64,000 nt of DNA from Massilia sp. Se16.2.3 (GTDB lineage: Bacteria; Pseudomonadota; Gammaproteobacteria; Burkholderiales; Burkholderiaceae_D): positions 806,001 to 870,000 of the forward strand of contig NZ_CP050451.1 of assembly GCF_014171595.1 (NCBI RefSeq), written 5' to 3'. Shown here piece after piece: positions 1-64,000 of this stretch (positions within the stretch are counted from its first letter, which is position 1; every line of letters begins with the position of its first letter). The position numbers and the translations under genes were made by a program. The notes beneath the pieces are model-generated. The model saw only the letters and a program-made list of their open reading frames with translations. It was not told where the DNA came from and made no database searches.

Positions 1-90
1 CGATACGGCCGCGACCAGCTCGGGCGTGCAAGCGCCACCGGCCATCGGTCCCTGGATCACCGGTACCGGGAACAATGCATCGAATTCCAT
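1..90 (-). CDS. Nitronate monooxygenase family protein, N-terminal fragment (cut by window edge)
   Basis: Only the first 30 residues are visible; the rest lies beyond the left edge. The reading begins at an ATG (complement of 88-90) preceded by a strong GGAGGGG ribosome site. The sequence includes the segment IQGPMAGGACTPELV, which is the FMN-phosphate-side start of the 2-nitropropane dioxygenase/nitronate monooxygenase TIM-barrel family. Members oxidise alkyl nitronates using FMN and oxygen and are cytoplasmic. The family call rests on this N-terminal motif alone. The gene is transcribed away from the long non-coding repeat region at 91-1579, so its promoter must lie there. Confidence 0.75.
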   Translation of the reverse strand, partial: MEFDALFPVPVIQGPMAGGACTPELVAAVS

Positions 91-161
91 GTCAGCCCCC
101 TCCGCTCGTCAGTTGATGAAGGCAGCTTACCAGATCGTAAACGGAACGCCAGAGGGGCATC

Positions 162-386
162 TGTGGATAAGGTTCTTGATATCCACAGGAACGGTTTGTG
201 CAGAAATGGCGCGTTTGGGGAGGCGCGAAAAATTGTCCAGATTCATCAACTGAGCGATACAGCGGCAACGCACCCGCTTATACCGCGTGTAAACCCATGA
301 TTTCTTGTCTGTTAACCGGCTTATCCACAGAAAGTGCCACTTGTTAACACTACTACTAAACTTGTATACAGATATTGGTTGTAAAC
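162..386. repeat. DnaA-box module, copy 1
   Basis: TGTGGATAA (162-170, exact reverse complement of the DnaA consensus) is followed after 8 bp by ATATCCACA (179-187). TGTGCAGAA lies at 197-205, GATACA at 256-261 and a perfect TTATCCACA at 321-329. An AT-rich tract follows at 343-386 and ends in GTAAAC. The same order and near-identical spacing recur in copies 2 and 3. Confidence 0.75.
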
Positions 387-567
387 CTGAGAGGCCTCGC
401 GCGCCCTGCCTGGGAAAATATTTTTTGCTGCGCGCTCGAACTGTTGGGCTGATGCTGCAAAAGCCAACGCAGCGCTGGCAGCCTGGCGTCTCTTCCCTGT
501 CGGCCTTGCCAGCTGACGCACGACAGCACTGCCGGCAACCCGAAAACCGCGCCCGCGGGAAGCAGGC

Positions 568-790
568 TGTGGACAAGCTCATGCATATCCACAGGAAGGA
601 ATGTGCAGAACGCGCGCGATTGCCGAGCTGCCGAAATCTGTCCGCATTCCGTGCAAACCCGATACACCGTTTGTTCAGCACATCAGGAATGACGTAAACC
701 CTTGAGCCTGTGGAGAAAATCGGTCTTATCCACAGTTCGGAGGGCGTTTACTACTACTATCAATTTTGTATACATCTATTGTTATTAAAC
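568..790. repeat. DnaA-box module, copy 2
   Basis: TGTGGACAA (568-576), 8-bp gap, ATATCCACA (585-593), TGTGCAGAA (602-610), GATACA (661-666), TTATCCACA (726-734), then the AT-rich tract 746-790 starting GTTTACTACTACTA and ending ATTAAAC. Offsets from the first box (17, 34, 93, 158) match copy 3 exactly and copy 1 within 1 bp, so this is a duplicated module rather than chance clustering of boxes. Confidence 0.75.
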
Positions 791-1253
791 AGAAGAAGCC
801 GGCGGCGCTGGAAAACCCCGAAGCGCTCGCGCCGGTTTGCGCTACTGCTGGCGCTGGCGCTGTCGCGACGCAGCCATTCGATGGTTTGGCAGGAAAAGAA
901 GGGATGGCGCTCATTGCCCATGCCGGCAACCTGCATCCAGGAGCTTGAGGAAGGCCAACCGGACGGCTGCCGCACCGTCGATGCACGGAGTTCGGATCGC
1001 ACGAGCACACTGACGGCCCTGATCACGGCAGAGCACACTTCCGGCAAAAGATGGCGTCGTCGGTTCAGTAAGCGATCAGCAACACGCTTCAAGCTGAACA
1101 ACGGTAAGCGTATGAGGCAAGCTCCACTGCGCGATCAGACCTGTCGGACGCTCGCTGTCGGCAGTGGCAATGCGCACATGCCCGCAAAAGCGCGCTGCCG
1201 GCACCGGGTCACGGCCGTTTTGCCAGCGATAAGCGCTATCTGGCAGACCGGCC

Positions 1254-1477
1254 TGTGGACAAGCCGCTGCATATCTACAGGATCCGATGTGCAGAAACGC
1301 TGTTACTGGAAGCCCGCTGTTTTTTCTCCAACATCGGTGCAAGCGCGATACAGCGCTTGTCCAGCCAGTCGCGGATAGCGTAAGCCGCTGATCTTGTGGA
1401 GTAAACCAATCTTATCCACAAGAAGAGCTTCGTTTACTATCACTACCAGCTTTATATATACATTTATTACTGTAAAC
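1254..1477. repeat. DnaA-box module, copy 3
   Basis: TGTGGACAA (1254-1262), 8-bp gap, ATATCTACA (1271-1279), TGTGCAGAA (1288-1296), GATACA (1347-1352), TTATCCACA (1412-1420), then an AT-rich tract 1432-1477 bounded by GTTTAC and GTAAAC. This copy is nearest to mtn, whose start codon is 103 bp beyond its end. Confidence 0.75.
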
Positions 1478-1579
1478 ATCTGAAAGCAGGGAAAAACGGG
1501 ACAACCCGTCTTCAGCCAAGCAAAACCGCTTGGAAAACACCGTTTTCAGACTCTTCAACCCATCAACAACATCAAATTC

Positions 1580-2374
1580 ATGCGTCTCGGGATCATCAGT
1601 GCACTACAAGAAGAACAGCAGGGGCTCGTGGAGGCCATGGAGAGGCCCTACAAGCTCATCCATGGTCAACGCGAGTACTGGGCTGGAACACTGTGGGAAA
1701 TCGACGCTGTGTGCGTTCTGTCGCGTATAGGCAAGGTTGCTGCCGCCATGACAGCCACCACGCTTGTGGAAAAGTTCGGAGTTACGCACATCCTGTTTAC
1801 CGGCGTGGCCGGTAGCGGCGACCCCAGCGTACGTGTCGGCGACATCGTCGTGGCCGATTCGCTGGTCCAGCACGACATGGATGCCAGCCCGCTGTTTCCC
1901 CGTTTCGAGGTGCCGCTGACGGGCTTGACCCATTTTCCGGCCGACCATCGCCTCAGCACGCAGCTGGCCGACGCCGCCGCTGCGTTCCTCGAGACCGAAT
2001 TCCTGGACGTGATCGATGCGCGCGAACAAGCGGCATTCGCCCTGGCGCAACCGCGTGTCCACCGCGGCTTGATCGCCAGCGGCGACCAGTTCGTCAACGA
2101 GCGCGCGCATATCCATGCCCTCAACGATGCCCTGCCGGGCCTGGTGGCGGTGGAAATGGAAGGGGCGGCGGTGGCCCAGGTGTGCTATGAGCTGGACCTG
2201 CCCTGTTGCGTGATGCGGACGATTTCCGACAACGCCAATGAAAACGCGGCCACCGACTTCATGCGTTTCGTGAAGTCAGTGGCCGCGCGCTATGCTTTTC
2301 ATGTCGTCAGGCAGTTCTGCCTGCAGATCGGGGGCGTCTCCGTTCAGGCCAGCAGCGAGTCCGCCGGCACGTAG
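1580..2374 (+). CDS. mtn: 5'-methylthioadenosine/S-adenosylhomocysteine nucleosidase
   Basis: The 264-residue protein belongs to the nucleoside phosphorylase superfamily and hydrolyses MTA and S-adenosylhomocysteine to adenine plus the thioribose product. It acts in methionine salvage and relieves methyltransferase product inhibition. The N-terminus [13 protein letters not shown] carries the family's catalytic acidic residues (E11/E12), the FTGVAGSG segment lies at 73-80, VEMEG at 191-195 forms the ribose site, and D217 in ISDNANENA is the expected base-protonating aspartate. It is slightly longer than the ~230-residue enterobacterial enzyme. Its last 31 bp overlap the 3' end of the convergent ald gene. 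Its promoter must lie in or next to the DnaA-box repeats. The ribosome site is weak. Confidence 0.92.
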
Positions 2375-3459
2375 TTGTAACCCAGGGCCTGGGCCACGGC
2401 TTCATAGGTGACCTTGCCCTGGCAGACATTCAGGCCATGGCGCAGGTGCGCGTCCTCACGCAGGGCGCGTTGCCAGCCTTTATTCGCCAGCGCCAGGGCG
2501 TGGCCAATGGTCGCGTTGTTCAGCGCAAAGGTGGACGTACGCGCCACCGCGCCCGGCATGTTCGCCACGCAGTAATGCACGACACCATCGACAACGAAGG
2601 TAGGGTCGGCATGGGTGGTCGGGTGCGAGGTTTCGAAGCAGCCGCCCTGGTCGATGGCGACGTCCACGACCACCGCGCCCTTCTTCATGCGCGCGATCAT
2701 GTCGCGGGTGACCAGTTTCGGCGCCGCCGCGCCCGGTACCAGCACGCCGCCGACGACCAGGTCGGCCGACAGTACCGCTTCTTCCAGCGCATGCGCGTTC
2801 GAATAGACCGTGGCGATGCGGTTGCCATAGACCAGGTCGAGCTGGCGCAGGCGGTCGATGTTCTTGTCTAACACGGTAACGCGGGCACCGGTCCCGACCG
2901 CCATTTGCAGGGCATTGGTCCCGACCACGCCGGCGCCGATGATGACCACGTGGCCTGGCGCCACGCCCGGCACGCCGCCCAGCAGCAGGCCCATGCCGCC
3001 CTTCGATTTTTCCAGGTGGGCAGCGCCGGCCTGGATGGCCATGCGTCCCGCCACTTCGCTCATCGGTGCCAGCAGCGGCAAGCCGCCGCCCGCGCCGGTG
3101 ATGGTTTCGTAGGCAATGCAGACCGCTTTCGATTTGACCAGCGCCGCGGTCTGTTCCGGATCGGGCGCCAGGTGCAGATAGGTGTAGAGGATTTGTCCCT
3201 CGCGTAGCATCGCGCACTCGCCCGGCTGCGGCTCCTTGACCTTGACGATCATCTCGGCACGGGCAAAGAGCTCCTCGGCCTGGTCGACAATCCTGGCCCC
3301 GGCCGCGACGTACTGCTCGTCGGACAGGCCGATCTCGGCACCGGCGTTCTTCTGGACCATGACCTGGTGGCCCCGGTTGACCAGCTCGCGCACGGACGGC
3401 GGGGTCAGGCCGACCCGGTACTCGTGGTTCTTTATCTCTTTTGGAACGCCAACTAACAT
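2344..3459 (-). CDS. ald: Alanine dehydrogenase
   Basis: Catalyses NAD-dependent reversible deamination of L-alanine to pyruvate and ammonia in the cytoplasm. The start at 3459 ([10 protein letters not shown]) is chosen over an upstream in-frame codon because GGAGGAAG precedes it and known Ald proteins begin this way; this gives 371 residues, the usual length. Key residues sit where the family expects them: K75 in KVKEP, H96 in YLHLA, the NAD-binding GAGVVG at 175-180 and D270 in VAIDQGG. It lies 46 bp downstream of putA on the same strand, so amino-acid catabolic genes are grouped here and may be co-transcribed. Confidence 0.95.
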
Positions 3460-3505
3460 GTCTTCCTCCAATGAGCTACACAATGAACAACAAACCTTTA
3501 CATGA

Positions 3506-6500
3506 TTACAGCCCCAGCGTCATCAGGCTTGCGTTACCCCCAGCGGCCGTCGTGTTGACGCACAGGGCACGCTCGGCCACCAGGCGCCACAGGGCGATCG
3601 GGGCTGCGATATCCGTGTCGACGATGCCGACGATGGCACCCGGGCGCGCCGCCAGTTCGGTGCGCAGGTTGCCCTGCAAACCGGTTTCCAGCATCGCCAT
3701 CTGGAAGTCGCACTGCGCCACTTCGGCGGCACCGATGAATTGCAGCTGATCCTTCAGTTCCGGCGGCAGATCGTCCGGCACGTGCAGGCCGGGACTGACC
3801 AGCACCAGCGCCCGGTTACCGGTCGCCATGGCGGCGGCCAGCTGGTTCAGCATGCCCCGTTGCGATTCGGCCGCGCACAGCACCACCCCGCGCGGGGTAA
3901 AGGACAGGCGGTTGCGTTCGCCGGTCGGGCCGGGTAAATCGATGGCCGTGCCGTTCAGTTGCGTGCGCGCATAGCGCTCGCCGAGGGCGACCAGGTCTTC
4001 CAGGCCGTGGGTGTGGGCCCAGACCATCAGCGCATCGAGCGCAGGATACGGACGGCGGGCATGCTCGAGCAGCGGCGCGGCACGGCGCTGCAGGCGCTTG
4101 ATGTAGAGCGGGCCGCCAGCTTTCGGGCCGGTACCGGATTTGCCTTCGCCACCGAACGGTTGCACGCCAACGACAGCGCCAACGATGTTGCGGTTCACGT
4201 AGATATTGCCGACATGGGCGCGCGCGGTGATGAAATCGATGGTCTCGTCGATGCGCGAATGCACGCCCAGGGTCAGGCCGTAACCGGTGGCATTGATGGT
4301 GTCGACCACGCGGCCGAGGTCGGCGCGGCGGTAGCGCACGATGTGCAGCACGGGCCCGAACACTTCCTGCTTGAGTTCATCGAGCGAGGCAATTTCCAGC
4401 ACGGTTGGCGGCACGAACGTCCCCCCCTCCGTGAGCGCTTTCGGCAGTTCCAGCGCAAAATGGTTTTTCGCGGTGGCACGGGTACGCTCGATGTGATTCA
4501 ACAAATTGCGCTGGGCCTCGGCATCGATCACCGGGCCGATGTCAGTCGCCAGGCGGTCCGGGCTGCCGACGCGCAGTTCTCCCATCGCGCCCTTCAGCAT
4601 GCGGATCGTCTTGTCGGCAATATCTTCCTGCAGGAACAATACGCGCAGGGCCGAGCAGCGCTGGCCGGCGCTGTCGAAGGCCGAGCTCAATACGTCCTGC
4701 ACCACCTGTTCCGGCAAGGCGGAGGAATCGACGATCAGCGCATTCTGGCCACCGGTTTCGGCCACCAGCGGAATATCGATGCCCTCGTTGTCGGCCCGCT
4801 TTGCCAGCGTGCGGTTGATCAGTTGCGCCACTTCCGTCGAGCCCGTAAAGATCACGCCTTTGACGCGCGCGTCGCCGGTCAGGGCGGCACCGACGACTTC
4901 GCCTCGGCCCGGCAGCAATTGCAGGCTGGCCAGCGGGAAGCCGGCTTCGTGGAACAGTTGCACGGCGCGATGGGCGATCAGCGGCGTCTGTTCCGCCGGT
5001 TTGGCCAGCACGACATTGCCGGCGGCCAGGGCCGCAGCAACCTGGCCGGTGAAAATCGCCAGCGGGAAGTTCCAGGGGCTGATACACGTCACCGGTCCCA
5101 AAGCCTGCGCCGGCGCGGCGTCTTTCACTTGCGCGCCGTAGTAGCGCAGGAAGTCGACGGCTTCGCGGATTTCCGCGATCGCGTTCGGCAAGGATTTGCC
5201 CGCTTCGCGCACGGCCAGGGCCATCAGCTCGGCGCAGTGTTCTTCGAACAGATCGGCAACGCGGTCGAGCATGGCGGCACGGTCAGCGTTGGCGCCGGCT
5301 TGCCACTGGGCGGCGAAAGCGGTGGCTGCGTTCAGGGCCGTTTCGACGTCTTGCGGCGCCGCTTCCTGCACCTGGCCGACGCGATCGGCATGCTGGGCCG
5401 GGTTGCGCACTTGCAGCGTATCGGCGCCGAGCACCGGGCCGGCGATCAGCGGTTTTCGCGGTAGTCGCGCTGGCGCGCCAGCTCCAGGCCAAGGCTGCGC
5501 AGTGCATCTTCGTTCGTCAGGTCGATGCCGGCGGAATTCCTGCGCTCGGCACCAAACAGGGCGCGCGGCTGGGCAATGGCCGGGTGCGGCAGGCAATCGG
5601 CGGCGCGCGCGACTTCGAACGGGTCGTTCAGCAGGCTGTCGACGGGGATCTTTTCGTCGACGATCTGGTTCACGAACGAGGAATTCGCGCCGTTTTCCAG
5701 CAGGCGGCGCACCAGGTAAGCCAGCAGCGTTTCGTGCGAGCCGACCGGGGCATAGATGCGGCAGGTTTTACCCAGATTGTCCTTGCCCACGACCTGGTCG
5801 TAGAGCGTCTCGCCCATGCCGTGCAGGCACTGGAATTCGTAGTTGTCGACACCCTGCTCTTTCGCCCAGGTGTAGATCACCGACAGGCTGTGCGCATTGT
5901 GGGTGGCGAACTGGGCATAGATGACATCGAGCGCACCGAGCAGTTTTTTCGCACAGGTCAGATACGACACGTCCGTGTAGACCTTGCGCGTATAGACCGG
6001 GAAGCCCGGCATGCCGTCCACCTGCGCGCGCTTGATCTCGGCGTCCCAATAGGCGCCTTTTACCAGGCGCACCATGAACTTGCGGTTGCTGCGCTTGGCG
6101 AGGTCGATCACGTAGTCGATCACGAACGGGCAGCGCTTCTGGTAGGCCTGCACCACCAGGCCGATGCCCTCGAAACCGGCCAGTTCCGCATCAAAAGCCA
6201 GTGCCTCGAGCATGTCGAGCGAGATTTCCAGGCGGTCCGCTTCCTCGGCATCGATGTTGATGCCGATGTTATAGCTTTTCGCCAGCAAGACCAGGTTGCG
6301 CACACGCGGCAGCAATTCGTTCATCACGCGGGCGTACTGGGCGCGGCTGTAGCGCGGGTGCAGGGCGGACAGCTTGATCGAGATCCCGGGGCCGGCCTTG
6401 ATGCCGCGCCCATTCGAGGCCTTGCCGATCGCGTGGATGGCTGCCTCGTAGGAAGCATAGTAATTCTGGGCATCCAGTTCAGTCAGCGCCGCTTCGCCCA

Positions 6501-7152
6501 GCATGTCGTAGGAATATTGATAGCCGCGCGCCTCGTTCGGCTGGCTGTTTTTCAGGGCCTCCTGAATCGTCTGGCCGGTGACGAACTGGTTGCCGAGCAT
6601 GCGCATGGCCAGGTCGACGCCCTTGCGGATCAGCGGTTCGCCGCCGCGGGCGATCAGGCGCGTCAGGGCGGAGCCCAGGCCGCGCTCGCTGCTGGACGAG
6701 ACGAGTTTGCCGGTGACCAATAAACCCCAGGTGGCGGCATTCACGAACAGCGAAGGCGATTCACCCAGGTGGCTGCGCCAGTCGCCCTTGCTGATCTTGT
6801 CGGCGATCAGGCGGTCGGCGGTGGCGCTGTCGGGAATGCGCAGCAGCGCTTCGGCCAGGCACATCAGCGCGACGCCTTCTTCCGACGACAGCGAGAATTC
6901 ATGCATCAGGGCGTCGACGCCGGAAGCGCGGGTGCGTTTCGCGCGCACGCTCGTGACCAGGCGCTGGGCCAGCGGTTTCGCTTCCGCGCCCGGACGGGCG
7001 CCTTGTGCCAGCAGCCACTGGACGGCTTCCTGCTCGTCGCGGCGGTAGGCGGCGGTGATGGCGGCGCGCAGGGGCGTCTGCTCTTGCCGGGTTTCAGCCT
7101 GGAAGGCGTCGAAGGGAACGAAGGTGGTGGCCGGAGTGGCGGCGATCTGCAT
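3506..7152 (-). CDS. putA: Bifunctional proline dehydrogenase / delta-1-pyrroline-5-carboxylate dehydrogenase, frameshifted
   Basis: PutA oxidises proline to glutamate in two steps: an FAD proline dehydrogenase and an NAD aldehyde dehydrogenase. The N-terminal 568 residues (7152 to 5446) hold the PutA accessory and proline dehydrogenase barrel. The aldehyde dehydrogenase half ([10 protein letters not shown], catalytic Cys in [10 protein letters not shown]) and a C-terminal domain continue to 3506 in another frame. The break is at about 5451, where the coding strand reads AACCGCTG but AACCCGCTG would restore the continuous REN-PLIAGP sequence. Repaired length is about 1215 residues, normal for PutA lacking the ribbon-helix-helix domain. 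The gene is divergent from an Lrp-type activator. A one-base sequencing error is as likely as a true mutation. Confidence 0.93.
5449..5455 (-). other. Apparent 1-base deletion in putA
   Basis: Adding one base to the short C run on the coding strand joins the proline dehydrogenase frame to the aldehyde dehydrogenase frame without losing any residue. The two open frames overlap by about 150 bp, but only one side of the overlap is PutA-like in each. Confidence 0.8.
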
Positions 7153-7198
7153 GGTGGTCTTTTATTAAACTAAAACAGGTCCAGGGTGCACAGCAAAA

Positions 7199-7226
7199 CG
7201 CGCCGCACTGCATGGCAGGCGGCGCG
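7199..7226. repeat. Perfect 8-bp-stem hairpin in the putA/lrp intergenic region
   Basis: CGCGCCGC (7199-7206) pairs with GCGGCGCG (7219-7226) around a 12-base loop, 47 bp upstream of the putA start. No T-run follows on either strand, so it is not an obvious terminator. It lies in the 211-bp divergent promoter region and could shape the putA leader mRNA or be a protein site. Confidence 0.5.
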
Positions 7227-7363
7227 CATCTTGGCAGGCGCTTCAATCGTTTGATTGTAGAAGGAAATCTTCTGGATTAATTCTGTTTTTAACGGGCACT
7301 AGCAATAGATAGTTTTTGGTGCGAGAATTCGACCAAATAATATTTACGCTTAAGAGAGACGGC

Positions 7364-7819
7364 ATGCTCGACAAAATTTCGAAGAAGATCCTGGCCGAGT
7401 TGCAGAACGATGGACGCATCAGCAACGTCGAGCTGGCGACCCGGGTCAACCTGTCGCCGGCGGCCTGCCTCGAGCGCGTGCGCAAGCTGCACGAATCCGG
7501 CTACATCATGGGCTATACGGCCCAGTTGAATCCGCAGTTGCTGGATGTGTCGCTGCTGGTCTTCATCGAAGTGGTGCTGGACCGCACGACGCCGGAAGTG
7601 TTCGACGCCTTCAAGCAGAGCGTGCAATTGATCCCGGAAGTGCTCGAGTGCCACATGGTGGCGGGCGGCTTCGATTACCTGGTCAAGGCGCGGGTGAAGG
7701 ACATGGCGGCCTACCGCGAATTCCTCGGCAAGACGCTGCTACAGAAAGGCGTGCGCGAGACGCATACCTATGCGGTGATGGAAGAGGTCAAGAATACGAC
7801 GAAGTTGCCGATCAGGTAA
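7364..7819 (+). CDS. Lrp/AsnC family transcriptional regulator, probable putA regulator
   Basis: The 151-residue protein has an N-terminal winged helix-turn-helix (about residues 1-60, with ISNVELATRVNLSPAACLERV) and a C-terminal RAM/AsnC ligand-binding domain. The start at 7364 is preferred over an upstream GTG because a GAGACGG ribosome site sits just before it and the domain starts MLDKISKKIL. It is transcribed divergently from putA with 211 bp between them, the arrangement seen for Lrp-type PutR/BkdR activators that respond to proline or branched-chain amino acids. Control of putA is inferred from position. The 61-bp GTAGGGTGGGC repeat follows its stop. Confidence 0.88.
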   Translation: MLDKISKKILAELQNDGRISNVELATRVNLSPAACLERVRKLHESGYIMGYTAQLNPQLLDVSLLVFIEVVLDRTTPEVFDAFKQSVQLIPEVLECHMVAGGFDYLVKARVKDMAAYREFLGKTLLQKGVRETHTYAVMEEVKNTTKLPIR

Positions 7820-7844
7820 ACGCGTTCAACCAACGCTCGACCTT

Positions 7845-7905
7845 GTAGGGTGGGCGCCCCGTGCCCACGCCGTACATGGCATACGGTGAGACCGGCCCAC
7901 CCTAC
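7845..7905. repeat. GTAGGGTGGGC inverted-repeat element
   Basis: GTAGGGTGGGC (7845-7855) is inverted exactly at 7895-7905, and a GTGGGC/GCCCAC hairpin lies inside the left half. The same unit recurs at 14813 and, with changes, at 14848. The right arm supplies the TAG stop codon of the minus-strand lysR gene. The element sits between the convergent lrp and lysR genes and could also act as a terminator stem, though no T-run is present. Confidence 0.7.
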
Positions 7906-8858
7906 GCGGCTTGCCGCTCCGCCTTCGGTGCCGTCGCCACGGCGGCGGTGGTTTCCAGGTTGTTGCGCAGCCAGCGGTGGGCGGGGCTGCGGCCGTCGCG
8001 TTCGTGCCAGAGCATGTCCAGATGCACGGCCGGCAAGGCGAACGGCAGTTCGCGCCAGATCAGCGACTCCGTCATGCCCGTCGACACCATCAGGTGCTTC
8101 GGCAGCACCGTGATCAAATCCGAGTTCGCCACCACCCGCCCTGCTGTGAAGAACTGGTTCACGGTCAACAGGATGCGCCGCTCGCGGCCGATCTGCGCCA
8201 GCGCCTCGTCGACCAGGCCGTGCGCCCGACCCGAAAAACTCACCAACAAATGGTTCGCCTTGCAATAGGTGTCGAGGTCGAGCTTGGTGTTGGCCAGTGG
8301 ATGGTTCTTGCGCATCACGCACACATACTGGCCCGAGTACAGGCGCTCGTGGCGGATCGGCGAACCGGTCTCATACGACAGCTGGGCAGCCACGCCCGGA
8401 AAGAAGCCGACCGCCAGATCAATGTCGCCGCGCAACAGCATCGGCCGCGGCTCGCGCGTGGTCAGCGGCACCATGCGGATGTTGACGCCCGGCGCTTCGC
8501 TCTCGATCGAGCGCATCAGCGAGGGTAGCCAGTAGGCGGCGGTGGCATCGGCCATGGCCATGCGGAAGGTTGCCTGCGCTTTCGAGACATCGAAGGTTTC
8601 CGGCATGACCGCCGCTTCCAGCGAGGCCAGCGCCTGGCGCACGGCCGGCCACAGGGCTTCGGCACGCGGGGTGGGCTTCACGCCATACGCCGTGCGGATC
8701 AGCAATTCGTCGCCCAGGCTTTCACGCAGGCGTTTGATGGCATTCGATACCGCCGGCTGGGTCATGGCCAGGTGGCCGGCCGCGCGCGTGAGGTTTTGTT
8801 CGGTCATGACTGCGTCGAATACGCGCAGCAGGTTCAGGTCCAGTGTCAGGAAGCTCAT
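7902..8858 (-). CDS. LysR family transcriptional regulator
   Basis: A 318-residue LysR-type regulator. Residues 1-65 form the winged helix-turn-helix (LDLNLLRVFDAV, then TRAAGHLAMTQPAVSNAI); the rest is the two-lobed periplasmic-binding-like inducer domain. The sequence style (DLNLL start, TPRAEAL, RMAMADATAAYWLP) resembles the NodD/NahR/LeuO-like branch that often senses aromatic compounds. No target can be assigned: its divergent neighbour is a 69-residue membrane protein and the inducer is unknown. The stop codon lies inside the inverted-repeat element at 7845-7905. Confidence 0.9.
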   Translation of the reverse strand: MSFLTLDLNLLRVFDAVMTEQNLTRAAGHLAMTQPAVSNAIKRLRESLGDELLIRTAYGVKPTPRAEALWPAVRQALASLEAAVMPETFDVSKAQATFRMAMADATAAYWLPSLMRSIESEAPGVNIRMVPLTTREPRPMLLRGDIDLAVGFFPGVAAQLSYETGSPIRHERLYSGQYVCVMRKNHPLANTKLDLDTYCKANHLLVSFSGRAHGLVDEALAQIGRERRILLTVNQFFTAGRVVANSDLITVLPKHLMVSTGMTESLIWRELPFALPAVHLDMLWHERDGRSPAHRWLRNNLETTAAVATAPKAERQAA

Positions 8859-9020
8859 GGAAAAATCGTCTCGGTGGCAGCGCGCTGCCTGTTTATCGGT
8901 CTGGTTTCAGTGTACTCGATTTCATTCATGATCCATATAAGGGCCATTAGAAAACGGAATTAGATTTATATGCTGCATTGCACTATAGTTCTTAGAAACA
9001 ACGTTCCGTAATCAAACATC

Positions 9021-9230
9021 ATGTCGTTCGTCTCTGCCGTCACCCAATTGTCTTTCCCGCTGCTGCCCCTGGCCGACCTGCTGCGCCTGGCCTGCCTGCT
9101 GGCGCTGCTGGCCGCTTTCCTGCTGTTTTTCCGCCCCTTGTTGTCGGGACTGGTCCGCGCGTCGTTGCTGGTGCTGCGTCCCCGTACTGCGCGCACGCGC
9201 GGCGCCGCTGACGGCGTGCTCGGCGCTTGA
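9021..9230 (+). CDS. Small hypothetical membrane protein
   Basis: This 69-residue frame has one strongly hydrophobic stretch (about residues 17-55, rich in Leu and Ala) followed by an Arg-rich tail, which would fit a single or hairpin membrane insertion with a positive cytoplasmic end. No family is recognised. It is followed 16 bp later by a strong rho-independent terminator and has a 162-bp upstream gap shared with the divergent lysR, which supports a real transcript. The ribosome site is poor, so the protein remains uncertain. Confidence 0.5.
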   Translation: MSFVSAVTQLSFPLLPLADLLRLACLLALLAAFLLFFRPLLSGLVRASLLVLRPRTARTRGAADGVLGA

Positions 9231-9246
9231 AGCCAGCACACGAATG

Positions 9247-9284
9247 AAAAACGCGGCCCCGGTTTCCCGGCGCCGCGTTTTTTT
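9247..9284. terminator. Bidirectional rho-independent terminator
   Basis: A-run, then ACGCGGC pairing with GCCGCGT around a GC-rich loop that itself can pair, then a seven-base T-run. It serves the plus-strand small ORF and the convergent minus-strand gene ending at 9310. Confidence 0.85.
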
Positions 9285-9309
9285 ATGCCCGCATTTTCCT
9301 GCTGCGTGA

Positions 9310-9906
9310 TTAGCGCGCTTCGCCCAGCAAGGCCGGCTTGAGCGAGCGGTCGGCCGGCTTCTCGCCCAGCCAGATGCGCAGCACGGCATTATAGAAATTC
9401 ACATCCGAAATCGGTTCGCCGATCCGCTTGCCGTTCAGCTCGCAGACGGTGCCGGTGCCCGGGATCCAGTCCAGGTGGAGCACGTCGCCCTTCTTGATTT
9501 CGTCGACGGCGGCAAAGATTTCGCCGAGCTTGCCGATCTGGCTGACGATCTTCGCCTTTTCAGCCTTGTCCAGGTTGGCGTTGATCCCTTCCGTGAAAGC
9601 CTTGCCCATGTCGTCGGCGCCAACATCGCGTGCCATCACCAGAGTCACGCGGCGCGGACCTTCCATTTTCAGGATGTCGGCCAGGCCCGTCTTTTTCTCG
9701 GGCAGATAGAGGCCGGCCGCGTAGACCTTGATGATGATCTTGGTGCGCATACCGGCGCCATTGAGTTTCAAGTCCTTGCCGGCAACCTTGTTCGTGTCCT
9801 CGAATTTGATGCCATTCACGTCGACGGCGGCTTGGGCATGCAGTGCCAGGGTCAGCGCCAGCGCCGCGCCGCTGGCAAGGGTGATCGGGTGCTTGAAAGC
9901 GGTCAT
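9310..9906 (-). CDS. Chalcone isomerase-like secreted protein
   Basis: A 198-residue protein with a clear Sec signal peptide (residues 1 to about 26, ending AQAAVDV) and the bacterial chalcone-isomerase-like fold (GAGMRTKIIIKVYAAGLYLP near the N-terminus, then RVTLVMARDVGADDMGKAF and NFYNAVLRIWLGEKP at the end). Bacterial members are periplasmic or outer-membrane-associated and probably bind fatty acids; plant-type flavanone chemistry is not expected. It stands alone, transcribed convergently to the small ORF at 9021, with a palindromic operator-like site about 100 bp upstream of its start. Confidence 0.85.
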   Translation of the reverse strand: MTAFKHPITLASGAALALTLALHAQAAVDVNGIKFEDTNKVAGKDLKLNGAGMRTKIIIKVYAAGLYLPEKKTGLADILKMEGPRRVTLVMARDVGADDMGKAFTEGINANLDKAEKAKIVSQIGKLGEIFAAVDEIKKGDVLHLDWIPGTGTVCELNGKRIGEPISDVNFYNAVLRIWLGEKPADRSLKPALLGEAR

Positions 9907-10005
9907 ATTGTCTCCTGTCCTGTTTTGGTATGCGGGGCTGCCGTGGCGCCAGGCGCCCGAAAAAGTATGGTCGTGCTAAAAGCGACCGTAGCAATATAGC
10001 AGCTA

Positions 10006-10027
10006 AATATTGTCGTACAACAATATT
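10006..10027. promoter_or_regulatory. Palindromic operator-like site upstream of the chalcone isomerase-like gene
   Basis: AATATTGT (10006-10013) and ACAATATT (10020-10027) are perfect inverted arms around a 6-bp spacer. They lie in the AT-rich 166-bp gap between the DUF1003 gene and the downstream start at 9906. The binding protein is unknown. Confidence 0.5.
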
Positions 10028-10072
10028 GAACAGGTATTTTAATGCTGCAAGAGCACAATACAACGGGGACGA

Positions 10073-10618
10073 TCAATGACGTGCAGGGTGGTTTTCGCGT
10101 TCGATCGCTTCGAGGACGGTGTGAGTGTCGGCCGATTGCTTCAGTTCCTCGGCCTCGGCATCGGGCTTGTCGGGCAGGTTGGGCGAATCGTGGCGCAGCT
10201 CTTCGATCATGGCGATGATCTTGCTGGTCTTTTCCTCGGCCAGCAGGCTGATCTGCAAATCGAGGTGGGCATTGTGCTGGGCCAGCAGCGACATGCGGTT
10301 CTGGCGAATCAGGACGGTGGTGGAGATGAGTAAGGCATTCAGGCCGATAATGCCCTGCAGCCAAAAAAAGGGCGGTTCGTCGAACTGGTCGAAGCCCAGC
10401 TCGGGCGCGACCAGATTCCAGGCGATCCAGGCGACGATAAACACCAGATTGGCCACGACATACGCAGGCGTTCCCAACACCTGGCTCATCTTTTCAATCA
10501 GGGCCTGGGCGCGCGGCACCTCTTCTTCGTGGCGTGCGTAATGGTCGGCAATGGTGCCAATGTTCCGGGTTACCGATTGCGGCAGGCGCGAGCGCGCGTC
10601 GTCGTCGTTTTGGGCCAT
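10073..10618 (-). CDS. DUF1003 family membrane protein
   Basis: A 181-residue protein of the DUF1003 family. It has two membrane segments (about 53-75, rich in Val, Ala and Trp, and about 84-105) joined by a short acidic loop, followed by the family-typical NRMSLLAQHNAHLDLQISLL and EEKTSKIIAMIEEL stretches that should form a cytoplasmic coiled helix. The function of the family is unknown. It is the first of a minus-strand run that also includes the chalcone isomerase-like gene, but the 166-bp gap suggests separate promoters. Confidence 0.85.
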   Translation of the reverse strand: MAQNDDDARSRLPQSVTRNIGTIADHYARHEEEVPRAQALIEKMSQVLGTPAYVVANLVFIVAWIAWNLVAPELGFDQFDEPPFFWLQGIIGLNALLISTTVLIRQNRMSLLAQHNAHLDLQISLLAEEKTSKIIAMIEELRHDSPNLPDKPDAEAEELKQSADTHTVLEAIERENHPARH

Positions 10619-10682
10619 CGGCGCAGGATAGCACGGTCGGAAAAAACGCCTTGCCGGGCAGTGCGAGGGGCACCGCGAAGAA

Positions 10683-11582
<900 letters not shown>

Positions 11583-11592
11583 TTATGCCTTA

Positions 11593-11693
11593 GAGCAGCT
11601 AACAAACTGTTCAGGGCAAGACGCATCGTCGAAGACAGTACGACTGTACGGCGAGACGATGCAACGCAGCCATGGGCGGTTTGTTAGCTGCTC
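11593..11693. repeat. 101-bp intergenic inverted-repeat element
   Basis: Perfect 15-bp arms (GAGCAGCTAACAAAC at 11593-11607, inverted at 11679-11693) enclose a second inverted pair (GCATCGTC at 11623-11630, GACGATGC at 11654-11661). The right arm contains the last two Ser codons and TAA stop of rsmD. The element fills most of the gap between rsmD and coaD. Its nested, terminally inverted structure suggests a small non-autonomous repeat. Confidence 0.75.
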
Positions 11694-12328
11694 GTGTTTT
11701 CGTGCAATTTCAGTAAATGGTAGTAGACCATCCCTGCCTTGTCGGCGCGGATCTGTTCCCAGGGCGCGAGCCACTCAGGCGTTTCTTCGCCCGTCGGCAG
11801 GGCATGTTCGGCCTCGACATACACCATGCCGTCCGTCTTCAACAGGTCAACGCACAGCGGCAGCGCCTTGGCGACGAAATCCTGGCCATAGGGCGGATCG
11901 AGGAAGATGACATCGAAACGCTGCCCGCGCAGCGCCAGGTCGCGCGCGACGGCAAAGGCGTCGCCGCGCAGCGGGTGGACATTGTCCGCCTTCAGGGTTT
12001 CCTTGTTGAGTTCGAGCTGGCGCACGGCCGGGCCGTGGAAGTCGAGCATGGTGACGGAACGGGCGCCGCGGCTGGCCGCCTCGAAGCCGAGGGCGCCGCT
12101 GCCGGCGAACAGGTCAAGGCAATCGACCGTTTCCCAGTCGCCGCCGACCTGGTGGTGGATCCAGTTGAAGACGGTTTCGCGTACGCGGTCGGGCGTGGGG
12201 CGCAGGCCGAGGGCGTCGAGCACCGGCAGCAGGCGGCGTTTCCATTGTCCGCCGATGATGCGTACCTGCTGCGGCGCCAGCCGCGGACGGCCGTGCTGGC
12301 CCTGGGGTTTGGTTGGCTTTCTATGCAT
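11684..12328 (-). CDS. rsmD: 16S rRNA (guanine(966)-N(2))-methyltransferase
   Basis: RsmD methylates G966 of 16S rRNA in the 30S subunit, using S-adenosylmethionine. The protein (about 214 residues from the Met at 12328) shows RIIGGQWKRRLLPV at the start, the family PTPDRVRETVFNW segment, the SAM-binding DLFAGSGALGFEAASRGA and the catalytic DPPY in IFLDPPYGQ. It heads a likely rsmD-coaD-ferredoxin run. The final residues and stop fall in an intergenic repeat arm, so the natural C-terminus may have been reshaped by the repeat. Confidence 0.94.
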   Translation of the reverse strand: MHRKPTKPQGQHGRPRLAPQQVRIIGGQWKRRLLPVLDALGLRPTPDRVRETVFNWIHHQVGGDWETVDCLDLFAGSGALGFEAASRGARSVTMLDFHGPAVRQLELNKETLKADNVHPLRGDAFAVARDLALRGQRFDVIFLDPPYGQDFVAKALPLCVDLLKTDGMVYVEAEHALPTGEETPEWLAPWEQIRADKAGMVYYHLLKLHENTSS

Positions 12329-12360
12329 GGCCGGCACTATAGCACCGCCACGCTGCTGCC

Positions 12361-13257
12361 TTATTTCGCTTCCTTGGCCAGCGCATTGAAATCGTTGATC
12401 CAGCCCTGCATGCGCTGCTGGGCGTGCGCCTTTTGCGCCGGGGTTGCCAGGCGGATTGCCGTCAGGATGAAATTGGTGGTGGCGTTGATATAGCTGTCAT
12501 AGAAGGCCTTGCGCTCGGGCGCTTCCATGCGGGCGAGGAACTCGTGCAGCAGGCTGTTGATCATCACTGTCGTCTGTTCCTTGTTCGGCTTGTCGCGGGC
12601 GATCTTGCGCGCCAGGGTGAGGATGCGGCGCTGGCGGTAGATGCGTTCTTCCAGCCAGATCTGGCTGTCGAGCGGACGGGCATCGGAGGCGCGGCGCAGC
12701 GCTTTCTCCTGTTCGTTGGAAAAGCCGCCGAACCACAGCTTGAACTGGTCCATCGACTTGTCGAAGCGCGCCTCATTGCGTTTTTCATTGCTGCCGCTGA
12801 CGAACTTGCGGCGGTATTCCTCGTTCTTCTTGTTGAAACGTTCTTCCATCTGGTCGATCTGGTCGGGCGTGAGCGAGCGCGCCAGGTCGACCATGTCGGG
12901 GACGGCGCGAAAGGCCAGGGTTTCGGTATGGCGGCGGATCTCCCGGTAATCGGCGAGCAGGTCGGCCTGGGTTGGCTGGCCGGCAAGCTGGCGCTGGAAA
13001 GTGCCGAGCAGGGCAGCGTAATCGTCGAGCTGGGTTTTGCGGTGCCATTGGAACAGTTCGCCGATGTCGCGTTTGACCCAATCGCCTTGGTCGCCTTCGA
13101 AGTCCACATAGGCGTCCAGCCACCAGTACAGTAGGGTGTCGCCATGGTTGTAGCTGAAACGGATGGTGCTGCAGGCGGTCAACAGTGCCAATAGCGCGAC
13201 GACGAACAGCGCACGCGTGCGCTGGAACAAGGGGTCATGCATGCTAAACTTTTTCAT
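12361..13257 (-). CDS. DUF6279 family lipoprotein
   Basis: The start at 13257 (MKKFSMHDPL) gives a 298-residue protein with an N-terminal lipoprotein signal ending in the lipobox LLTACS, so it should be lipid-anchored after export. The mature part begins TIRFSYNHGDTLLYWW, characteristic of DUF6279, and is highly charged and helical (many Arg, Lys, Glu), which suggests an extended coiled domain. The function is unknown. It is divergent from glmU with only 27 bp between start codons, so the promoters of each must overlap the other's coding sequence. Confidence 0.86.
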   Translation of the reverse strand: MKKFSMHDPLFQRTRALFVVALLALLTACSTIRFSYNHGDTLLYWWLDAYVDFEGDQGDWVKRDIGELFQWHRKTQLDDYAALLGTFQRQLAGQPTQADLLADYREIRRHTETLAFRAVPDMVDLARSLTPDQIDQMEERFNKKNEEYRRKFVSGSNEKRNEARFDKSMDQFKLWFGGFSNEQEKALRRASDARPLDSQIWLEERIYRQRRILTLARKIARDKPNKEQTTVMINSLLHEFLARMEAPERKAFYDSYINATTNFILTAIRLATPAQKAHAQQRMQGWINDFNALAKEAK

Positions 13258-13284
13258 CTTATTAACTCTTCTTGAATTCGGCCT

Positions 13285-14661
13285 ATGAACGTAGTCATCC
13301 TTGCCGCCGGCATGGGAAAGCGCATGCAGTCCGCGCTGCCTAAAGTGTTGCATCCGCTGGCTGGGAAGCCGCTCCTGCAGCATGTGATCGATACCGCGCG
13401 TGCGCTGCGGCCGAGTAAATTATGCGTGATTTACGGACACGGGGGCGCAGCGGTGCCTGAGATGGTGGCCACGCTGGCGCGTGATGGCGAAGCGCCGATC
13501 GACACCGCGCTGCAGCAGCCGCAACTGGGCACCGGCCACGCCGTGATGCAGGCCGTGCCGCAACTGGACGAGAGCGTGCCGACCCTGGTGCTGTATGGCG
13601 ACGTCCCGCTCACGAGTGTCGATTCGCTGCGCCGCCTGGTCGAGGCTGCGGGTAACGACAAGCTGGGCATTCTCACGGTCGAGCAGGCCAATCCCTTTGG
13701 CCTGGGCCGCATCATCCGCGAAGGCGGGCGCATCGTGCGCATCGTCGAGGAAAAGGATGCGAGCGAAGCCGAGCGCGCGATCCGCGAAATCAACAGCGGC
13801 ATCATGTGCATCCCGACCGCGCACCTCAAACGCTGGCTGGCGGCGCTGTCGAACAACAATGCGCAGGGCGAGTATTACCTGACCGACATCGTGGCCCAAG
13901 CCGTGGCGGACGGCGTCGAGGTGACCTCGGCCTCGCCGTCGGCCGAATGGGAAGTGGCGGGCGTGAACAGCAAGGTGCAGCTGGCGGAACTGGAACGCCG
14001 CCACCAACTGAACATTGCGAACGCCCTGCTGGAAAAAGGCGTGACCCTGATGGACCCGGCGCGCATCGATGTGCGCGGCGAACTGATTTGCGGGCGCGAT
14101 GTCGTGATCGACGTCGGCTGCGTGTTCGAGGGCCGCGTGGAACTGGCCGACGGCGTGCGCATCGGCGCGCACTGCGTCCTGGTGGATGTGAAGGTCGCTG
14201 CCGGTGCGAACATCAAGCCGTTCTGCCACCTGGAAGAAGCGATTGTTGGCCCGGCATCGCAGATCGGCCCGTATGCGCGCCTGCGTCCGGGCACCGAACT
14301 CGGTGAAGATGTCCACATCGGCAACTTCGTCGAGGTGAAAAACAGCCAAATCGCCGCGCACAGCAAGGCGAACCACCTGGCCTATGTCGGCGATGCCACG
14401 GTGGGCTCGCGCGTGAACATCGGCGCCGGCACCATCACCTGTAACTACGATGGCGCCAACAAATTCCGCACCGTGATCGAAGACGACGCCTTCATCGGCA
14501 GCGACAGCCAGCTGGTGGCGCCCGTCACCGTGGGTAAAGGTGCCACGCTCGGCGCCGGCACCACGCTGACGAAGGACGCGCCGGCCGGCAAGCTGACCAT
14601 CTCGCGCCCGAAGCAGATGACGCTCGAAGGCTGGACCCGTCCTGTGAAAACGAACAAGTAA
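13285..14661 (+). CDS. glmU: Bifunctional UDP-N-acetylglucosamine pyrophosphorylase / glucosamine-1-phosphate N-acetyltransferase
   Basis: Makes UDP-GlcNAc for peptidoglycan and lipopolysaccharide in two steps. The 458-residue protein has the N-terminal uridylyltransferase domain ([21 protein letters not shown] at the start, then YGDVPL near residue 107) and a C-terminal left-handed beta-helix acetyltransferase domain ([12 protein letters not shown], then [10 protein letters not shown] at the end). Length is normal. It lies close to glmS, which supplies glucosamine-6-phosphate to the same pathway, with an Lrp-family gene between them on the other strand. Confidence 0.97.
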
Positions 14662-14699
14662 TCCACCGCCTGTACACTGGATATTGACAGCGAAATCAC

Positions 14700-14800
14700 A
14701 GGCAAATCACAGGGATATCCACCGGCTTATGCAGGGTTTTACCGGGGATATCCGCTGTGATTCCACAAGTCATCCACTGAGTTATCCACAGGCAAATCCA
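14700..14800. other. Cluster of DnaA-box-like sequences downstream of glmU
   Basis: A perfect TTATCCACA lies at 14782-14790, with TCATCCACT 12 bp before it and GATATCC segments near 14714 and 14748. The segment lies between the convergent glmU and lrp genes. Its pieces resemble the boxes of the 91-1579 region, but the module spacing is not conserved. A role is not established. Confidence 0.45.
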
Positions 14801-14812
14801 TCGAGCAGTACT

Positions 14813-14874
14813 GTAGGGTGGGCGCCCCGTGCCCACCGATTCAGACCGTAGGGTGGACTCCCGAGTCCACGCGG
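14813..14874. repeat. Two tandem GTAGGGTGG hairpin repeats
   Basis: One unit (14813-14837) matches the left half of the element at 7845 and can fold GTGGGC with GCCCAC. The second (14848-14874) begins GTAGGGTGG and folds GTGGACTC with GAGTCCAC, an 8-bp compensated stem. The changed stem bases that still pair suggest selection for the hairpin. It lies at the 3' ends of glmU and the convergent lrp gene. Confidence 0.65.
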
Positions 14875-14904
14875 TGCAGCGTCAAATCAGCCATGACGTC
14901 CGGT

Positions 14905-15372
14905 TCAAACCGCAATCCGCGTCTCGAACTTGCTCCGGAACGTAGAAAAATACGCCTTCACATTGCGCACATTCGCATGGGTGGCAAACAACCGGTGCGC
15001 CAGCGCGTGATAAGCCGGCATATCGACCACCTGTACCACAAGCACGAAATCCGGCCCGGGCGCCACCCGATAGCACTGCAGCACGGCTTCTTCACTTGCC
15101 ACCAGCGCTTCGAACTGCGCCATCCGCTCGGCCGCCTGCACATCGAGCGTGATCTCGACGATGGCCGTCAGGCGCGCCCCTACCTTCTCCGGCGCGACGA
15201 TCACAACTTGCCGCTCGATAACACCGCGTTCGGTCAAGCTCTTGACCCGACGCAGGCAAGTTGGCGGCGACACGTGTACCAGTTCCGCCAACTCGGCATT
15301 CGTCTGCGATGCATCAGCTTGCAGCGTATTCAGGATGCGACGATCGAGGTCATCCAATTCGGGTAGCGCCAT
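14905..15372 (-). CDS. Lrp/AsnC family transcriptional regulator
   Basis: The 155-residue protein begins LDDLDRRILNTLQADA, followed by the recognition region NAELAELVHVSPPTCLRRVKSL and a C-terminal RAM ligand-binding domain (residues about 70-150). It lies between glmU and glmS on the opposite strand and is divergent from glmS with 161 bp between them. That gap contains a dyad of the Lrp-box type, so autoregulation and control of glmS are plausible but inferred. The effector amino acid is unknown. Confidence 0.9.
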   Translation of the reverse strand: MALPELDDLDRRILNTLQADASQTNAELAELVHVSPPTCLRRVKSLTERGVIERQVVIVAPEKVGARLTAIVEITLDVQAAERMAQFEALVASEEAVLQCYRVAPGPDFVLVVQVVDMPAYHALAHRLFATHANVRNVKAYFSTFRSKFETRIAV

Positions 15373-15405
15373 ATTGAAATCCTGAGAAAGAAATCCGCTT
15401 ATCTA

Positions 15406-15420
15406 TGAAATATCATTTCA
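15406..15420. promoter_or_regulatory. Lrp-type operator candidate
   Basis: TGAAATATCATTTCA is a perfect dyad (TGAAAT, 3-bp spacer, ATTTCA) in the lrp/glmS divergent region. Related half-sites (GATGAAATTTT near 15434, and ATTTCATC near 15475) repeat nearby, as expected for cooperative Lrp/AsnC binding. Confidence 0.55.
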
Positions 15421-15533
15421 TCACCATTCACCGATGAAATTTTATAACAAAATTGGCCACACTCTGTACGCATATTTCATCACCGTTGCCATACGATATG
15501 CCCCGTTGCTAATTTTTTAAATGAGGTTCGTCC

Positions 15534-17363
15534 ATGTGCGGTATCGTCGGAGCAGTTGCGCAGCGTAATATCACCCCCATCCTGATCGAGGGCCTGAAAC
15601 GCCTCGAATACCGCGGTTACGATTCCTGCGGCGTGGCGCTGCACGTCGAAGGACGCCTGGCCCGCTCGCGCAGCACCTCGCGCGTGGCCGACCTCGAAAC
15701 GCAAATCGCCGGTACCGGCCTGCAAGGTTTCACGGGCATTGCCCATACCCGCTGGGCCACCCACGGCGCCCCGGCTTCGCACAATGCCCACCCGCACTTC
15801 TCGCCAAACGAAGAAGCGGCGCGCATCGCGCTGGTGCATAACGGCATCATCGAAAACCACGACGAGCTGCGCCGCGAATTGACCGAACTCGGCTATGTCT
15901 TCACGAGCCAGACCGATACCGAAGTCATCGCCCACCTGGTCGACCACATGTACAACGGCGACCTGTTCGACACCGTCCAGCAAGCCGTGAAGCGCCTGCA
16001 CGGCGCCTACGCGATTGCCGTGTTCTCGCGCGAGGAACCGCACCGCGTCGTCGCCGCACGCCAGGGCTCGCCGCTGATCGTCGGCGTCGGCGAAGGCGAG
16101 AATTTCGTTGCGTCGGACGCGATGGCGCTGGCCGGCACCACCAACCAGATCATCTACCTGGAAGAAGGCGACGTCGTCGACCTGCAACTGTCGCGCTACT
16201 GGATCGTCGACGTCGACGGCAAACCGGTCGAGCGCGAAGTCAAAACCGTGCACGCCCACACCGGCGCCGCCGAGCTTGGCCCGTACCGCCACTACATGCA
16301 GAAGGAAATTTTTGAACAGCCACGCGTCATCGGCGACACGCTGGAAGGTGTCACCGGCATCATGCCGGAACTGTTCGGCGACAACGCTTATAAGGTCTTC
16401 AAGCAGATCGACCGCGTGCTGATCCTGGCCTGCGGCACCAGCTACTATGCCGGCCTGACTGCGAAATACTGGATCGAGTGCATCGCCAAGGTGCCGGTCA
16501 ATGTCGAGATCGCCAGCGAATACCGTTATCGCGACAGCGTGCCGCACCCGAACACCCTGGTCGTCACCATTTCGCAATCGGGCGAAACCGCCGACACCCT
16601 GGCTGCGCTGAAGCACGCACGCAGCCTCGGCATGCCGCACACGCTGACGATCTGCAACGTCTCGACCAGCGCCATGGTGCGCGAATGCGAACTGGCCTAC
16701 ATCACCCGCGCCGGTGTCGAAGTCGGCGTCGCCTCGACCAAGGCGTTCACCACCCAGCTGGCCGCCCTGTTCCTGCTGACCCTGACGCTGGCGCAAGTGA
16801 ACGGCCGCCTGACGGACGAGGAAGAAGCCGAACACCTGAAACAGATGCGCCACCTGCCGGTCGCCATCTCGGCGGTGCTGGCACTGGAGCCCCAGATCAT
16901 CGCCTGGGCCGAGGAGTTCGCTCGCAAGGAAAACGCCCTCTTCCTCGGCCGCGGCATGCACTACCCGATCGCCCTGGAAGGCGCGCTGAAACTGAAGGAA
17001 ATCTCGTACATCCACGCCGAGGCCTATCCTGCCGGCGAACTGAAACACGGCCCGCTGGCGCTGGTGACCGAAGAAATGCCGGTGGTGACGATCGCCCCGA
17101 ACGACGCGCTGCTGGAAAAGCTGAAATCGAACATGCAGGAAGTGCGCGCGCGCGGCGGCCAGCTGTACGTGTTTGCCGACGTCGATTCGCGTATCGTCTC
17201 CGGCGACGGCCTGCACGTGATCCGCCTGCCGGAGCACTATGGCGAACTCTCCCCAATCCTGCACGTGTGCGCGCTGCAGCTGCTGGCCTATCACACGGCG
17301 CTGGCACGCGGTACGGACGTCGACAAGCCGCGTAACCTGGCGAAGTCGGTGACGGTGGAATAA
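15534..17363 (+). CDS. glmS: Glutamine--fructose-6-phosphate aminotransferase (isomerizing)
   Basis: Converts fructose-6-phosphate and glutamine to glucosamine-6-phosphate, the entry step of amino-sugar synthesis. The 609-residue protein has the class II glutamine amidotransferase domain starting MCGIVGAV, with Cys2 as the N-terminal nucleophile after Met removal, followed by two SIS sugar-isomerase domains ([13 protein letters not shown], and the KHGPLALV region) and the conserved ending [11 protein letters not shown]. Length and motifs are complete. A strong terminator follows. No glmS ribozyme-like structure was recognised in the short leader. Confidence 0.97.
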
Positions 17364-17400
17364 GCCCCTTGTTGTCGCGGCAGCCAATTCTGCCGTAACG

Positions 17401-17436
17401 AAAAAAAGCCCGGACAGCCTGTCCGGGCTTTTTATT
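17401..17436 (+). terminator. Rho-independent terminator after glmS
   Basis: An A-run, then AAGCCCGGACA pairing with TGTCCGGGCTT around a short loop, then a T-run. It lies about 40 bp past the glmS stop and separates housekeeping genes from the arsenic cluster. Confidence 0.9.
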
Positions 17437-17683
17437 TTTGCGAGGCCGATCCCTGCCATCAGTCCCTTGCGTAGCGCCTCGCCCCAGGCACAGCCAGCGC
17501 TCGCGCAGCGGCGTACCACTACCCCAAAGCAACACCCCATTAAGCCCGGCAACACCTCCCTTCCCCTTCGTACAGGCACTGACCAATCGGACAGTAGGCG
17601 CCCGCATAGCCCCTCCCTATACTCGGCCACGAATACGCTTTTGCACACAGTAAAAGGTATTTCACCTAACGCGGAGAGTGAAC
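17437..17683. other. 247-bp upstream region of the arsenic-type operon
   Basis: No gene is seen. A TATACT-like -10 candidate lies near 17617 and GGAGAG ribosome site at 17672-17677, but there is no strong -35 and no recognisable ArsR-type dyad. The operon promoter is presumably here. Confidence 0.4.
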
Positions 17684-18343
17684 ATGTCTGAAGTCGACCC
17701 TATTGCAAACACCGGTTCGTCCTGCTGCCCGCCTCGTCCGGGACAGGCGGCCGCGGCATCCTGCTGCGCACCGAGCGCGGCTGCCCCAAGCGCTGCGGCA
17801 TGCTGCGCCCCGGCTCCAAGCCAGGCCGCCGGCTGCGGCGGCGCCGTGATCCTTGACGACGGTACCGACGAAGTGAGCGCGGTCGACTTCCCGAACGAGC
17901 GCCGCATCCACATCAGCCTGAACGTCAGGAACCTCAAGAAATCGCTCTGGTTCTATCGCATCCTGTTCAACCGCAACCCGAGCAAGCTGCGCGAGGACTA
18001 CGCCAAGTTCGAGCCGACCGTCCCGCCCGTGAACTTCACCCTCAATGAGCACGCCGACGCCATCGACCGCGACGGCCACTTCGGTATCGAGGTCAAGAGC
18101 ACCGAGGCCGTGCAGGCCGTGATCAACCGCATGACGGCCGCCGGCATGACGGTCAATACCCGCGAGACGCAGGTGTCGTGCTGCTATTCGGTGCAGGACA
18201 AGGTCTGGGTGGTCGACCCCGACGGTAACCACTGGGAAGTCTTTGTCGTCACCAACAGCGAAGCGGTCGAAGGCTGCGGCCTTTCCTGCATCTGCTACGA
18301 CAAGGAAACCGGCGGCTGCAACTGGAAATCGAACCGCGATTAA
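17684..18343 (+). CDS. ArsI/CadI family metalloenzyme with Cys-rich N-terminal extension
   Basis: The 219-residue protein contains a vicinal-oxygen-chelate domain of the ArsI/CadI family, whose ArsI members cleave the C-As bond of trivalent organoarsenicals. The expected ligands are present: H76, H132 and E185 for the metal, and the vicinal pair C166-C167 for the arsenical. A Cys-containing tail (CGLSCIC, residues 198-204) follows. Unusually, the first ~50 residues carry three Cys-Cys pairs (14-15, 27-28, 40-41) plus C51 in Ala/Pro-rich spacer, like a thiol metal-binding arm. The start at 17684 has GGAGAG before it. It heads the operon; a second copy follows. CadI-type cadmium binding is the alternative role. 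Confidence 0.88.
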   Translation: MSEVDPIANTGSSCCPPRPGQAAAASCCAPSAAAPSAAACCAPAPSQAAGCGGAVILDDGTDEVSAVDFPNERRIHISLNVRNLKKSLWFYRILFNRNPSKLREDYAKFEPTVPPVNFTLNEHADAIDRDGHFGIEVKSTEAVQAVINRMTAAGMTVNTRETQVSCCYSVQDKVWVVDPDGNHWEVFVVTNSEAVEGCGLSCICYDKETGGCNWKSNRD

Positions 18344-18409
18344 AACGCCCCCGTCGCGCATTCCAGCCGCATCCGATCCCGCATCGCCCAACCCATTACG
18401 AGAGCCGCC

Positions 18410-18916
18410 ATGGACCAGAACACGAACACCGCAGCCCCGGCCGAAGCCGAGCCCTTCCAGCTGAAACCCGCCAATTTCCCTGGCGACGAGCGCATCCATA
18501 TCAGCATCAACGTGGCCGACCTGTTCGACTCCGTCAACTTCTACCGCCATTTCTTCGGCATCGATCCAGTCAAGATCCGCGAAGGCTATGCCAAGTTCGA
18601 CGTGCAGGATCCGCCGCTGAATTTCTCCGTCAACGAAAACCCGCTCGACACCCGCACGCAAGGCCACCTGGGCATCCAGGTGAAAAGCACGCGCGTGGTG
18701 AAGGACACCTATGCACGCCTGCTGAAAGCCGGCTTCAAGATCCTGACCGAGGACGGTGCCGAGTGCTGCTACGCGGTGCAGACCAAGATGTGGGTGGCCG
18801 ACCCGGACGGCAACCGCTGGGAAGTGTTCTGCACCACGGTGCCGGATGCCGAACAGGGTTGTGGCGAAGACTGCATCTGCCACCAGGAATTCGAACGCAG
18901 CGTCGTCACCCAATAA
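18410..18916 (+). CDS. ArsI/CadI family metalloenzyme, second copy
   Basis: A 168-residue paralogue of the preceding gene without the Cys-rich extension. Equivalent ligands are conserved: H30 (ERIHISINV), H86 (GHLGIQ), C119-C120 (ECCYAVQ) and E138 (NRWEVF), and the C-terminus again carries CGEDCIC. Known ArsI enzymes are non-haem Fe(II) dioxygenases that demethylate trivalent methylarsenicals or split aromatic arsenicals. It starts 66 bp after the first copy, and 8 bp precede the next gene, so all are in one operon. Divergence between the two copies suggests different substrates or an enzyme plus a sequestering partner. Confidence 0.88.
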   Translation: MDQNTNTAAPAEAEPFQLKPANFPGDERIHISINVADLFDSVNFYRHFFGIDPVKIREGYAKFDVQDPPLNFSVNENPLDTRTQGHLGIQVKSTRVVKDTYARLLKAGFKILTEDGAECCYAVQTKMWVADPDGNRWEVFCTTVPDAEQGCGEDCICHQEFERSVVTQ

Positions 18917-18924
18917 GAGGCCAT

Positions 18925-19770
18925 ATGAAACCCTTCCTGAATCTGACCTTGTCCGCGCTGCTGGTGGCGGGTGCGGCGCTTGCCGGTCCGGCGCTGGCGC
19001 AAACCGTGATCACGGCCACCGGCGCGTCGACCATTGCGCCGCTGATGTCCGAAGTCGGCAAGCATTTCGAGAAAGCCAACCCGCAGGTGCGCGTCGAGGT
19101 GCAGTCGGGCGGCACCTCGCGTGGGATTGCCGACGTGCGCCAGGGTAGCGCGCGCATCGGCATGGTCTCGCGTGCGCTGCACGAGGACGAAAAGAAGGAC
19201 CTGGAAGCGCTGTTGATTGCCCGTGACGGCGTCGCCATGGTCGTGCACAAGTCCAATCCGGTAAAAGCGCTGACGCGCGAACAGATCATTGCCATCTATA
19301 CCGGCAAGGTGAAAAACTGGAAGGAAGTGGGCGGCGCCGACGCGCCGATCACTGTCATCAGCAAGGCCGAAGGACGCTCGACGCTGGAAGTGTTCACCCA
19401 CTACTTCGGCGTCACGCCGCGCGACATCAAGGCGCAGATCATCATCGGCGACAACCAGCAGGAGATCCGCACCGTGTCGACCAACAAGGGCGCCATCGGC
19501 TATGTCTCCATCGGTTCGGCCGAGTACGAGGCCAGCCACGGCACGCCGATCAAGATGCTTGCGCTGGGCAACCTGGTGCCGTCGACGCAGAGTGTGGCGT
19601 CGGGCGCCTACCCGATCGCACGCGATTTGAACCTGGTGTACCGCAAGCCGCTCAGCAAGGATGAATCCGCCCTGCTCGCCTACATGTCGACGCCGGCGGC
19701 GAAGAAGGAAATCCTGGCGCAGTTCTTCATCCCGGTGGCCACTGCACCGGTCGTGGCGAACAGCAAGTGA
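18925..19770 (+). CDS. PstS-like phosphate ABC transporter substrate-binding protein
   Basis: The start at 18925 gives 281 residues with a Sec signal peptide (1 to about 26, ending ALAQT). The mature protein begins VITATGASTIAPLM and contains SGGTSRGIADVRQGSARIGMVSR, the Ser/Gly/Arg oxyanion-binding pattern of the PstS-like family, plus STNKGAIGYVSIGSAEY. It is shorter than classical PstS (about 320-350 residues) and lies between ArsI-like genes and PstC, not in a pst-phoU operon. It could import phosphate selectively under arsenate stress or bind arsenate; sequence alone does not decide. Its TGA overlaps the next ATG (ATGA). Confidence 0.87.
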   Translation: MKPFLNLTLSALLVAGAALAGPALAQTVITATGASTIAPLMSEVGKHFEKANPQVRVEVQSGGTSRGIADVRQGSARIGMVSRALHEDEKKDLEALLIARDGVAMVVHKSNPVKALTREQIIAIYTGKVKNWKEVGGADAPITVISKAEGRSTLEVFTHYFGVTPRDIKAQIIIGDNQQEIRTVSTNKGAIGYVSIGSAEYEASHGTPIKMLALGNLVPSTQSVASGAYPIARDLNLVYRKPLSKDESALLAYMSTPAAKKEILAQFFIPVATAPVVANSK

Positions 19771-20681
19771 TGAAAGCCCTGGTGCCGGGCCATGCGCTGT
19801 TGCGCGGCGCCCCCAGCCAGCCTGCCGAGGGCAGCGGGCGCCGCGTCGACAGCGTGCTCCTGGCCGTGGTGTGCTGCTGCGCCCTGGTCGCCTCGCTGCT
19901 GATCGTCCTCATCGGCGTGTTCCTCGTCAAGGAGAGTTATCCGCTGGTGCAGAAGATCGGCTTCGCGCGTTTCCTGTTCGACGAAGGCTGGTGGCCGGGC
20001 AGCGGGCAGTACAACCTGGTGCCGATGATCGGCGCCAGCCTGCTGCTGACGCTCAGCGCCACGCTGATCGCCGCGCCGCTGGCCATCGTCTTTGCCGTCT
20101 GCCTCGCCTTTTATTGCGGCGAGCGGCTGCGCCGGGCATTGCGCCTGCTGGTCGACCTCAGCGCCTCGGTCCCCACCATCATCTATGCGTTCTGGGGACT
20201 GGTGACAATCGTGCCGCTGGTGGCTGCCATCGACGGCCCGGGCACGAGCGTGCTGGCCGGCAGCCTGGTGCTGGCGCTGATGATTTTTCCGACCATCGCC
20301 ATCCTCTGCCATTCGGCGATCGCCGCCGTGCCCAGCCATTATTTTGTCGCCGGCGCCGCGCTCGGGGTGCGCCGCTCGGCCTTGATCCGCCACGTGGTGC
20401 TGCCGCATGCGCGCAGCGGCATCGTCGCCGCCGTCATTCTCGGCGCGGCCAGGGCCATCGGCGAAACCATGGTGGTGCTGGTCCTGTGCGGGAACATCGT
20501 GCAGATGCCCTCGTCCGTCTTCGATCCGGTGCGCACGCTGACGGCCAACATTGCCCTGGAAATGCCCTATGCCCAGGACGACCACCGCGCGGCGCTCTAC
20601 GTCTCGGGCCTGATCGTCCTCCTTGTCGTGACCACGCTCGTCCTGATGAGTGAACTGTATGCACACCGCAAGCACCGCTAG
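19770..20681 (+). CDS. PstC-like phosphate ABC transporter permease
   Basis: A 303-residue integral inner-membrane permease with about six membrane segments and the binding-protein-dependent transport EAA-like loop (GAALGVRRSALIRHVVLPHARSG in two parts around residues 195-217, then AAVILGAARAIGETM). The ATG at 19770 overlaps the pstS stop by translational coupling. An early segment (residues 30-52) is rich in Val, Leu and Cys. It pairs with the PstA-like protein encoded next to form the channel of the importer. No phoU gene is seen nearby, consistent with a dedicated accessory transporter. Confidence 0.88.
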   Translation: MKALVPGHALLRGAPSQPAEGSGRRVDSVLLAVVCCCALVASLLIVLIGVFLVKESYPLVQKIGFARFLFDEGWWPGSGQYNLVPMIGASLLLTLSATLIAAPLAIVFAVCLAFYCGERLRRALRLLVDLSASVPTIIYAFWGLVTIVPLVAAIDGPGTSVLAGSLVLALMIFPTIAILCHSAIAAVPSHYFVAGAALGVRRSALIRHVVLPHARSGIVAAVILGAARAIGETMVVLVLCGNIVQMPSSVFDPVRTLTANIALEMPYAQDDHRAALYVSGLIVLLVVTTLVLMSELYAHRKHR

Positions 20682-21528
20682 CACCGCTGACATGCGCCCC
20701 TGGCAGATCCTGCCGCGCGCCGCCCTCTGGCTGGTCGTCGCGGCCGTGGCGGCGGCCATGCTGATGCCCGTCATCGACATCGTCATCCACGGCCTGCCGG
20801 TGCTGAGCTGGGAATTCATCACCGAGAACCCGCGCGACGCCGACCGCAGCGGCGGCATCGCCTCGGTGCTGGTGTCGACGGCGCTGATCACGGGCGTGAG
20901 CCTGGCGGCGGCGGTGCCGGTCGCTTTCGGTACCGCTGTCCTGCTGTCGGAATACGTGCCGGCCGACGGGCTGCTCGCTTCCCTGATCCGCGGCAGCCTC
21001 GACGTGCTGGCCGGCGTGCCCTCGGTGGTGTTCGGCCTGTTCGGCCTGACGCTGCTGTGCCGCCAGCTGGGGCTGGGCTACTCCATCGTGGCCGGCGGCC
21101 TGACGCTCGCCTGCATGATCCTGCCGACGCTGACGCGCACCATGTACAGCGCCTTCGACGCGCTCGGCACCCAGTACCGTTTCGCCGGCTCGGCGCTGGG
21201 CGTGTCGCGCATGGCCATCCTGCTGTACGTGAGCCTGCCGCTGGCGCTGCCCGCCGTCACCGCCGGCATCGTGCTCGGCCTGACGCGCGCGCTGGCGGAG
21301 ACGGCCGTGCTGCTCTTCACCAGCGGCTACTCCGACCGGATGCCGACCTCGGTCTTCAATTCCGGACGCAGCATTTCCCTGCACATCTACGAGCTGGCGA
21401 CGAACGTCTCCGGCGGCGACGGCGCCGCCTATGGCTCGGCGCTGGTGCTGATCATGCTGCTGGGCGTGGCCAGCCTGTGCATGCACGCCTTGTCGAACCG
21501 CATCCAGAAAAAATTCATCTCATCCTGA
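20659..21528 (+). CDS. PstA-like phosphate ABC transporter permease
   Basis: The second permease of the importer, about 289 residues from the ATG at 20659; a GTG three codons upstream is an alternative. Six membrane segments are apparent, with the EAA loop in RFAGSALGVSRMAILLYVSLP and the following TAGIVLGLTRALAETAVLLF. The phrase SLDVLAGVPSVVFGLFGL matches the PstA signature region. The gene starts inside the end of pstC (23-bp overlap), which indicates coupled translation in the operon. Confidence 0.88.
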   Translation: MHTASTASTADMRPWQILPRAALWLVVAAVAAAMLMPVIDIVIHGLPVLSWEFITENPRDADRSGGIASVLVSTALITGVSLAAAVPVAFGTAVLLSEYVPADGLLASLIRGSLDVLAGVPSVVFGLFGLTLLCRQLGLGYSIVAGGLTLACMILPTLTRTMYSAFDALGTQYRFAGSALGVSRMAILLYVSLPLALPAVTAGIVLGLTRALAETAVLLFTSGYSDRMPTSVFNSGRSISLHIYELATNVSGGDGAAYGSALVLIMLLGVASLCMHALSNRIQKKFISS

Positions 21529-21541
21529 AACGGGCGCAACC

Positions 21542-22423
21542 ATGAGCAAGATCGAGCAAAGCGAAGAATTGGCGGCCGCCTGCCTGGCCGCCTGCCAGAA
21601 CGTGCAGACGGCATGCGAGGGCGGCGAAGACTGCTGCACCGAGAACGTGCCGAGCGCGTGCGAGGGCGACGACTGCTGCATCGTGGTCGACAAGGTCGGC
21701 ATCCGCTACGGCTCCCACGTGGCGATGAAGGACGTGTCGCTGCGCATCCGCGCCAACAAGGTCACGGCCATCGTCGGGCCCTCGGGCTGCGGCAAGTCCA
21801 GCTTCCTGTACTGCCTGAACCGCCTGAACGACATGGTGCCGAACTGCGAAGTCTCCGGCTGCATCAGCTTCGATTTCTTCCAGGGCGCCGCGGCGCCCGA
21901 CCACGCGCTGCGGCGCCAGATCGGCATGCTGTTCCAGAAGCCGAACCCGTTTCCGTTTTCGATCTGGCGCAACCTCGAGTTCCCGCTGATGCAGCACGGG
22001 GTGAAGGACAAGGCCGAGCTGGCGGCGAAGATCGAGCGTGCCTTGATGGACGTCGGCCTGTGGGACGAAGTCAAGGACAAGCTGCACAAGCCGGCCCTGA
22101 CGCTGTCGGGCGGCCAGCAGCAGCGCCTGTGCCTGGCGCGCGCGCTGATCCTGCAGCCCAGCGTCCTCTTGATGGACGAGCCCTGCAGCGCGCTCGACCC
22201 GCTCTCGACCAGGAAGATCGAGGAACTCATCCGCAGCCTCTCGGCCACCATCACCATCATCCTGGTGACCCACAACATGGCGCAGGCGCGGCGCGTGGCC
22301 GACTACGTGGCCCTGTTCTGGAGCGAGGGCAATTCCGGCCGCCTGCTCGAATACGGCACCGCGCGGGAAGTGTTCGATTCGCCCAAGAGCGAACTGACAC
22401 GCTCCTATCTCGCTTTCGCCTGA
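21542..22423 (+). CDS. PstB-like phosphate ABC transporter ATPase with Cys-rich N-terminal extension
   Basis: A 293-residue ABC ATPase. Walker A is GPSGCGKSS (79-87), the signature is LSGGQQQRLCLARAL and Walker B is VLLMDEPCSALD; the DPLSTRKIEELI and LVTHNMAQARRVAD segments are PstB-typical. The first 46 residues are unlike ordinary PstB. They hold eight cysteines (14, 18, 25, 31, 32, 40, 45, 46), including two Cys-Cys pairs, ahead of the ATPase core. Such an arm could bind As(III) or a metal and gate the transporter; that is inference from composition and gene context. It starts 13 bp after pstA. Confidence 0.9.
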   Translation: MSKIEQSEELAAACLAACQNVQTACEGGEDCCTENVPSACEGDDCCIVVDKVGIRYGSHVAMKDVSLRIRANKVTAIVGPSGCGKSSFLYCLNRLNDMVPNCEVSGCISFDFFQGAAAPDHALRRQIGMLFQKPNPFPFSIWRNLEFPLMQHGVKDKAELAAKIERALMDVGLWDEVKDKLHKPALTLSGGQQQRLCLARALILQPSVLLMDEPCSALDPLSTRKIEELIRSLSATITIILVTHNMAQARRVADYVALFWSEGNSGRLLEYGTAREVFDSPKSELTRSYLAFA

Positions 22424-22459
22424 CCCGCCTTACCGAACCATCCACCCGGAACACGAGCC

Positions 22460-24858
22460 ATGAATACATTCTTCGAAAAATACGCGCGCTTCATCGTGCA
22501 AAAACGGCGCTGGGTCATCTTCGCCATCCTCCTCGTGACGGGCTTTCTCGGCTCGCGCCTGATGAACCTGCAGGTCGACATGGACCAGGATACCTGGGTG
22601 CCGCAGTCGCATCCGTTCGTGAAAACCACCAAGACCCTGGAAAAGATGTTCGGCGGCCGCGAAATCGTCATGATCGGGATCGCCCCGAAAAACGGCGACA
22701 TCTACCAGCCCGAGGTCCTGGCCCGCATCGCCCGCATCCAGCATGAGATCGAGAACATGCCGGAAGCGATACGCCACAACGTCATCAGCCTGGCAGCCAA
22801 CAAGGTCAAGGACATCAAGGGCAGCGCCGACGGCCTGGAAGTGCAGCCGATGATGGCGCAGGTGCCGTCTACCGAGGCAGAAATGAACACGCTGCGCGAA
22901 CGCGTCGAGCGCAACGCGATCTACACCAATTCGCTGGTGTCGCCCGACCACCGCGCCGCCGCCGTCATCGCCGACTTCAAGCTCGATTATTCGAAGCCCA
23001 GCTACGAGCCCCTGATGGCCAAGATCCGCGCCATCATGGACCGCGAACGCAACGCCGACATCGCCGTCTACGCCGCCGGCCTGCCGGTCGACTTCGGCTC
23101 GTTCGAGCACAACATGATGCAGATGCCGATGTTCTTCGGCGTGGCACTGTTGATCATCATGCTGATCCAGTACTACTCCTTCCGCAGCTTCCAGGGCATG
23201 CTGCTGCCGATCGTGACGGCCTTGCTGAGTGTGATATGGGCGCTCGGCTTCATGGGCCTGATGGGCGTGCACATGGATGGCTTGAACACGACCACGCCGA
23301 TCCTCATCATGGCGGTGGCCGCCGGCCACTCCGTGCAGATCCTGAAACGCTACTACGAGGATTTCCAGCGCCTGCGCACCCTCGAGCCGCACTCGGACCG
23401 CAAATGGCTGTCGCAGCGCGCCGTGGTCGACTGCATGGGCCACGTCGGACCGATCGTCGGCACCGCCAGCGTCATCGCCATCATCACCTTCTACACGCTG
23501 ACCCACTCGGAAGTGTCGTCCTCGGCACACTTCGGCTTCTTCGCCGGCTCCGGCGTGCTGGCCACCCTGATCCTCGAAATGACCCTGATCCCGGCGCTGC
23601 GCGCCAGCCTGCCGGCGCCGAAGGTCAAGGAAACGGCCGCCGAACAGAAAACCGGCCTGCTCGACCGCATGCTCGGCGCCCTGTCCCACGGCCTGGCGGG
23701 GGCGGCCGCGCCGGCTGGATCCTCGCCGCCGGCGTGGCGGTGGTGGCCCTGCTGGGCGCAGGTGTCACCTTCATCAATGTCGACAACAGCCTGAAGAATT
23801 TCAGCCGTCCGGACAGCCTGGTGCGCACCGACGACGCTGCCCTGAACGGCATGTTCGGCGGTACCAATACCGTGTTCTTCCTGGTCGAAGGCCTGCAGCC
23901 CGACGCCATCAAGGATCCGAAGGTCTTAAAAGCCATGGACGAGCTGCAGAAGTTCGTGACGGTCCAGCCGCATGTCGGCAAGGCGATGTCGATCGTCGAC
24001 ATCGTCAAGCGCCTGAACCAGGCGATGCACGGCGACGATCCGGCCTATTTCAGCATCCCCGACGACAAGGCGCTGGTCGCCCAGTACCTGTTCATGTATT
24101 CGCTCTCGGGCGGCCCCAAGGATTTCAGCAGCTATATCGACGGCGACTACAAGCGCGCCGCCATGTGGGTCTTCGTCAAGACCGACAGCACCTCCTACGC
24201 CACGGCGCTGCACGACCGCGCACAGGCGCTCATCAAGGACAAGTTCCCCGCCGGGGTGACCGTGCGCATGGGCGGCAGCCTGGCGCAGACCGTGGCCGGC
24301 AACAACGCGCTGACCCAGGACAAGTGGCGCAGCGTGTGGCAGATGGTGGCCGTCGTCTTCATCCTGTCCTCGCTGGCGCTGCGCTCCCTGGTCGGCGGCC
24401 TGTTCGTCACCCTGCCCCTCACCATCGTCGTGTTCGCCAACTTCGGCGTCATGGGCTGGCTCGGCATCCCGCTCGACATGGGCACCATGACCACCGCGGC
24501 AATGGCGATCGGCATCGGCGCCGACTACGAGCTGTACCTGCTGTTCCGCTTCAAGGAAGAACTGGGCCGCACCCACGACAGTTACCAGGCGACCTACCGT
24601 TCCCTGGTCACCTCGGGCAAGGCGGTGATCTACGTCGCCCTGTCGATCGCTGCCGGTTACTCCTTCCTGCTGACCTCGGGCTTCGCCTTCTACACCCGCC
24701 TGGCGGTGATGGTGATCGCGACGATGATCGTCAGCGGCTTCGTGGCGGTGATTTTCCTGCGCGCGCTGACGATGGTCTTCAAACCGCGTTTCATCTATGG
24801 CCAACACAATGCGCGCGCCGCCGCCGGCGCCGCGATCCGACTGGAGGAACGTGCATGA
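22460..24858 (+). CDS. MMPL/RND family transporter, frameshifted
   Basis: Encodes an RND-superfamily inner-membrane pump of the MMPL type with two tandem halves, each a periplasmic domain plus a membrane bundle (first: GVALLIIMLIQYYSFRSFQG and GHSVQILKRYYEDF; second: WQMVAVVFILSSLALRSL and IGIGADYELYLLFRFKEEL). The first frame breaks at a G-run (23698-23702), and the second half continues in another frame to 24858. Adding one base gives about 799 residues, a normal length. It starts 36 bp after pstB and overlaps the next gene by 4 bp. With the following LolA-like and beta-barrel genes it forms a trio that probably moves a hydrophobic or organometalloid compound across the envelope. Confidence 0.87.
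23696..23703 (+). other. Apparent 1-base deletion in the MMPL gene
   Basis: A five-G run where one more base would join the frame ending LSHGLAG to the frame continuing GRAGWILAAG. Everything before and after is well conserved in style with no lost residues. Confidence 0.75.
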
Positions 24859-25679
24859 AAACGACTACCCATTTCAGCTGGTCGCACCGCTGGGCCCATC
24901 TCGGCGGCCTGGTGCTGGCCACGGCCCTGCAATCGGCCCACGCGGGCGCGGCGCCTGGCGTCGACGAAATCATGCAGAACAATTTTTATGCCTCCAAGGT
25001 CAAGGCGCTGGAAAAGCACGTCACCCTGACGCTGACGGACGAGGGCGGCGTCAAGCGCGAGCGCAAGCTGCATGCCATCTCCGCCCTGCAGCCGAACGGC
25101 ATCGATTCGCGCCTGATGGTGCGCATCGTCGCGCCGGCCGACGTCAAGGGCGTGGGCTTCCTCAAGCACGAGCACATGGACGGCGAGGACGAGCAGTGGA
25201 TCTTCCTGCCAGCCCTGCATAAGAGCCGGCGCCTGGTGGCGAACAACAAGAAGGACAGTTTTCTGGGCAGCGATTTTGCCTACGGCGACATCCTGACGCC
25301 GAAAGTCACGCTCTACCAGAACCGGCTGGTGGGCTCTGAGATCATCGACGGCATCGACTGCTATGTCATCGAGTCGGTGCCGGTGGACGACAAGGTCAAG
25401 CGCGATTACGACTACGGCAAGAAGGTGCAATGGATCGCCAAGTCGAACTTCCACGAGGTCAAAATCGACTACTACGACCTCGCCGGCGCCCTGCTGAAAA
25501 CCCAGGTCGTCAAGGGCATCACGCAGATGGGCAAGGATGGCGGGCGCTGGGCGGCGACGATGCGCCAGATGGTCAACCACCAGACCAGACACACGTCGAC
25601 CTTCGTTGCGAATGCCGCCAAGGCCGATATCGCTATCCCGGAAAGCACGTTTACGTTGAGGAACCTTGAACGCGAATGA
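24855..25679 (+). CDS. Outer membrane lipoprotein-sorting (LolA-like) periplasmic protein
   Basis: The start at 24855, after GGAGGAAC, overlaps the pump's stop codon (ATGA). The 274-residue product has a long signal peptide (cleavage near SAHAGAAPG, about residue 30) and a single domain of the LolA/LppX fold family annotated as outer membrane lipoprotein-sorting protein. Typical segments are DVKGVGFLKHEH, EDEQWIFLPALHKSRRLVANNKKDSFLGSDFAYGD (in parts) and KVQWIAKSNFHEVKIDYYD. Such proteins regularly accompany MMPL pumps and are thought to carry a hydrophobic substrate through the periplasm. Confidence 0.87.
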   Translation: MKTTTHFSWSHRWAHLGGLVLATALQSAHAGAAPGVDEIMQNNFYASKVKALEKHVTLTLTDEGGVKRERKLHAISALQPNGIDSRLMVRIVAPADVKGVGFLKHEHMDGEDEQWIFLPALHKSRRLVANNKKDSFLGSDFAYGDILTPKVTLYQNRLVGSEIIDGIDCYVIESVPVDDKVKRDYDYGKKVQWIAKSNFHEVKIDYYDLAGALLKTQVVKGITQMGKDGGRWAATMRQMVNHQTRHTSTFVANAAKADIAIPESTFTLRNLERE

Positions 25680-26965
25680 GCGCGGCTGGCCGCTGTCTGG
25701 CCCAGGCGCTGGTCGCAGCGGCGGCCGGCGCCACGGAGCCGGGGGCCGAACCCGCGCCGCTCGAGGGCGAACTGGCGGGACCCGCGGCAATCAAGTTCGC
25801 CAGCGCCGCCCGCCTGAACTACACGCGTTCAGACAAGGTCCTGAGCGACGAACGCCACTTCGTGCTGTCGACCTTCGAGACCAAGGCTTCCTACGACCTG
25901 TCCTCCAGCCTGCGCGCGGCGCTGCAGCTGCGCGCCAGCGCCATCCTCGCGCCCGGCACCCGCTCCCAAGTCGACTTTCCCTACGCTTACCTCGACTGGC
26001 GCACCACGGCCGCCGATTTCCGCATCGGCAAGCAGATCCTCGCCTGGGGCAAGACCGATGCCTTGAATCCCACCGATATCGTCACCCCGCGCAACTACAC
26101 GACCCTGCTGCCCTTCGACGAGGACGAGCGCAGCGGCGTGTGGGGCGCGCGCGGCACCTATTACGTCACCGATACGGTCGCGGCCACCCTGTTTTTTGGC
26201 ACCCGCTTCAAGCCGTCCACGCTGCCTTTCGCCTCGCGCGGGGCGCAGCAGTACCGCTTCGATGCCGACGGTGCAAAGAAGCGCCAGGTCGGCGTGCGCG
26301 TCGCCGTCACCCGCGACGACATCGATTTTTCCGTCAGCGCCTACCACGGCGCCAGTTTGCTGGCGCAGGCGGAACGGGCCGAAACGCGCGCCGGCACGCA
26401 CACGGTGTTCCTGCGCTACCCCACCATCGACATGGTCGGCGCCGACCTGGCCCGCAACTTCGGCAAATTCGGCATGCGCATCGAAGCGGCCGCCGTCCGC
26501 CCCGTGCGCGGGGAGGCGACAGCGACCGGCTTGCGGCCCTACCGCTACCTGGTGGCCGGGATGGACCGCACCTTTTTCAGCGACCTGAATGTCAATGTCC
26601 AGCTCTTCGGACGCTGGACCGATCCCGCACCAGGGCGCGCCGGCGCCTGCGGCTGCGTTGACGCCATGGGGGCGGAACTGACGGGGCTGAACGGCCTGAT
26701 CTTCGTCCAGTCGCGCCGCCGCACCCAGGGCATGACCTTCCGCGTTGCCAACCAGTGGATGAACCAGACCCTCAGCGCCGAAGTCTTCGTGCAGCATTAT
26801 TTTGGCGACAACAGCACCTATGTGCACCCGATGGCCACCTACGCGCTGAGCGACCGCACCCGGATCACGGCCGGTGCGGTCTGGTATGGGGGGAATGAGG
26901 GCAGCCTGTTTGGCGTCATGAAGAAAAACAGGAGCGTGTTCAGCGAACTGCGTTACTCCTTCTAG
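25676..26965 (+). CDS. DUF1302-like outer-membrane beta-barrel protein
   Basis: A 429-residue protein ending in the beta-barrel signature RYSF with terminal Phe, rich in alternating aromatic strands. The phrase IGKQILAWGKTDALNPTDI, typical of the DUF1302-like family found beside MMPL pumps, lies near residue 118. It overlaps the preceding stop by 4 bp. The N-terminus (MSAAGRCLAQALVAAAAGA) is a short and atypical signal sequence, so the true start may be upstream or slightly altered. Inferred role: the outer-membrane part of the MMPL/LolA-like/barrel export route. It is the last gene of the plus-strand operon; the convergent methyltransferase gene ends 39 bp away. Confidence 0.84.
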   Translation: MSAAGRCLAQALVAAAAGATEPGAEPAPLEGELAGPAAIKFASAARLNYTRSDKVLSDERHFVLSTFETKASYDLSSSLRAALQLRASAILAPGTRSQVDFPYAYLDWRTTAADFRIGKQILAWGKTDALNPTDIVTPRNYTTLLPFDEDERSGVWGARGTYYVTDTVAATLFFGTRFKPSTLPFASRGAQQYRFDADGAKKRQVGVRVAVTRDDIDFSVSAYHGASLLAQAERAETRAGTHTVFLRYPTIDMVGADLARNFGKFGMRIEAAAVRPVRGEATATGLRPYRYLVAGMDRTFFSDLNVNVQLFGRWTDPAPGRAGACGCVDAMGAELTGLNGLIFVQSRRRTQGMTFRVANQWMNQTLSAEVFVQHYFGDNSTYVHPMATYALSDRTRITAGAVWYGGNEGSLFGVMKKNRSVFSELRYSF

Positions 26966-27004
26966 CGCGGCCTCGCGGCCGCGCCGGTTCGGCGGGCGAG
27001 CGGT

Positions 27005-27640
27005 TTATTTCGTCGCCAGCACGCAGACGCCACGCGACAGCGGGCCCTGGGAGATCGGCGAGGTGGCGTGCGTCGCGCTTGCGAAGCCGACTTCGTCGAG
27101 CATGGCCATCAGTTCGCGTGCCGGATACAGCCGGAACACGCCCGTCTGCGTGATCCTGACGCCGGCCATTTCCTCGGCATCGCCCATGTAGACGGCCAGC
27201 TGGCCGCCGGGACGCAGCACGCGCAGGATTTCGCGCAGGGGCTCGCGCGGGTTCTGCCAGAAATAGATGACGTTCACGCAGAACACCTTGTTGAAGCTGG
27301 CGTCCGGATACGGCAGCCTGGCCGCGTCGCCGACGCTCAGTTCGACCTGTCCGCGCGCGATGGCCTCGCGGTTGCGCGACGAGGCTTGCGCCAGCATGGT
27401 GTCGGAAAAATCGATGCCGCGGATTTTTCCGGAGGTGATTTGCTCGGTCAGCAATTCGATGGCCTGGCCGGGACCGTAGCCGATCTCGAGGACGTCGTCA
27501 TAGGGTGCAAGCCCCAGCTGCGACAGCGTCCATGCGTTCGCTTCGCGGTTGATGCGGCTCATCGAGAGGCCGAAGAGCCGGCCGAACAATCCGTTCGGGC
27601 GGCGCGCCTGCTGCGCCATGGCGTGTACGAGGGAAGGCAT
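27005..27640 (-). CDS. Class I SAM-dependent methyltransferase
   Basis: The start at 27640 (MPSLVHAMAQQ) follows ACGGAG. The 211-residue protein has the SAM-binding glycine motif VLEIGYGPGQAIELL, the acidic IRGIDFSDTML, and VFCVNVIYFWQNPREPLREILRVLRPGGQL, a COQ5/UbiE-type arrangement. No arsenic-binding cysteine set is evident (few Cys), so the substrate is unknown; being the last gene of the minus-strand arsenic-type run, it may methylate an arsenical or a related organic intermediate. It follows the SufU-like gene by 37 bp. Confidence 0.85.
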   Translation of the reverse strand: MPSLVHAMAQQARRPNGLFGRLFGLSMSRINREANAWTLSQLGLAPYDDVLEIGYGPGQAIELLTEQITSGKIRGIDFSDTMLAQASSRNREAIARGQVELSVGDAARLPYPDASFNKVFCVNVIYFWQNPREPLREILRVLRPGGQLAVYMGDAEEMAGVRITQTGVFRLYPARELMAMLDEVGFASATHATSPISQGPLSRGVCVLATK

Positions 27641-27677
27641 CTGGTTTTCTCCGTCTTTTTTGTGTGAAGCGGGCCGC

Positions 27678-28154
27678 CTATTCGGCAAGCTCCGCAATGT
27701 TCGACCTGGCGATGTGCGCCGTCGACAGCAGCGTGCCGAGCGTGTTCCAGGAAAGGCTGACGCATTCGGTGCGCGAAGGCACATCGCGTATCCGTTCGAA
27801 GACGCGCAAGCCCGCCAGCTGCGGCGTCTGCAGGCGCTCGCCCGCGTCCACGTCGCCGGCCACCATCGCCGGGAACTGTTCGCGCAAGGCGCGCGCCCCG
27901 GCGATCGACAGGCCCTTGATCGCGTCCGTCATCATCGAGGCCGACGCCATGCACAGCGCGCAGCAGGCCGAGCTCGAGAACGACACGGCCTGGACGCGCC
28001 CGGCGTCGACCCGCAGGTACAGCCGCAGATGGTCGCCGCAGATCGGGCTGTCGCCTTGCAGCTGCAGGTTCGCGTCGGCCAGCACGCCCCGGTTGTTCGG
28101 CTGGCGGCCGTACTTGAGGATCTCGTCCTGGTACAGGATTTGGGCATTCGTCAT
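27678..28154 (-). CDS. SufU-type iron-sulfur cluster scaffold / sulfur-transfer protein
   Basis: The 158-residue protein has the NifU/IscU fold in its SufU form: C39 and D41 in SPICGDHL, C64/C65 in SSACCALC with an extra C68, and C131 in SRTECVSL. In SufU these positions bind zinc and accept sulfur from the partner SufS. It lies 20 bp after sufS, so the pair is complete. No sufB, sufC or sufD is present here, which argues for a dedicated sulfur-transfer role in this cluster rather than the general Fe-S assembly system. The extra Cys pair near residue 64 is unusual. Confidence 0.87.
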   Translation of the reverse strand: MTNAQILYQDEILKYGRQPNNRGVLADANLQLQGDSPICGDHLRLYLRVDAGRVQAVSFSSSACCALCMASASMMTDAIKGLSIAGARALREQFPAMVAGDVDAGERLQTPQLAGLRVFERIRDVPSRTECVSLSWNTLGTLLSTAHIARSNIAELAE

Positions 28155-28174
28155 CGCGCTCTTTCGTGGGTCGG

Positions 28175-29443
28175 TCAGGGTGCGGCGAAGATGCGCTTGA
28201 CGTGTTTCACGCCGTCGACCAGGGCATCGATTTCGTCGCGCGTGTTATAGAACGCGAACGAGGCGCGTGCCGTGGCGGGCACGCCGAAACGCTCCATTAC
28301 CGGCTGGGCGCAGTGGTGGCCGGCGCGGATCGCGACCCCATACGAATTGAGCAGGCTGCCGACGTCGTGCGGATGGATGTCGTCGAGCATGAACGACAGC
28401 ACGCCCGCCTTCTGTGCGGCGGTGCCGATGATGCGCACGCCCGGCACGGTGCGCATCCGTTCGTCGGCATAGGCCAGCAGTGCCGACTCGTAGGCCGCGA
28501 TCCGGTCCATGCCGATGGCCGACAGGTAGTCCACCGCGGCGCCGAGGCCGATCGCCGCGACGATGGGCGGCGTGCCGGCTTCGAATTTGTACGGTGCGAC
28601 GTTATAGATGGTCTCCTCGAACGTGACGCGCAGGATCATGTCGCCGCCGCCCAGGTAGGGGCCCATGCGTTCCTGGATGGCGCTGCGCGCATACAGGATG
28701 CCGATGCCGGTCGGGCCGAACAGCTTGTGGCCGGAGAAGGCGTAGAAATCGCAATCGAGGTCGCGCACGTCCACCGCCATGTGCGGGATGGCCTGGGCGC
28801 CGTCGACCAGGGTGACGATGCCGCGCTTCTTCGCTTCGGCCACCATCAGCCTGACCGGATTGACCGAACCGAGTGCATTCGACACGTGCGACATCGCCAC
28901 CAGCCGGGTGCGCGCGTTGAGCAGCTTCATGTATTCATCGACCATCACTTCGCCGTCGTCGTTCAGGGGAACGACGCGCAGCACGCACTTCTTTTCCTTG
29001 CACAGCATTTGCCAGGGCACGATGTTCGAGTGGTGCTCGAGCGTGGTGACGATGATCTCGTCGCCTTCCTGCAGGTTCGGGCGGCCGTAGCTTTGCATCG
29101 CCAGGTTGATCGAATCGGTGGTGCCGCGCGTGAACAGGATTTCGGTGTGGCTGGCGGCATTGACGAAGGCGGCGACTTTCTTGCGCGCGCCTTCGTAGGC
29201 TTCGGTCGCCTCGGCGCCGAGCGTGTGCACGCTGCGGTGCACGTTGGCGTGTTCGTTGGTGTGATAGCGGTGGATGCGGTCGCTCACCTGGCGCGGCATC
29301 TGTCCCGAGGCCGCGTTGTCGAGATAGGCGAAGGTCCCTTTCGGCTCCATGTGCCGCTGCAGGACAGGAAAGTCGAGGCGCACGGCATCGACATCGAAGA
29401 AATCGGCTTGGACGTTCACGTCCCGCAGTAAGTTTGCCGCCAT
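28175..29443 (-). CDS. SufS-type cysteine desulfurase
   Basis: A pyridoxal-phosphate enzyme that takes sulfur from cysteine as a persulfide. The start at 29443, after GGAGAG, gives 422 residues. Visible motifs are YLDNAASGQMP, the PLP-His region TTLEHHSNIVPWQ, the Schiff-base Lys in FSGHKLFGPTG and the catalytic Cys in IRAGHHCAQP. It is paired with the downstream SufU-like gene and preceded by the ArsM-like methyltransferase gene (96-bp gap). In this setting it may supply persulfide for thio-arsenical chemistry or repair Fe-S damage from arsenite; both are inference. Confidence 0.93.
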   Translation of the reverse strand: MAANLLRDVNVQADFFDVDAVRLDFPVLQRHMEPKGTFAYLDNAASGQMPRQVSDRIHRYHTNEHANVHRSVHTLGAEATEAYEGARKKVAAFVNAASHTEILFTRGTTDSINLAMQSYGRPNLQEGDEIIVTTLEHHSNIVPWQMLCKEKKCVLRVVPLNDDGEVMVDEYMKLLNARTRLVAMSHVSNALGSVNPVRLMVAEAKKRGIVTLVDGAQAIPHMAVDVRDLDCDFYAFSGHKLFGPTGIGILYARSAIQERMGPYLGGGDMILRVTFEETIYNVAPYKFEAGTPPIVAAIGLGAAVDYLSAIGMDRIAAYESALLAYADERMRTVPGVRIIGTAAQKAGVLSFMLDDIHPHDVGSLLNSYGVAIRAGHHCAQPVMERFGVPATARASFAFYNTRDEIDALVDGVKHVKRIFAAP

Positions 29444-29539
29444 GTTTGCTCTCCAGGTTTGATAGGTAGGGGCGTGCAGCCCCACACGCCTGCCCTGCAG
29501 GCGCGTGACGTGCTGGTCGTACGGTGTGCTTTTTTTTGT

Positions 29540-30595
29540 TCAGGCGCAGCAGGACGACTGGTTGTCGCAGCAGCCGCCCGTGCTCGCCGCCGGTGCCGCC
29601 GTGGCCGTGGTTGCCGCTGGTGGGCAGACGACGCCCGGTGCGCAGCCGCAGGCCGACAGCGGAGCCGCTTTCGCCAGCGCCGGCAGGTCGAGCACCATGA
29701 AGTTGTCGCTGTACGGCGCCATGCGCAGGCGCGCGGCCGTGGCATCGCACACCTCGGTCGGGGTGAAGCGCACGAAGTCGTGGTCCTCTTCGTCCTTCAC
29801 GCTGGCGTAGGGGCCGAGGTAGATCGCGGCATGGCCGCCATAGACGCAACCGGAGACCTTGCTGCTCGGCAGTTTATAGGCGCGCAGCGTGATCGAGCCG
29901 AAGTGGTAGCCGGCGACCTTTTCCCAGGTCGATTCGTCGAGCTGCGTCAGGCCGAGGAAGCCCAGGCTTTCGTAGGTGCTGACGAGTTTATTCACGGGGA
30001 TGGCGCCCGTATAGCACTCCGCCCACAGCTGCTCGTTGGCGCGGTCGGCTTCGGCCACTTCGCGGTCGACGACGATGTCGGAGATGACGAGGCGTCCGCC
30101 CGGGCGCAGGATGCGGTGGATTTCCTTCATCACGACGTCCTGGTGCAGCGACAGGTTGAGCACGCAGTTCGAAATGACCAGGTCGACACTGTTGTCCTCG
30201 ACCGGGAGCTGTTCGATGACGCCCTTGCGGAATTCGACGACGTTGTAGCCGAGTTCGGCTGCCACTTCCTGGTTGAATTCGTGTGCACGCTCGAGCATGG
30301 CGTCGGTCATGTCGACACCGATGACTTTGCCGGTCGGGCCGACCAGGCGCGCGGCGACGAAGCAGTCGATACCGACGCCGGAGCCGAGGTCGACGACCGT
30401 CTCGCCGGCTTGCGCGCCAGCCTTGAGCAAGGGGCTGCCACAGCCGTAGTTGTGATCGAACGCCTGCTTCGGAATGTGCCTGGTGAACTCCGATTGATAG
30501 GATTGCGGGCAGCACAGACCGGCAGGGCGGGCCGCCGCATCTGCATACACGGCGCCCACGGTTTTGGTTTTTGAATCTAGCGTCTCTACGTTCAT
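29540..30595 (-). CDS. ArsM-like arsenite methyltransferase with Cys-rich C-terminal tail
   Basis: The 351-residue protein has the SAM motif VVDLGSGVGIDC (67-78), VIGVDMTDAML, and ISNCVLNLSLHQDVVMKEI, followed by HRILRPGGRLVISDIV: the layout of ArsM-type enzymes, which methylate trivalent arsenic stepwise. Cysteines at 52 (NYGCGSP), 144 (SNC) and 194 (AECYTG) match the three-Cys As(III)-binding pattern of the family; C28-C29 is an additional pair. The last 40 residues carry seven cysteines, ending GGCCDNQSSCCA, as seen in some ArsM proteins. An AGGGG ribosome site precedes the ATG at 30595. Substrate assignment relies on these Cys positions and the cluster. Confidence 0.85.
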   Translation of the reverse strand: MNVETLDSKTKTVGAVYADAAARPAGLCCPQSYQSEFTRHIPKQAFDHNYGCGSPLLKAGAQAGETVVDLGSGVGIDCFVAARLVGPTGKVIGVDMTDAMLERAHEFNQEVAAELGYNVVEFRKGVIEQLPVEDNSVDLVISNCVLNLSLHQDVVMKEIHRILRPGGRLVISDIVVDREVAEADRANEQLWAECYTGAIPVNKLVSTYESLGFLGLTQLDESTWEKVAGYHFGSITLRAYKLPSSKVSGCVYGGHAAIYLGPYASVKDEEDHDFVRFTPTEVCDATAARLRMAPYSDNFMVLDLPALAKAAPLSACGCAPGVVCPPAATTATAAPAASTGGCCDNQSSCCA

Positions 30596-30644
30596 TCGAT
30601 CACCCCTGGATGGATTTTCTTACCGTTTTTTTTGCGGACAGCGA

Positions 30645-30938
30645 TCAGGCTTTCTGATCGTAGCAGTCGCATTTCGACAGGCTCGCCTGCACTTCGGAGG
30701 CGTTGATGGCGCCGCGCAGGTGCATGGTGACGTTGCCGTCGACGCCGTCGACGACAACCGCTTCCAGGCGCGACTTGAAGTCGTCGCTGCAGCAATCCGA
30801 TGGGCAGCCGCTACCGCCTGGCGCGCACATATTCGCCATGGCCTGCATCTTCTCAACCGTGATCACGTCGCCTGCGACAGTGATGTCGACGCCTTTGTCG
30901 AGCTGGGTCATTCCGGTAACGTTGTTGTTGAGATTCAT
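30645..30938 (-). CDS. Small Cys-rich protein of unknown function
   Basis: A 97-residue frame with an excellent ribosome site (AGGAGAAACACC before the ATG at 30938). Cysteines at 38, 45, 49, 50, 90 and 92 form a central C-x6-C-x3-CC group and a terminal CDC. The first half alternates short strands (GVDITVAGDVITVEKMQ) and the second half resembles a small alpha/beta fold. No family is recognised. It sits 49 bp upstream of the ArsM-like gene, so the two are probably co-transcribed; a metalloid-binding or chaperone role is a reasonable guess only. Confidence 0.7.
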   Translation of the reverse strand: MNLNNNVTGMTQLDKGVDITVAGDVITVEKMQAMANMCAPGGSGCPSDCCSDDFKSRLEAVVVDGVDGNVTMHLRGAINASEVQASLSKCDCYDQKA

Positions 30939-31154
30939 GGTGTTTCTCCTAGATGGTTGAGGTCTTCAATCGGGGCCAGACCGTTCTCGGGCTGCCCTAC
31001 GTTGAGCAGGCATTAGACCATCCGGAAAAGCACGAAACTAGCTGACCGTGCGTACAGGCAGGGGCGGCGGACAGGACAGGAGGCGTGCAATGGGGGGCGC
31101 GCGCCGGCGCCTGCGCCGGAAGGCGCAACAGGCGAGCTGGGAGGAAACAGCGCA

Positions 31155-31172
31155 GGCCGCCGGACGGCGGCC
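31155..31172. repeat. Perfect 8-bp-stem hairpin at the 3' end of luxR
   Basis: GGCCGCCG and CGGCGGCC flank a 2-base loop just downstream of the luxR stop on the minus strand. There is no T-run, so factor-independent termination would be weak. Confidence 0.5.
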
Positions 31173-31180
31173 CGGAGGAA

Positions 31181-31906
31181 TTACAGCAGGGCGTACTGGT
31201 GCGCGACCGTGACGGCCTGGGCGCGGTTGACCACGGCCAGTTTGCGGTACACGTTTTGCAGATGGAATTTGACGGTGCGTTCGGTGACGCCGAGGATGGA
31301 GCCCGTCTCGCCGCAGCTCTTGCCGACCGCGACCCATTGCAGGATTTCCTTTTCGCGCGTGGTCAGCACGATGGGCTCGCTTTGCTTGCCCTGGGCTTTT
31401 GCCACGACGGCGTTGGCGGACAGGCGGCCGATGGCGGCGGACAGGTAGGGCGTGAGCCCGTCGAGCAATTCCTGGTCTTCCGACGACTGGTCCTTGCGCA
31501 CGAATGCGGCGCACAGGGCGGGCGTCCTGGTGGAATTCTTGGTGGAATAATTGCAGACCATGATGCCGTCGTCGGTCCTGGTGATGTCGCTGGGGGTGGC
31601 TCCGTTGGCGTCGCTGGTGTTCGATGAGCCCGTACAGGAGGATCGACAACTGAGCTTGCGTTCGGCATCGGCCCTGGCGCCATCGCGCTCCTCGGACACC
31701 AGCGCCGGATCCTCGGGTGGCTGCAAATGGCATTTCCCGGGCAATGCCGATTCGGAGCAGGTGCCGATCACCAGCTCTTCGCAGCGCAAGGTCTCGTAGG
31801 CCAGCCTTTTCAGGCTTTCGTACAGCGCCGCCGAGTCCCTGGTTTTTTGCGTATCAAAAATAAAATCGAGCACGGAAATCAGTTCCGGTTTCGATAAGTT
31901 CTGCAT
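31181..31906 (-). CDS. LuxR-type transcriptional regulator with multiple cysteines
   Basis: The 241-residue protein ends in a LuxR/GerE helix-turn-helix (about 172-238: LTTREKEILQWVAVGKSCGE, then ILGVTERTVKFHLQNVYRKL). The N-terminal ~165 residues match no autoinducer or receiver domain that I recognise and contain seven cysteines (42, 50, 59, 87, 91, 118, 132), with CRSSC at 87-91 and one more Cys in the HTH. It lies inside the arsenic-type minus-strand group, before the small Cys-rich gene. A thiol-based metalloid sensor is a plausible inference; ArsR-type repressors are absent from the window. Confidence 0.83.
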   Translation of the reverse strand: MQNLSKPELISVLDFIFDTQKTRDSAALYESLKRLAYETLRCEELVIGTCSESALPGKCHLQPPEDPALVSEERDGARADAERKLSCRSSCTGSSNTSDANGATPSDITRTDDGIMVCNYSTKNSTRTPALCAAFVRKDQSSEDQELLDGLTPYLSAAIGRLSANAVVAKAQGKQSEPIVLTTREKEILQWVAVGKSCGETGSILGVTERTVKFHLQNVYRKLAVVNRAQAVTVAHQYALL

Positions 31907-32198
31907 GTCGTCTCCCTAACTTCAAACGAAAACTTTTCAAATAGTCTTGGCTATCGGATCGTTTTTTCTATGATTGTCACCACCGCGTTGCAGGCAACGC
32001 GGCCGTGGTCGTATCGTGAAGTCCGGGCTTGGGCCCGCATCGGGGCCAGCCTGTTTTTATTGGTTTCCAGAGAATCCCGTCCGTCGAGCGGCTTTTGCTT
32101 ACCGCCGACCACGTCGAGCTTCCGGCTAAATTGCAGGCCGGTCAACTAGCAAGAAGATGGGGTAGTGATAGGTTTTCAACTACGGTATGCAGCACGGC
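31907..32198. other. Intergenic region upstream of luxR with hairpin
   Basis: No gene is seen. CCGCGTTGC (31983-31991) pairs perfectly with GCAACGCGG (31994-32002). The AT-rich part next to luxR (31920-31970) probably holds its promoter. Confidence 0.45.
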
Positions 32199-32676
32199 TC
32201 AGGCCAGTTGCCCGATGCGGGTCAGTTCGGCCGCCAGGTGCGCCCGGTCCTGGCGCAATTCGTCCAGCGGCAGCGCGAGGAAGGCCTCGATGCGCAGGCG
32301 CAGGATGCGGTAGGCCTGCATGAAGGCGGCATCGATTTCCTCGTCGGTCCCGGTCGCATGCGCCGGGTCGTCGACGCCCCAGTGCGCGCGCATGACCGGT
32401 CCCGGGTGAACCGGGCAGGTTTCGCCGGCGGCGCTGGCGCAGACGGTGATGACGATGTCCGGCGTCGCCGGCAAGTCTTCCCGAGGATTTGCTGTGGTAG
32501 CCCTCCGTGGAAATGCCCTCGCGCCGCAGCAGCGCCAGCGACCGCGGGTGTACCTGGCCGGTCGGTTTGCTGCCCGCGCTCAGCGCACGCCATGGCGCCG
32601 GTGCCAGGTGATTGAAGGTCGCTTCGGCGAGAATCGAACGGCAGGAGTTACCGGTGCAGAGAAACAGGATGTGCAT
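32199..32676 (-). CDS. arsC: Thioredoxin-type (low-MW PTP fold) arsenate reductase, frameshifted
   Basis: Reduces arsenate to arsenite using the low-molecular-weight phosphatase fold. The N-terminus MHILFLCTGNSCRSILAEA holds the anion-binding P-loop (CTGNSCRS). The frame breaks after YHSKS; the C-terminal half (PDIVITVCASAAGETCPV, HWGVDDPAHATG) continues in another frame, and contains the two further redox cysteines. Removing one G near 32483 restores the family's YHSKSWEDLP. Repaired length is about 158 residues, normal. It starts the minus-strand arsenic group; the arsenite produced would feed the ArsM-like enzyme. The indel may be a sequencing error. Confidence 0.88.
32482..32484 (-). other. 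Apparent 1-base insertion in arsC
   Basis: Coding strand reads TCCTCGGGAAGAC where TCCTGGGAAGAC would give the conserved Ser-Trp-Glu-Asp and restore the downstream frame. Confidence 0.75.
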
Positions 32677-32900
32677 GGATGGAGCGCCTTTTATTGTCGG
32701 GTGAACGCCAGGGCGCTCTCCGACAGGATCAGGAAACGGCGCGCGCTGGCAAGGGCTTGCGGCAAATGGGTGGGGGCGGGACGACGCGTGTGCCCCGGAT
32801 TGCGGACGCAAGTGTGCCCCTGAATCGGGGCACGAGGCAAGTCAAATCGGCCCGGAGGGGGTGTCCGGACCGTATTCCATGCGGTGTGGGTGAAGTCGGC
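32677..32900. other. Intergenic region between arsC and the PHP-domain gene
   Basis: 224 bp without a recognisable gene or repeat. It should contain the arsC promoter; no clear operator dyad was found. Confidence 0.35.
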
Positions 32901-35437
32901 TTACTGCACCGTCAAGGCCACATCATCGACCAGGAAAGTCGTCTGCGCTGACGAATCCTCCGCCCCGGCAAAGAACACCTGCACCGTCTGGCCCTTGTAC
33001 GCCGTCAGGTTCACGCTGCGCTGCACATAGCCGGTACCCTTGTTCAGGTTCGAGTACGAGGCCGGCGTCGCCAGGATGGTGCCGCCGCTATTGCGCACCT
33101 GCAGTTTCAGCGTGTCGTAGACGGTGGTCGTGGTCGTTTCCGCCGAGGTGATCTGCAGCCAGAAGGTCAGCGTTGCACTGGTGGCCGTCGACGGAATCGC
33201 GACCTGCTGGTACAGGTTGTCGGTGCGGGTGGTACCGGTGCCAGCAAACTTCGCTTTCCAGCTGCCGGTGCGCGCCGGCGTGGCGGTGGAATTGTTGACG
33301 ATGCCGCTGCCGCCGCTCCACGATACCGCACCCGATTCGAAGCCCGGATTGGCCAGCAGCTGGGTGCCGGTCGTCGTGTTGCTGACGCTGAAGGCCACCG
33401 CGCTGGAGCTGCCGATATTCCCGGCCGCGTCATAGGCCTTCGCTACCAGGCTGTGGCTGCCATTACTCAGCGTGGTCGAATTGAGGGTCATCGAATATGG
33501 AGACGTGGTGTCGCTCCCTTTCAGGACGTTATCGACCAGGAACTCGACCTTGCTGACGCCGACGTTGTCGCTGGCATTCGCCGACAGGGTAATCGTCCCG
33601 CCCGTGCCGCTTTCGCTGGCGGAGACGGTCGGCGCCAGGGTATCGCCCGAGGTGGAGGTGCCCTGCGTGACCCAGATCGGCGCCGACCACAGGATGTTGC
33701 CGTCGTTTTGCGTGACTTTCGCGTAGTAGAAATGCGCGCCCGCGCCTGGCGTGATGGTGGCGCTCGCGCTGCTGGACAGCTGGGTCACGGTGCCGTTGCG
33801 GCCGGGTACGCCTTCGAACAGGGCAACCGAGCTCACGCTCTTGCCGGAGGTGCTGGCGAAGTTGGCGTTCAGGGTCAATGGGCCGCTATTGGTAAAGCGC
33901 TCGCCCATCACGTGGCCGTTGGCGGTCAGGATCAGTTGCGAGGTCTTGTCCATGGTGGCGAACACGCGGCGTGCACGCAGGGCGTCGTTGAAGCTGGCGC
34001 TACTCAGGGCGGTGCCGGTCGGGATCAGAACGCCCGTGCGGTTGGTATAGGACGCGCCCCAATTGGCGCAATGGTTGTCCTGGTTGGTCGAGAAGGCGAC
34101 GTGGAAGCCCGCCTCGAGCGCCTTCTTGCAGGCGCCCTCGAAGTTGCTGCGGCCGGTTTCGGTCTCGGTGGTATTGGTGGAGAACGCCGACGTGTTGAGC
34201 ACTTCGCACAGCACCATCGCCTGGTCGCCATCGGCCGTATAGCCGAGCGGGACGCCGTTGACGAGGAACTGGCCGCTGGTGTCGGGGTGGTTGAACTGGC
34301 CGAGGTAGCCGCGGTTCTTCATCAGCGTGTAGAGCGAGGCGTAGTCGTTCTTGGCGACGAAGGTGTCGCCGATCAGCTGGTTGCTGCTGTTGTATTCCCA
34401 TTCCAGCAATTCGGTGCTGTTGAGGATATTCAGGTGGCCGCCATTGTTGATCACGCCCCACTCGAGGCCATAGACCCCCAGGAAACCCGGGTTCGCCGCG
34501 TTGAAGTCGCTGGCCGCTTTCAGGCCGGACTGATACAAGGCCTTGGCCGTCGCCGGGCTGGCGGCCGTGTTGGTGCCGTCCGAGCCGTCGTACATGTGGT
34601 TGTGCTCGGACGTCATGAGGATGTCCAGGCCCTTGTTCTTCGCATAGGCAAAGGCCTCGGCCGGGCCGTAGGCCGCCGATTGCGGCGCCTGCGCGCCGGT
34701 GCAGGAGCCGAGGGCGCCGCCGCCATCGCTGTGGTTGGTCTGGCTGTGCAGGTTGGCGTAGTACACCGTGTGGGGCAGCGAGCCGGTGGCCGGGGCCGAG
34801 GCGGGGGAGACGGTACCCGCCGAGCCGCCGGCGATGCTGGCGCTGCTGATCGTGCCGGTACTGCTGGTGGCCGGGGACGAGGTGGGACGGGGACGCGCCG
34901 GTTTCGCCTTCTCGGGCGTAGGCAGTGGCGCGAACGGGGGCATCGGCACCGTGTCCGGTGGACCGACGACGATGTCCCAGCTTTGCTCGACACTGTGTCC
35001 GCCTTCGGCCTCGAGCAGGGAATCGACTTCCTCGGCGACCGGCTGGACGCGGCGTCCATCGGCTGCGCGTGCCAGCGCCACCATGCACACTGGTAGATGC
35101 CATCGCGCAGGGCCGGGTTTGCCGCGCGTCCGGCCCAGTTCACCTTGACCTCGACCGGCTTGCCGCTCAGGCGCTGCGTACCCTGCCAGCGCTCGACCAC
35201 GCGCCCGGCCGGGTCGATCAGTTCGAGGCGCCAGACGATGTCCTGCGCCTGCTCGACATACGGGTAGCTGAAGCTCAATGCGAAGGTGCGGCCTTCCTGC
35301 GCGGCCGCGGGGGCCGTGTAGGGCGCATGCAGCGTCGCTTCGAACTCGCGGTGATCGGCCTCCGACGCATGGCCGGTGATGGCCAACCCAAGCGCCAGGA
35401 CTAGTGGCAGCAACTTCAATGAACGAACGCGACGCAT
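32901..35437 (-). CDS. Secreted PHP-domain (CehA/McbA-like) protein with Ig-like and C-terminal beta domains, frameshifted
   Basis: A large secreted protein. It starts MRRVRSLKLLPLVLALG (signal peptide; GGGAG ribosome site), then has a ~120-residue beta domain, a Pro/Ser-rich linker, and a PHP-type metal-dependent hydrolase domain with NLHSQTNHSDGGG, TSEHNHMYD, QFNHPDTSG and STNQDNHCANW, which supply the His/Asp metal ligands. A bacterial Ig-like domain (APTVSASESG to AYDAAGNIGSS) and a C-terminal jelly-roll-like domain (LLANPGFESG to FLVDDVALTVQ) follow. The reading frame breaks near 35053, where one G is missing (QPMDG-RVQPVAEE restored). Repaired length is about 845 residues. CehA-type members hydrolyse esters or phosphoesters; the substrate is unknown. 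Confidence 0.8.
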
Positions 35438-35770
35438 GTGACTCCCCTTTTTCTCTCGTTATCAAATAAAGTACAAATTATTACAACAATGCATGACACA
35501 AACGTTACATGCAAGCATTGTTTGTCTGTACTGACGAGATGAGGGGCGTTTGTCGACAACGGGCTCCGTCGCATGTGCGAAAGCGGCCGGGATGCGGCGT
35601 CGCCGCGAGCGTGCGCTGGCCAGAGGAGAACGTGAGGATAGCGGCCGCTCGGTTGGGCGGCGTGACGATCGCGATCGGGCTATTGGAGACAAGATGCCGC
35701 CGGCGAGCGCAGCGAGGTAGCCGGGCGCGTCGGCGGTTGCAGGCTGCCTGGAGCCGGGCAGCCGTCGAGA
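35438..35770. other. Intergenic region upstream of the PHP-domain gene
   Basis: 333 bp with no supported gene. The 60 bp next to the PHP gene start are AT-rich (35460-35520) and probably hold its promoter; the remainder is GC-rich with no repeat or hairpin that stands out. Confidence 0.4.
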
Positions 35771-36263
35771 TCAGCGCGAGTCGCTGCCGTCGGGCATGTC
35801 GGCGCCCGGATCGCCCAGTTTTTTCACCAGGCTGTCGTCACCCGCAACGCCGCCCTGTGCGCCCTCGATCGGGCCATTCGGCATGTCGTCCGAAGTGCCG
35901 GGACGCCCGCCACCGGCCGCCGCGCCCATGCCGTTCTCGCTTGACGTGCCCGGCGCCGCGGCGCCTTGCGTGCCGCCGGGAATGGCGCCACCCGCGCTGC
36001 CGCGGCTGCTCTGCGGCGCACCAAACCGGCCCGACATTGCTCTCGGCAGAAGTCTGCACGAAACCGCTTTCACGGCTTGTACCGGCGCCTGTCCCGCCCG
36101 TGTAGTGCCCGGCCGAGCTGCCGCCGGCGGCGCTTTGCTGGCTCTGCCCGGCGCCTGTTTCAGGCGTACCGGACAGGCTGTCGGCACTGCGCCCGGGGTT
36201 GCTTGCCGACCCCGCGTTGTTTCCTTGTTCACCTGCCTGATCTTGCGTTTTATCCCCGGCCAT
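35771..36263 (-). CDS. Low-complexity Gly/Ser/Ala-rich hypothetical protein, frameshifted
   Basis: Starts MAGDKTQDQAGEQGNN at 36263 after GGGAGAA. The protein is hydrophilic, lacks a signal or membrane segment, and is rich in Gly, Ser, Ala and Gln, so it is probably intrinsically disordered. One extra base in the run at 36030-36032 switches frame: SAESNVG is followed by RFGAPQSSRGSAGGAIPGG in the next frame, and the acidic ending DDSLVKKLGDPGADMPDGSD is reached at 35771. Repaired length is about 163 residues. No function is recognised; stress-related disordered proteins of this kind are common in Massilia-like genomes. Confidence 0.65.
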
Positions 36264-36455
36264 CGTGATTCTCCCTGAGCGTGAATGCATGATGGTTGAT
36301 GCTAGCGCTTTCGGCGGGCGCTCCAATCGGCGCAGTGGCTGAACGCGTGTAGGAAAGGTCGGACGATGTGTCCCTCTTGCTGTTGATCAAGGATTGCCTG
36401 CAACCCACAGGTAACAATGCGCCTTTAGGACCGGACTCATCATGTGGTGTTGTTG
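36264..36455. other. Divergent intergenic region upstream of vgrG
   Basis: No gene is seen. It lies between the disordered-protein gene and vgrG and should contain both promoters; no strong consensus elements were found. Confidence 0.35.
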
Positions 36456-39400
36456 ATGCACACCATGATGTCTCCTTCTCTTGATCTGGCACATCGCGCT
36501 TCAGTGGAGGCATCAGTGGTCGAGCTATTTTCGCGCTTCACGCAAGATACCCGTTTGCTGGGTATTCGTACTCCTCTCGGTCCGGACACATTGCTGGTCG
36601 AGTGCCTCCGCGGTGAGGAAGGCCTGAGCAGCGGTTTTACGTTTCAGGTATCTCTTCTTTCCACGGACGCTGATATCCCGCTCAAGTGGCTCATCGGCCA
36701 GCCGGCGCTGCTCGAACTTTTAACCGCAAGCCCAGGGATGGGCAGGCGTCCTTTTCACGGCTATATCACCGCCGCCCAATGTGTCGGCGCCAATGGTGGC
36801 TTTGCTCGCTATACGGCAAGGATCGAGCCCTGGTGTGCTTTCCTCAAGTTCGGGCGCGACAGCAGGATGTTTCAGGACAAGACGGTTTTTGACATCCTAG
36901 ACGCCGTCTTCGGAAGGTGGCAGGGCATGGGCAAGCTTGTCCCCATGTGGCGTTACGACATTGCCAATCGGGAGGTCTACCCTGTCCGGTCCCTGACCTG
37001 CCAATATCAGGAATCGGATTTCGCCTTCGTCGAACGGCTGATGTACGAGGAAGGCTTGTTTTACTATGTGGAACACAGCCCTGCTGGCAATGACGAGGAT
37101 CCGGGCTGCCATACGCTGGTCATTGCAGACCACAACGGGGCCTTCCAGCCGAATACACAAGCCGACATTCGCTTTGCCCAACCCGGCGCAGTCATGCGGG
37201 AAGACAGCATGGACCGCTGGCGCATCGCAACGCGTTCGGTCATGGAGAGCGCCAGCATGAGCAGTTGGGACTATCGCTCAGTCAACGACCGTCCGGTGGC
37301 TGCGAGCGCCGGTTCCCATACGTCAGGCCCGATCAATCGCGACACGCCCGGGGCCTACGCCTACCCGACACGTGCGCAAGGGGAACGTATTGTCAGCAAC
37401 CAGCTGCAGGCACGACAGCTGGTAAAAGAGACACATACAGGTGCCGGCACCGTACGCACACTTGCGCCCGGCACGACGTTCAGCTTGCATGGACACGCGC
37501 ACCTGGATCAGGCACACAGTGATGATGCGCGAACCTTCCTGGCAGTGCGCGTACTCCACTTGGCGAACAACAACCTGAGTGCCGAGCTGCGGGGTGCGGT
37601 CACGCAGGCATTGGGACACGAGCACGCTCCGGCCTTCGGCGAGGAGCCACGCGATAGCCTGCACGCACCTGCCAACGCAATCAGCGAGCGCCCGCTTTAT
37701 CGCAATCGCGTCGATGCCATTCGTAGCGAGGTGCCATACCGGAGCTGCAACGATGACGGTCATGGGGTGGTGCTCCACCCACGGCCAACGATCACCGGCC
37801 AGCAGACGGCGATCGTCGTCGGTCCCGCAGGCGCCGCGGTCCATACCGACCGCGACAACCGCATCAAGGTGCAGTTCCATTGGCAGCGTAACGCGGGCCG
37901 GGATGATCAAAGCCATAGCCGACTACACCACCCGGCTCCAGTCGGACAAACCGGCGCCCCTGCCGACGATCGTTCCGGTACCTGGGTGCGCCTGGCCATG
38001 CCACTTGCACCCATTGCGGGAGCGAACTGGGGTGCGGTGGCTGTACCGCGGGTGGGGAGCGAGGTGCTGGTTGATTTCCTGGACGGGAATATTGATCGGC
38101 CCGTCGTCATCGGTAGTCTCTACAACGGCGCGGGGGAAACTGATGCCCAGCACAACCGGAGCGCACATGGCCCCGGATCCACGACCGGCAACGCTCCAGC
38201 CTGGTTTCCTGGCGAGAGCGGTGCGCATGCGCATCCAGCGGTGCTGTCCGGTATCAAGACGCAAGGCATGAGCACCAGCCAAAGCGGCACCGGCGCCCAT
38301 AACCAATTGGTATTCGACGACACGGCCGCGCAGTCGCGGCTTGCGCTGCAAAGTCGGGCCGCTTCGCAAGCGGATACTGCCGAACTCAATTTAGGCAGCC
38401 TGCGTCACCAAGTGGACAACCAGCGCCTGCATCCGCTCGGGTTTGGTGCCGAGCTGCATGCGACCGGAAGCGCTGCACTGCGCGCAGCCAGGGGTTTGCT
38501 GTTATCCACAGATAAGCGCACCGGTGCCAGTGGCAGTCAACTCGACTCGCGCGAGGCTCTGGACCAGGTCGAACAGAGCGTGGCGCTGCAGTCCGCAATG
38601 GCGCGCACCGCTCAACAACATCATGCCGTGCTGCCGGGCGAGAAAGGAGACGCCGGGGCTAAATCGGCGCCACTGCCTGCCTTGGGCGCGATGGAAGGCA
38701 TCGTCGACGTATTGAAAAGCGCCGACACTGGGGCGACTTCAGTTGGCGGAAAGGGCAGCGTCGCGGCCTACAGCGAGCCCCATCTTCAGCTGTCGAGCCC
38801 AGTAGGCATTGTGGCGACAACGCCCGCCGATGCGATCTTTACCGCCGCGCATACCTCGAGCCTTAGCGCCGGCCAGGACTTGAACCTGGCAGCAGGGGCA
38901 AACAGTGGCCATGCGGTCAAATCGGGCATCAGTCTTTTCACGTACGGCAAGGCAAGCGCCAAGGAGAAGCCCAACCAGGAGCGCGGCATCAAGCTCCATG
39001 CTGCCAGCGGCAAGCTGAGCAGTCAAAGCCAGTCAGGCGAAACCCGTCTTACTGCAGACAAGACGATCACGGTCGCCAGTGTCAACAAGAATGTCACCGT
39101 CGCAGCGAACAAGCACCTGTTGCTGACCGCACAAGGGGCATGCCTGAAGCTCGAGGGAGGAAACATCATGCTGCATGCGCCTGGCAAGGTCGAGTTCAAG
39201 GCAAGCAAGAAGGAATTGACCGGCCCAGCCGATGGCAGTGTGAGCAAGCCCAGCTTGCCCAAGGCAAAGGAGATTTATAACGAAGCCTTTGTCGTGCTGG
39301 ACGAGGAGACGAAACAGCCGCTGGCGCACGTGCGCCATCGGCTGGAGTCGGCCAGCGGCGTCATGGTGGAAGGCGTGACTGACGCGCAGGGCAGGACACA

Positions 39401-39458
39401 ACGCATATTTACATCGAAACGTGAAGAACTCACCTTGCATCTGCCAAAGGATGAGTAA
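36456..39458 (+). CDS. vgrG: Type VI secretion system tip protein VgrG with DUF2345 and C-terminal extension
   Basis: The spike protein of the T6SS needle and carrier of effectors. The N-terminal ~550 residues form the gp27/gp5-like Vgr core (FTFQVSLLSTD, FHGYITAAQCVG, FVERLMYEEGLFYYVEH, and VPRVGSEVLVDFLDGNIDRPVVIGSLYN). A DUF2345 domain follows (about residues 770-920) and a short C-terminal transthyretin-like domain (FVVLDEETKQPLAHVRHRLE to the end) likely docks the effector encoded next. Start choice is uncertain: ATGs at 36456, 36465 and 36468 or the GTG at 36444 are possible, and none has a strong ribosome site. About 1000 residues, normal for extended VgrG. Confidence 0.93.
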   Translation: MHTMMSPSLDLAHRASVEASVVELFSRFTQDTRLLGIRTPLGPDTLLVECLRGEEGLSSGFTFQVSLLSTDADIPLKWLIGQPALLELLTASPGMGRRPFHGYITAAQCVGANGGFARYTARIEPWCAFLKFGRDSRMFQDKTVFDILDAVFGRWQGMGKLVPMWRYDIANREVYPVRSLTCQYQESDFAFVERLMYEEGLFYYVEHSPAGNDEDPGCHTLVIADHNGAFQPNTQADIRFAQPGAVMREDSMDRWRIATRSVMESASMSSWDYRSVNDRPVAASAGSHTSGPINRDTPGAYAYPTRAQGERIVSNQLQARQLVKETHTGAGTVRTLAPGTTFSLHGHAHLDQAHSDDARTFLAVRVLHLANNNLSAELRGAVTQALGHEHAPAFGEEPRDSLHAPANAISERPLYRNRVDAIRSEVPYRSCNDDGHGVVLHPRPTITGQQTAIVVGPAGAAVHTDRDNRIKVQFHWQRNAGRDDQSHSRLHHPAPVGQTGAPADDRSGTWVRLAMPLAPIAGANWGAVAVPRVGSEVLVDFLDGNIDRPVVIGSLYNGAGETDAQHNRSAHGPGSTTGNAPAWFPGESGAHAHPAVLSGIKTQGMSTSQSGTGAHNQLVFDDTAAQSRLALQSRAASQADTAELNLGSLRHQVDNQRLHPLGFGAELHATGSAALRAARGLLLSTDKRTGASGSQLDSREALDQVEQSVALQSAMARTAQQHHAVLPGEKGDAGAKSAPLPALGAMEGIVDVLKSADTGATSVGGKGSVAAYSEPHLQLSSPVGIVATTPADAIFTAAHTSSLSAGQDLNLAAGANSGHAVKSGISLFTYGKASAKEKPNQERGIKLHAASGKLSSQSQSGETRLTADKTITVASVNKNVTVAANKHLLLTAQGACLKLEGGNIMLHAPGKVEFKASKKELTGPADGSVSKPSLPKAKEIYNEAFVVLDEETKQPLAHVRHRLESASGVMVEGVTDAQGRTQRIFTSKREELTLHLPKDE

Positions 39459-39507
39459 GGCCAGCGCTTAGTTTTCGATTTTCGATCATATCCCCGGAGA
39501 AAACCAG

Positions 39508-41888
<2,381 letters not shown>

Positions 41889-41892
<4 letters not shown>

Positions 41893-42836
41893 CGCTTCAT
41901 TGTGGTTTCATTGCGTGCGCACCGAAAATTCTCGACATTGAAACCAGAATACTCTGGAAAAGGAATCATCACTTCTTCAAAGGTAACCCCATTAGGAAAA
42001 GTTGATATCATCGGCTGAGGATCGCTCCCTATTCGCATAAAAACCATGGCGGCAATTTCTGCAGTTCCGCCAACGCTACCACGCATTACTTTTTTGGTTC
42101 CCGTGATGGGGCCGCTTGGATTTTTTACTGACGAGGTCTTATAGTAATCCTCGCTGAACCAATCGTTTACCCACTCGGATGTATCTTCAGACATTCCAAA
42201 CAATCCAGCTGGGTTCGGAGGATACGTACCGACATCAGAAACTGGCGGCTTTTTTTCCCCGTATATCCATTTTTTCGGAAAATTCTTTCCCCTCTCGATC
42301 TTGCCGCTATCGGTAGCGAACAACACCTTCCTCCCGCCTGACCGCGCCGCATATTCCCACTGCGCCTCCGTTGGCAAATCGAACGGAAGGCCGGATCGCT
42401 CTGCCAGCCAAGCACAATAGGCCTTCGCCCCATACCAGCTCACGCCGGCCGGGCGCTTCGGTGCGCGATCCTTGAGGTCGCGTTCACGCATGTCGATCCG
42501 CGCCTTGCCCACTGCATCCGTGAACACGTCGAAGTCCTCGAACGTGACCTTATAAGCCATCATCGAAAAGCCATCCAGTGTCACTTTGTGGAGCGGCCGG
42601 GAATAGGCATCGAAATCGTAAGGAACGCCGTCTTCATTGCCCCAGTCCCCCATCTCGAAACTGCCCCCTTTCAGCGGCCGCATCGACTGCTTCACTTTCT
42701 TGAGCAAGGCCTGGACACGGACCTCGACATTGGGATCCGACGATGATGTGCTGGCGAGAGACGCGGTGTCGGAACACGAAGCCGACAGGTGCAGGCCGGC
42801 CAAAACGACGAGCGCGCTAAGTCTGGAAGAATGCAT
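41889..42836 (-). CDS. SUMF1/formylglycine-generating-enzyme-like lipoprotein, possible effector partner
   Basis: The 315-residue protein has an N-terminal signal with a possible lipobox (LHLSASC, Cys21), then a SUMF1/FGE-sulfatase fold: GGSFEMGDWGNEDG, VTLDGFSMMAYKVT, PAGVSWYGAKAYCAW, LPTEAQWEYAARSG, and the ending FRCARN. The paired copper-binding cysteines of true FGE are not evident, so enzymatic activity is doubtful. It converges with the effector gene, sharing the four bases of their stop codons, and its 3' half shares the AT-rich composition of the effector's C-terminus. An envelope-anchored immunity or chaperone role is inferred from this arrangement. Confidence 0.82.
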
Positions 42837-42897
42837 GATTGGAGAACCGGAAAATTATTGGGAAACGTGGGCGCAAGTGCACTGCAGGGATAAGGTC

Positions 42898-44298
42898 TTA
42901 CGAAGCCAGCACTGCCGGCCGGACGAGCGCAACGCAGCGAACATAGGGATCATCGTTGCTGACGCAGAGCACCGGCCCGCCCCGCACGATTGCCTGTTCC
43001 CGCGCCAGCGCCAGCGCAGCGACATAGGGCACAGCGCCGCAACTGCCGCTGCCTGCACCAATACATGCGACATCGCTCGCATCGTCGAGTTGGGACATGG
43101 CGGCGGAAACGAACCCTTTCAGCTCGAGCACGCGGTTTGCGCGTTCATCGGTGTCGGCGATGACCATCGCCAATTGCCCTACTTCGATATTCGCCTGCTT
43201 GCACGCGCGTTCTGCCAGGTCCGCGAGAACTTTGCTGTCAATCCGTTTGGTCTGGTCCGCCGACGCGTCACGGCGTGCATCGACGCCTGGCTCCAGCACT
43301 ACGCCAGCGGTACCCTCTCTCGTGTGTGCCAGCCGAACATCGGCCAGCAACAAGCCGGCGGCGCCCTCGCCTGGCACCAGGCCTTGCGGGCGCGCCGCGG
43401 CGAACAGCAGGCCACGCGCCGCCCAGTCGTCCACCGTGTCCTGGTCGATATGCGAGGCGAAAGCGACGACCAGCGCAGCCAGTTTCACATCCGGCGCCGC
43501 GGCATCCTGCGCCAGCTGCCCCAGCACGGCCGCCGGTGCCGCATGCGTCGGGTCGACATCGATCCAGGTGACACGCTTGGCCGGCCAGCCGAATTGCACC
43601 ACCACGTGTTTCAGCCAGAGACTGGCCGCGCTGCGCTGCTCGACGGTCCAGCCCGACGGCAGCAGCGGCAGCAACCGCAGCGCTGGCGGATCGCCTTCAA
43701 GTGGCATCAGGTCCGTTACAGCCTGGCTTGCGAGGTCGCGCGTGACGGCCGTGCCCGGGTCAGGGCGCGCCATTGCGCCTCGCTCCAGCGCAGCTGCGCC
43801 ATGCCCTGCTCCGTCAACCATTCGCCGATTTCTTCCTGCAGCGCTTCGTCGACGGCGTCATTGCTGCGTGCGCTCATGACGGGAAAACCGTCGTCGTCGA
43901 CCAGTTCCGGATCGAGATCGGGCCGCGCCTTGCCGTCGGCAATGGCGGCGGCGAGCTCCTCGGCCGAGGCACCGTGCGGACTGCGCAGTGCCGTGCCCGG
44001 ATCGCAGCGGAGCGCCGCCCGGCGTCGCGGCGGCAGCGCGCGCGGCCGGTGCCGGCGTTGCGGCACCCTTGGCGGGAGCGCGCGCGGTCAGCAGGCGGCT
44101 GCCGGTCCAGACGCCGAAACACAGGCCCAGTGGCAAGACCAGCAGCATCAGCGCCAGGTCGACGCCGTCGGTGCGTGCTCGGCGCCGCGCCAGTACCAGA
44201 TGGCGCCGCCCCAGCAGGCGGTGAACAGGCAAGTACCGACGAGGGCGCGCTTGAGCCAGGCGGGGCGAGCCCGCCGCCGAAAGGGTAGTTGAAGTCAT
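42898..44298 (-). pseudogene. T6SS-locus membrane-anchored ketoacyl-synthase-like protein, broken by about four frameshifts
   Basis: Three overlapping frames make sense only as one gene. The start (MTSTTLSAAG) leads, after an extra base in the G-run 44262-44265, to WLKRALVGTCLFTACWGG, a membrane segment; after a missing base near 44165 it continues GVDLALMLLVLPLGLCFGVW, a second segment. Breaks near 44005 and 43755 then lead through HGASAEELAAAIADGKARPD to the long C-terminal frame. That part resembles a degenerate beta-ketoacyl synthase (RPQGLVPGEGAAGLLLAD, and GAGSGSCGAVPYVAALALA) without the catalytic Cys-His-His set. Net length is 467 codons. It is unclear whether the gene is truly dead or the sequence is poor. 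Its place between PAAR and the effector suggests a T6SS accessory. Confidence 0.6.
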
Positions 44299-44307
44299 CG
44301 GTGTGGA

Positions 44308-44570
44308 TTAAAGGTTGTCGATCGTGGCCTGCTGGCCGGCGATCAGGAGGCGCCGCAGGCGGTCTTGTCGCCGTGGCGGGCGGCCGGTTTGCCGTCGATG
44401 ATCAGGGTGCTGTCGCCGCTGATGATCGGGTTCGGTCCGTGTTTCGGGCAGACCGTCTTGTCGCCCATGCGCGCAATCGGCTTGCCGCCGCTGTCGCTGT
44501 GGGGTGACGCTTCGATGACGGCGCCGCCGTGCGAGGTTTTGTCGCCGAGTACGATCAAGGGTCCTGCCAT
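44308..44570 (-). CDS. PAAR-domain T6SS spike-tip protein, frameshifted near its C-terminus
   Basis: PAAR proteins cap the VgrG spike with a sharp cone that holds a metal ion. The visible 75 residues show the repeated pattern GDKTSHGGAVI, GDKTVCPKHGPNPIISGDSTLIIDG and ARHGDKTACGAS with its Cys/His zinc ligands. The frame then stops at TGA, but restoring one base near 44346 continues as LIAGQQATIDNL and ends at 44308, giving the usual ~87 residues. The short form might still fold. It lies 64 bp downstream of tssK on the same strand. Confidence 0.9.
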
Positions 44571-44634
44571 GCTGCCTCCAGTCGAAACGGGGGAATGACC
44601 GCCCGGGCTTGCGGGACGTACGCTGCCGGTGGCT

Positions 44635-45975
44635 TCAGCCGGCCACCGCCATCAGTTCCAGTTTCAGTTCCTTGAGCCCTGCGGGCACGTAGATCGAGAT
44701 CGACTGCGCCTTGAGCATGCGCTCGTACATTTGCCCCTTTGCTTCGAGCATGAAGTAGCAGGTGTCGGGGCGCACGGCCAGGGCGGCGGGCGGCTGCGGG
44801 GTGTATTGCAGGCGCACCCCGGGCAGCGCCGAGAGGACGAATTTCTCGACGTCGTCGGGCGCGCCGACCTTGAAGCGCAGGGGCACCAGGTCGACCAGCT
44901 GCACCGCCGGCAGGTCGGCGCCGACGGCAATATAGAAGGTGGTCTTGTCGTCGATCTTGCCCGAGTCGAGCGCGCCAATGTGGTACGAGGGGCGTACCTC
45001 ACTGAGGGCGATGGCGAAGTACTTGGACGAGATCACGGTGTCGAGCAGCTCGCGGATGATCGTGTGCAGCTTGGCAAAGGCCGGGCCCGGATCGCTGTGT
45101 TGATAAGGCGGCAGGTCGGCCAGGGTCCAGCTTTTCGAGAAGGTCATCAGGCCGCCGGCCACGTCCAGCAACTGCTCGTAGAGGCGTTCCGGATGCAGGC
45201 TCGGATGGTGGAAATGGTGGCTCAGCGTGGCATAGGCGCTGCTCGCGGTGTGCAGCAGCCAGAACGAGGACATGTCGCCCGAGCGGAATTCGATCACGTT
45301 GCGGCTGGGCTCGCGGTGGTGGCCGTACAGCGCGGCCACTTTCGCCTGCAGGGCGTCGAGCAGGCGCCGCAGCTGCTGGAACAGCGGCGGGGCGGCGCCG
45401 ATCGACAGGCTGGGCGCGACGAAGCCCGGGTCGAGCTCGAAGCCGCCGGTGGCGGCGCGGCGCAGGCGCAGCAGCGGGAAGTGGACAAAGGCGTCGCGCG
45501 GCTCGTATTCCGAGACCAGGCGCATCGCTTTTTTCAGGTAGGCCAGCTGCACCGGCGCCGCCTGGGTGTACAGGTCGGCCGTCTCCTGGTTGGCCTGGAC
45601 GAAGCGCGCGGTGTTCGCCGCCTGGCCGCTGGGAACGAAGTTGCCGGTAAACGGTTTCAGGCCGGGCAGCGCGGCGTAATAGGTGACGGTTTGCTGCGAC
45701 TGCTGCAGGGCATTCAGGTCGACGTTGTCGGGCAGGGCGTCCGCGTGCGGTGCGTCAATGAGTTCGCCATCCTGGAAGCGCAGCGCCAGGTCGTGGATGG
45801 CCAGCACGTTGTTGGCCAGCGCTTCGCGGTCGACCTGCAGGCGCTCTACCCCCCAGGCATACGGGTGCACCGCCTTGATGCCCTTGTGCAGGCAATGTTC
45901 GTGGTACTGGTCTTGCCGCTGGAAGTGCTGCGGCCGCAACAGCAGGCCTTCGCCCCAGAGTACTTTGCTCGTCAT
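44635..45975 (-). CDS. tssK: Type VI secretion system baseplate subunit TssK
   Basis: TssK links the T6SS baseplate to the TssJLM membrane complex as a trimer in the cytoplasm. The 446-residue protein begins KVLWGEGLLLRPQHFQRQDQY, the strongly conserved start of the ImpJ/VasE family, contains DLPPYQHSDPGPAFAKLHTII, and ends in the head domain typical of the family. Length is normal and the frame is intact. It is divergent from tssE with 227 bp between, so one control region probably drives both halves of the T6SS locus. Confidence 0.95.
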   Translation of the reverse strand: MTSKVLWGEGLLLRPQHFQRQDQYHEHCLHKGIKAVHPYAWGVERLQVDREALANNVLAIHDLALRFQDGELIDAPHADALPDNVDLNALQQSQQTVTYYAALPGLKPFTGNFVPSGQAANTARFVQANQETADLYTQAAPVQLAYLKKAMRLVSEYEPRDAFVHFPLLRLRRAATGGFELDPGFVAPSLSIGAAPPLFQQLRRLLDALQAKVAALYGHHREPSRNVIEFRSGDMSSFWLLHTASSAYATLSHHFHHPSLHPERLYEQLLDVAGGLMTFSKSWTLADLPPYQHSDPGPAFAKLHTIIRELLDTVISSKYFAIALSEVRPSYHIGALDSGKIDDKTTFYIAVGADLPAVQLVDLVPLRFKVGAPDDVEKFVLSALPGVRLQYTPQPPAALAVRPDTCYFMLEAKGQMYERMLKAQSISIYVPAGLKELKLELMAVAG

Positions 45976-46202
45976 GTCCCGTCACCCCTTGAATAGTGTG
46001 CGCATCCGCATGCGATGCCGCGTCTTTGCCAACGGAAACAGTAGCACCCGCCCCAACGGTGAGGATTTGCGCTTGCTCAAACGTCGGTATTGCACAACGC
46101 CATCACGGGCGTTTGCGCTTCCTTATTTTTCTTCAAGGCCGGTGGCGCGTTGCACGGACACACTAGTCCGATGCCCGTGCCAATGAGATGAAGGAGAGTG
46201 CC
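45976..46202. other. Divergent tssK/tssE promoter region
   Basis: 227 bp without a gene. No clear sigma-54 site was found. Both T6SS transcription units must start here. An AGGAGAG ribosome site for tssE lies at its right end (46191-46197). Confidence 0.4.
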
Positions 46203-46688
46203 ATGACAGGCTTCACGCCAGGATTGTTCGACCGCCTGCTCGGGGTGCCGCAGCGCGGCGGCGGCGCGCTGTCGCGCAATGCCTTGGAAGACATGAAGGA
46301 TGCGGTGGCGCGCGACCTCGAGGCGCTGCTCAATACCCGCTCGGTGATACCGGAACACCTGTTGAAGGGTTTTCCGGAATGCGTGCGTTCGGTGGTGGGT
46401 TACGGCTTGCGTGACTTCGCCGATTTGTCGCTGTCGAGTCCGTCGGACCGCGCGGCGATCTGCCAGTGCATCGAAAAGGCGATCGCCTGTCACGAGCCAC
46501 GCCTGCGCAAGGTGAAGGCGCACCTGGAACTGCGCGACGGGGCCGTCAACCGCCTGAACTTTTCGATCACGGCGCTGCTCGTGGCCAGTGCGTCGCAGGA
46601 ATCGGTGAATTTCGACGCCGTGCTGCAGCCTTCCACACTCAGCTACAGCATCAGCAAGGCAGGGCGCGCGGCGCCCGCGGGAGCGTAA
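46203..46688 (+). CDS. tssE: Type VI secretion system baseplate subunit TssE
   Basis: The start at 46203 (MTGFTPGLFDRLLG) follows AGGAGAG and is preferred over an in-frame ATG 15 bp upstream. The 161-residue protein has the gp25/lysozyme-like family pattern: ALEDMKDAVARDLEALLNTR, then a short segment to YGLRDFADLSL and the C-terminal NFSITALLVAS strand. TssE forms part of the wedge around the sheath base. It is followed directly by tssF with no gap (tssF ATG at 46689), which shows an operon with likely translational coupling. Confidence 0.94.
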   Translation: MTGFTPGLFDRLLGVPQRGGGALSRNALEDMKDAVARDLEALLNTRSVIPEHLLKGFPECVRSVVGYGLRDFADLSLSSPSDRAAICQCIEKAIACHEPRLRKVKAHLELRDGAVNRLNFSITALLVASASQESVNFDAVLQPSTLSYSISKAGRAAPAGA

Positions 46689-48527
46689 ATGGAACAGATG
46701 CTGCCCTATTACGAAAGCGAGCTCGGCTACCTGCGCCGCACCCTGCGCGAATTCGCCGAGCGCTATCCGAAGATCGCCGGGCGTCTCTTGATCGGCGGCG
46801 AGGTCTGCGAAGACCCGCATACCGAGCGCATGATCGAGTCCTTCGCCCTGCTCAACGCGCGCATCGCGAAGCGCCTCGACGACGATTACCCGGAATTCAC
46901 CGAAGCACTGTTCGACGTGCTCTACCCGCACTACCTGCGCCCGTTTCCCTCTTGCTCGATCGCACGCATGGACACGGCCGGCGCCGGGCAGCAGAGCACG
47001 GCCGGCACCATCCCCCGCGGCACCGAGCTCACCACCCGCCCGGTGCGCGGCGCCGCCTGCACTTTCCGCACCGTGTATGAGGTGACGGTGGCGCCGCTGG
47101 CGCTGAACGCCGCCGCGTTCGCCGACATCCTGCGCGCACCGATTGGGGTGCGCGCGCCGGCCAACGCCAGCGCCTCGCTCAGCCTGAGCCTGGCCTGTAC
47201 CGGCGCGCAGACGCTGGCGCAGCTGGCGCTGCCGACGCTGCGGCTGTTCATCGATGGCGAACCCTCGTTCTGCGCGGCGCTGCGCGACGCCCTGTTCATG
47301 CGCGCCTGCGCGGCTCGGGTGGAAGCGGACGGCAATGGCCGCTGGCTGCCACTGGGGGCGGTGCCCGTGTGCCCCGCCGGCTTCGACGAAGACGAGGCGC
47401 TGATCGACTTCCCGGCGCGCTCGCACGCGGCTTATCGCCTGTTGACGGAATACTTCTGCTTTCCCGAAAAATTCAATTTCTTCGATATCGACCTGGCCGC
47501 CGTCTGCGCCGCCCTGCCCGCGAGCACCAAGTCGGTCACGCTGCACCTGGCCTTGTCCAGCATCCGCAGCGACTCGAACACGGCCCGCCTGCTCGGCACC
47601 CTGTCGGCCCATAACGTGCTGCTCGGCTGCACGCCGGTGGTGAATTTGTTCCGCCAGCGCGGCGAGCCGATCCGCCTGACCCACGCCACGGCGAGTTACC
47701 CGGTGCTGGCCGATGCGCGCCGCGCCTTTGCCTACGAGGTGCAGGCGATCGATTCGGTGAACCTGGTGCGGCAGACGCCGCAAGGCGAAACCATCGTTGA
47801 ATTCCGCCCCTTCTATTCGCTGCAGCACGCCCAGACGGCAGAGCAGCACGGGCATTACTGGGCGATGCGGCGCGACGAGACCCTGCTCGAGCGCAGTCCC
47901 GGTTTCGAGACGCACATCACCATCGTCGACATCGACTTCGACCCCGCCGCCGTCGAGACCGACACCCTGAACCTGGAACTGACCTGCTCGAACCGCGACC
48001 TGCCCGCCCTGCTCAGCTACGGCCAGGCTGGCGGCGATCTGTTCCTGGAAGGGGGATCGAGCGTGCGCAGCATCAGCTTCCTGCGCAAACCCACGGCTTC
48101 CTGCCGCTTTCCCAGCGGCCGCGGCGCGCACTGGCGGCTGATTTCGCACCTGTCGCTGAACCACCTGTCGCTCAGCGCCGGCGGCGTGGATGCCTTCCGC
48201 GAAATGCTGGCCCTGTACGACCTGCCGCGCTCGCCCGCATCGCAGCGCCAGATCGGCGGCATTGTCGCCATCGAACAGAAAGCCACCAGCGCCTGGCTGG
48301 CAGGCAATCCGTTTACCTGCCTGGTGCGCGGCGTGCAGGTGCGCTTGAGCATCGACGAGGAAGCCTTCATCGGCAGCGGCATCCACGGCTTTGCCCACAT
48401 CGTCGAGCGTTTTCTTGCTCTGTATGTGCATGCCAACAGTTTCACGCAACTGGTCATCGTGTCCGCGAAAAGCGGGGAAGAATTATTCACATGCACACCC
48501 AAAAGCGGCGATTTGAGCCTGCTGTAA
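46689..48527 (+). CDS. tssF: Type VI secretion system baseplate subunit TssF
   Basis: The 612-residue protein begins MEQMLPYYESELGYLRRTLREFAERYPKIA in family style (ImpG/VasA), with DDDYPEFTEALFDVLYPHYLRPFPSCSI shortly after and the terminal region FTQLVIVSAKSGEELFTC typical of TssF. It forms the TssF2-TssG wedge of the baseplate. The frame is intact and length is normal. Its 3' end overlaps the start of tssG by 37 bp. Confidence 0.95.
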   Translation: MEQMLPYYESELGYLRRTLREFAERYPKIAGRLLIGGEVCEDPHTERMIESFALLNARIAKRLDDDYPEFTEALFDVLYPHYLRPFPSCSIARMDTAGAGQQSTAGTIPRGTELTTRPVRGAACTFRTVYEVTVAPLALNAAAFADILRAPIGVRAPANASASLSLSLACTGAQTLAQLALPTLRLFIDGEPSFCAALRDALFMRACAARVEADGNGRWLPLGAVPVCPAGFDEDEALIDFPARSHAAYRLLTEYFCFPEKFNFFDIDLAAVCAALPASTKSVTLHLALSSIRSDSNTARLLGTLSAHNVLLGCTPVVNLFRQRGEPIRLTHATASYPVLADARRAFAYEVQAIDSVNLVRQTPQGETIVEFRPFYSLQHAQTAEQHGHYWAMRRDETLLERSPGFETHITIVDIDFDPAAVETDTLNLELTCSNRDLPALLSYGQAGGDLFLEGGSSVRSISFLRKPTASCRFPSGRGAHWRLISHLSLNHLSLSAGGVDAFREMLALYDLPRSPASQRQIGGIVAIEQKATSAWLAGNPFTCLVRGVQVRLSIDEEAFIGSGIHGFAHIVERFLALYVHANSFTQLVIVSAKSGEELFTCTPKSGDLSLL

Positions 48528-49578
48528 TCGAGCGCCTGTTCCGCGAGCCCTACCGCTTCGAGTATTTCCAGGCGGTGCGCCTGCTCGAACTCTGGTTGAA
48601 ACGCAATGGCGCGCCCGGTCAGGGACTGGTGGCGAATTTTTTGCGCTTCCAGAACTCGACCTCGCTGCGCTTTCCGGCAAGTCAGTTGGAAGCCATCCAG
48701 ACCGAGCCACGGGGCATCGATCTCAAGGCCAGTACGCTTGGCGCGGCGCTGGCCTCTAGTGAAATGAAATGGATCCGCATCACGCCTTCCTTCATGGGCC
48801 TGCTGGGTGGACACGGGGTGCTGCCGCCGCACTATACGGAACGGATCGCCGACCACCTGTTCAACGAAAAGGACGAGGGCGCGCGCGCCTTTCTCGACAC
48901 CTTCTCGAACCGCTCGCTGGCGCTGTTTTATGCGGCCTGGCGCAAGTACCGCCTGCACCTCAAATATGAACTTGGCGGGCAGGACCGCTTCCTGCCGCTG
49001 CTGCTGTCGCTTGGAGGCTTGGGCAATACCGCCCTGCGCGCGCGCCTGGCGCAGCCCGAACGAGGTGCCGTACTGGACGAGTCGCTCGGCTACTTTGCCG
49101 CCTCGCTGCGCCAGCGGCCGGTGTCGGCGGTGCAGGTCGGGCGGGTGCTGTCGGCATATTTTGGCCAGCTTGTCCGGGTCGAGCAGTTCGTCGGTGCACG
49201 GTACACACGGTGCCGCTGGAACAGCAGACCCTGCTCGGCAGCGACAACGCCGTGCTCGGCAGCCGCGCGATTGCCGGCGAGCGCGTCTGGCAGCGCGACC
49301 TGCGGCTGCGCCTCGTCGTCGGGCCACTCGACTATGCCGGTTTCATCGGCTTCCTGCCCGGCGGGCAGGCAGCGCGCGCCCTGGCCAGCCTGCTGGTGCT
49401 ACTGGTGGGTGTGACGCTCGAAATCGAAGTGGAACTGGTGCTGCGCGCGGCCGATGTGCGCCCGGTGACCATGCGCGAAGGCAGCACGCTGGGGCGGCTC
49501 GGCTGGGATACCTATCTGGTGGCCGGCCAGGAAAGCCAGGACCGGCAGGATGTGCGCTACGCGATCGCCATGGAGTAA
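48491..49578 (+). CDS. tssG: Type VI secretion system baseplate subunit TssG, frameshifted
   Basis: Partner of TssF in the baseplate wedge (ImpH/VasB family). The N-terminal frame includes LFREPYRFEYFQAVRLLELWL, ITPSFMGLLGGHGVLPPHYTERI and FLDTFSNRSLALFYAAWRKYRLH, all characteristic. Near 49205 the frame shifts: after VEQFVGA the family sequence resumes as VPLEQQTLLGSDNAVLG and LGWDTYLVAG in another frame. A two-base CA/AC excess, or one missing base, in the ACACAC run explains it. Repaired length is about 361 residues. Because tssE, F and G are otherwise intact, a sequence error is quite possible. Confidence 0.9.
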
Positions 49579-49752
49579 GCGCGCGCCACAAGCACCCCGG
49601 CTGCGTTGCAGCGCCGCACCGCAGCGGCTGCTAGAGGCTCCCTCAGCGTGCATCCGCCGTGCATGCTTACAAAAAAAGCACTTTCTTCTGGAAGCCCGTC
49701 TGTGCCTGCGATATGATGCTTTTTTGCAATTTTGAATGCATCGGAGCGCAGC
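49579..49752. other. Intergenic region between tssG and hscC
   Basis: 174 bp without a gene. The gap is large compared with the tight tssE-F-G spacing and contains an AT-rich part (49665-49735), so hscC may have its own promoter. A GGAGCG ribosome site lies at its right end. Confidence 0.4.
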
Positions 49753-51465
49753 ATGATCGTCGGGATTGACCTGGGCACCACCAACAGCCTGGCCGCGGTA
49801 TGGGAAAACGGCGCGGCGCGCCTGATTCCGAACAGCGTCGGCGAATTCCTGACACCTTCCTGCGTCAGCGTCGACGAGGACGGCTCGATTCTGGTCGGAC
49901 GGGCCGCGCGCGAACGCCTGCAGACGCATCCGAAGGCGAGTGCCGCCAACTTCAAGCGTTTGATGGGCAGCGACAAGACGCTCCAGCTGGGGAAAAAAAG
50001 TTTTCGCCCTGAGGAACTCTCCGCCCTGATCCTGCGCTCGCTGAAGGAAGACGTCGAGGCGGCGCTGGGCCAGCCGGTGCTTGAAGCCATCATCACCGTC
50101 CCTGCGTACTTCTCCGACGCGCAGCGAAAAGCGACCCGCGCCGCCGGTCAATTAGCCGGCCTGAAAGTCGAACGCCTGCTCAACGAACCCACCGCGGCGG
50201 CAATGGCCTACGGCATCCACCTGCGCGACAGCGAATCGAAATTCCTCGTCTTCGACCTGGGCGGCGGCACCTTCGACGTGTCCGTGCTCGACCTGTTCGA
50301 AAACGTGATGGAAGTGCGCGCCTCGGCCGGCGACAATTACCTGGGCGGCGAAGATTTCGTCGGCGTCCTGGTCGAGCGCTTCTTCCAGGAAGCGAAAGTG
50401 CCGCAAGCGCTGCGTGGCGACCCCCAGTTCATGCAGCGCCTGCACGCCCAGGTGGAACTGGCCAAGCGCGCGCTGAGCGAGGCGCCGCAGGCATCCATCC
50501 GCGTCGGCGACGGCAAGGCGGATTACGGCATGACGCTCGACGAAGCAAGCTTCGAGAAAGCCTGCGCCGATTTGCTGGCACGCCTGCGCCACCCGGTCGA
50601 GCGCGCCCTGCGCGACGCCCGCCTGCCGATCGCCCAGCTCGACAACATCGTGCTGGCCGGCGGCGCGACGCGGATGCCGATCGTGCGCCGGATGGTCGCG
50701 CGCATGTTCGGGCGCTTCCCGTCGGGCGACATCAATCCGGACGAAGTCGTCGCCCTGGGGGCGGCGGTGCAGGCCGGCCTGAAGATGAACGATGCGGCCC
50801 TCGACGAAGTCGTGATGACCGATGTCGCCCCGTATTCGCTCGGCACCGATACGTCGATCAGCCTCGACAACGGGAACATGTCGCACGGCCATTTCGACCC
50901 GATCATCGAACGCAATACCGTGATCCCGGTCAGCCGCGTCAAGCGTTACTACCCCGTGCAGGACAACCAGGCCCAGGTCGACCTGAACATCTACCAGGGC
51001 GAAGCGCGCATGGCGGCCGACAACATCAAGCTCGGTCAACTGAAGATCAAGCTGCCGCCCGGCCCGCGCGACCAGAACGCCGTCGATGTGCGCCTGACCT
51101 ATGACGTGAACGGCCTGCTGCAGGTGGAGGCGACGCTGGTGCGCACGGGTGAAGTGCACACGCTCGTGATCGAAGGGAATCCCGGCCTGTTGACCGAGGC
51201 GGAGATCGCCCAGCGCCTGGTGGCGCTGTCGGAACTGAAAATCCACCCGCGCGACCGTATGGAAAACCGTACCCTGCTGGCACGTGGCGAGCGCCTGTAC
51301 CAGCAGCTGCGCGGCGTGGCGCGGGAACAGCTCGGCAAGCAGATCACGCATTTCGAAACGGCGCTGGAATCGCAGGACCGCCACGTGATCGCTCCGGCCC
51401 TGGTCGAATTCCGCAAGGTGCTCGACTACTTCGAGCACCAGAGTTTCCTGCTCCCGGACGATTGA
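49753..51465 (+). CDS. HscC-type Hsp70 family chaperone
   Basis: The start at 49753 follows GGAGCG and yields 570 residues. It has the Hsp70 ATPase signatures IVGIDLGTTNSLAAVW, VFDLGGGTFDVSVLDLF and IVLAGGATRMPIVRRMV, then a substrate-binding domain starting VAPYSLGTDTS. It lacks the long DnaK C-terminal lid, as in the HscC branch (about 560 residues). It is separated from tssG by 174 bp and followed by a J-like membrane protein one base after its stop, giving a chaperone/co-chaperone pair next to T6SS baseplate genes. Confidence 0.92.
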   Translation: MIVGIDLGTTNSLAAVWENGAARLIPNSVGEFLTPSCVSVDEDGSILVGRAARERLQTHPKASAANFKRLMGSDKTLQLGKKSFRPEELSALILRSLKEDVEAALGQPVLEAIITVPAYFSDAQRKATRAAGQLAGLKVERLLNEPTAAAMAYGIHLRDSESKFLVFDLGGGTFDVSVLDLFENVMEVRASAGDNYLGGEDFVGVLVERFFQEAKVPQALRGDPQFMQRLHAQVELAKRALSEAPQASIRVGDGKADYGMTLDEASFEKACADLLARLRHPVERALRDARLPIAQLDNIVLAGGATRMPIVRRMVARMFGRFPSGDINPDEVVALGAAVQAGLKMNDAALDEVVMTDVAPYSLGTDTSISLDNGNMSHGHFDPIIERNTVIPVSRVKRYYPVQDNQAQVDLNIYQGEARMAADNIKLGQLKIKLPPGPRDQNAVDVRLTYDVNGLLQVEATLVRTGEVHTLVIEGNPGLLTEAEIAQRLVALSELKIHPRDRMENRTLLARGERLYQQLRGVAREQLGKQITHFETALESQDRHVIAPALVEFRKVLDYFEHQSFLLPDD

Positions 51466-51466
51466 G

Positions 51467-52837
51467 ATGGAAGCGACGCACGACTTCCTGCTTGCGCTCG
51501 GACTGGACGAACAGGCCGACGAACGCGCCATCCGCCGCGCTTATGCGAAAAGGCTGAAGGGGATCGACCAGGCGCAGGATGCAGCCGGCTTCCAGGCCCT
51601 GCGCGATGCCTACGAGACGGCGATGGACTGGGCGCAGTACCGGCAATACGAGCACAGCGGGCAGGAAGAGTCAGCGCCTGGCGAGCACGAGCCGACGCAT
51701 GCCGTCCATGCCGAGCTGCCTCCTGCACACAGCGGGACCGTCGCGCTCGACAGCGCCGGCACCGCAACGGTGGCCCAGGAAGCGGCAGCTGATCCGGTCG
51801 CGCCTGTCGAAGAGCCGGCCGAAGCCCTCAGCGAGGCCGAACGGGCGCTGGACGCCGTCTGGGAGCGTTACCTGGCCGACGTCAACGCGCTTGCCGCACG
51901 GGAGCAACTAGCCGACGTCGACGCCTGGGAGGCGGTATTGCGCACGCGCCTGGCCGACGCTGAACTCATCAACATCGATGCTCGCCTGCAGTTCGAATGG
52001 CGCATCGTCAGCATCCTGGGAAACGGCTGGCGTCCCGGCCACGAAACCCTGTTCCCGGCGGCGATCAATGTCTTCGGCTGGGACCGCGAGCGCCGCGCGC
52101 TGGCGCAGTTCGGTTACTACGGCAATCTGCTGAACCAGGCGATCGACGAACGCACTGTGTTCTTCGCGCAGGAAATCACGATGCGCTCGGTGCAGCAGAG
52201 AATTACCATGCTGCTGCGCCGTGAAAAACAGGCCGATACGCTCGAGATCGTGCAGAGCATGCGCGAGCTGCGCTCGATGCAGGCGCGTTTTCCGGCGCTG
52301 CTGTTCCTGGTCACGAATCCCGACAACGTCGCGCACTGGGACGCCACCTGGGCCGCGCACGATCCCGACCAGCCGCGTGTGTTCAGTCCACGCGAGAAAG
52401 CGGCACGCTGGTTCCTGCGCATCGTGCTGGTGGCCTTCGCGTTCAAGTTTTTGCACTTCATGTACGAACTCGATTCGCCACTGGTGCCGGCCGAGCCTGC
52501 GGCAGATGCCGCGCATCAGGAAGCGGGGCGCGGCGAACCGCCGACGCACGCCCAGCTGCTCGAGCACCTGGCACCCCTTGCTTACCAGCTGCCGGGGAAT
52601 GCGCCTCCCGGCAACTATATGGTCAAGCTCGGCGTCTCCCTGGACGAGGACGGCAAGGTCAAGACCGTGACCACGCTGACGCAAACGGCGCTGCCCGGCT
52701 TTGACGAGGCGGTTGCCGCCGCGATCTGGGCCGCCAAACCCTTTCCGGCCACAACTGCCAGGTTTTTTTTCGTCGACATGACCGCGCATATCGCGCCGCC
52801 GGCCAAAGGCAAGCAGTCTGGCACGAAGGCGCTCTAA
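51467..52837 (+). CDS. J-domain-like membrane protein with TonB-like C-terminus
   Basis: A 456-residue protein. Residues 1-50 resemble a J-domain (FLLALGLDEQADERAIRRAYAKRLK, then GFQALRDAYETA), but the HPD tripeptide is missing and replaced around LKGIDQAQD, so stimulation of Hsp70 ATPase is doubtful. An acidic Ala/Glu-rich linker (60-150) and a helical region follow, then a membrane segment (about 308-328), and a C-terminal TonB-type domain (GNYMVKLGVSLDEDGKVKTV, then FDEAVAAAIWAAKPFP). The topology would place the J-like part in the cytoplasm and the TonB-like part in the periplasm. It follows the HscC-type gene by 1 bp, so they are co-expressed. Confidence 0.82.
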   Translation: MEATHDFLLALGLDEQADERAIRRAYAKRLKGIDQAQDAAGFQALRDAYETAMDWAQYRQYEHSGQEESAPGEHEPTHAVHAELPPAHSGTVALDSAGTATVAQEAAADPVAPVEEPAEALSEAERALDAVWERYLADVNALAAREQLADVDAWEAVLRTRLADAELINIDARLQFEWRIVSILGNGWRPGHETLFPAAINVFGWDRERRALAQFGYYGNLLNQAIDERTVFFAQEITMRSVQQRITMLLRREKQADTLEIVQSMRELRSMQARFPALLFLVTNPDNVAHWDATWAAHDPDQPRVFSPREKAARWFLRIVLVAFAFKFLHFMYELDSPLVPAEPAADAAHQEAGRGEPPTHAQLLEHLAPLAYQLPGNAPPGNYMVKLGVSLDEDGKVKTVTTLTQTALPGFDEAVAAAIWAAKPFPATTARFFFVDMTAHIAPPAKGKQSGTKAL

Positions 52838-52839
52838 AC

Positions 52840-53580
52840 CTACACGATCCCGCCATTCACCCGCAGCGTCTGCCCATTCACCCATTCCCCTTCCGGTCCG
52901 ACCAGGAAGGACACGGTGTTCGCAATATCCTCGGGCGTACCGAGCCGCTCCAGCGGCGCCGCCTTGGCCAGGCGTTCGACCAGTTCCGCCGGCTTACCGT
53001 CGAGGAAGAGTTCGGTCGCGGTCGGCCCCGGTGCCACCGCCATCACCGAAATACCCTTGCCGCGCATTTCCTTGGCAAAGATGTTCGTAAAGGTCTCCAC
53101 CGCCGCCTTGGCGCCCGCGTACACGGCATAGCCCGGCATGGCCAGGCCGATGACGCTGGTGGAAAAGTTGACGATGCGTCCGCCATGGCGCAGGCGGGTG
53201 GCGGCCAGGCGCAGCATGTGGAAGGTGCCGCGCGTGTTGATCGAAAAAATGCGCTCGTACAGGGCGTCGTCGGTATCGGCCAGCAGCGTCGTGCCGGGCT
53301 GGATGACGCCGGCGTTGTTGATGACGACATCGATCTCGCCAAACGCTGCCTGGGCTTCGTCGAACAGGCGCGCCGCGTCCGCGCTGCTGGCGACGTCGGC
53401 CTGGATGGCGACGGCGCGTCCGCCCCGGGCGGCAATCATGTCGACCACTTCCTCGGCATCTTCTCGCCGGCTGGCGTAATTGACGGCCACTGCGAAACCA
53501 TCGTGGGCAAGGCGCAGCGCGATGGCGCGGCCGATGCCGCGTGAAGCGCCGGTGACGATGGCGGCTTTTCCGTTGGACAT
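52840..53580 (-). CDS. Short-chain dehydrogenase/reductase
   Basis: The start at 53580 (MSNGKAAIVTGAS) follows GGAGAAG. The 246-residue protein has the NADP-binding TGASRGIGRAIAL, the NNAG motif, catalytic Ser in NFSTSVIG and the YAVYAGAK Tyr/Lys pair, then the substrate-loop APGPTATELF. It belongs to the classical FabG-like SDR group. An Arg in NYASRRED after strand 2 favours NADP(H). The substrate is unknown. It is convergent with the J-like protein gene (2 bp between stops) and upstream of the DoxX-like gene on the same strand only by position, with no shared operon evidence. Confidence 0.9.
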   Translation of the reverse strand: MSNGKAAIVTGASRGIGRAIALRLAHDGFAVAVNYASRREDAEEVVDMIAARGGRAVAIQADVASSADAARLFDEAQAAFGEIDVVINNAGVIQPGTTLLADTDDALYERIFSINTRGTFHMLRLAATRLRHGGRIVNFSTSVIGLAMPGYAVYAGAKAAVETFTNIFAKEMRGKGISVMAVAPGPTATELFLDGKPAELVERLAKAAPLERLGTPEDIANTVSFLVGPEGEWVNGQTLRVNGGIV

Positions 53581-53646
53581 GCTCTTCTCCAATTCAGAAT
53601 GAGGATCGCAGTGTAGAGCTTCGCCCAGGAGCGTGCTGGCGTCCCT

Positions 53647-54078
53647 TCAGTTCCACTTGCCGGCGCGTCCGCCGACGCTGTAGCGCCCCGCTCCTAGCAG
53701 AGCGACGGCGATGGCTGCGATGAAATACATGCCCTGCAGTTCGAGCGCCCAGCCACCCGTGGGCGACATCGTGAAGAACTGGGACGTATGCACCAGCAGC
53801 ACGGCGACGACCATGTTGCCGGCCACGATCAGGGCCGCGGGCCGGGTCCAGATGCCGAACAGGATCAGCAAGGGCGCGATGATTTCACCCACATAGACGA
53901 GGTAGCCGATCGCTGCCGGCAATCCCATCTGCGCCAGTGCTCCGGTCACGAAACCGATGCCGCTGCTGAGCTTGGAGAAGCCGTGAAACAGGAGCAATAT
54001 CGCCAGGACCACGCGCAGCAGCAGCTTGCCGAGGTCCTCGCGCTTGGCTGCGGCGGGCGCAATCGTCTGGGTGTTCAT
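53647..54078 (-). CDS. DoxX family membrane protein
   Basis: The 143-residue protein has four predicted membrane segments, including LGKLLLRVVLAILLLFHGFSKL near the N-terminus and GYLVYVGEIIAPLLILFG in the middle, as in the DoxX family. Members are associated with thiosulfate:quinone oxidoreductase subunits or with oxidative-stress complexes, but most stand-alone DoxX proteins have no known activity. It lies between a LysR gene and the SDR gene, both on the same strand. Confidence 0.88.
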   Translation of the reverse strand: MNTQTIAPAAAKREDLGKLLLRVVLAILLLFHGFSKLSSGIGFVTGALAQMGLPAAIGYLVYVGEIIAPLLILFGIWTRPAALIVAGNMVVAVLLVHTSQFFTMSPTGGWALELQGMYFIAAIAVALLGAGRYSVGGRAGKWN

Positions 54079-54196
54079 CGCTCTGCTCCTGTGGCGGGTG
54101 GTGGCGGAAGCCGGTGTACGGCCTGTATTGTCGTTCAGTCACGGCCATCTTAGGGGGAGCACACTGGCACCGGCGCACAGTTCGGTGGCGATGCGT

Positions 54197-55084
54197 TCAC
54201 GAGAGGTAGTTCGCCAGGCCGTAGACGTCGATGAAGTCGAGCAGGGCACTCAGCGCCGCCGGACGGTGGCTGCGTCCAGGATAGACGGCGTAATAACTGT
54301 TGTCGGTCGGGCGGTGTTCCGGCAGCACCAGCGCCAGGCTGCCGTCGGCAAGCGCCTCGCGCACCATGAACCAGGGCAGCAGCGCGATGCCGGCGCCAGC
54401 GAGGGCCAGCCCGCGCAGCGTGTTCAGGTTATTCGCACGCAGCGGCGCGTGGGCGGCGTTGACGGTAATGACCTTGCCTTCGCTGTGCAGCGGCCACTGC
54501 GGCAGCACCCCGTGCAGCAGCAGGCGGTGGCGGTCCAGTTCGAGCGGATGGGCCGGCATCCCATGCGCGCTCAGGTAGCCAGGCGCCGCCACCAGCACGC
54601 GGCGGATGGTGCCGACGCGGCGCGACACGAAGCTCGAGTCGCCCAGCTGGCCGGTGCGCAGCGCCAGGTCGATGCGCTCGGCGACCAGGTCGAGGTGGGA
54701 ATCGGTGATCACGCATTCGACGGTGACGACCGGGTGGCGCGCGTGGAAGGCGGCCAGCAAGGGCGGCAGCAGCAGGATGCCCGAGGCTTCCGGCGCCGTC
54801 AGGCGCAGGTGGCCGCCGGGCTCGTCGCGCAGGCGCGAAATGGCGGCGTCGGCGGCGTTCGCCGCCTCCAGCATGGCGCGGCAATGGCTGAGGTAAACCT
54901 GGCCGGCGGCCGTCAGGCTCAGGCGGCGCGTGGTCCGGTGCAGCAGGCGCATGCCGAGCGCGGCCTCGAGTTCTGCCACGCGGGCGCTGACTGTCGATTT
55001 CGGCAAGCCCACCGCCGCGGCCGCCGCCGTGAAGCTGCCGCTGGCAGCCACCTGGGCAAACAGCGCCATCGCATCGAGTTTCAT
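54197..55084 (-). CDS. LysR family transcriptional regulator
   Basis: A 295-residue LysR-type regulator: winged helix-turn-helix at 1-60 (FAQVAASGSFTAAAAAVGLPKSTVSARVAELE in two parts) and an inducer-binding domain of the CrgA/AaeR-like type (SLTAAGQVYL, HLRLTAPEASGILLLPPLLAAF). It is divergent from a quinone oxidoreductase-like gene with 101 bp between the starts. Regulators of this group commonly control such neighbouring oxidoreductases in response to electrophiles; the link is inferred from position. The downstream DoxX gene may also be a target. Confidence 0.92.
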   Translation of the reverse strand: MKLDAMALFAQVAASGSFTAAAAAVGLPKSTVSARVAELEAALGMRLLHRTTRRLSLTAAGQVYLSHCRAMLEAANAADAAISRLRDEPGGHLRLTAPEASGILLLPPLLAAFHARHPVVTVECVITDSHLDLVAERIDLALRTGQLGDSSFVSRRVGTIRRVLVAAPGYLSAHGMPAHPLELDRHRLLLHGVLPQWPLHSEGKVITVNAAHAPLRANNLNTLRGLALAGAGIALLPWFMVREALADGSLALVLPEHRPTDNSYYAVYPGRSHRPAALSALLDFIDVYGLANYLS

Positions 55085-55185
55085 TGTCCGGCTTCCTGGA
55101 TAGTCTTTTCGGATTATAGCGACTAATCAGATCAATCTCGGGTGGGTACACTGGCTGCCATCCAATTCGATAACAAGGAAACACC

Positions 55186-56205
55186 ATGAAAGCCATTGCC
55201 GCCTTTGCCTCCCTGCCCGCCGACAACGAAGCCGCCCTGCAGGACGTCACCCTGCCCGACCCGGTCGCCACCGGCCACGATTTGCTGGTCGAAGTGCATG
55301 CGGTCTCGGTCAATCCGGTCGATACCAAGATCCGCCGCGGCTTGCCGGCCGAGGGGCAGCTTGATGCGAAGGTGATGGGCTATGACGCCAGCGGCATCGT
55401 GCGCGCCGTCGGTCCGGAAGTCACGCTGTTCCGCCCGGGCGACCGCGTCTGGTACGCCGGTGCGATCAACCGCCCCGGCAGCAACAGCGAACTGCACCTG
55501 GTCGACGAGCGCATCGTCGGGCGCATGCCGATCAACCTCGGCTTTGCCGAAGCAGCGGCGCTGCCGCTGACGGCAATTACCGCCTGGGAACTGCTGTTCG
55601 ACCGCCTGGGACTGGAATTCGGCGCGCACGCCGGACAAAAACTGCTGGTGGTGGGCGCGGCCGGCGGCGTCGGCTCGATCCTGGTCCAGCTGGCGCGCCA
55701 GCTGACCGGCATCACCGTGATTGCCACGGCTTCGCGTCCGCAGACCCAGGAATGGGTGCGCATCCTCGGTGCCCAGCACGTCGTCGACCACAGCGGCCCG
55801 ATCGACGCGGCGCTGAACGCAGCCGGCCTGGGCGAAGTGGATTACGTGGTCAGCCTGACCCACACCCACAAGCATTTCGAAAGCCTGGTGAATGCCCTGA
55901 AACCGCAGGGAAAACTGGCGCTGATCGACGACCCGGAACCGATCGACATCCGCATCATGAAGCGCAAATGCCTGTCGCTGCACTGGGAACTGATGTTCAC
56001 CCGTTCGCTGTTCACGACGCCGGATATCCAGGAGCAGCACCGCCTGCTCAACGAAGTGGCGCAACTGGTCGAAGATGGCCGCATCCGTACCACGCTGGCC
56101 GAGCACTTCGGCCCGATCAATGCCGCCAACCTGCGCCGCGCCCATGCCTTTATCGAAAGCGGGGCGGCCAGCGGCAAGGTGGTGCTGGAGGGTTTCGAAG
56201 GGTAA
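55186..56205 (+). CDS. Zinc-binding-type alcohol dehydrogenase / quinone oxidoreductase family protein
   Basis: The 339-residue protein has the GroES-like N-terminal fold (VHAVSVNPVDTKIRRG, MGYDASGIVRAVG), a Rossmann domain (LLVVGAAGGVGSILVQLARQLTG) and C-terminal SGKVVLEGF, as in the ZADH1/zeta-crystallin-like branch of the MDR superfamily. Catalytic zinc cysteines are lacking, so it probably reduces quinones or enals with NADPH. It is divergent from a LysR gene that likely controls it, an arrangement typical of inducible electrophile detoxification. Confidence 0.92.
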   Translation: MKAIAAFASLPADNEAALQDVTLPDPVATGHDLLVEVHAVSVNPVDTKIRRGLPAEGQLDAKVMGYDASGIVRAVGPEVTLFRPGDRVWYAGAINRPGSNSELHLVDERIVGRMPINLGFAEAAALPLTAITAWELLFDRLGLEFGAHAGQKLLVVGAAGGVGSILVQLARQLTGITVIATASRPQTQEWVRILGAQHVVDHSGPIDAALNAAGLGEVDYVVSLTHTHKHFESLVNALKPQGKLALIDDPEPIDIRIMKRKCLSLHWELMFTRSLFTTPDIQEQHRLLNEVAQLVEDGRIRTTLAEHFGPINAANLRRAHAFIESGAASGKVVLEGFEG

Positions 56206-56330
56206 TGCGGCCCGTTTAAGGTTGTCTCCCGGCATTTTTAGAAGGCTGCGCCGGGAGTGCGAAAACAAGCGCAGTCAACGATATTACTGTTTATAACATT
56301 TATATGAAATAAATTGAATAAACAATATGG

Positions 56331-56975
56331 TCATTGCGGGGACGAAGAAGCCTCCGGCAGCGGCACCGGACAGTTTTCCTTGACGATCATGTCGTTGATG
56401 CCGCGCTTGTAGTCCTCCAGCGGCGGCAGGCCGGCTTCCTTGCGCCGCAGTTCCACCTGCTTGCGGTCGTCGAGCGGATAATAGTTCCAGTTGCAGGCAT
56501 CGACCTGGCGCAGCTGGGTGCCGAAGAGCTGGGGACGTTCTTCCAGCAGGGCGACACGGTCGGTCGTGATGGCCAGGTAGAGCACCGGCGCTTGCCTGTG
56601 CGCGACGGCCGATTCGAGGTGACGCAGCAGGCGGCGCTGGAAGGGCAGGTCGGTGCTGGCCGTCTGCGCCAGTGCCCAGGCCAGGCCGGCTGCGCGTGCA
56701 CCCACGCCCGGGCCTGGCCAGCCGCAGGCGTCGAGCAGTTCCGCCAGGCGCGCCGCATTTTGGCGTTCCACCCATTCCAGCTGCTCGATGCGGCGCGCCG
56801 CCAGCGCATCCTCGGGCGGCGCCAGGTAATCGACGCCCACCCGCAAGGCTTCGGCCGACTCGCGCATCCCCGCCAGTTCCTGCGCGTAGCCCGCGCAGAC
56901 CGGTGCCGCCTGCGCCGCCACCGGCGCCATCAGGGCTGCCAGCCAGAACACTGCCGCCTTTCCGAGGTGTGCCAT
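56331..56975 (-). CDS. DUF6624 domain-containing secreted protein
   Basis: The start at 56975 (MAHLGKAAVFWLAALMAP) gives 214 residues with a signal peptide ending near AQAAPVCAG. The body is helical with the DUF6624-like features: YLAPPEDALAARRIEQLEWVERQN in two parts, FQRRLLRHLESAVAH, YLAITTDRVALLEERPQLFGTQ and DDRKQVELRRKEAGLPPLEDY. The function of the domain is unknown; some members occur with Cys for disulfides, as here (C26 and three others). It stands alone, convergent with the preceding oxidoreductase gene. Confidence 0.8.
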   Translation of the reverse strand: MAHLGKAAVFWLAALMAPVAAQAAPVCAGYAQELAGMRESAEALRVGVDYLAPPEDALAARRIEQLEWVERQNAARLAELLDACGWPGPGVGARAAGLAWALAQTASTDLPFQRRLLRHLESAVAHRQAPVLYLAITTDRVALLEERPQLFGTQLRQVDACNWNYYPLDDRKQVELRRKEAGLPPLEDYKRGINDMIVKENCPVPLPEASSSPQ

Positions 56976-57174
56976 CGTTCTGTTCTCAAAATTGCAATGA
57001 TTAAAGCCTAACACGGGTCTGCGCAGCGGGGCGGGCGCACGCTTGCCGCGGAGTGCGGCAGCAGGCGCGGTGTTGCGGACGCGCCGTGGCCACGCCCTGC
57101 CCTGCCTGTCGCCACAGCGCCCGCGCCCGCCTTCTGCTACAGTAACCGCTCCCATTCACCGCCTCCGGCCCAGC

Positions 57175-57954
57175 ATGCTGAAACCCTCCGTCCTCGTCGC
57201 GTTTGTCCTCTCGGCCTGTGCCTGCCACGTTGCTTCGGCCGCGATTCCCGTCTACGGTTTCATCGTCAAGAACACCTATCCGCACGATCCGAAAGCGTTT
57301 ACCCAGGGCCTGTTCTTCCGCGACGGTCACCTCTACGAAAGCACCGGCCTGACCGGCCAATCGACGCTGCGCCGCGTGGAACTGAAAACCGGCAAGGTGC
57401 TGCAGAAGACGGCGCTGCCGCAGGACGTGTTCGGCGAAGGGTCGACGGCCATCGGCGACAGTATCCTCGGCCTGACCTGGCAGGCGAAGACGGGCTATAT
57501 CTTCGATGCCAAGACGCTCGCCATGAAGGGCCGCTTCCCCTACGAGGGAGAGGGCTGGGGCCTGGCCAGCGACGCGAAATACGTCTACATGAGCGACGGC
57601 AGCGCCAGTATCCGCGTGCTCGATCCGAAAACGCTGAAGGAAGTTCGCCGCGTTCCGGTCAGCGCCGACGGCAAGCCGATCGACTCGCTGAACGAACTGG
57701 AAATGGTCGACGGCGAACTGTATGCCAACGTCTGGGGGACCGATGTCATCGCCCGCATCGACCCGGCCTCGGGCAAGGTGGTCGGCTGGATCGACTTGAG
57801 CGGCCTGCTGCCGCGCGAAAAACGCGGCACGGGTTCCGTCGATGCCGTCCTGAACGGCATCGCCTACGATGCGAAAACCCGCCGCCTGTACGTCACCGGC
57901 AAGCTGTGGCCGAAATTGTTCGAAATTGAGCTGGTCAAATTCGAAGGCCGCTGA
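57175..57954 (+). CDS. Glutaminyl-peptide cyclotransferase
   Basis: The 259-residue protein has a signal peptide (cleavage about residue 23, after VASAA) and a five-bladed beta-propeller of the plant-type/bacterial glutamine cyclotransferase family: TYPHDPKAFTQGLFFRDGHLYESTG near the N-terminus, LNELEMVDGELYANVWGTD in the middle, and VLNGIAYDAKTRRLYVTGKLWPKLFEIEL at the end, each family-typical in shorter pieces. It converts N-terminal glutamine of peptides to pyroglutamate, probably in the periplasm. The start at 57175 is chosen because the signal peptide follows directly; its ribosome site is weak. Confidence 0.92.
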   Translation: MLKPSVLVAFVLSACACHVASAAIPVYGFIVKNTYPHDPKAFTQGLFFRDGHLYESTGLTGQSTLRRVELKTGKVLQKTALPQDVFGEGSTAIGDSILGLTWQAKTGYIFDAKTLAMKGRFPYEGEGWGLASDAKYVYMSDGSASIRVLDPKTLKEVRRVPVSADGKPIDSLNELEMVDGELYANVWGTDVIARIDPASGKVVGWIDLSGLLPREKRGTGSVDAVLNGIAYDAKTRRLYVTGKLWPKLFEIELVKFEGR

Positions 57955-57960
57955 GTTCGC

Positions 57961-58983
57961 TCAGGCGGTGACGGCAATCACCACCTTGCCGAAGTGCGAG
58001 CCCGATTCCATGTAGCGGTAGGCTTCTTTCGCCTGGTCGAAGGTGAACACGCGGTCGACCACCGGCTTCAGGTCGGCCACCGCTGCGAAGCGCATGACTT
58101 CCTCGAGCATGGCGCGGCTGCCGACGAAAATGCCGACCATGCGCTTGGCGCCGGCCAGCAGGGCGGCCGGATTGACTTCTCCCCCGAAACCGCTGACGCC
58201 GCCGATGATGGCGACGCTGCCGCCCATGGCGCAGGAGGCGACCGAACGGTTCACCGTGCCCTGGCCGCCCACTTCCAGCACGACGTGCGCGCCGATGCCG
58301 TGCGTCAGGCGCAGCACTTCTTCCTGCCACTCGGGCGTGATGCGGTAGTTGATCGTGTGGTGTGCGCCCAGTTCGCGCGCGCGCTGCAGCTTCTCGTCGC
58401 TCGAGGAGGTAATGATGGTGCGCAGGCCGGCCGCTTTCGCCAGCTGCAGGCCGAGCACCGAGACGCCGCCGGTGCCGAGCAGCAGGACGGTGTCGCCCGG
58501 CCTGATGTCGTTGCTCGATTCGAAAATCGCATTCCAGGCCGTGACGCCGGCGCAGGGCATGGTGGCCGCTTCCACATAGTTCAGCTGCGGCGGAATCTTG
58601 ACGAGTGCCTCTTCGTGCAGCACGACTTCCTCGGCGAGCATGCCGTCGATGTCGCCGCCTAAAGCATGGCGGATCTTCGCCGCCGAGCTGCGGCCATCGA
58701 ACCAGTGCGGAAAGAAGGAGCCGGCAACGCGGTCGCCCACCTGCAGGCGCGTCACGCCGTGGCCGGTGGCCAGCACTTCGCCGGCACCGTCCGAGCACGG
58801 AATGATGGGGTTATCCACATTCACCAGGTAATTACCGCTGGCCACCATCAAGTCGCGGTAATTCAGCGACACCGCATGCACGCGCACGCGCACCTCGAAC
58901 GGGGCCAGTTCGCGCTGCGGAAAGTCCACGCACTGCAACCCGTCGATGTTGTCGCCAGGGAGAATCTGGTAAGCCCGCATCAT
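57961..58983 (-). CDS. NAD(P)-dependent alcohol dehydrogenase family protein
   Basis: The 340-residue medium-chain dehydrogenase has a GroES-like domain (VHAVSLNYRDLMVASGNYLV, CSDGAGEVLATG) and a nucleotide-binding domain (GDTVLLLGTGGVSVLGLQLAKAAG). It lacks the full zinc-ligand set of classical alcohol dehydrogenases, resembling the zinc-independent branch widespread in betaproteobacteria. ATGs at 58983 and 58980 are adjacent alternatives for the start. The gene converges with the glutaminyl cyclase gene (6-bp gap between stops). The substrate is unknown. Confidence 0.92.
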   Translation of the reverse strand: MMRAYQILPGDNIDGLQCVDFPQRELAPFEVRVRVHAVSLNYRDLMVASGNYLVNVDNPIIPCSDGAGEVLATGHGVTRLQVGDRVAGSFFPHWFDGRSSAAKIRHALGGDIDGMLAEEVVLHEEALVKIPPQLNYVEAATMPCAGVTAWNAIFESSNDIRPGDTVLLLGTGGVSVLGLQLAKAAGLRTIITSSSDEKLQRARELGAHHTINYRITPEWQEEVLRLTHGIGAHVVLEVGGQGTVNRSVASCAMGGSVAIIGGVSGFGGEVNPAALLAGAKRMVGIFVGSRAMLEEVMRFAAVADLKPVVDRVFTFDQAKEAYRYMESGSHFGKVVIAVTA

Positions 58984-59068
58984 TGCCTCCTGTGAGTGAG
59001 CGGTAAGTGAGAAAAGTCGCGGTCCATTCTACGGCGGCCGCTGCCCTGTCCTGGTTCGCTTGATGTAC

Positions 59069-59533
59069 TTACATCGGTTTCGCCACCATCAGCCAGAAGA
59101 TCGCGACAAAGGCGGCAAAGGCGGGAATGCCGAGCGCAACCCAGGTCCTGAAATAGCGCCAGTACTGCGGCGGCAAGGCGGTGTTCGTGCGCACCGCTTC
59201 GGCGGCCAGGTCGCGCAGGCGGATCTGGATCCAGACCACTGGCAGCCAGCAGGCGCCGGCCAGCACGTACAGTGCCACCGACCACATGATCCAGGTGCTG
59301 TGGAAGGGGTAGCCCGCCAGGTGGATCATGTAGAAGCCGGTGGCCGGCTGGATCACGGCGGTGGTGGCCGTAAACAGCCAGTCGGCGACCACGACATTGC
59401 GGCTGACCACGGCGATCGCGCGCACGTCGCGGCTGATATTGGCAAACAGCATGTACCAGGCCGAACCGATGCCGGTGCCGAACAGGAAGGTCGACGACAG
59501 GATGTGCAGCCACTTCACGACAACATATTCCAA
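59069..59533 (-). CDS. DUF2269 family membrane protein
   Basis: The 154-residue protein has four membrane segments (about 5-27, 48-70, 79-101, 130-150) and begins YVVVKWLHILSSTFLFGTGIG, the signature of the DUF2269 integral membrane family. A role is unknown, although some family members carry haem-like His residues in membrane helices (H10 and H71 here could serve). It begins 1 bp after the stop of the SDR-DoxX fusion gene on the same strand, so the two are co-transcribed. Confidence 0.88.
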   Translation of the reverse strand: MEYVVVKWLHILSSTFLFGTGIGSAWYMLFANISRDVRAIAVVSRNVVVADWLFTATTAVIQPATGFYMIHLAGYPFHSTWIMWSVALYVLAGACWLPVVWIQIRLRDLAAEAVRTNTALPPQYWRYFRTWVALGIPAFAAFVAIFWLMVAKPM

Positions 59534-59534
59534 T

Positions 59535-60838
59535 TTACTGTTCCTCCAGTTCGTACAACAGCCAGATCGCGGCCAGCATGGGTAAATTCTTGGTCAGGGG
59601 ACCATAGGGGTGCAGCAGGAATTCGGGCAGCTTGAACGCTATCACGACCGTATAAAAGCCGATCAGGACCAATTGTGCGAGCCAGAGCGGGCGGCGCCGC
59701 GGCAGGAAGGCGATGCCCAGCCCCAGCAGCAGGTCGAAGCCGGCCGCGCCGTACAGCATCAGCGGCTGCAGGCTGGCGGGAATGCCGGTGCGCGCCAGCA
59801 GATCGTAGCTGGCCTCGACCGGGTACAGGCCGAAGGAAACGATGGCCGTGGCGATCCACACGGCGACGATGCTCCAGCGTAGCAGCGGCAGCAGCCAGCC
59901 CAGCTTGGCCGGGGTGCGCTCGGCCTGCGGTTCGGCGATGAATTCAGCGATGCCTTTCGGCGGGCGGCCCAACAGCGCGGTGATGGCGGCAGGGTCGCCG
60001 GCGTTGCCGCGGTCGAGCATGCGCAGGGCGTCCTCGTCCAGCAAAGCGCCGGGCAGCCAGCGCCCGCCTTTCGCCATCAGGCGCGCCAGCGCCCCGGGCA
60101 AGGGCAGCACGCGCAGCGGCCCATGCCCATGGCGCTGCGCAGCGCCGCCAGGTAATCGGTGAACGGCAAGGCCTGGGGACCGACCAGGGGCACCCGCTGC
60201 GCCCTGCCACCGGGCACGGACGGCTGCCGCAACAGGGCCAGGATCGCGCCCACCACGTCGTCGATGTGCACCGGCTGCACCAGCTGCGGCGCGTTGCCGA
60301 AGCGCACCGCGAACGGCAGGCTGGCAAGCATCTTGAACACCCGCGCGCTGGTGCCCTCCTTCCCGTACACCAGCGAGGGCTGGACGATCCAGGCGCGTTG
60401 CCCCGCGTGCAGCGGCAGGCTGGCCAGGAAGTCGTCGCCGGCTTTCTTGCTCAGGTGGTAGCGCGTCTCGGCCTCATCGTCCGCGCCCAGGGCCGACAGC
60501 TGGATGATGGTCTGCACCTGCGGGGAGTCGGCGCAGGCGGCGAACAGGGCGCGCGGGGTTTCCAGGTGCAGGCGTTCGAAGGTCTGGCTGCCGGACTCGC
60601 GGAAGATGCCGACCGTGTTGATGACGGCGTCGATGCTTCCCTCCGCGGAAGTCAGGCGCGCCAGCCAAACCGATTTGCCGGTATCGTTTGCGAAGTCAGC
60701 CTGCACGTAGTTCAGGCGCGGATCATGGCTTGTTTTCGGTGTGCGCACCGCGCACACGACCTGGTGGCCGTCGGCCAGCAGCGCCTTCAGCAGGTGCTGC
60801 CCGATGAAACCGCTGGCGCCGGTCAGCAAGATCCGCAT
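59535..60838 (-). CDS. SDR/NmrA-like oxidoreductase fused to a DoxX-like membrane domain, frameshifted
   Basis: The start at 60838 (MRILLTGASGFIGQHLL) opens an atypical SDR domain (residues 1-290) with the NAD(P)-binding TGASGFIGQ motif and YHLSKKAGDD holding the Tyr/Lys pair. It is followed by a linker and a C-terminal DoxX-like domain with four membrane segments (WSIVAVWIATAIVSFGLYPVEASY onward, ending YELEEQ). The frame breaks at 60118-60122, where one base is missing (MGMG-PLRVLPLPG restored). Repaired length is about 434 residues. The fusion would place a soluble reductase on the inner membrane. It is co-directional with the DUF2269 gene, 1 bp away. Confidence 0.86.
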
Positions 60839-60876
60839 GCAACTTCCTTTCACCCGAGTCGAAGAGGATTATCAAT

Positions 60877-61344
60877 ATGGCAGATTGGTCAACATCCATG
60901 CAACGCGGCCTGGTCGGTGGTGCCGCGTCCAGTATCGTCTCCACCGCCGCGCTGGCCCTGCTCGGCCGCGGCGAGGCCGGCAGCGCCTACGCGCCGACGA
61001 ATGCCGTCAGCCACTGGATCTGGGGCGACGAAGCGGCCGAACACGACGGCTTTTCGCTGAAATACACCATCACCGGCTACCTGATCCACCATGCCAGCGC
61101 CACCTTCTGGTCGGTGCTGTTCGAAAAGCTGGCCGGCGAAAAGCTCGACCGCAAGGACCTGCGCGTAACGCTCGCCGCGTCCGCCGCTACTTCGGCGATC
61201 GCCTGCTTTGCCGACTACAAACTGACGCCGAAGCGCCTGCACCCCGGCTACGAGAAGCGCCTGTCGAAAAAGTCGCTGGCCGGCGTGTATGCCGCCTTCG
61301 CAGTCGGCCTGGCCATCGGCGCCATCGCCCTGCGCCGGAATTGA
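60877..61344 (+). CDS. Hypothetical membrane protein
   Basis: A 155-residue protein with weakly to clearly hydrophobic segments at about 12-32, 86-112 and 133-152, separated by charged loops, which suggests three or four membrane crossings. Sequences like SHWIWGDEAAEHDGFSLKYT and LIHHASATFWSVLFEKL recall conserved hypothetical membrane proteins in Burkholderiales, but no family is named with confidence. The gene is divergent from the SDR-DoxX gene (38 bp apart) and lies 33 bp before another small membrane protein gene, so the two may form a unit. Confidence 0.75.
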   Translation: MADWSTSMQRGLVGGAASSIVSTAALALLGRGEAGSAYAPTNAVSHWIWGDEAAEHDGFSLKYTITGYLIHHASATFWSVLFEKLAGEKLDRKDLRVTLAASAATSAIACFADYKLTPKRLHPGYEKRLSKKSLAGVYAAFAVGLAIGAIALRRN

Positions 61345-61377
61345 CCGTTCGGCCAGTCTAGAACAGACGGGAAAATC

Positions 61378-61884
61378 GTGCCGCCGCCCTTTATTTGTGC
61401 GCTGCTGCTGCACGGCCTGCTTGGCCTGGCCGATATTGTCGTCAACCACGAGCTGCTGGCGAAATTGCCGGCCCGGCCCGGGGCCGCCGAAGAGGAAGGC
61501 CTGCACGCGGCGCGCGAAGCGATTTTCGCCTGCCTGTTCGCCTCGCTCGCCTGGTACGCGTGGCACGGGGACTGGGTGTGGTGGATTGGCATCCTGCTGC
61601 TGGCCGAGGTGATCGTCTCGGCGCGCGACGTCGTCGTCGAAGGCGACACACGGGTGCTGCCCGTATCCGAGCGCGTCCTGCACCTGCTGCTGTTCATCAA
61701 CCTGGGCGTGCTGATCACCCTCGCGGCCTATGTCGCGACCGGGTGGCATGCCGCCCCGGCCGGACTGGCGCGCGTCGATTACGGCTGGGCAAGCTGGATT
61801 TTGTCGGCGCTGGCGCTGGGCGCCGCCGCCTGGGCCCTGCGCGACGCCCGCTCGGCGCTGCGCCTGGCCCGCGGCATGGCATAA
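61378..61884 (+). CDS. Hypothetical membrane protein
   Basis: The 168-residue frame begins with GTG and has four hydrophobic stretches (about 5-20, 48-80, 103-125, 138-158). Features include GLADIVVNHELLAKLP near the start, with an NHE motif next to the first membrane segment, and WYAWHGDWVWWIGILLLAEVI. No catalytic motif is recognised and the family is unassigned. Its stop is 39 bp before the inverted-repeat element at 61923. An overlapping unit with the preceding gene is likely. Confidence 0.72.
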   Translation: MPPPFICALLLHGLLGLADIVVNHELLAKLPARPGAAEEEGLHAAREAIFACLFASLAWYAWHGDWVWWIGILLLAEVIVSARDVVVEGDTRVLPVSERVLHLLLFINLGVLITLAAYVATGWHAAPAGLARVDYGWASWILSALALGAAAWALRDARSALRLARGMA

Positions 61885-61922
61885 GGCTGGGCGGCTTCAC
61901 CGCCCAGCCACCATCGGGTCTT

Positions 61923-62080
61923 AGAGCCTATCCCGGTAGTCCGGAGTCGCTGCTGGCGCGCCTGACAAACGCGTGCTGCGTTGCTCGTCGTTGCATGGCC
62001 AGCCATGCGGCCTCCTCGCGCCTTGCCCGCGCTTGCCATGCATCGCCACCAGCTTTCCCCGGACTACCGGGATAGACTCT
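61923..62080. repeat. 158-bp intergenic inverted-repeat element
   Basis: Terminal arms of 22 bp (61923-61944, beginning AGAGCCTATCCCGG, and its inverse at 62059-62080) match at 21 positions. The inside is GC-rich with smaller dyads around GCATGGCC/GCCATGC. The right boundary coincides with the TAA stop of the TonB receptor gene. Like the element at 11593, it fills the space past a minus-strand gene. Both contain GCAACGCAGC-like core words on opposite strands. Confidence 0.75.
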
Positions 62081-64000
62081 TAGAACCCGTAGTTGGCCCG
62101 CGCGTACACGAAGCGTCCCGAACGGCCGAATGGCGAATAGTTCGAGAACGGCGTGTTGCCGCTCGGGTTCAGCGCCGGCGGCAGGGTTTCCGGATACTGG
62201 TCGAACAGGTTGTCCGCACCGAGCGCCAGCGTCAGCTTGGGCGTGACCGCATAGCGCGCTTCCAGGTCGACCACGGTGCGAGCCGCCAGCGGGAAATCGG
62301 CCGCGGGCGTGGTACCCGGCGTCATCGTCTTGCCGTAGCGGGTAGCGCGGAAGGTGGCGCCCAGGGGACCGAGTTTCCAGTTCAGGTTGGCGCTGAGCTT
62401 GCTGCGCGGCTGGCCTTCCTCGATCGCGATGACATTCGCGCGGTCGAACAGCACCGGTGCCGGATTCAAGGCCGCGAGCTGGGCCGTGACCGGTACTTTG
62501 GTGACCTCGGTGCGATTGAAGTTCGCCGCCAGCGTGGCGTCGAAGCGCCCTGCCGTGCCGGCGGCGATGGGCCAGTTCATCACGATGTCGACCCCGTCGG
62601 TGGTGGTGTCGACGCCATTGATGAAGAAGCGCCCGCCGGTGACGCCGATAAACCCCTGCGAGGCGATATAGGCGGCGACATTGGTCTGCAGCAGATTCTC
62701 GGACAGGACGATGCGGTCGCGGATCTTGATGCGGTAGGCGTCGATCGTGATGCTCACCGGGTCCAGGCGCAGCACCGCGCCGAGCGACAGGTTGAGCGAC
62801 TTCTCGGCATCGAGCGGCTGTGCGCCGAGGGCGGCCGCGACCGGATTGGTCGGCTGGAAGGTCGCGATTTCGTAGGGGATGCCGTCGACGAAGTTGGTCG
62901 AGGTGGAGGTGAAATTCTGCTGCTGCGGCGACGGCGCGCGAAAGCCGTTCTGCACCGAGCCGCGCAGAGCGAAGCTCTTGCTGAAGTCGTAGCGGCCGGC
63001 GAGCTTTCCTGCCAGGCTGTTGCCGAAGTCCGAGTAGTGTTCGGCACGCACGGCTACCGAGGCCAGCAGCTGCGGCGTCAGGTTCGCTTCCAGGTCGACA
63101 AAGGCGCCGACCGCGCTGCGGTGGGTATCGATCTCGTTGGCCGGGCGAAAGCCGGGGAACACCTGGGCGCCGGGGGCCGCCGGCTTGCCATCGGCCAGCT
63201 TCTGGCCGCCATAGCTCCACGATTGTTCTTCGCCGGCGAAGAGTTCATAGCCTTCGCGCCGCACTTCGGTGCCGACGGCAACGTTCAGCGGCGACGACAG
63301 GCCGGGCACATCGAAGGGACGCACGCCGGTCAGGTTGAACACCAGCTGGTCGTACGAGAAGCCGCCGGCATCGAAGACAGTCTTGCTGGTCGGTCCGATC
63401 GAGCGGTTCAGCGTGTTCTGGATTTCGAATTCCATCCGGTTCTTGCCGTAGCCGAGGGAGGCGTCGAGGTCCCAGCTGCCCATTGCCCAGGTGACGCCGC
63501 CGGTGACGGAAAAGTCGTCGACGGTGGGCGCGATGATGGGCAGGAAGCCGTTCGGGTAGATCGAGGTCAGGTTGCGCACGTCCTGCGGGATGCGGAAATA
63601 GCCGGCCGAACGCGCTTCGCGGTTCTGGTAGCTGGCCCAGCCATAGACCTTGACGCCGTTGCCGAGGTTGTTGCCGGCGTTCGCGAACAGCGTGGTCTGC
63701 TGCATTTCCGGGTCGCCATACCAGGCATTGAAGCGATTGATCGTGTTTTCGCGCGGATCGAAGGCGCCGTTGGCCAGGCGCGCGTATTGCTGGCGCATGT
63801 CGTAGCCGCTGCGTTCGGTGCGGTTCTGGTCCTTGTACTCGGCGGCGATCGTGATGTGGCCGCTCTCTCCCCAGGGCAGGCCCTTCCAGGCACTGACCGT
63901 CGTGCTCTGGCCGTCGGTGCGTTCGCGCGAGGCCGGGCCGCTCCAGGTAGCGCCGCCAGGTGCCACATCGTTCCGGAGGTCGTATTCGGTGATGCGCGCG
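62080..64000 (-). CDS. TonB-dependent receptor, C-terminal part (cut by window edge)
   Basis: The frame is open to the right edge, so the signal peptide, TonB box and at least part of the plug domain are outside the window. The visible ~640 residues form the beta-barrel: GESGHITIAAEYKDQNRTERSGYD near the start, RGSVQNGFRAPSPQQQNFTSTSTNF (in parts), the NLFDQYPETLP signature near the end, and the terminal RANYGF with the C-terminal Phe needed for outer-membrane insertion. Such receptors import siderophores, cobalamin, or carbohydrates with TonB energy; the ligand cannot be told from the barrel alone. A repeat element abuts its stop. Confidence 0.92.
   Translation of the reverse strand, partial: ARITEYDLRNDVAPGGATWSGPASRERTDGQSTTVSAWKGLPWGESGHITIAAEYKDQNRTERSGYDMRQQYARLANGAFDPRENTINRFNAWYGDPEMQQTTLFANAGNNLGNGVKVYGWASYQNREARSAGYFRIPQDVRNLTSIYPNGFLPIIAPTVDDFSVTGGVTWAMGSWDLDASLGYGKNRMEFEIQNTLNRSIGPTSKTVFDAGGFSYDQLVFNLTGVRPFDVPGLSSPLNVAVGTEVRREGYELFAGEEQSWSYGGQKLADGKPAAPGAQVFPGFRPANEIDTHRSAVGAFVDLEANLTPQLLASVAVRAEHYSDFGNSLAGKLAGRYDFSKSFALRGSVQNGFRAPSPQQQNFTSTSTNFVDGIPYEIATFQPTNPVAAALGAQPLDAEKSLNLSLGAVLRLDPVSITIDAYRIKIRDRIVLSENLLQTNVAAYIASQGFIGVTGGRFFINGVDTTTDGVDIVMNWPIAAGTAGRFDATLAANFNRTEVTKVPVTAQLAALNPAPVLFDRANVIAIEEGQPRSKLSANLNWKLGPLGATFRATRYGKTMTPGTTPAADFPLAARTVVDLEARYAVTPKLTLALGADNLFDQYPETLPPALNPSGNTPFSNYSPFGRSGRFVYARANYGF

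Follow-up and report, generated by a model that had tools for sequence, protein, structure and literature searches.

We judge the chances to be about even that a 15-kilobase arsenic-type block of Massilia sp. Se16.2.3 is a horizontally acquired island for arsenic conversion and export. The block occupies positions 17684–32676 of the window, the 64,000-nucleotide stretch of contig NZ_CP050451.1 that was analysed, and holds 16 genes in two converging groups; it is inserted 3′ of glmS and is missing at that site in 10/10 relatives examined. On our best reading, which draws on sequence comparison, the island would be more biosynthesis-like than simple efflux, with a putative importer substrate, sulfur role and product. 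Pfam and NCBIfam scans of the cluster proteins recovered, in two converging groups, every gene family named by a first-pass annotation of this DNA, together with a six-cysteine protein (p97) and a LuxR-type regulator that it had not listed. The genes are as follows:

17684–18343, plus strand: ArsI1, ArsI/CadI-type C–As lyase with a Cys-rich N-arm and a C-terminal CGxxCIC tail (NF041414)
18410–18916, plus strand: ArsI2, second ArsI/CadI-type enzyme (NF041414)
18925–19770, plus strand: PstS-type binding protein of the GRST loop subgroup (PF12849; TIGR02136)
19767–20681, plus strand: PstC-type permease (TIGR02138)
20650–21528, plus strand: PstA-type permease (TIGR00974)
21542–22423, plus strand: PstB-type ATPase with a Cys-rich N-arm (TIGR00972)
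22460–24858, plus strand: MMPL/HAE3-type RND pump, frame-split in two near 23.7 kb (PF03176 on both pieces)
24855–25679, plus strand: periplasmic LolA-like protein (PF17131, 175.3 bits)
25676–26965, plus strand: DUF1302 outer-membrane type protein (PF06980, 29.3 against a cut-off of 23.2)
27005–27640, minus strand: mtB, second SAM methyltransferase (PF08241, 78.4 bits)
27678–28154, minus strand: SufU-type sulfur-transfer protein (TIGR01994; alignment to 1xjs)
28175–29485, minus strand: SufS-type cysteine desulfurase (TIGR01979; GHHC motif)
29540–30595, minus strand: ArsM homologue with a Cys-bearing C-tail (nearest solved chains, the arsenic methyltransferases 4kw7 and 4fr0)
30645–30938, minus strand: p97, orphan six-cysteine protein of 97 amino acids
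31181–31906, minus strand: LuxR-type regulator with a Cys-bearing middle region (PF00196, 62.8 bits)
32199–32676, minus strand: ArsC, thioredoxin-type (LMWPc), frame-split near 32.5 kb (TIGR02691 on both pieces, PF01451 on the first)

Each of the 16 genes has a counterpart in the distant marine bacterium Pleionea mediterranea, at identities of 29.7–65.8% (ArsI1, 58.8%; ArsI2, 65.8%; PstS, 51.4%; mtB, 48.8%; the LuxR-type regulator, 32.6% over its length; the DUF1302 protein, 29.7%). Nine genes stand there in an order identical to that of the window, and p97-arsM-sufS-sufU form a second block. The first-pass annotation had called these functions rarely seen together and had proposed a search for the same set in other genomes; the search found the whole set again in Pleionea, and the rarity is supported by p97, which among the sampled genomes occurs only in that of the window and in Pleionea. 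Because the whole set recurs in this organism, the cluster is, on the comparative evidence, more than a chance neighbourhood.

ArsI1 and ArsI2 score 135.7 and 143 bits, respectively, on NF041414, above its cut-off of 116, and in both proteins the metal-ligand positions and the vicinal CC pair align with 5c4p, positions that we assume to serve the same function here. By score and ligands both are members of the ArsI/CadI C–As lyase family, and demethylation of methylarsenite is their predicted activity. In four relatives (P0042–P0045, two of them named Ca. Thiodiazotropha) an ArsI of the ArsI2 type is fused to ArsM, and the three fusions scanned score 139.5, 138.1 and 134.8 bits on the NCBIfam ArsI model. 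The NF041414 model is named ArsI/CadI and covers CadI too, as would suit a target among other thiophilic elements such as Cd or Sb; with ArsC, ArsM and the ArsI–ArsM fusion all indicating arsenic, and with the CC pair that aligns with solved ArsI kept, we consider such a target very improbable.

The gene product at 29540–30595 is called an ArsM homologue, and is not filed as a member of the ArsM family, because it scores 215.7 bits on NF008823, under the cut-off of 263. The cysteines of its YGCGS, SNC and EC motifs align with those of 4kw7 and 4fr0 and presumably play the same role, and in relatives the ArsM tails are long and Cys-rich. The Cys-rich arms that had been described for several members were borne out by composition: cysteine makes up 5.9% of ArsI1, 4.3% of ArsM and 4.8% of PstB, against a mean of 1.18% over 126 mechanical ORFs of one relative. 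The densest 60-residue stretches of the three proteins hold 7, 7 and 8 Cys, respectively; in the same baseline, 7 was reached by 2/126 ORFs and 8 by none. For p97, no Pfam or NCBIfam family matched, Cys 38, 45, 49, 50, 90 and 92 are invariant across 21 alignment rows, and the AlphaFold model has a mean pLDDT of 88.8. In six cases p97 entries and an ArsM homologue lie on contigs of equal size. We propose p97 as a putative carrier of arsenic or sulfur.

Among the four parts of the importer, the phosphate-importer cut-off is passed by PstC only (225.5 on TIGR02138, cut-off 196.45); PstA falls slightly short (191.4 on TIGR00974, cut-off 193.45), as do, by more, PstS (173.3 on TIGR02136, cut-off 206.6) and PstB (309.1 on TIGR00972, cut-off 343.2). 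The anion loop of PstS reads R-S-T (KAEGRSTL loop) in 5/5 aligned sequences, those of the window and four relatives, whereas S-G-T stands at the same position in all five solved phosphate-binding chains printed. Relatives of this PstS subgroup sit behind arsR in 2/3 cyanobacterial plasmids opened and adjoin arsM/arsS in 1/3; in Pseudanabaena galeata, arsM and arsS are found less than 10 kb from an arsR-pstSCAB operon whose PstS is of the same subgroup. PstS belongs to an arsenic-linked subgroup with an altered anion loop, and the substrate of the importer is a presumed one.

Alternatively, Pst could scavenge phosphate under arsenate, with the other genes as neighbouring arsenic functions. Pst genes are common beside aio and ars genes, and one Pst near such genes favours phosphate more than 10^3-fold, according to the relevant part of PMC3954881; Halomonas GFAJ-1 has Pst systems, one within an arsenic island, that are reported to be phosphate-specific and whose deletion left arsenic resistance unchanged (excerpted account, PMC5930303). 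The GFAJ-1 specificity was also counted against arsenate import. Discrimination of this kind is nevertheless quite unlikely here, given the altered PstS loop, the lack of phoU and of any pho regulator in the scanned cluster, the Cys arm on PstB, which is present in Pleionea too and missing from three cyanobacterial PstB, and the position of the pst genes, which in Massilia and Pleionea alike are flanked by arsI2 and the pump.

SufU scores 108.8 on TIGR01994, over the cut-off of 92.5, and SufS 561.1 on TIGR01979 (cut-off 475.1) with the active-site Cys of SufS in its GHHC motif. On NF041166 SufS reaches 629.8 bits with the first 216 profile positions unmatched, so that by the cut-off of 800 it is not a family 2A encapsulin cargo desulfurase; the encapsulin shell, PF19307, had no match in the genome, nor in any of 14 control genomes. 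SufB/D (PF01458), the SUF Fe-S assembly scaffold, is missing from the genome and matched in 14/14 controls. Because SufB/D is missing, SufS and SufU look like a dedicated sulfur donor.

The two MMPL pieces are 58.0 and 63.1% identical to the Pleionea counterpart, which is an open frame of 802 amino acids. The ArsC pieces score 28 and 45.7 on TIGR02691, as pieces of a frame-split gene with no intact protein to score; the Pleionea ArsC gene is an open frame of 176 amino acids. Gene decay of MMPL and ArsC was rejected as unproven: since 14/59 control genes that are intact in one relative are likewise frame-split within 164–460 kb of the Massilia genome, an indel-rich assembly suffices to explain both. 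These two splits, and the scores of ArsM, PstS, PstA and PstB under their NCBIfam cut-offs, were counted against a conversion-and-export island.

As first stated from the letters alone, the scans of cluster proteins returned no ArsR, ArsB or Acr3 family, and the block is not a canonical ars operon. Neither did they return PF04055 or any radical SAM family, as a partner of the ArsL/ArsS kind would require, and the lack of a radical SAM C–As forming enzyme was likewise counted against such an island. Apart from the block, the genome has a canonical ars locus near 4.82 Mb with two ArsR/SmtB-type regulators, ArsB (also split over frames), a glutaredoxin-type ArsC and ArsH; that ArsB and ArsH are already supplied from there was counted in favour of the island. 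ArsI usually reverses the product of ArsM, a pairing also readable as resistance and counted against the island. The block might then serve resistance only, with arsenate and methylarsenicals, whether imported or encountered, being reduced, demethylated and pumped out, and SufS/SufU repairing arsenic-damaged thiols or clusters. Detoxification is an established role of ArsI, ArsM and ArsC (PMC6205960, in part), and many Burkholderiales ars clusters hold glyoxalase-type genes (PMC3954881, in part). Resistance only is possible, if on the unlikely side: ArsB, ArsC, ArsH and two ArsR-type regulators are already found elsewhere in the genome, an importer of its own would be of no benefit to a resistance set, and without SufB/D the SufS/SufU pair is an incomplete SUF cluster-assembly set, one that may supply ISC.

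An organo- or thio-arsenical pathway, as the first-pass annotation had suggested, fits best because of the ArsI–ArsM fusions, the recurrence in Pleionea, the arsenic-linked PstS subgroup, SufS/SufU without SufB/D and the separate ars locus. This part of the suggestion, set against simple arsenite efflux, stands; thioarsenical chemistry and arsenate import are presumed. What the sequence itself shows is the gene content and its recurrence, along with the catalytic residues of ArsI1, ArsI2 and ArsM, the ArsI–ArsM fusion and the lack of SufB/D. In the proposed route, the PstSCAB variant would import an arsenate-like oxyanion, which ArsC would reduce to As(III); Cys-rich carriers, namely p97 together with the Cys arms on ArsI1, PstB and ArsM, would hold the As(III) and hand it to ArsM for methylation. 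The ArsI enzymes would work on the methylated As(III) before it leaves the channel, persulfide sulfur for the arsenical would come from SufS and SufU, and the product would exit by way of the MMPL pump with its LolA-like shuttle and DUF1302 outer-membrane protein, the set being controlled by the LuxR-type regulator with its extra cysteines. All substrates in this route, the direction of importer selectivity, the role of sulfur and the product are ones that we infer.

More tentatively, and with doubt as to the whole, the island may represent a new class of arsenic natural-product pathway, in which arsenate import is deliberate, ArsM works with a channelled ArsI-type oxygenase to make an organoarsenical by reactions that differ from simple demethylation, sulfur is installed by SufS/SufU, arsenic is carried by p97 and the Cys-rich ArsM tail, and a sulfur-containing product, probably apolar, is secreted through the RND envelope pump under LuxR-type regulation. 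If so, the cell would take up arsenic on purpose as a starting material, arsenic metabolism would include sulfur transfer and carrier proteins, and thiolated or other unusual arsenicals in nature would have a testable genetic origin. It would also bring p97 and the Cys-rich ArsM tail as two new protein parts, an ArsI–ArsM fusion open to enzyme assays, and a subgroup of PstS with possible arsenate binding. In the PMC literature, a scope outside which most subscription journals lie, no account of the gene set, p97 or the ArsI–ArsM fusion was found.

The pump set has a precedent in AmeABCD of Castellaniella defragrans, in which an HAE3-type RND pump is likewise partnered by a DUF1302 protein of the outer membrane and a LolA/DUF1329 protein of the periplasm; AmeABCD differs in serving apolar monoterpenes and in a fourth protein, AmeC, not seen in the Massilia cluster (PMC6394551, as excerpted). 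The GFAJ-1 arsenic island likewise encloses a pst operon but differs in its Acr3, ArsH, MFS and GAPDH genes and its phosphate-specific Pst (same part of PMC5930303). The bisenarsan bsn cluster of Streptomyces shares bacterial organoarsenic secondary metabolism, although it forms the C–As bond without SAM enzymes, via EPSP synthase and phosphoglycerate mutase homologues (PMC12159101, in part); homologues of this type were not found in the Massilia cluster. The cyanobacterial arsenosugar arsM-arsS set shares ArsM and, in P. galeata, the nearby arsR-pstSCAB; the Massilia cluster, in which no ArsS-type radical SAM was found, has the ArsI pair, SufS/SufU and p97 in addition. Arsinothricin arsQML of Burkholderia gladioli also places an ArsM homologue in an arsenic neighbourhood with an exporter; its radical SAM ArsL and its ArsQ were not found among the scanned Massilia cluster proteins, which instead include ArsI, PstSCAB, SufS/SufU and an envelope-spanning pump (PMC8552651, in part). 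Beside the few described bacterial organoarsenical pathways (arsenosugar, arsinothricin and bisenarsan), a natural-product pathway of the kind outlined above would be a fourth kind.

ORF listing combined with family scans identified 16 genes in total within the island and bore out the gene list of the first-pass annotation, to which the 97-amino acid, six-cysteine protein p97 and a LuxR-type regulator are added here. The genes are distributed as follows:

Forward strand: arsI1, arsI2, pstS, pstC, pstA, pstB, the MMPL pump gene, a lolA-like gene and a DUF1302 gene.
Reverse strand, in reading order: arsC, luxR, p97, arsM, sufS, sufU and a second methyltransferase gene.

MMPL and ArsC each fall in two frames in the window assembly; both genes are open in Pleionea mediterranea. 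As a control for frame breaks, intact ORFs from a relative's genome (G023) were searched in the fetched parts of the window genome (5.35 Mb, single contig), where 59 of 126 reached a coverage of 80% or more. Frame breaks split 14 of those 59. ArsB of a separate ars locus was also in two frames. Frame breaks are thus common in this assembly, and the MMPL and ArsC splits say little about function; gene decay was rejected as an unproven reading, the control ORFs being likewise split. With so many tested genes split, gene calls in this genome (the window and fetched stretches L112–L131) need care.

An ArsM scan of an 84,980-species collection returned 80 loci, among which Pleionea mediterranea stood alone at 58%; the others reached at most 53%, over shorter or partial stretches. 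At the Pleionea locus 17 of 18 query pieces were matched, and the missing one, pstS, was found just outside at 50%. The first-pass annotation had proposed looking for the same gene set in other genomes, and direct comparison gave a Pleionea counterpart for all 16 genes, with identities from 29.7% (DUF1302 protein) to 65.8% (ArsI2). From arsI1 through the DUF1302 gene, all nine genes agree in order and strand between the two genomes, and the order p97–arsM–sufS–sufU is retained. Pleionea, a gammaproteobacterium of the Oceanospirillales and of marine origin, additionally carries a DUF924 gene, a gene for an FAD oxidoreductase whose tail bears Cys and two further ArsI-like genes, which scored 65.2 and 109.4, both below the ArsI cut-off of 116, one of them being without the Cys pair.

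GlmS is 97% identical between G023 and the window genome. In G023, about 1.85 kb, holding one 542-amino acid ORF, separates the glmS end from the gene matching window 32901–35465; the same interval in the window genome is 15.5 kb. For the stretches behind glmS in nine other relatives, similarity to the window also ended at the glmS end, except for a 50-base match in one. By tblastn of the cluster proteins against the ten relatives' stretches, no cluster gene was found behind glmS, and the sole matches were three generic ABC-ATPase matches elsewhere in G023 (E 1e-8). The island is not set apart by GC content. Behind glmS the sequence varies from one relative to another, a pattern like that of an insertion hot spot (window 17364–17678; relatives' stretches L171–L179). 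p97 was found in the window genome alone in overlapping samples of the genus (1 of 62), class (1 of 369), order (1 of 399) and phylum (1 of 398), and in Pleionea alone among 119 genomes of its order. That this is a conserved, rare and mobile arsenic island is well supported.

A profile search of 5.8 billion protein sequences gave 21 p97 entries, including Pleionea, Ideonella sp. DXS29W, two Ca. Thiodiazotropha and an unclassified Pseudomonadota MAG; one entry, a 56-amino acid fragment, was excluded from the alignment. Cys 38, 45, 49, 50, 90 and 92 are invariant across the 21 aligned rows. AlphaFold models p97 with confidence (mean pLDDT 88.8, pTM 0.77), and no clear structural relative was seen. 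We infer that p97 may carry As(III) or persulfide sulfur.

For six of the 21 p97 entries, the longest contig equalled in size that of an ArsM entry among the 120 listed of 1002 ArsM matches (548951, 29570, 17269, 7115, 7011 and 2464; a match of size alone). Among the same 120, four homologues of 643–656 amino acids (P0042–P0045, two named Ca. Thiodiazotropha, which are sulfur-oxidising clam symbionts) have an N-terminal ArsI-type domain joined directly to ArsM and ending in a CGxDCICH tail, as in ArsI2. Three of these fusions were scanned on the ArsI/CadI model NF041414 and scored 139.5, 138.1 and 134.8 (cut-off 116). Enzyme pairs that are fused usually serve one common substrate line. The fusions also bear a long Cys-rich tail. 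Tails with 15–26 Cys in 111–182 residues occurred in 21 of the 32 homologues examined from the 120; three of the 32 gave no Cys count, the marker motif being missing or the tail too short. Conserved tail patterns in P0022–P0058 were CCDP, DGSPCCD, ECCxC and CCGxGCGxCGC, and no Pfam family was assigned to the tail in two proteins scanned. The window ArsM's own tail is short. One further homologue, P0088 from a Gemmatimonadetes MAG, has a C-terminal PHO4-type phosphate transporter domain (PF01384).

ArsI1 and ArsI2 retain the CC pair and iron-binding positions of the solved ArsI 5c4p, with His as first ligand where 5c4p has Gln. ArsM retains the Cys of YGCGS, SNC and EC as in the arsenic methyltransferase 4kw7, and SufU agrees with 1xjs at the latter's C-D, C and C residues. 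The SufB/D family (PF01458) had no match in the window genome, whereas 14 of 14 control genomes were positive. Because SufS/SufU occur without this scaffold, and adjoin arsM and p97 in two lineages, a dedicated sulfur donor is suggested. Thioarsenical formation from persulfide sulfur and a trivalent arsenical is a known type of chemistry, and SufS/SufU may deliver the sulfur for such a reaction here.

The island PstS shares the loop KAEGRSTL with Pleionea PstS and three cyanobacterial plasmid relatives (49.6–51% identity); solved phosphate-binding chains have S-G-T at this place in the five listed of 23 matched. An ArsR-type regulator gene precedes pstS in two of the three plasmid regions opened (of 27 matched records), and one of the three has arsM and arsS, the arsenosugar genes, within 10 kb. 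Two stretches carry arsR–pstS operons of this subgroup, one near arsM/arsS: L182 (Pseudanabaena galeata pPg_02) and L180 (Nostoc edaphicum pNe_5). On account of these neighbours the PstS subgroup is arsenic-linked, but it need not import arsenate, since passages of PMC5930303 describe the Pst systems of GFAJ-1 as phosphate-specific and passages of PMC3954881 describe aio and ars genes flanked by Pst genes in many Burkholderiales.

Near 4.82 Mb, the window genome has ArsB, two ArsR/SmtB-type regulators, a glutaredoxin-type ArsC, ArsH and an FAD oxidoreductase 34% identical to that of Pleionea:

G000:C1:4821929-4826403 (L125, window genome): separate ars locus, with arsB and the FAD oxidoreductase gene each in two frames.

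Arsenite efflux is therefore available without the island. Our best reading, an evenly balanced one, is that the island does not only detoxify but makes a product and exports it; the bolder version, in which that product is a sulfur-bearing natural product, is doubtful. The MMPL piece is placed in the HAE3 family by its score. AmeABCD, which resembles the island's three-part export set plus a fourth protein, serves apolar monoterpenes according to passages of PMC6394551, and this likeness hints that the island product is apolar or amphiphilic.
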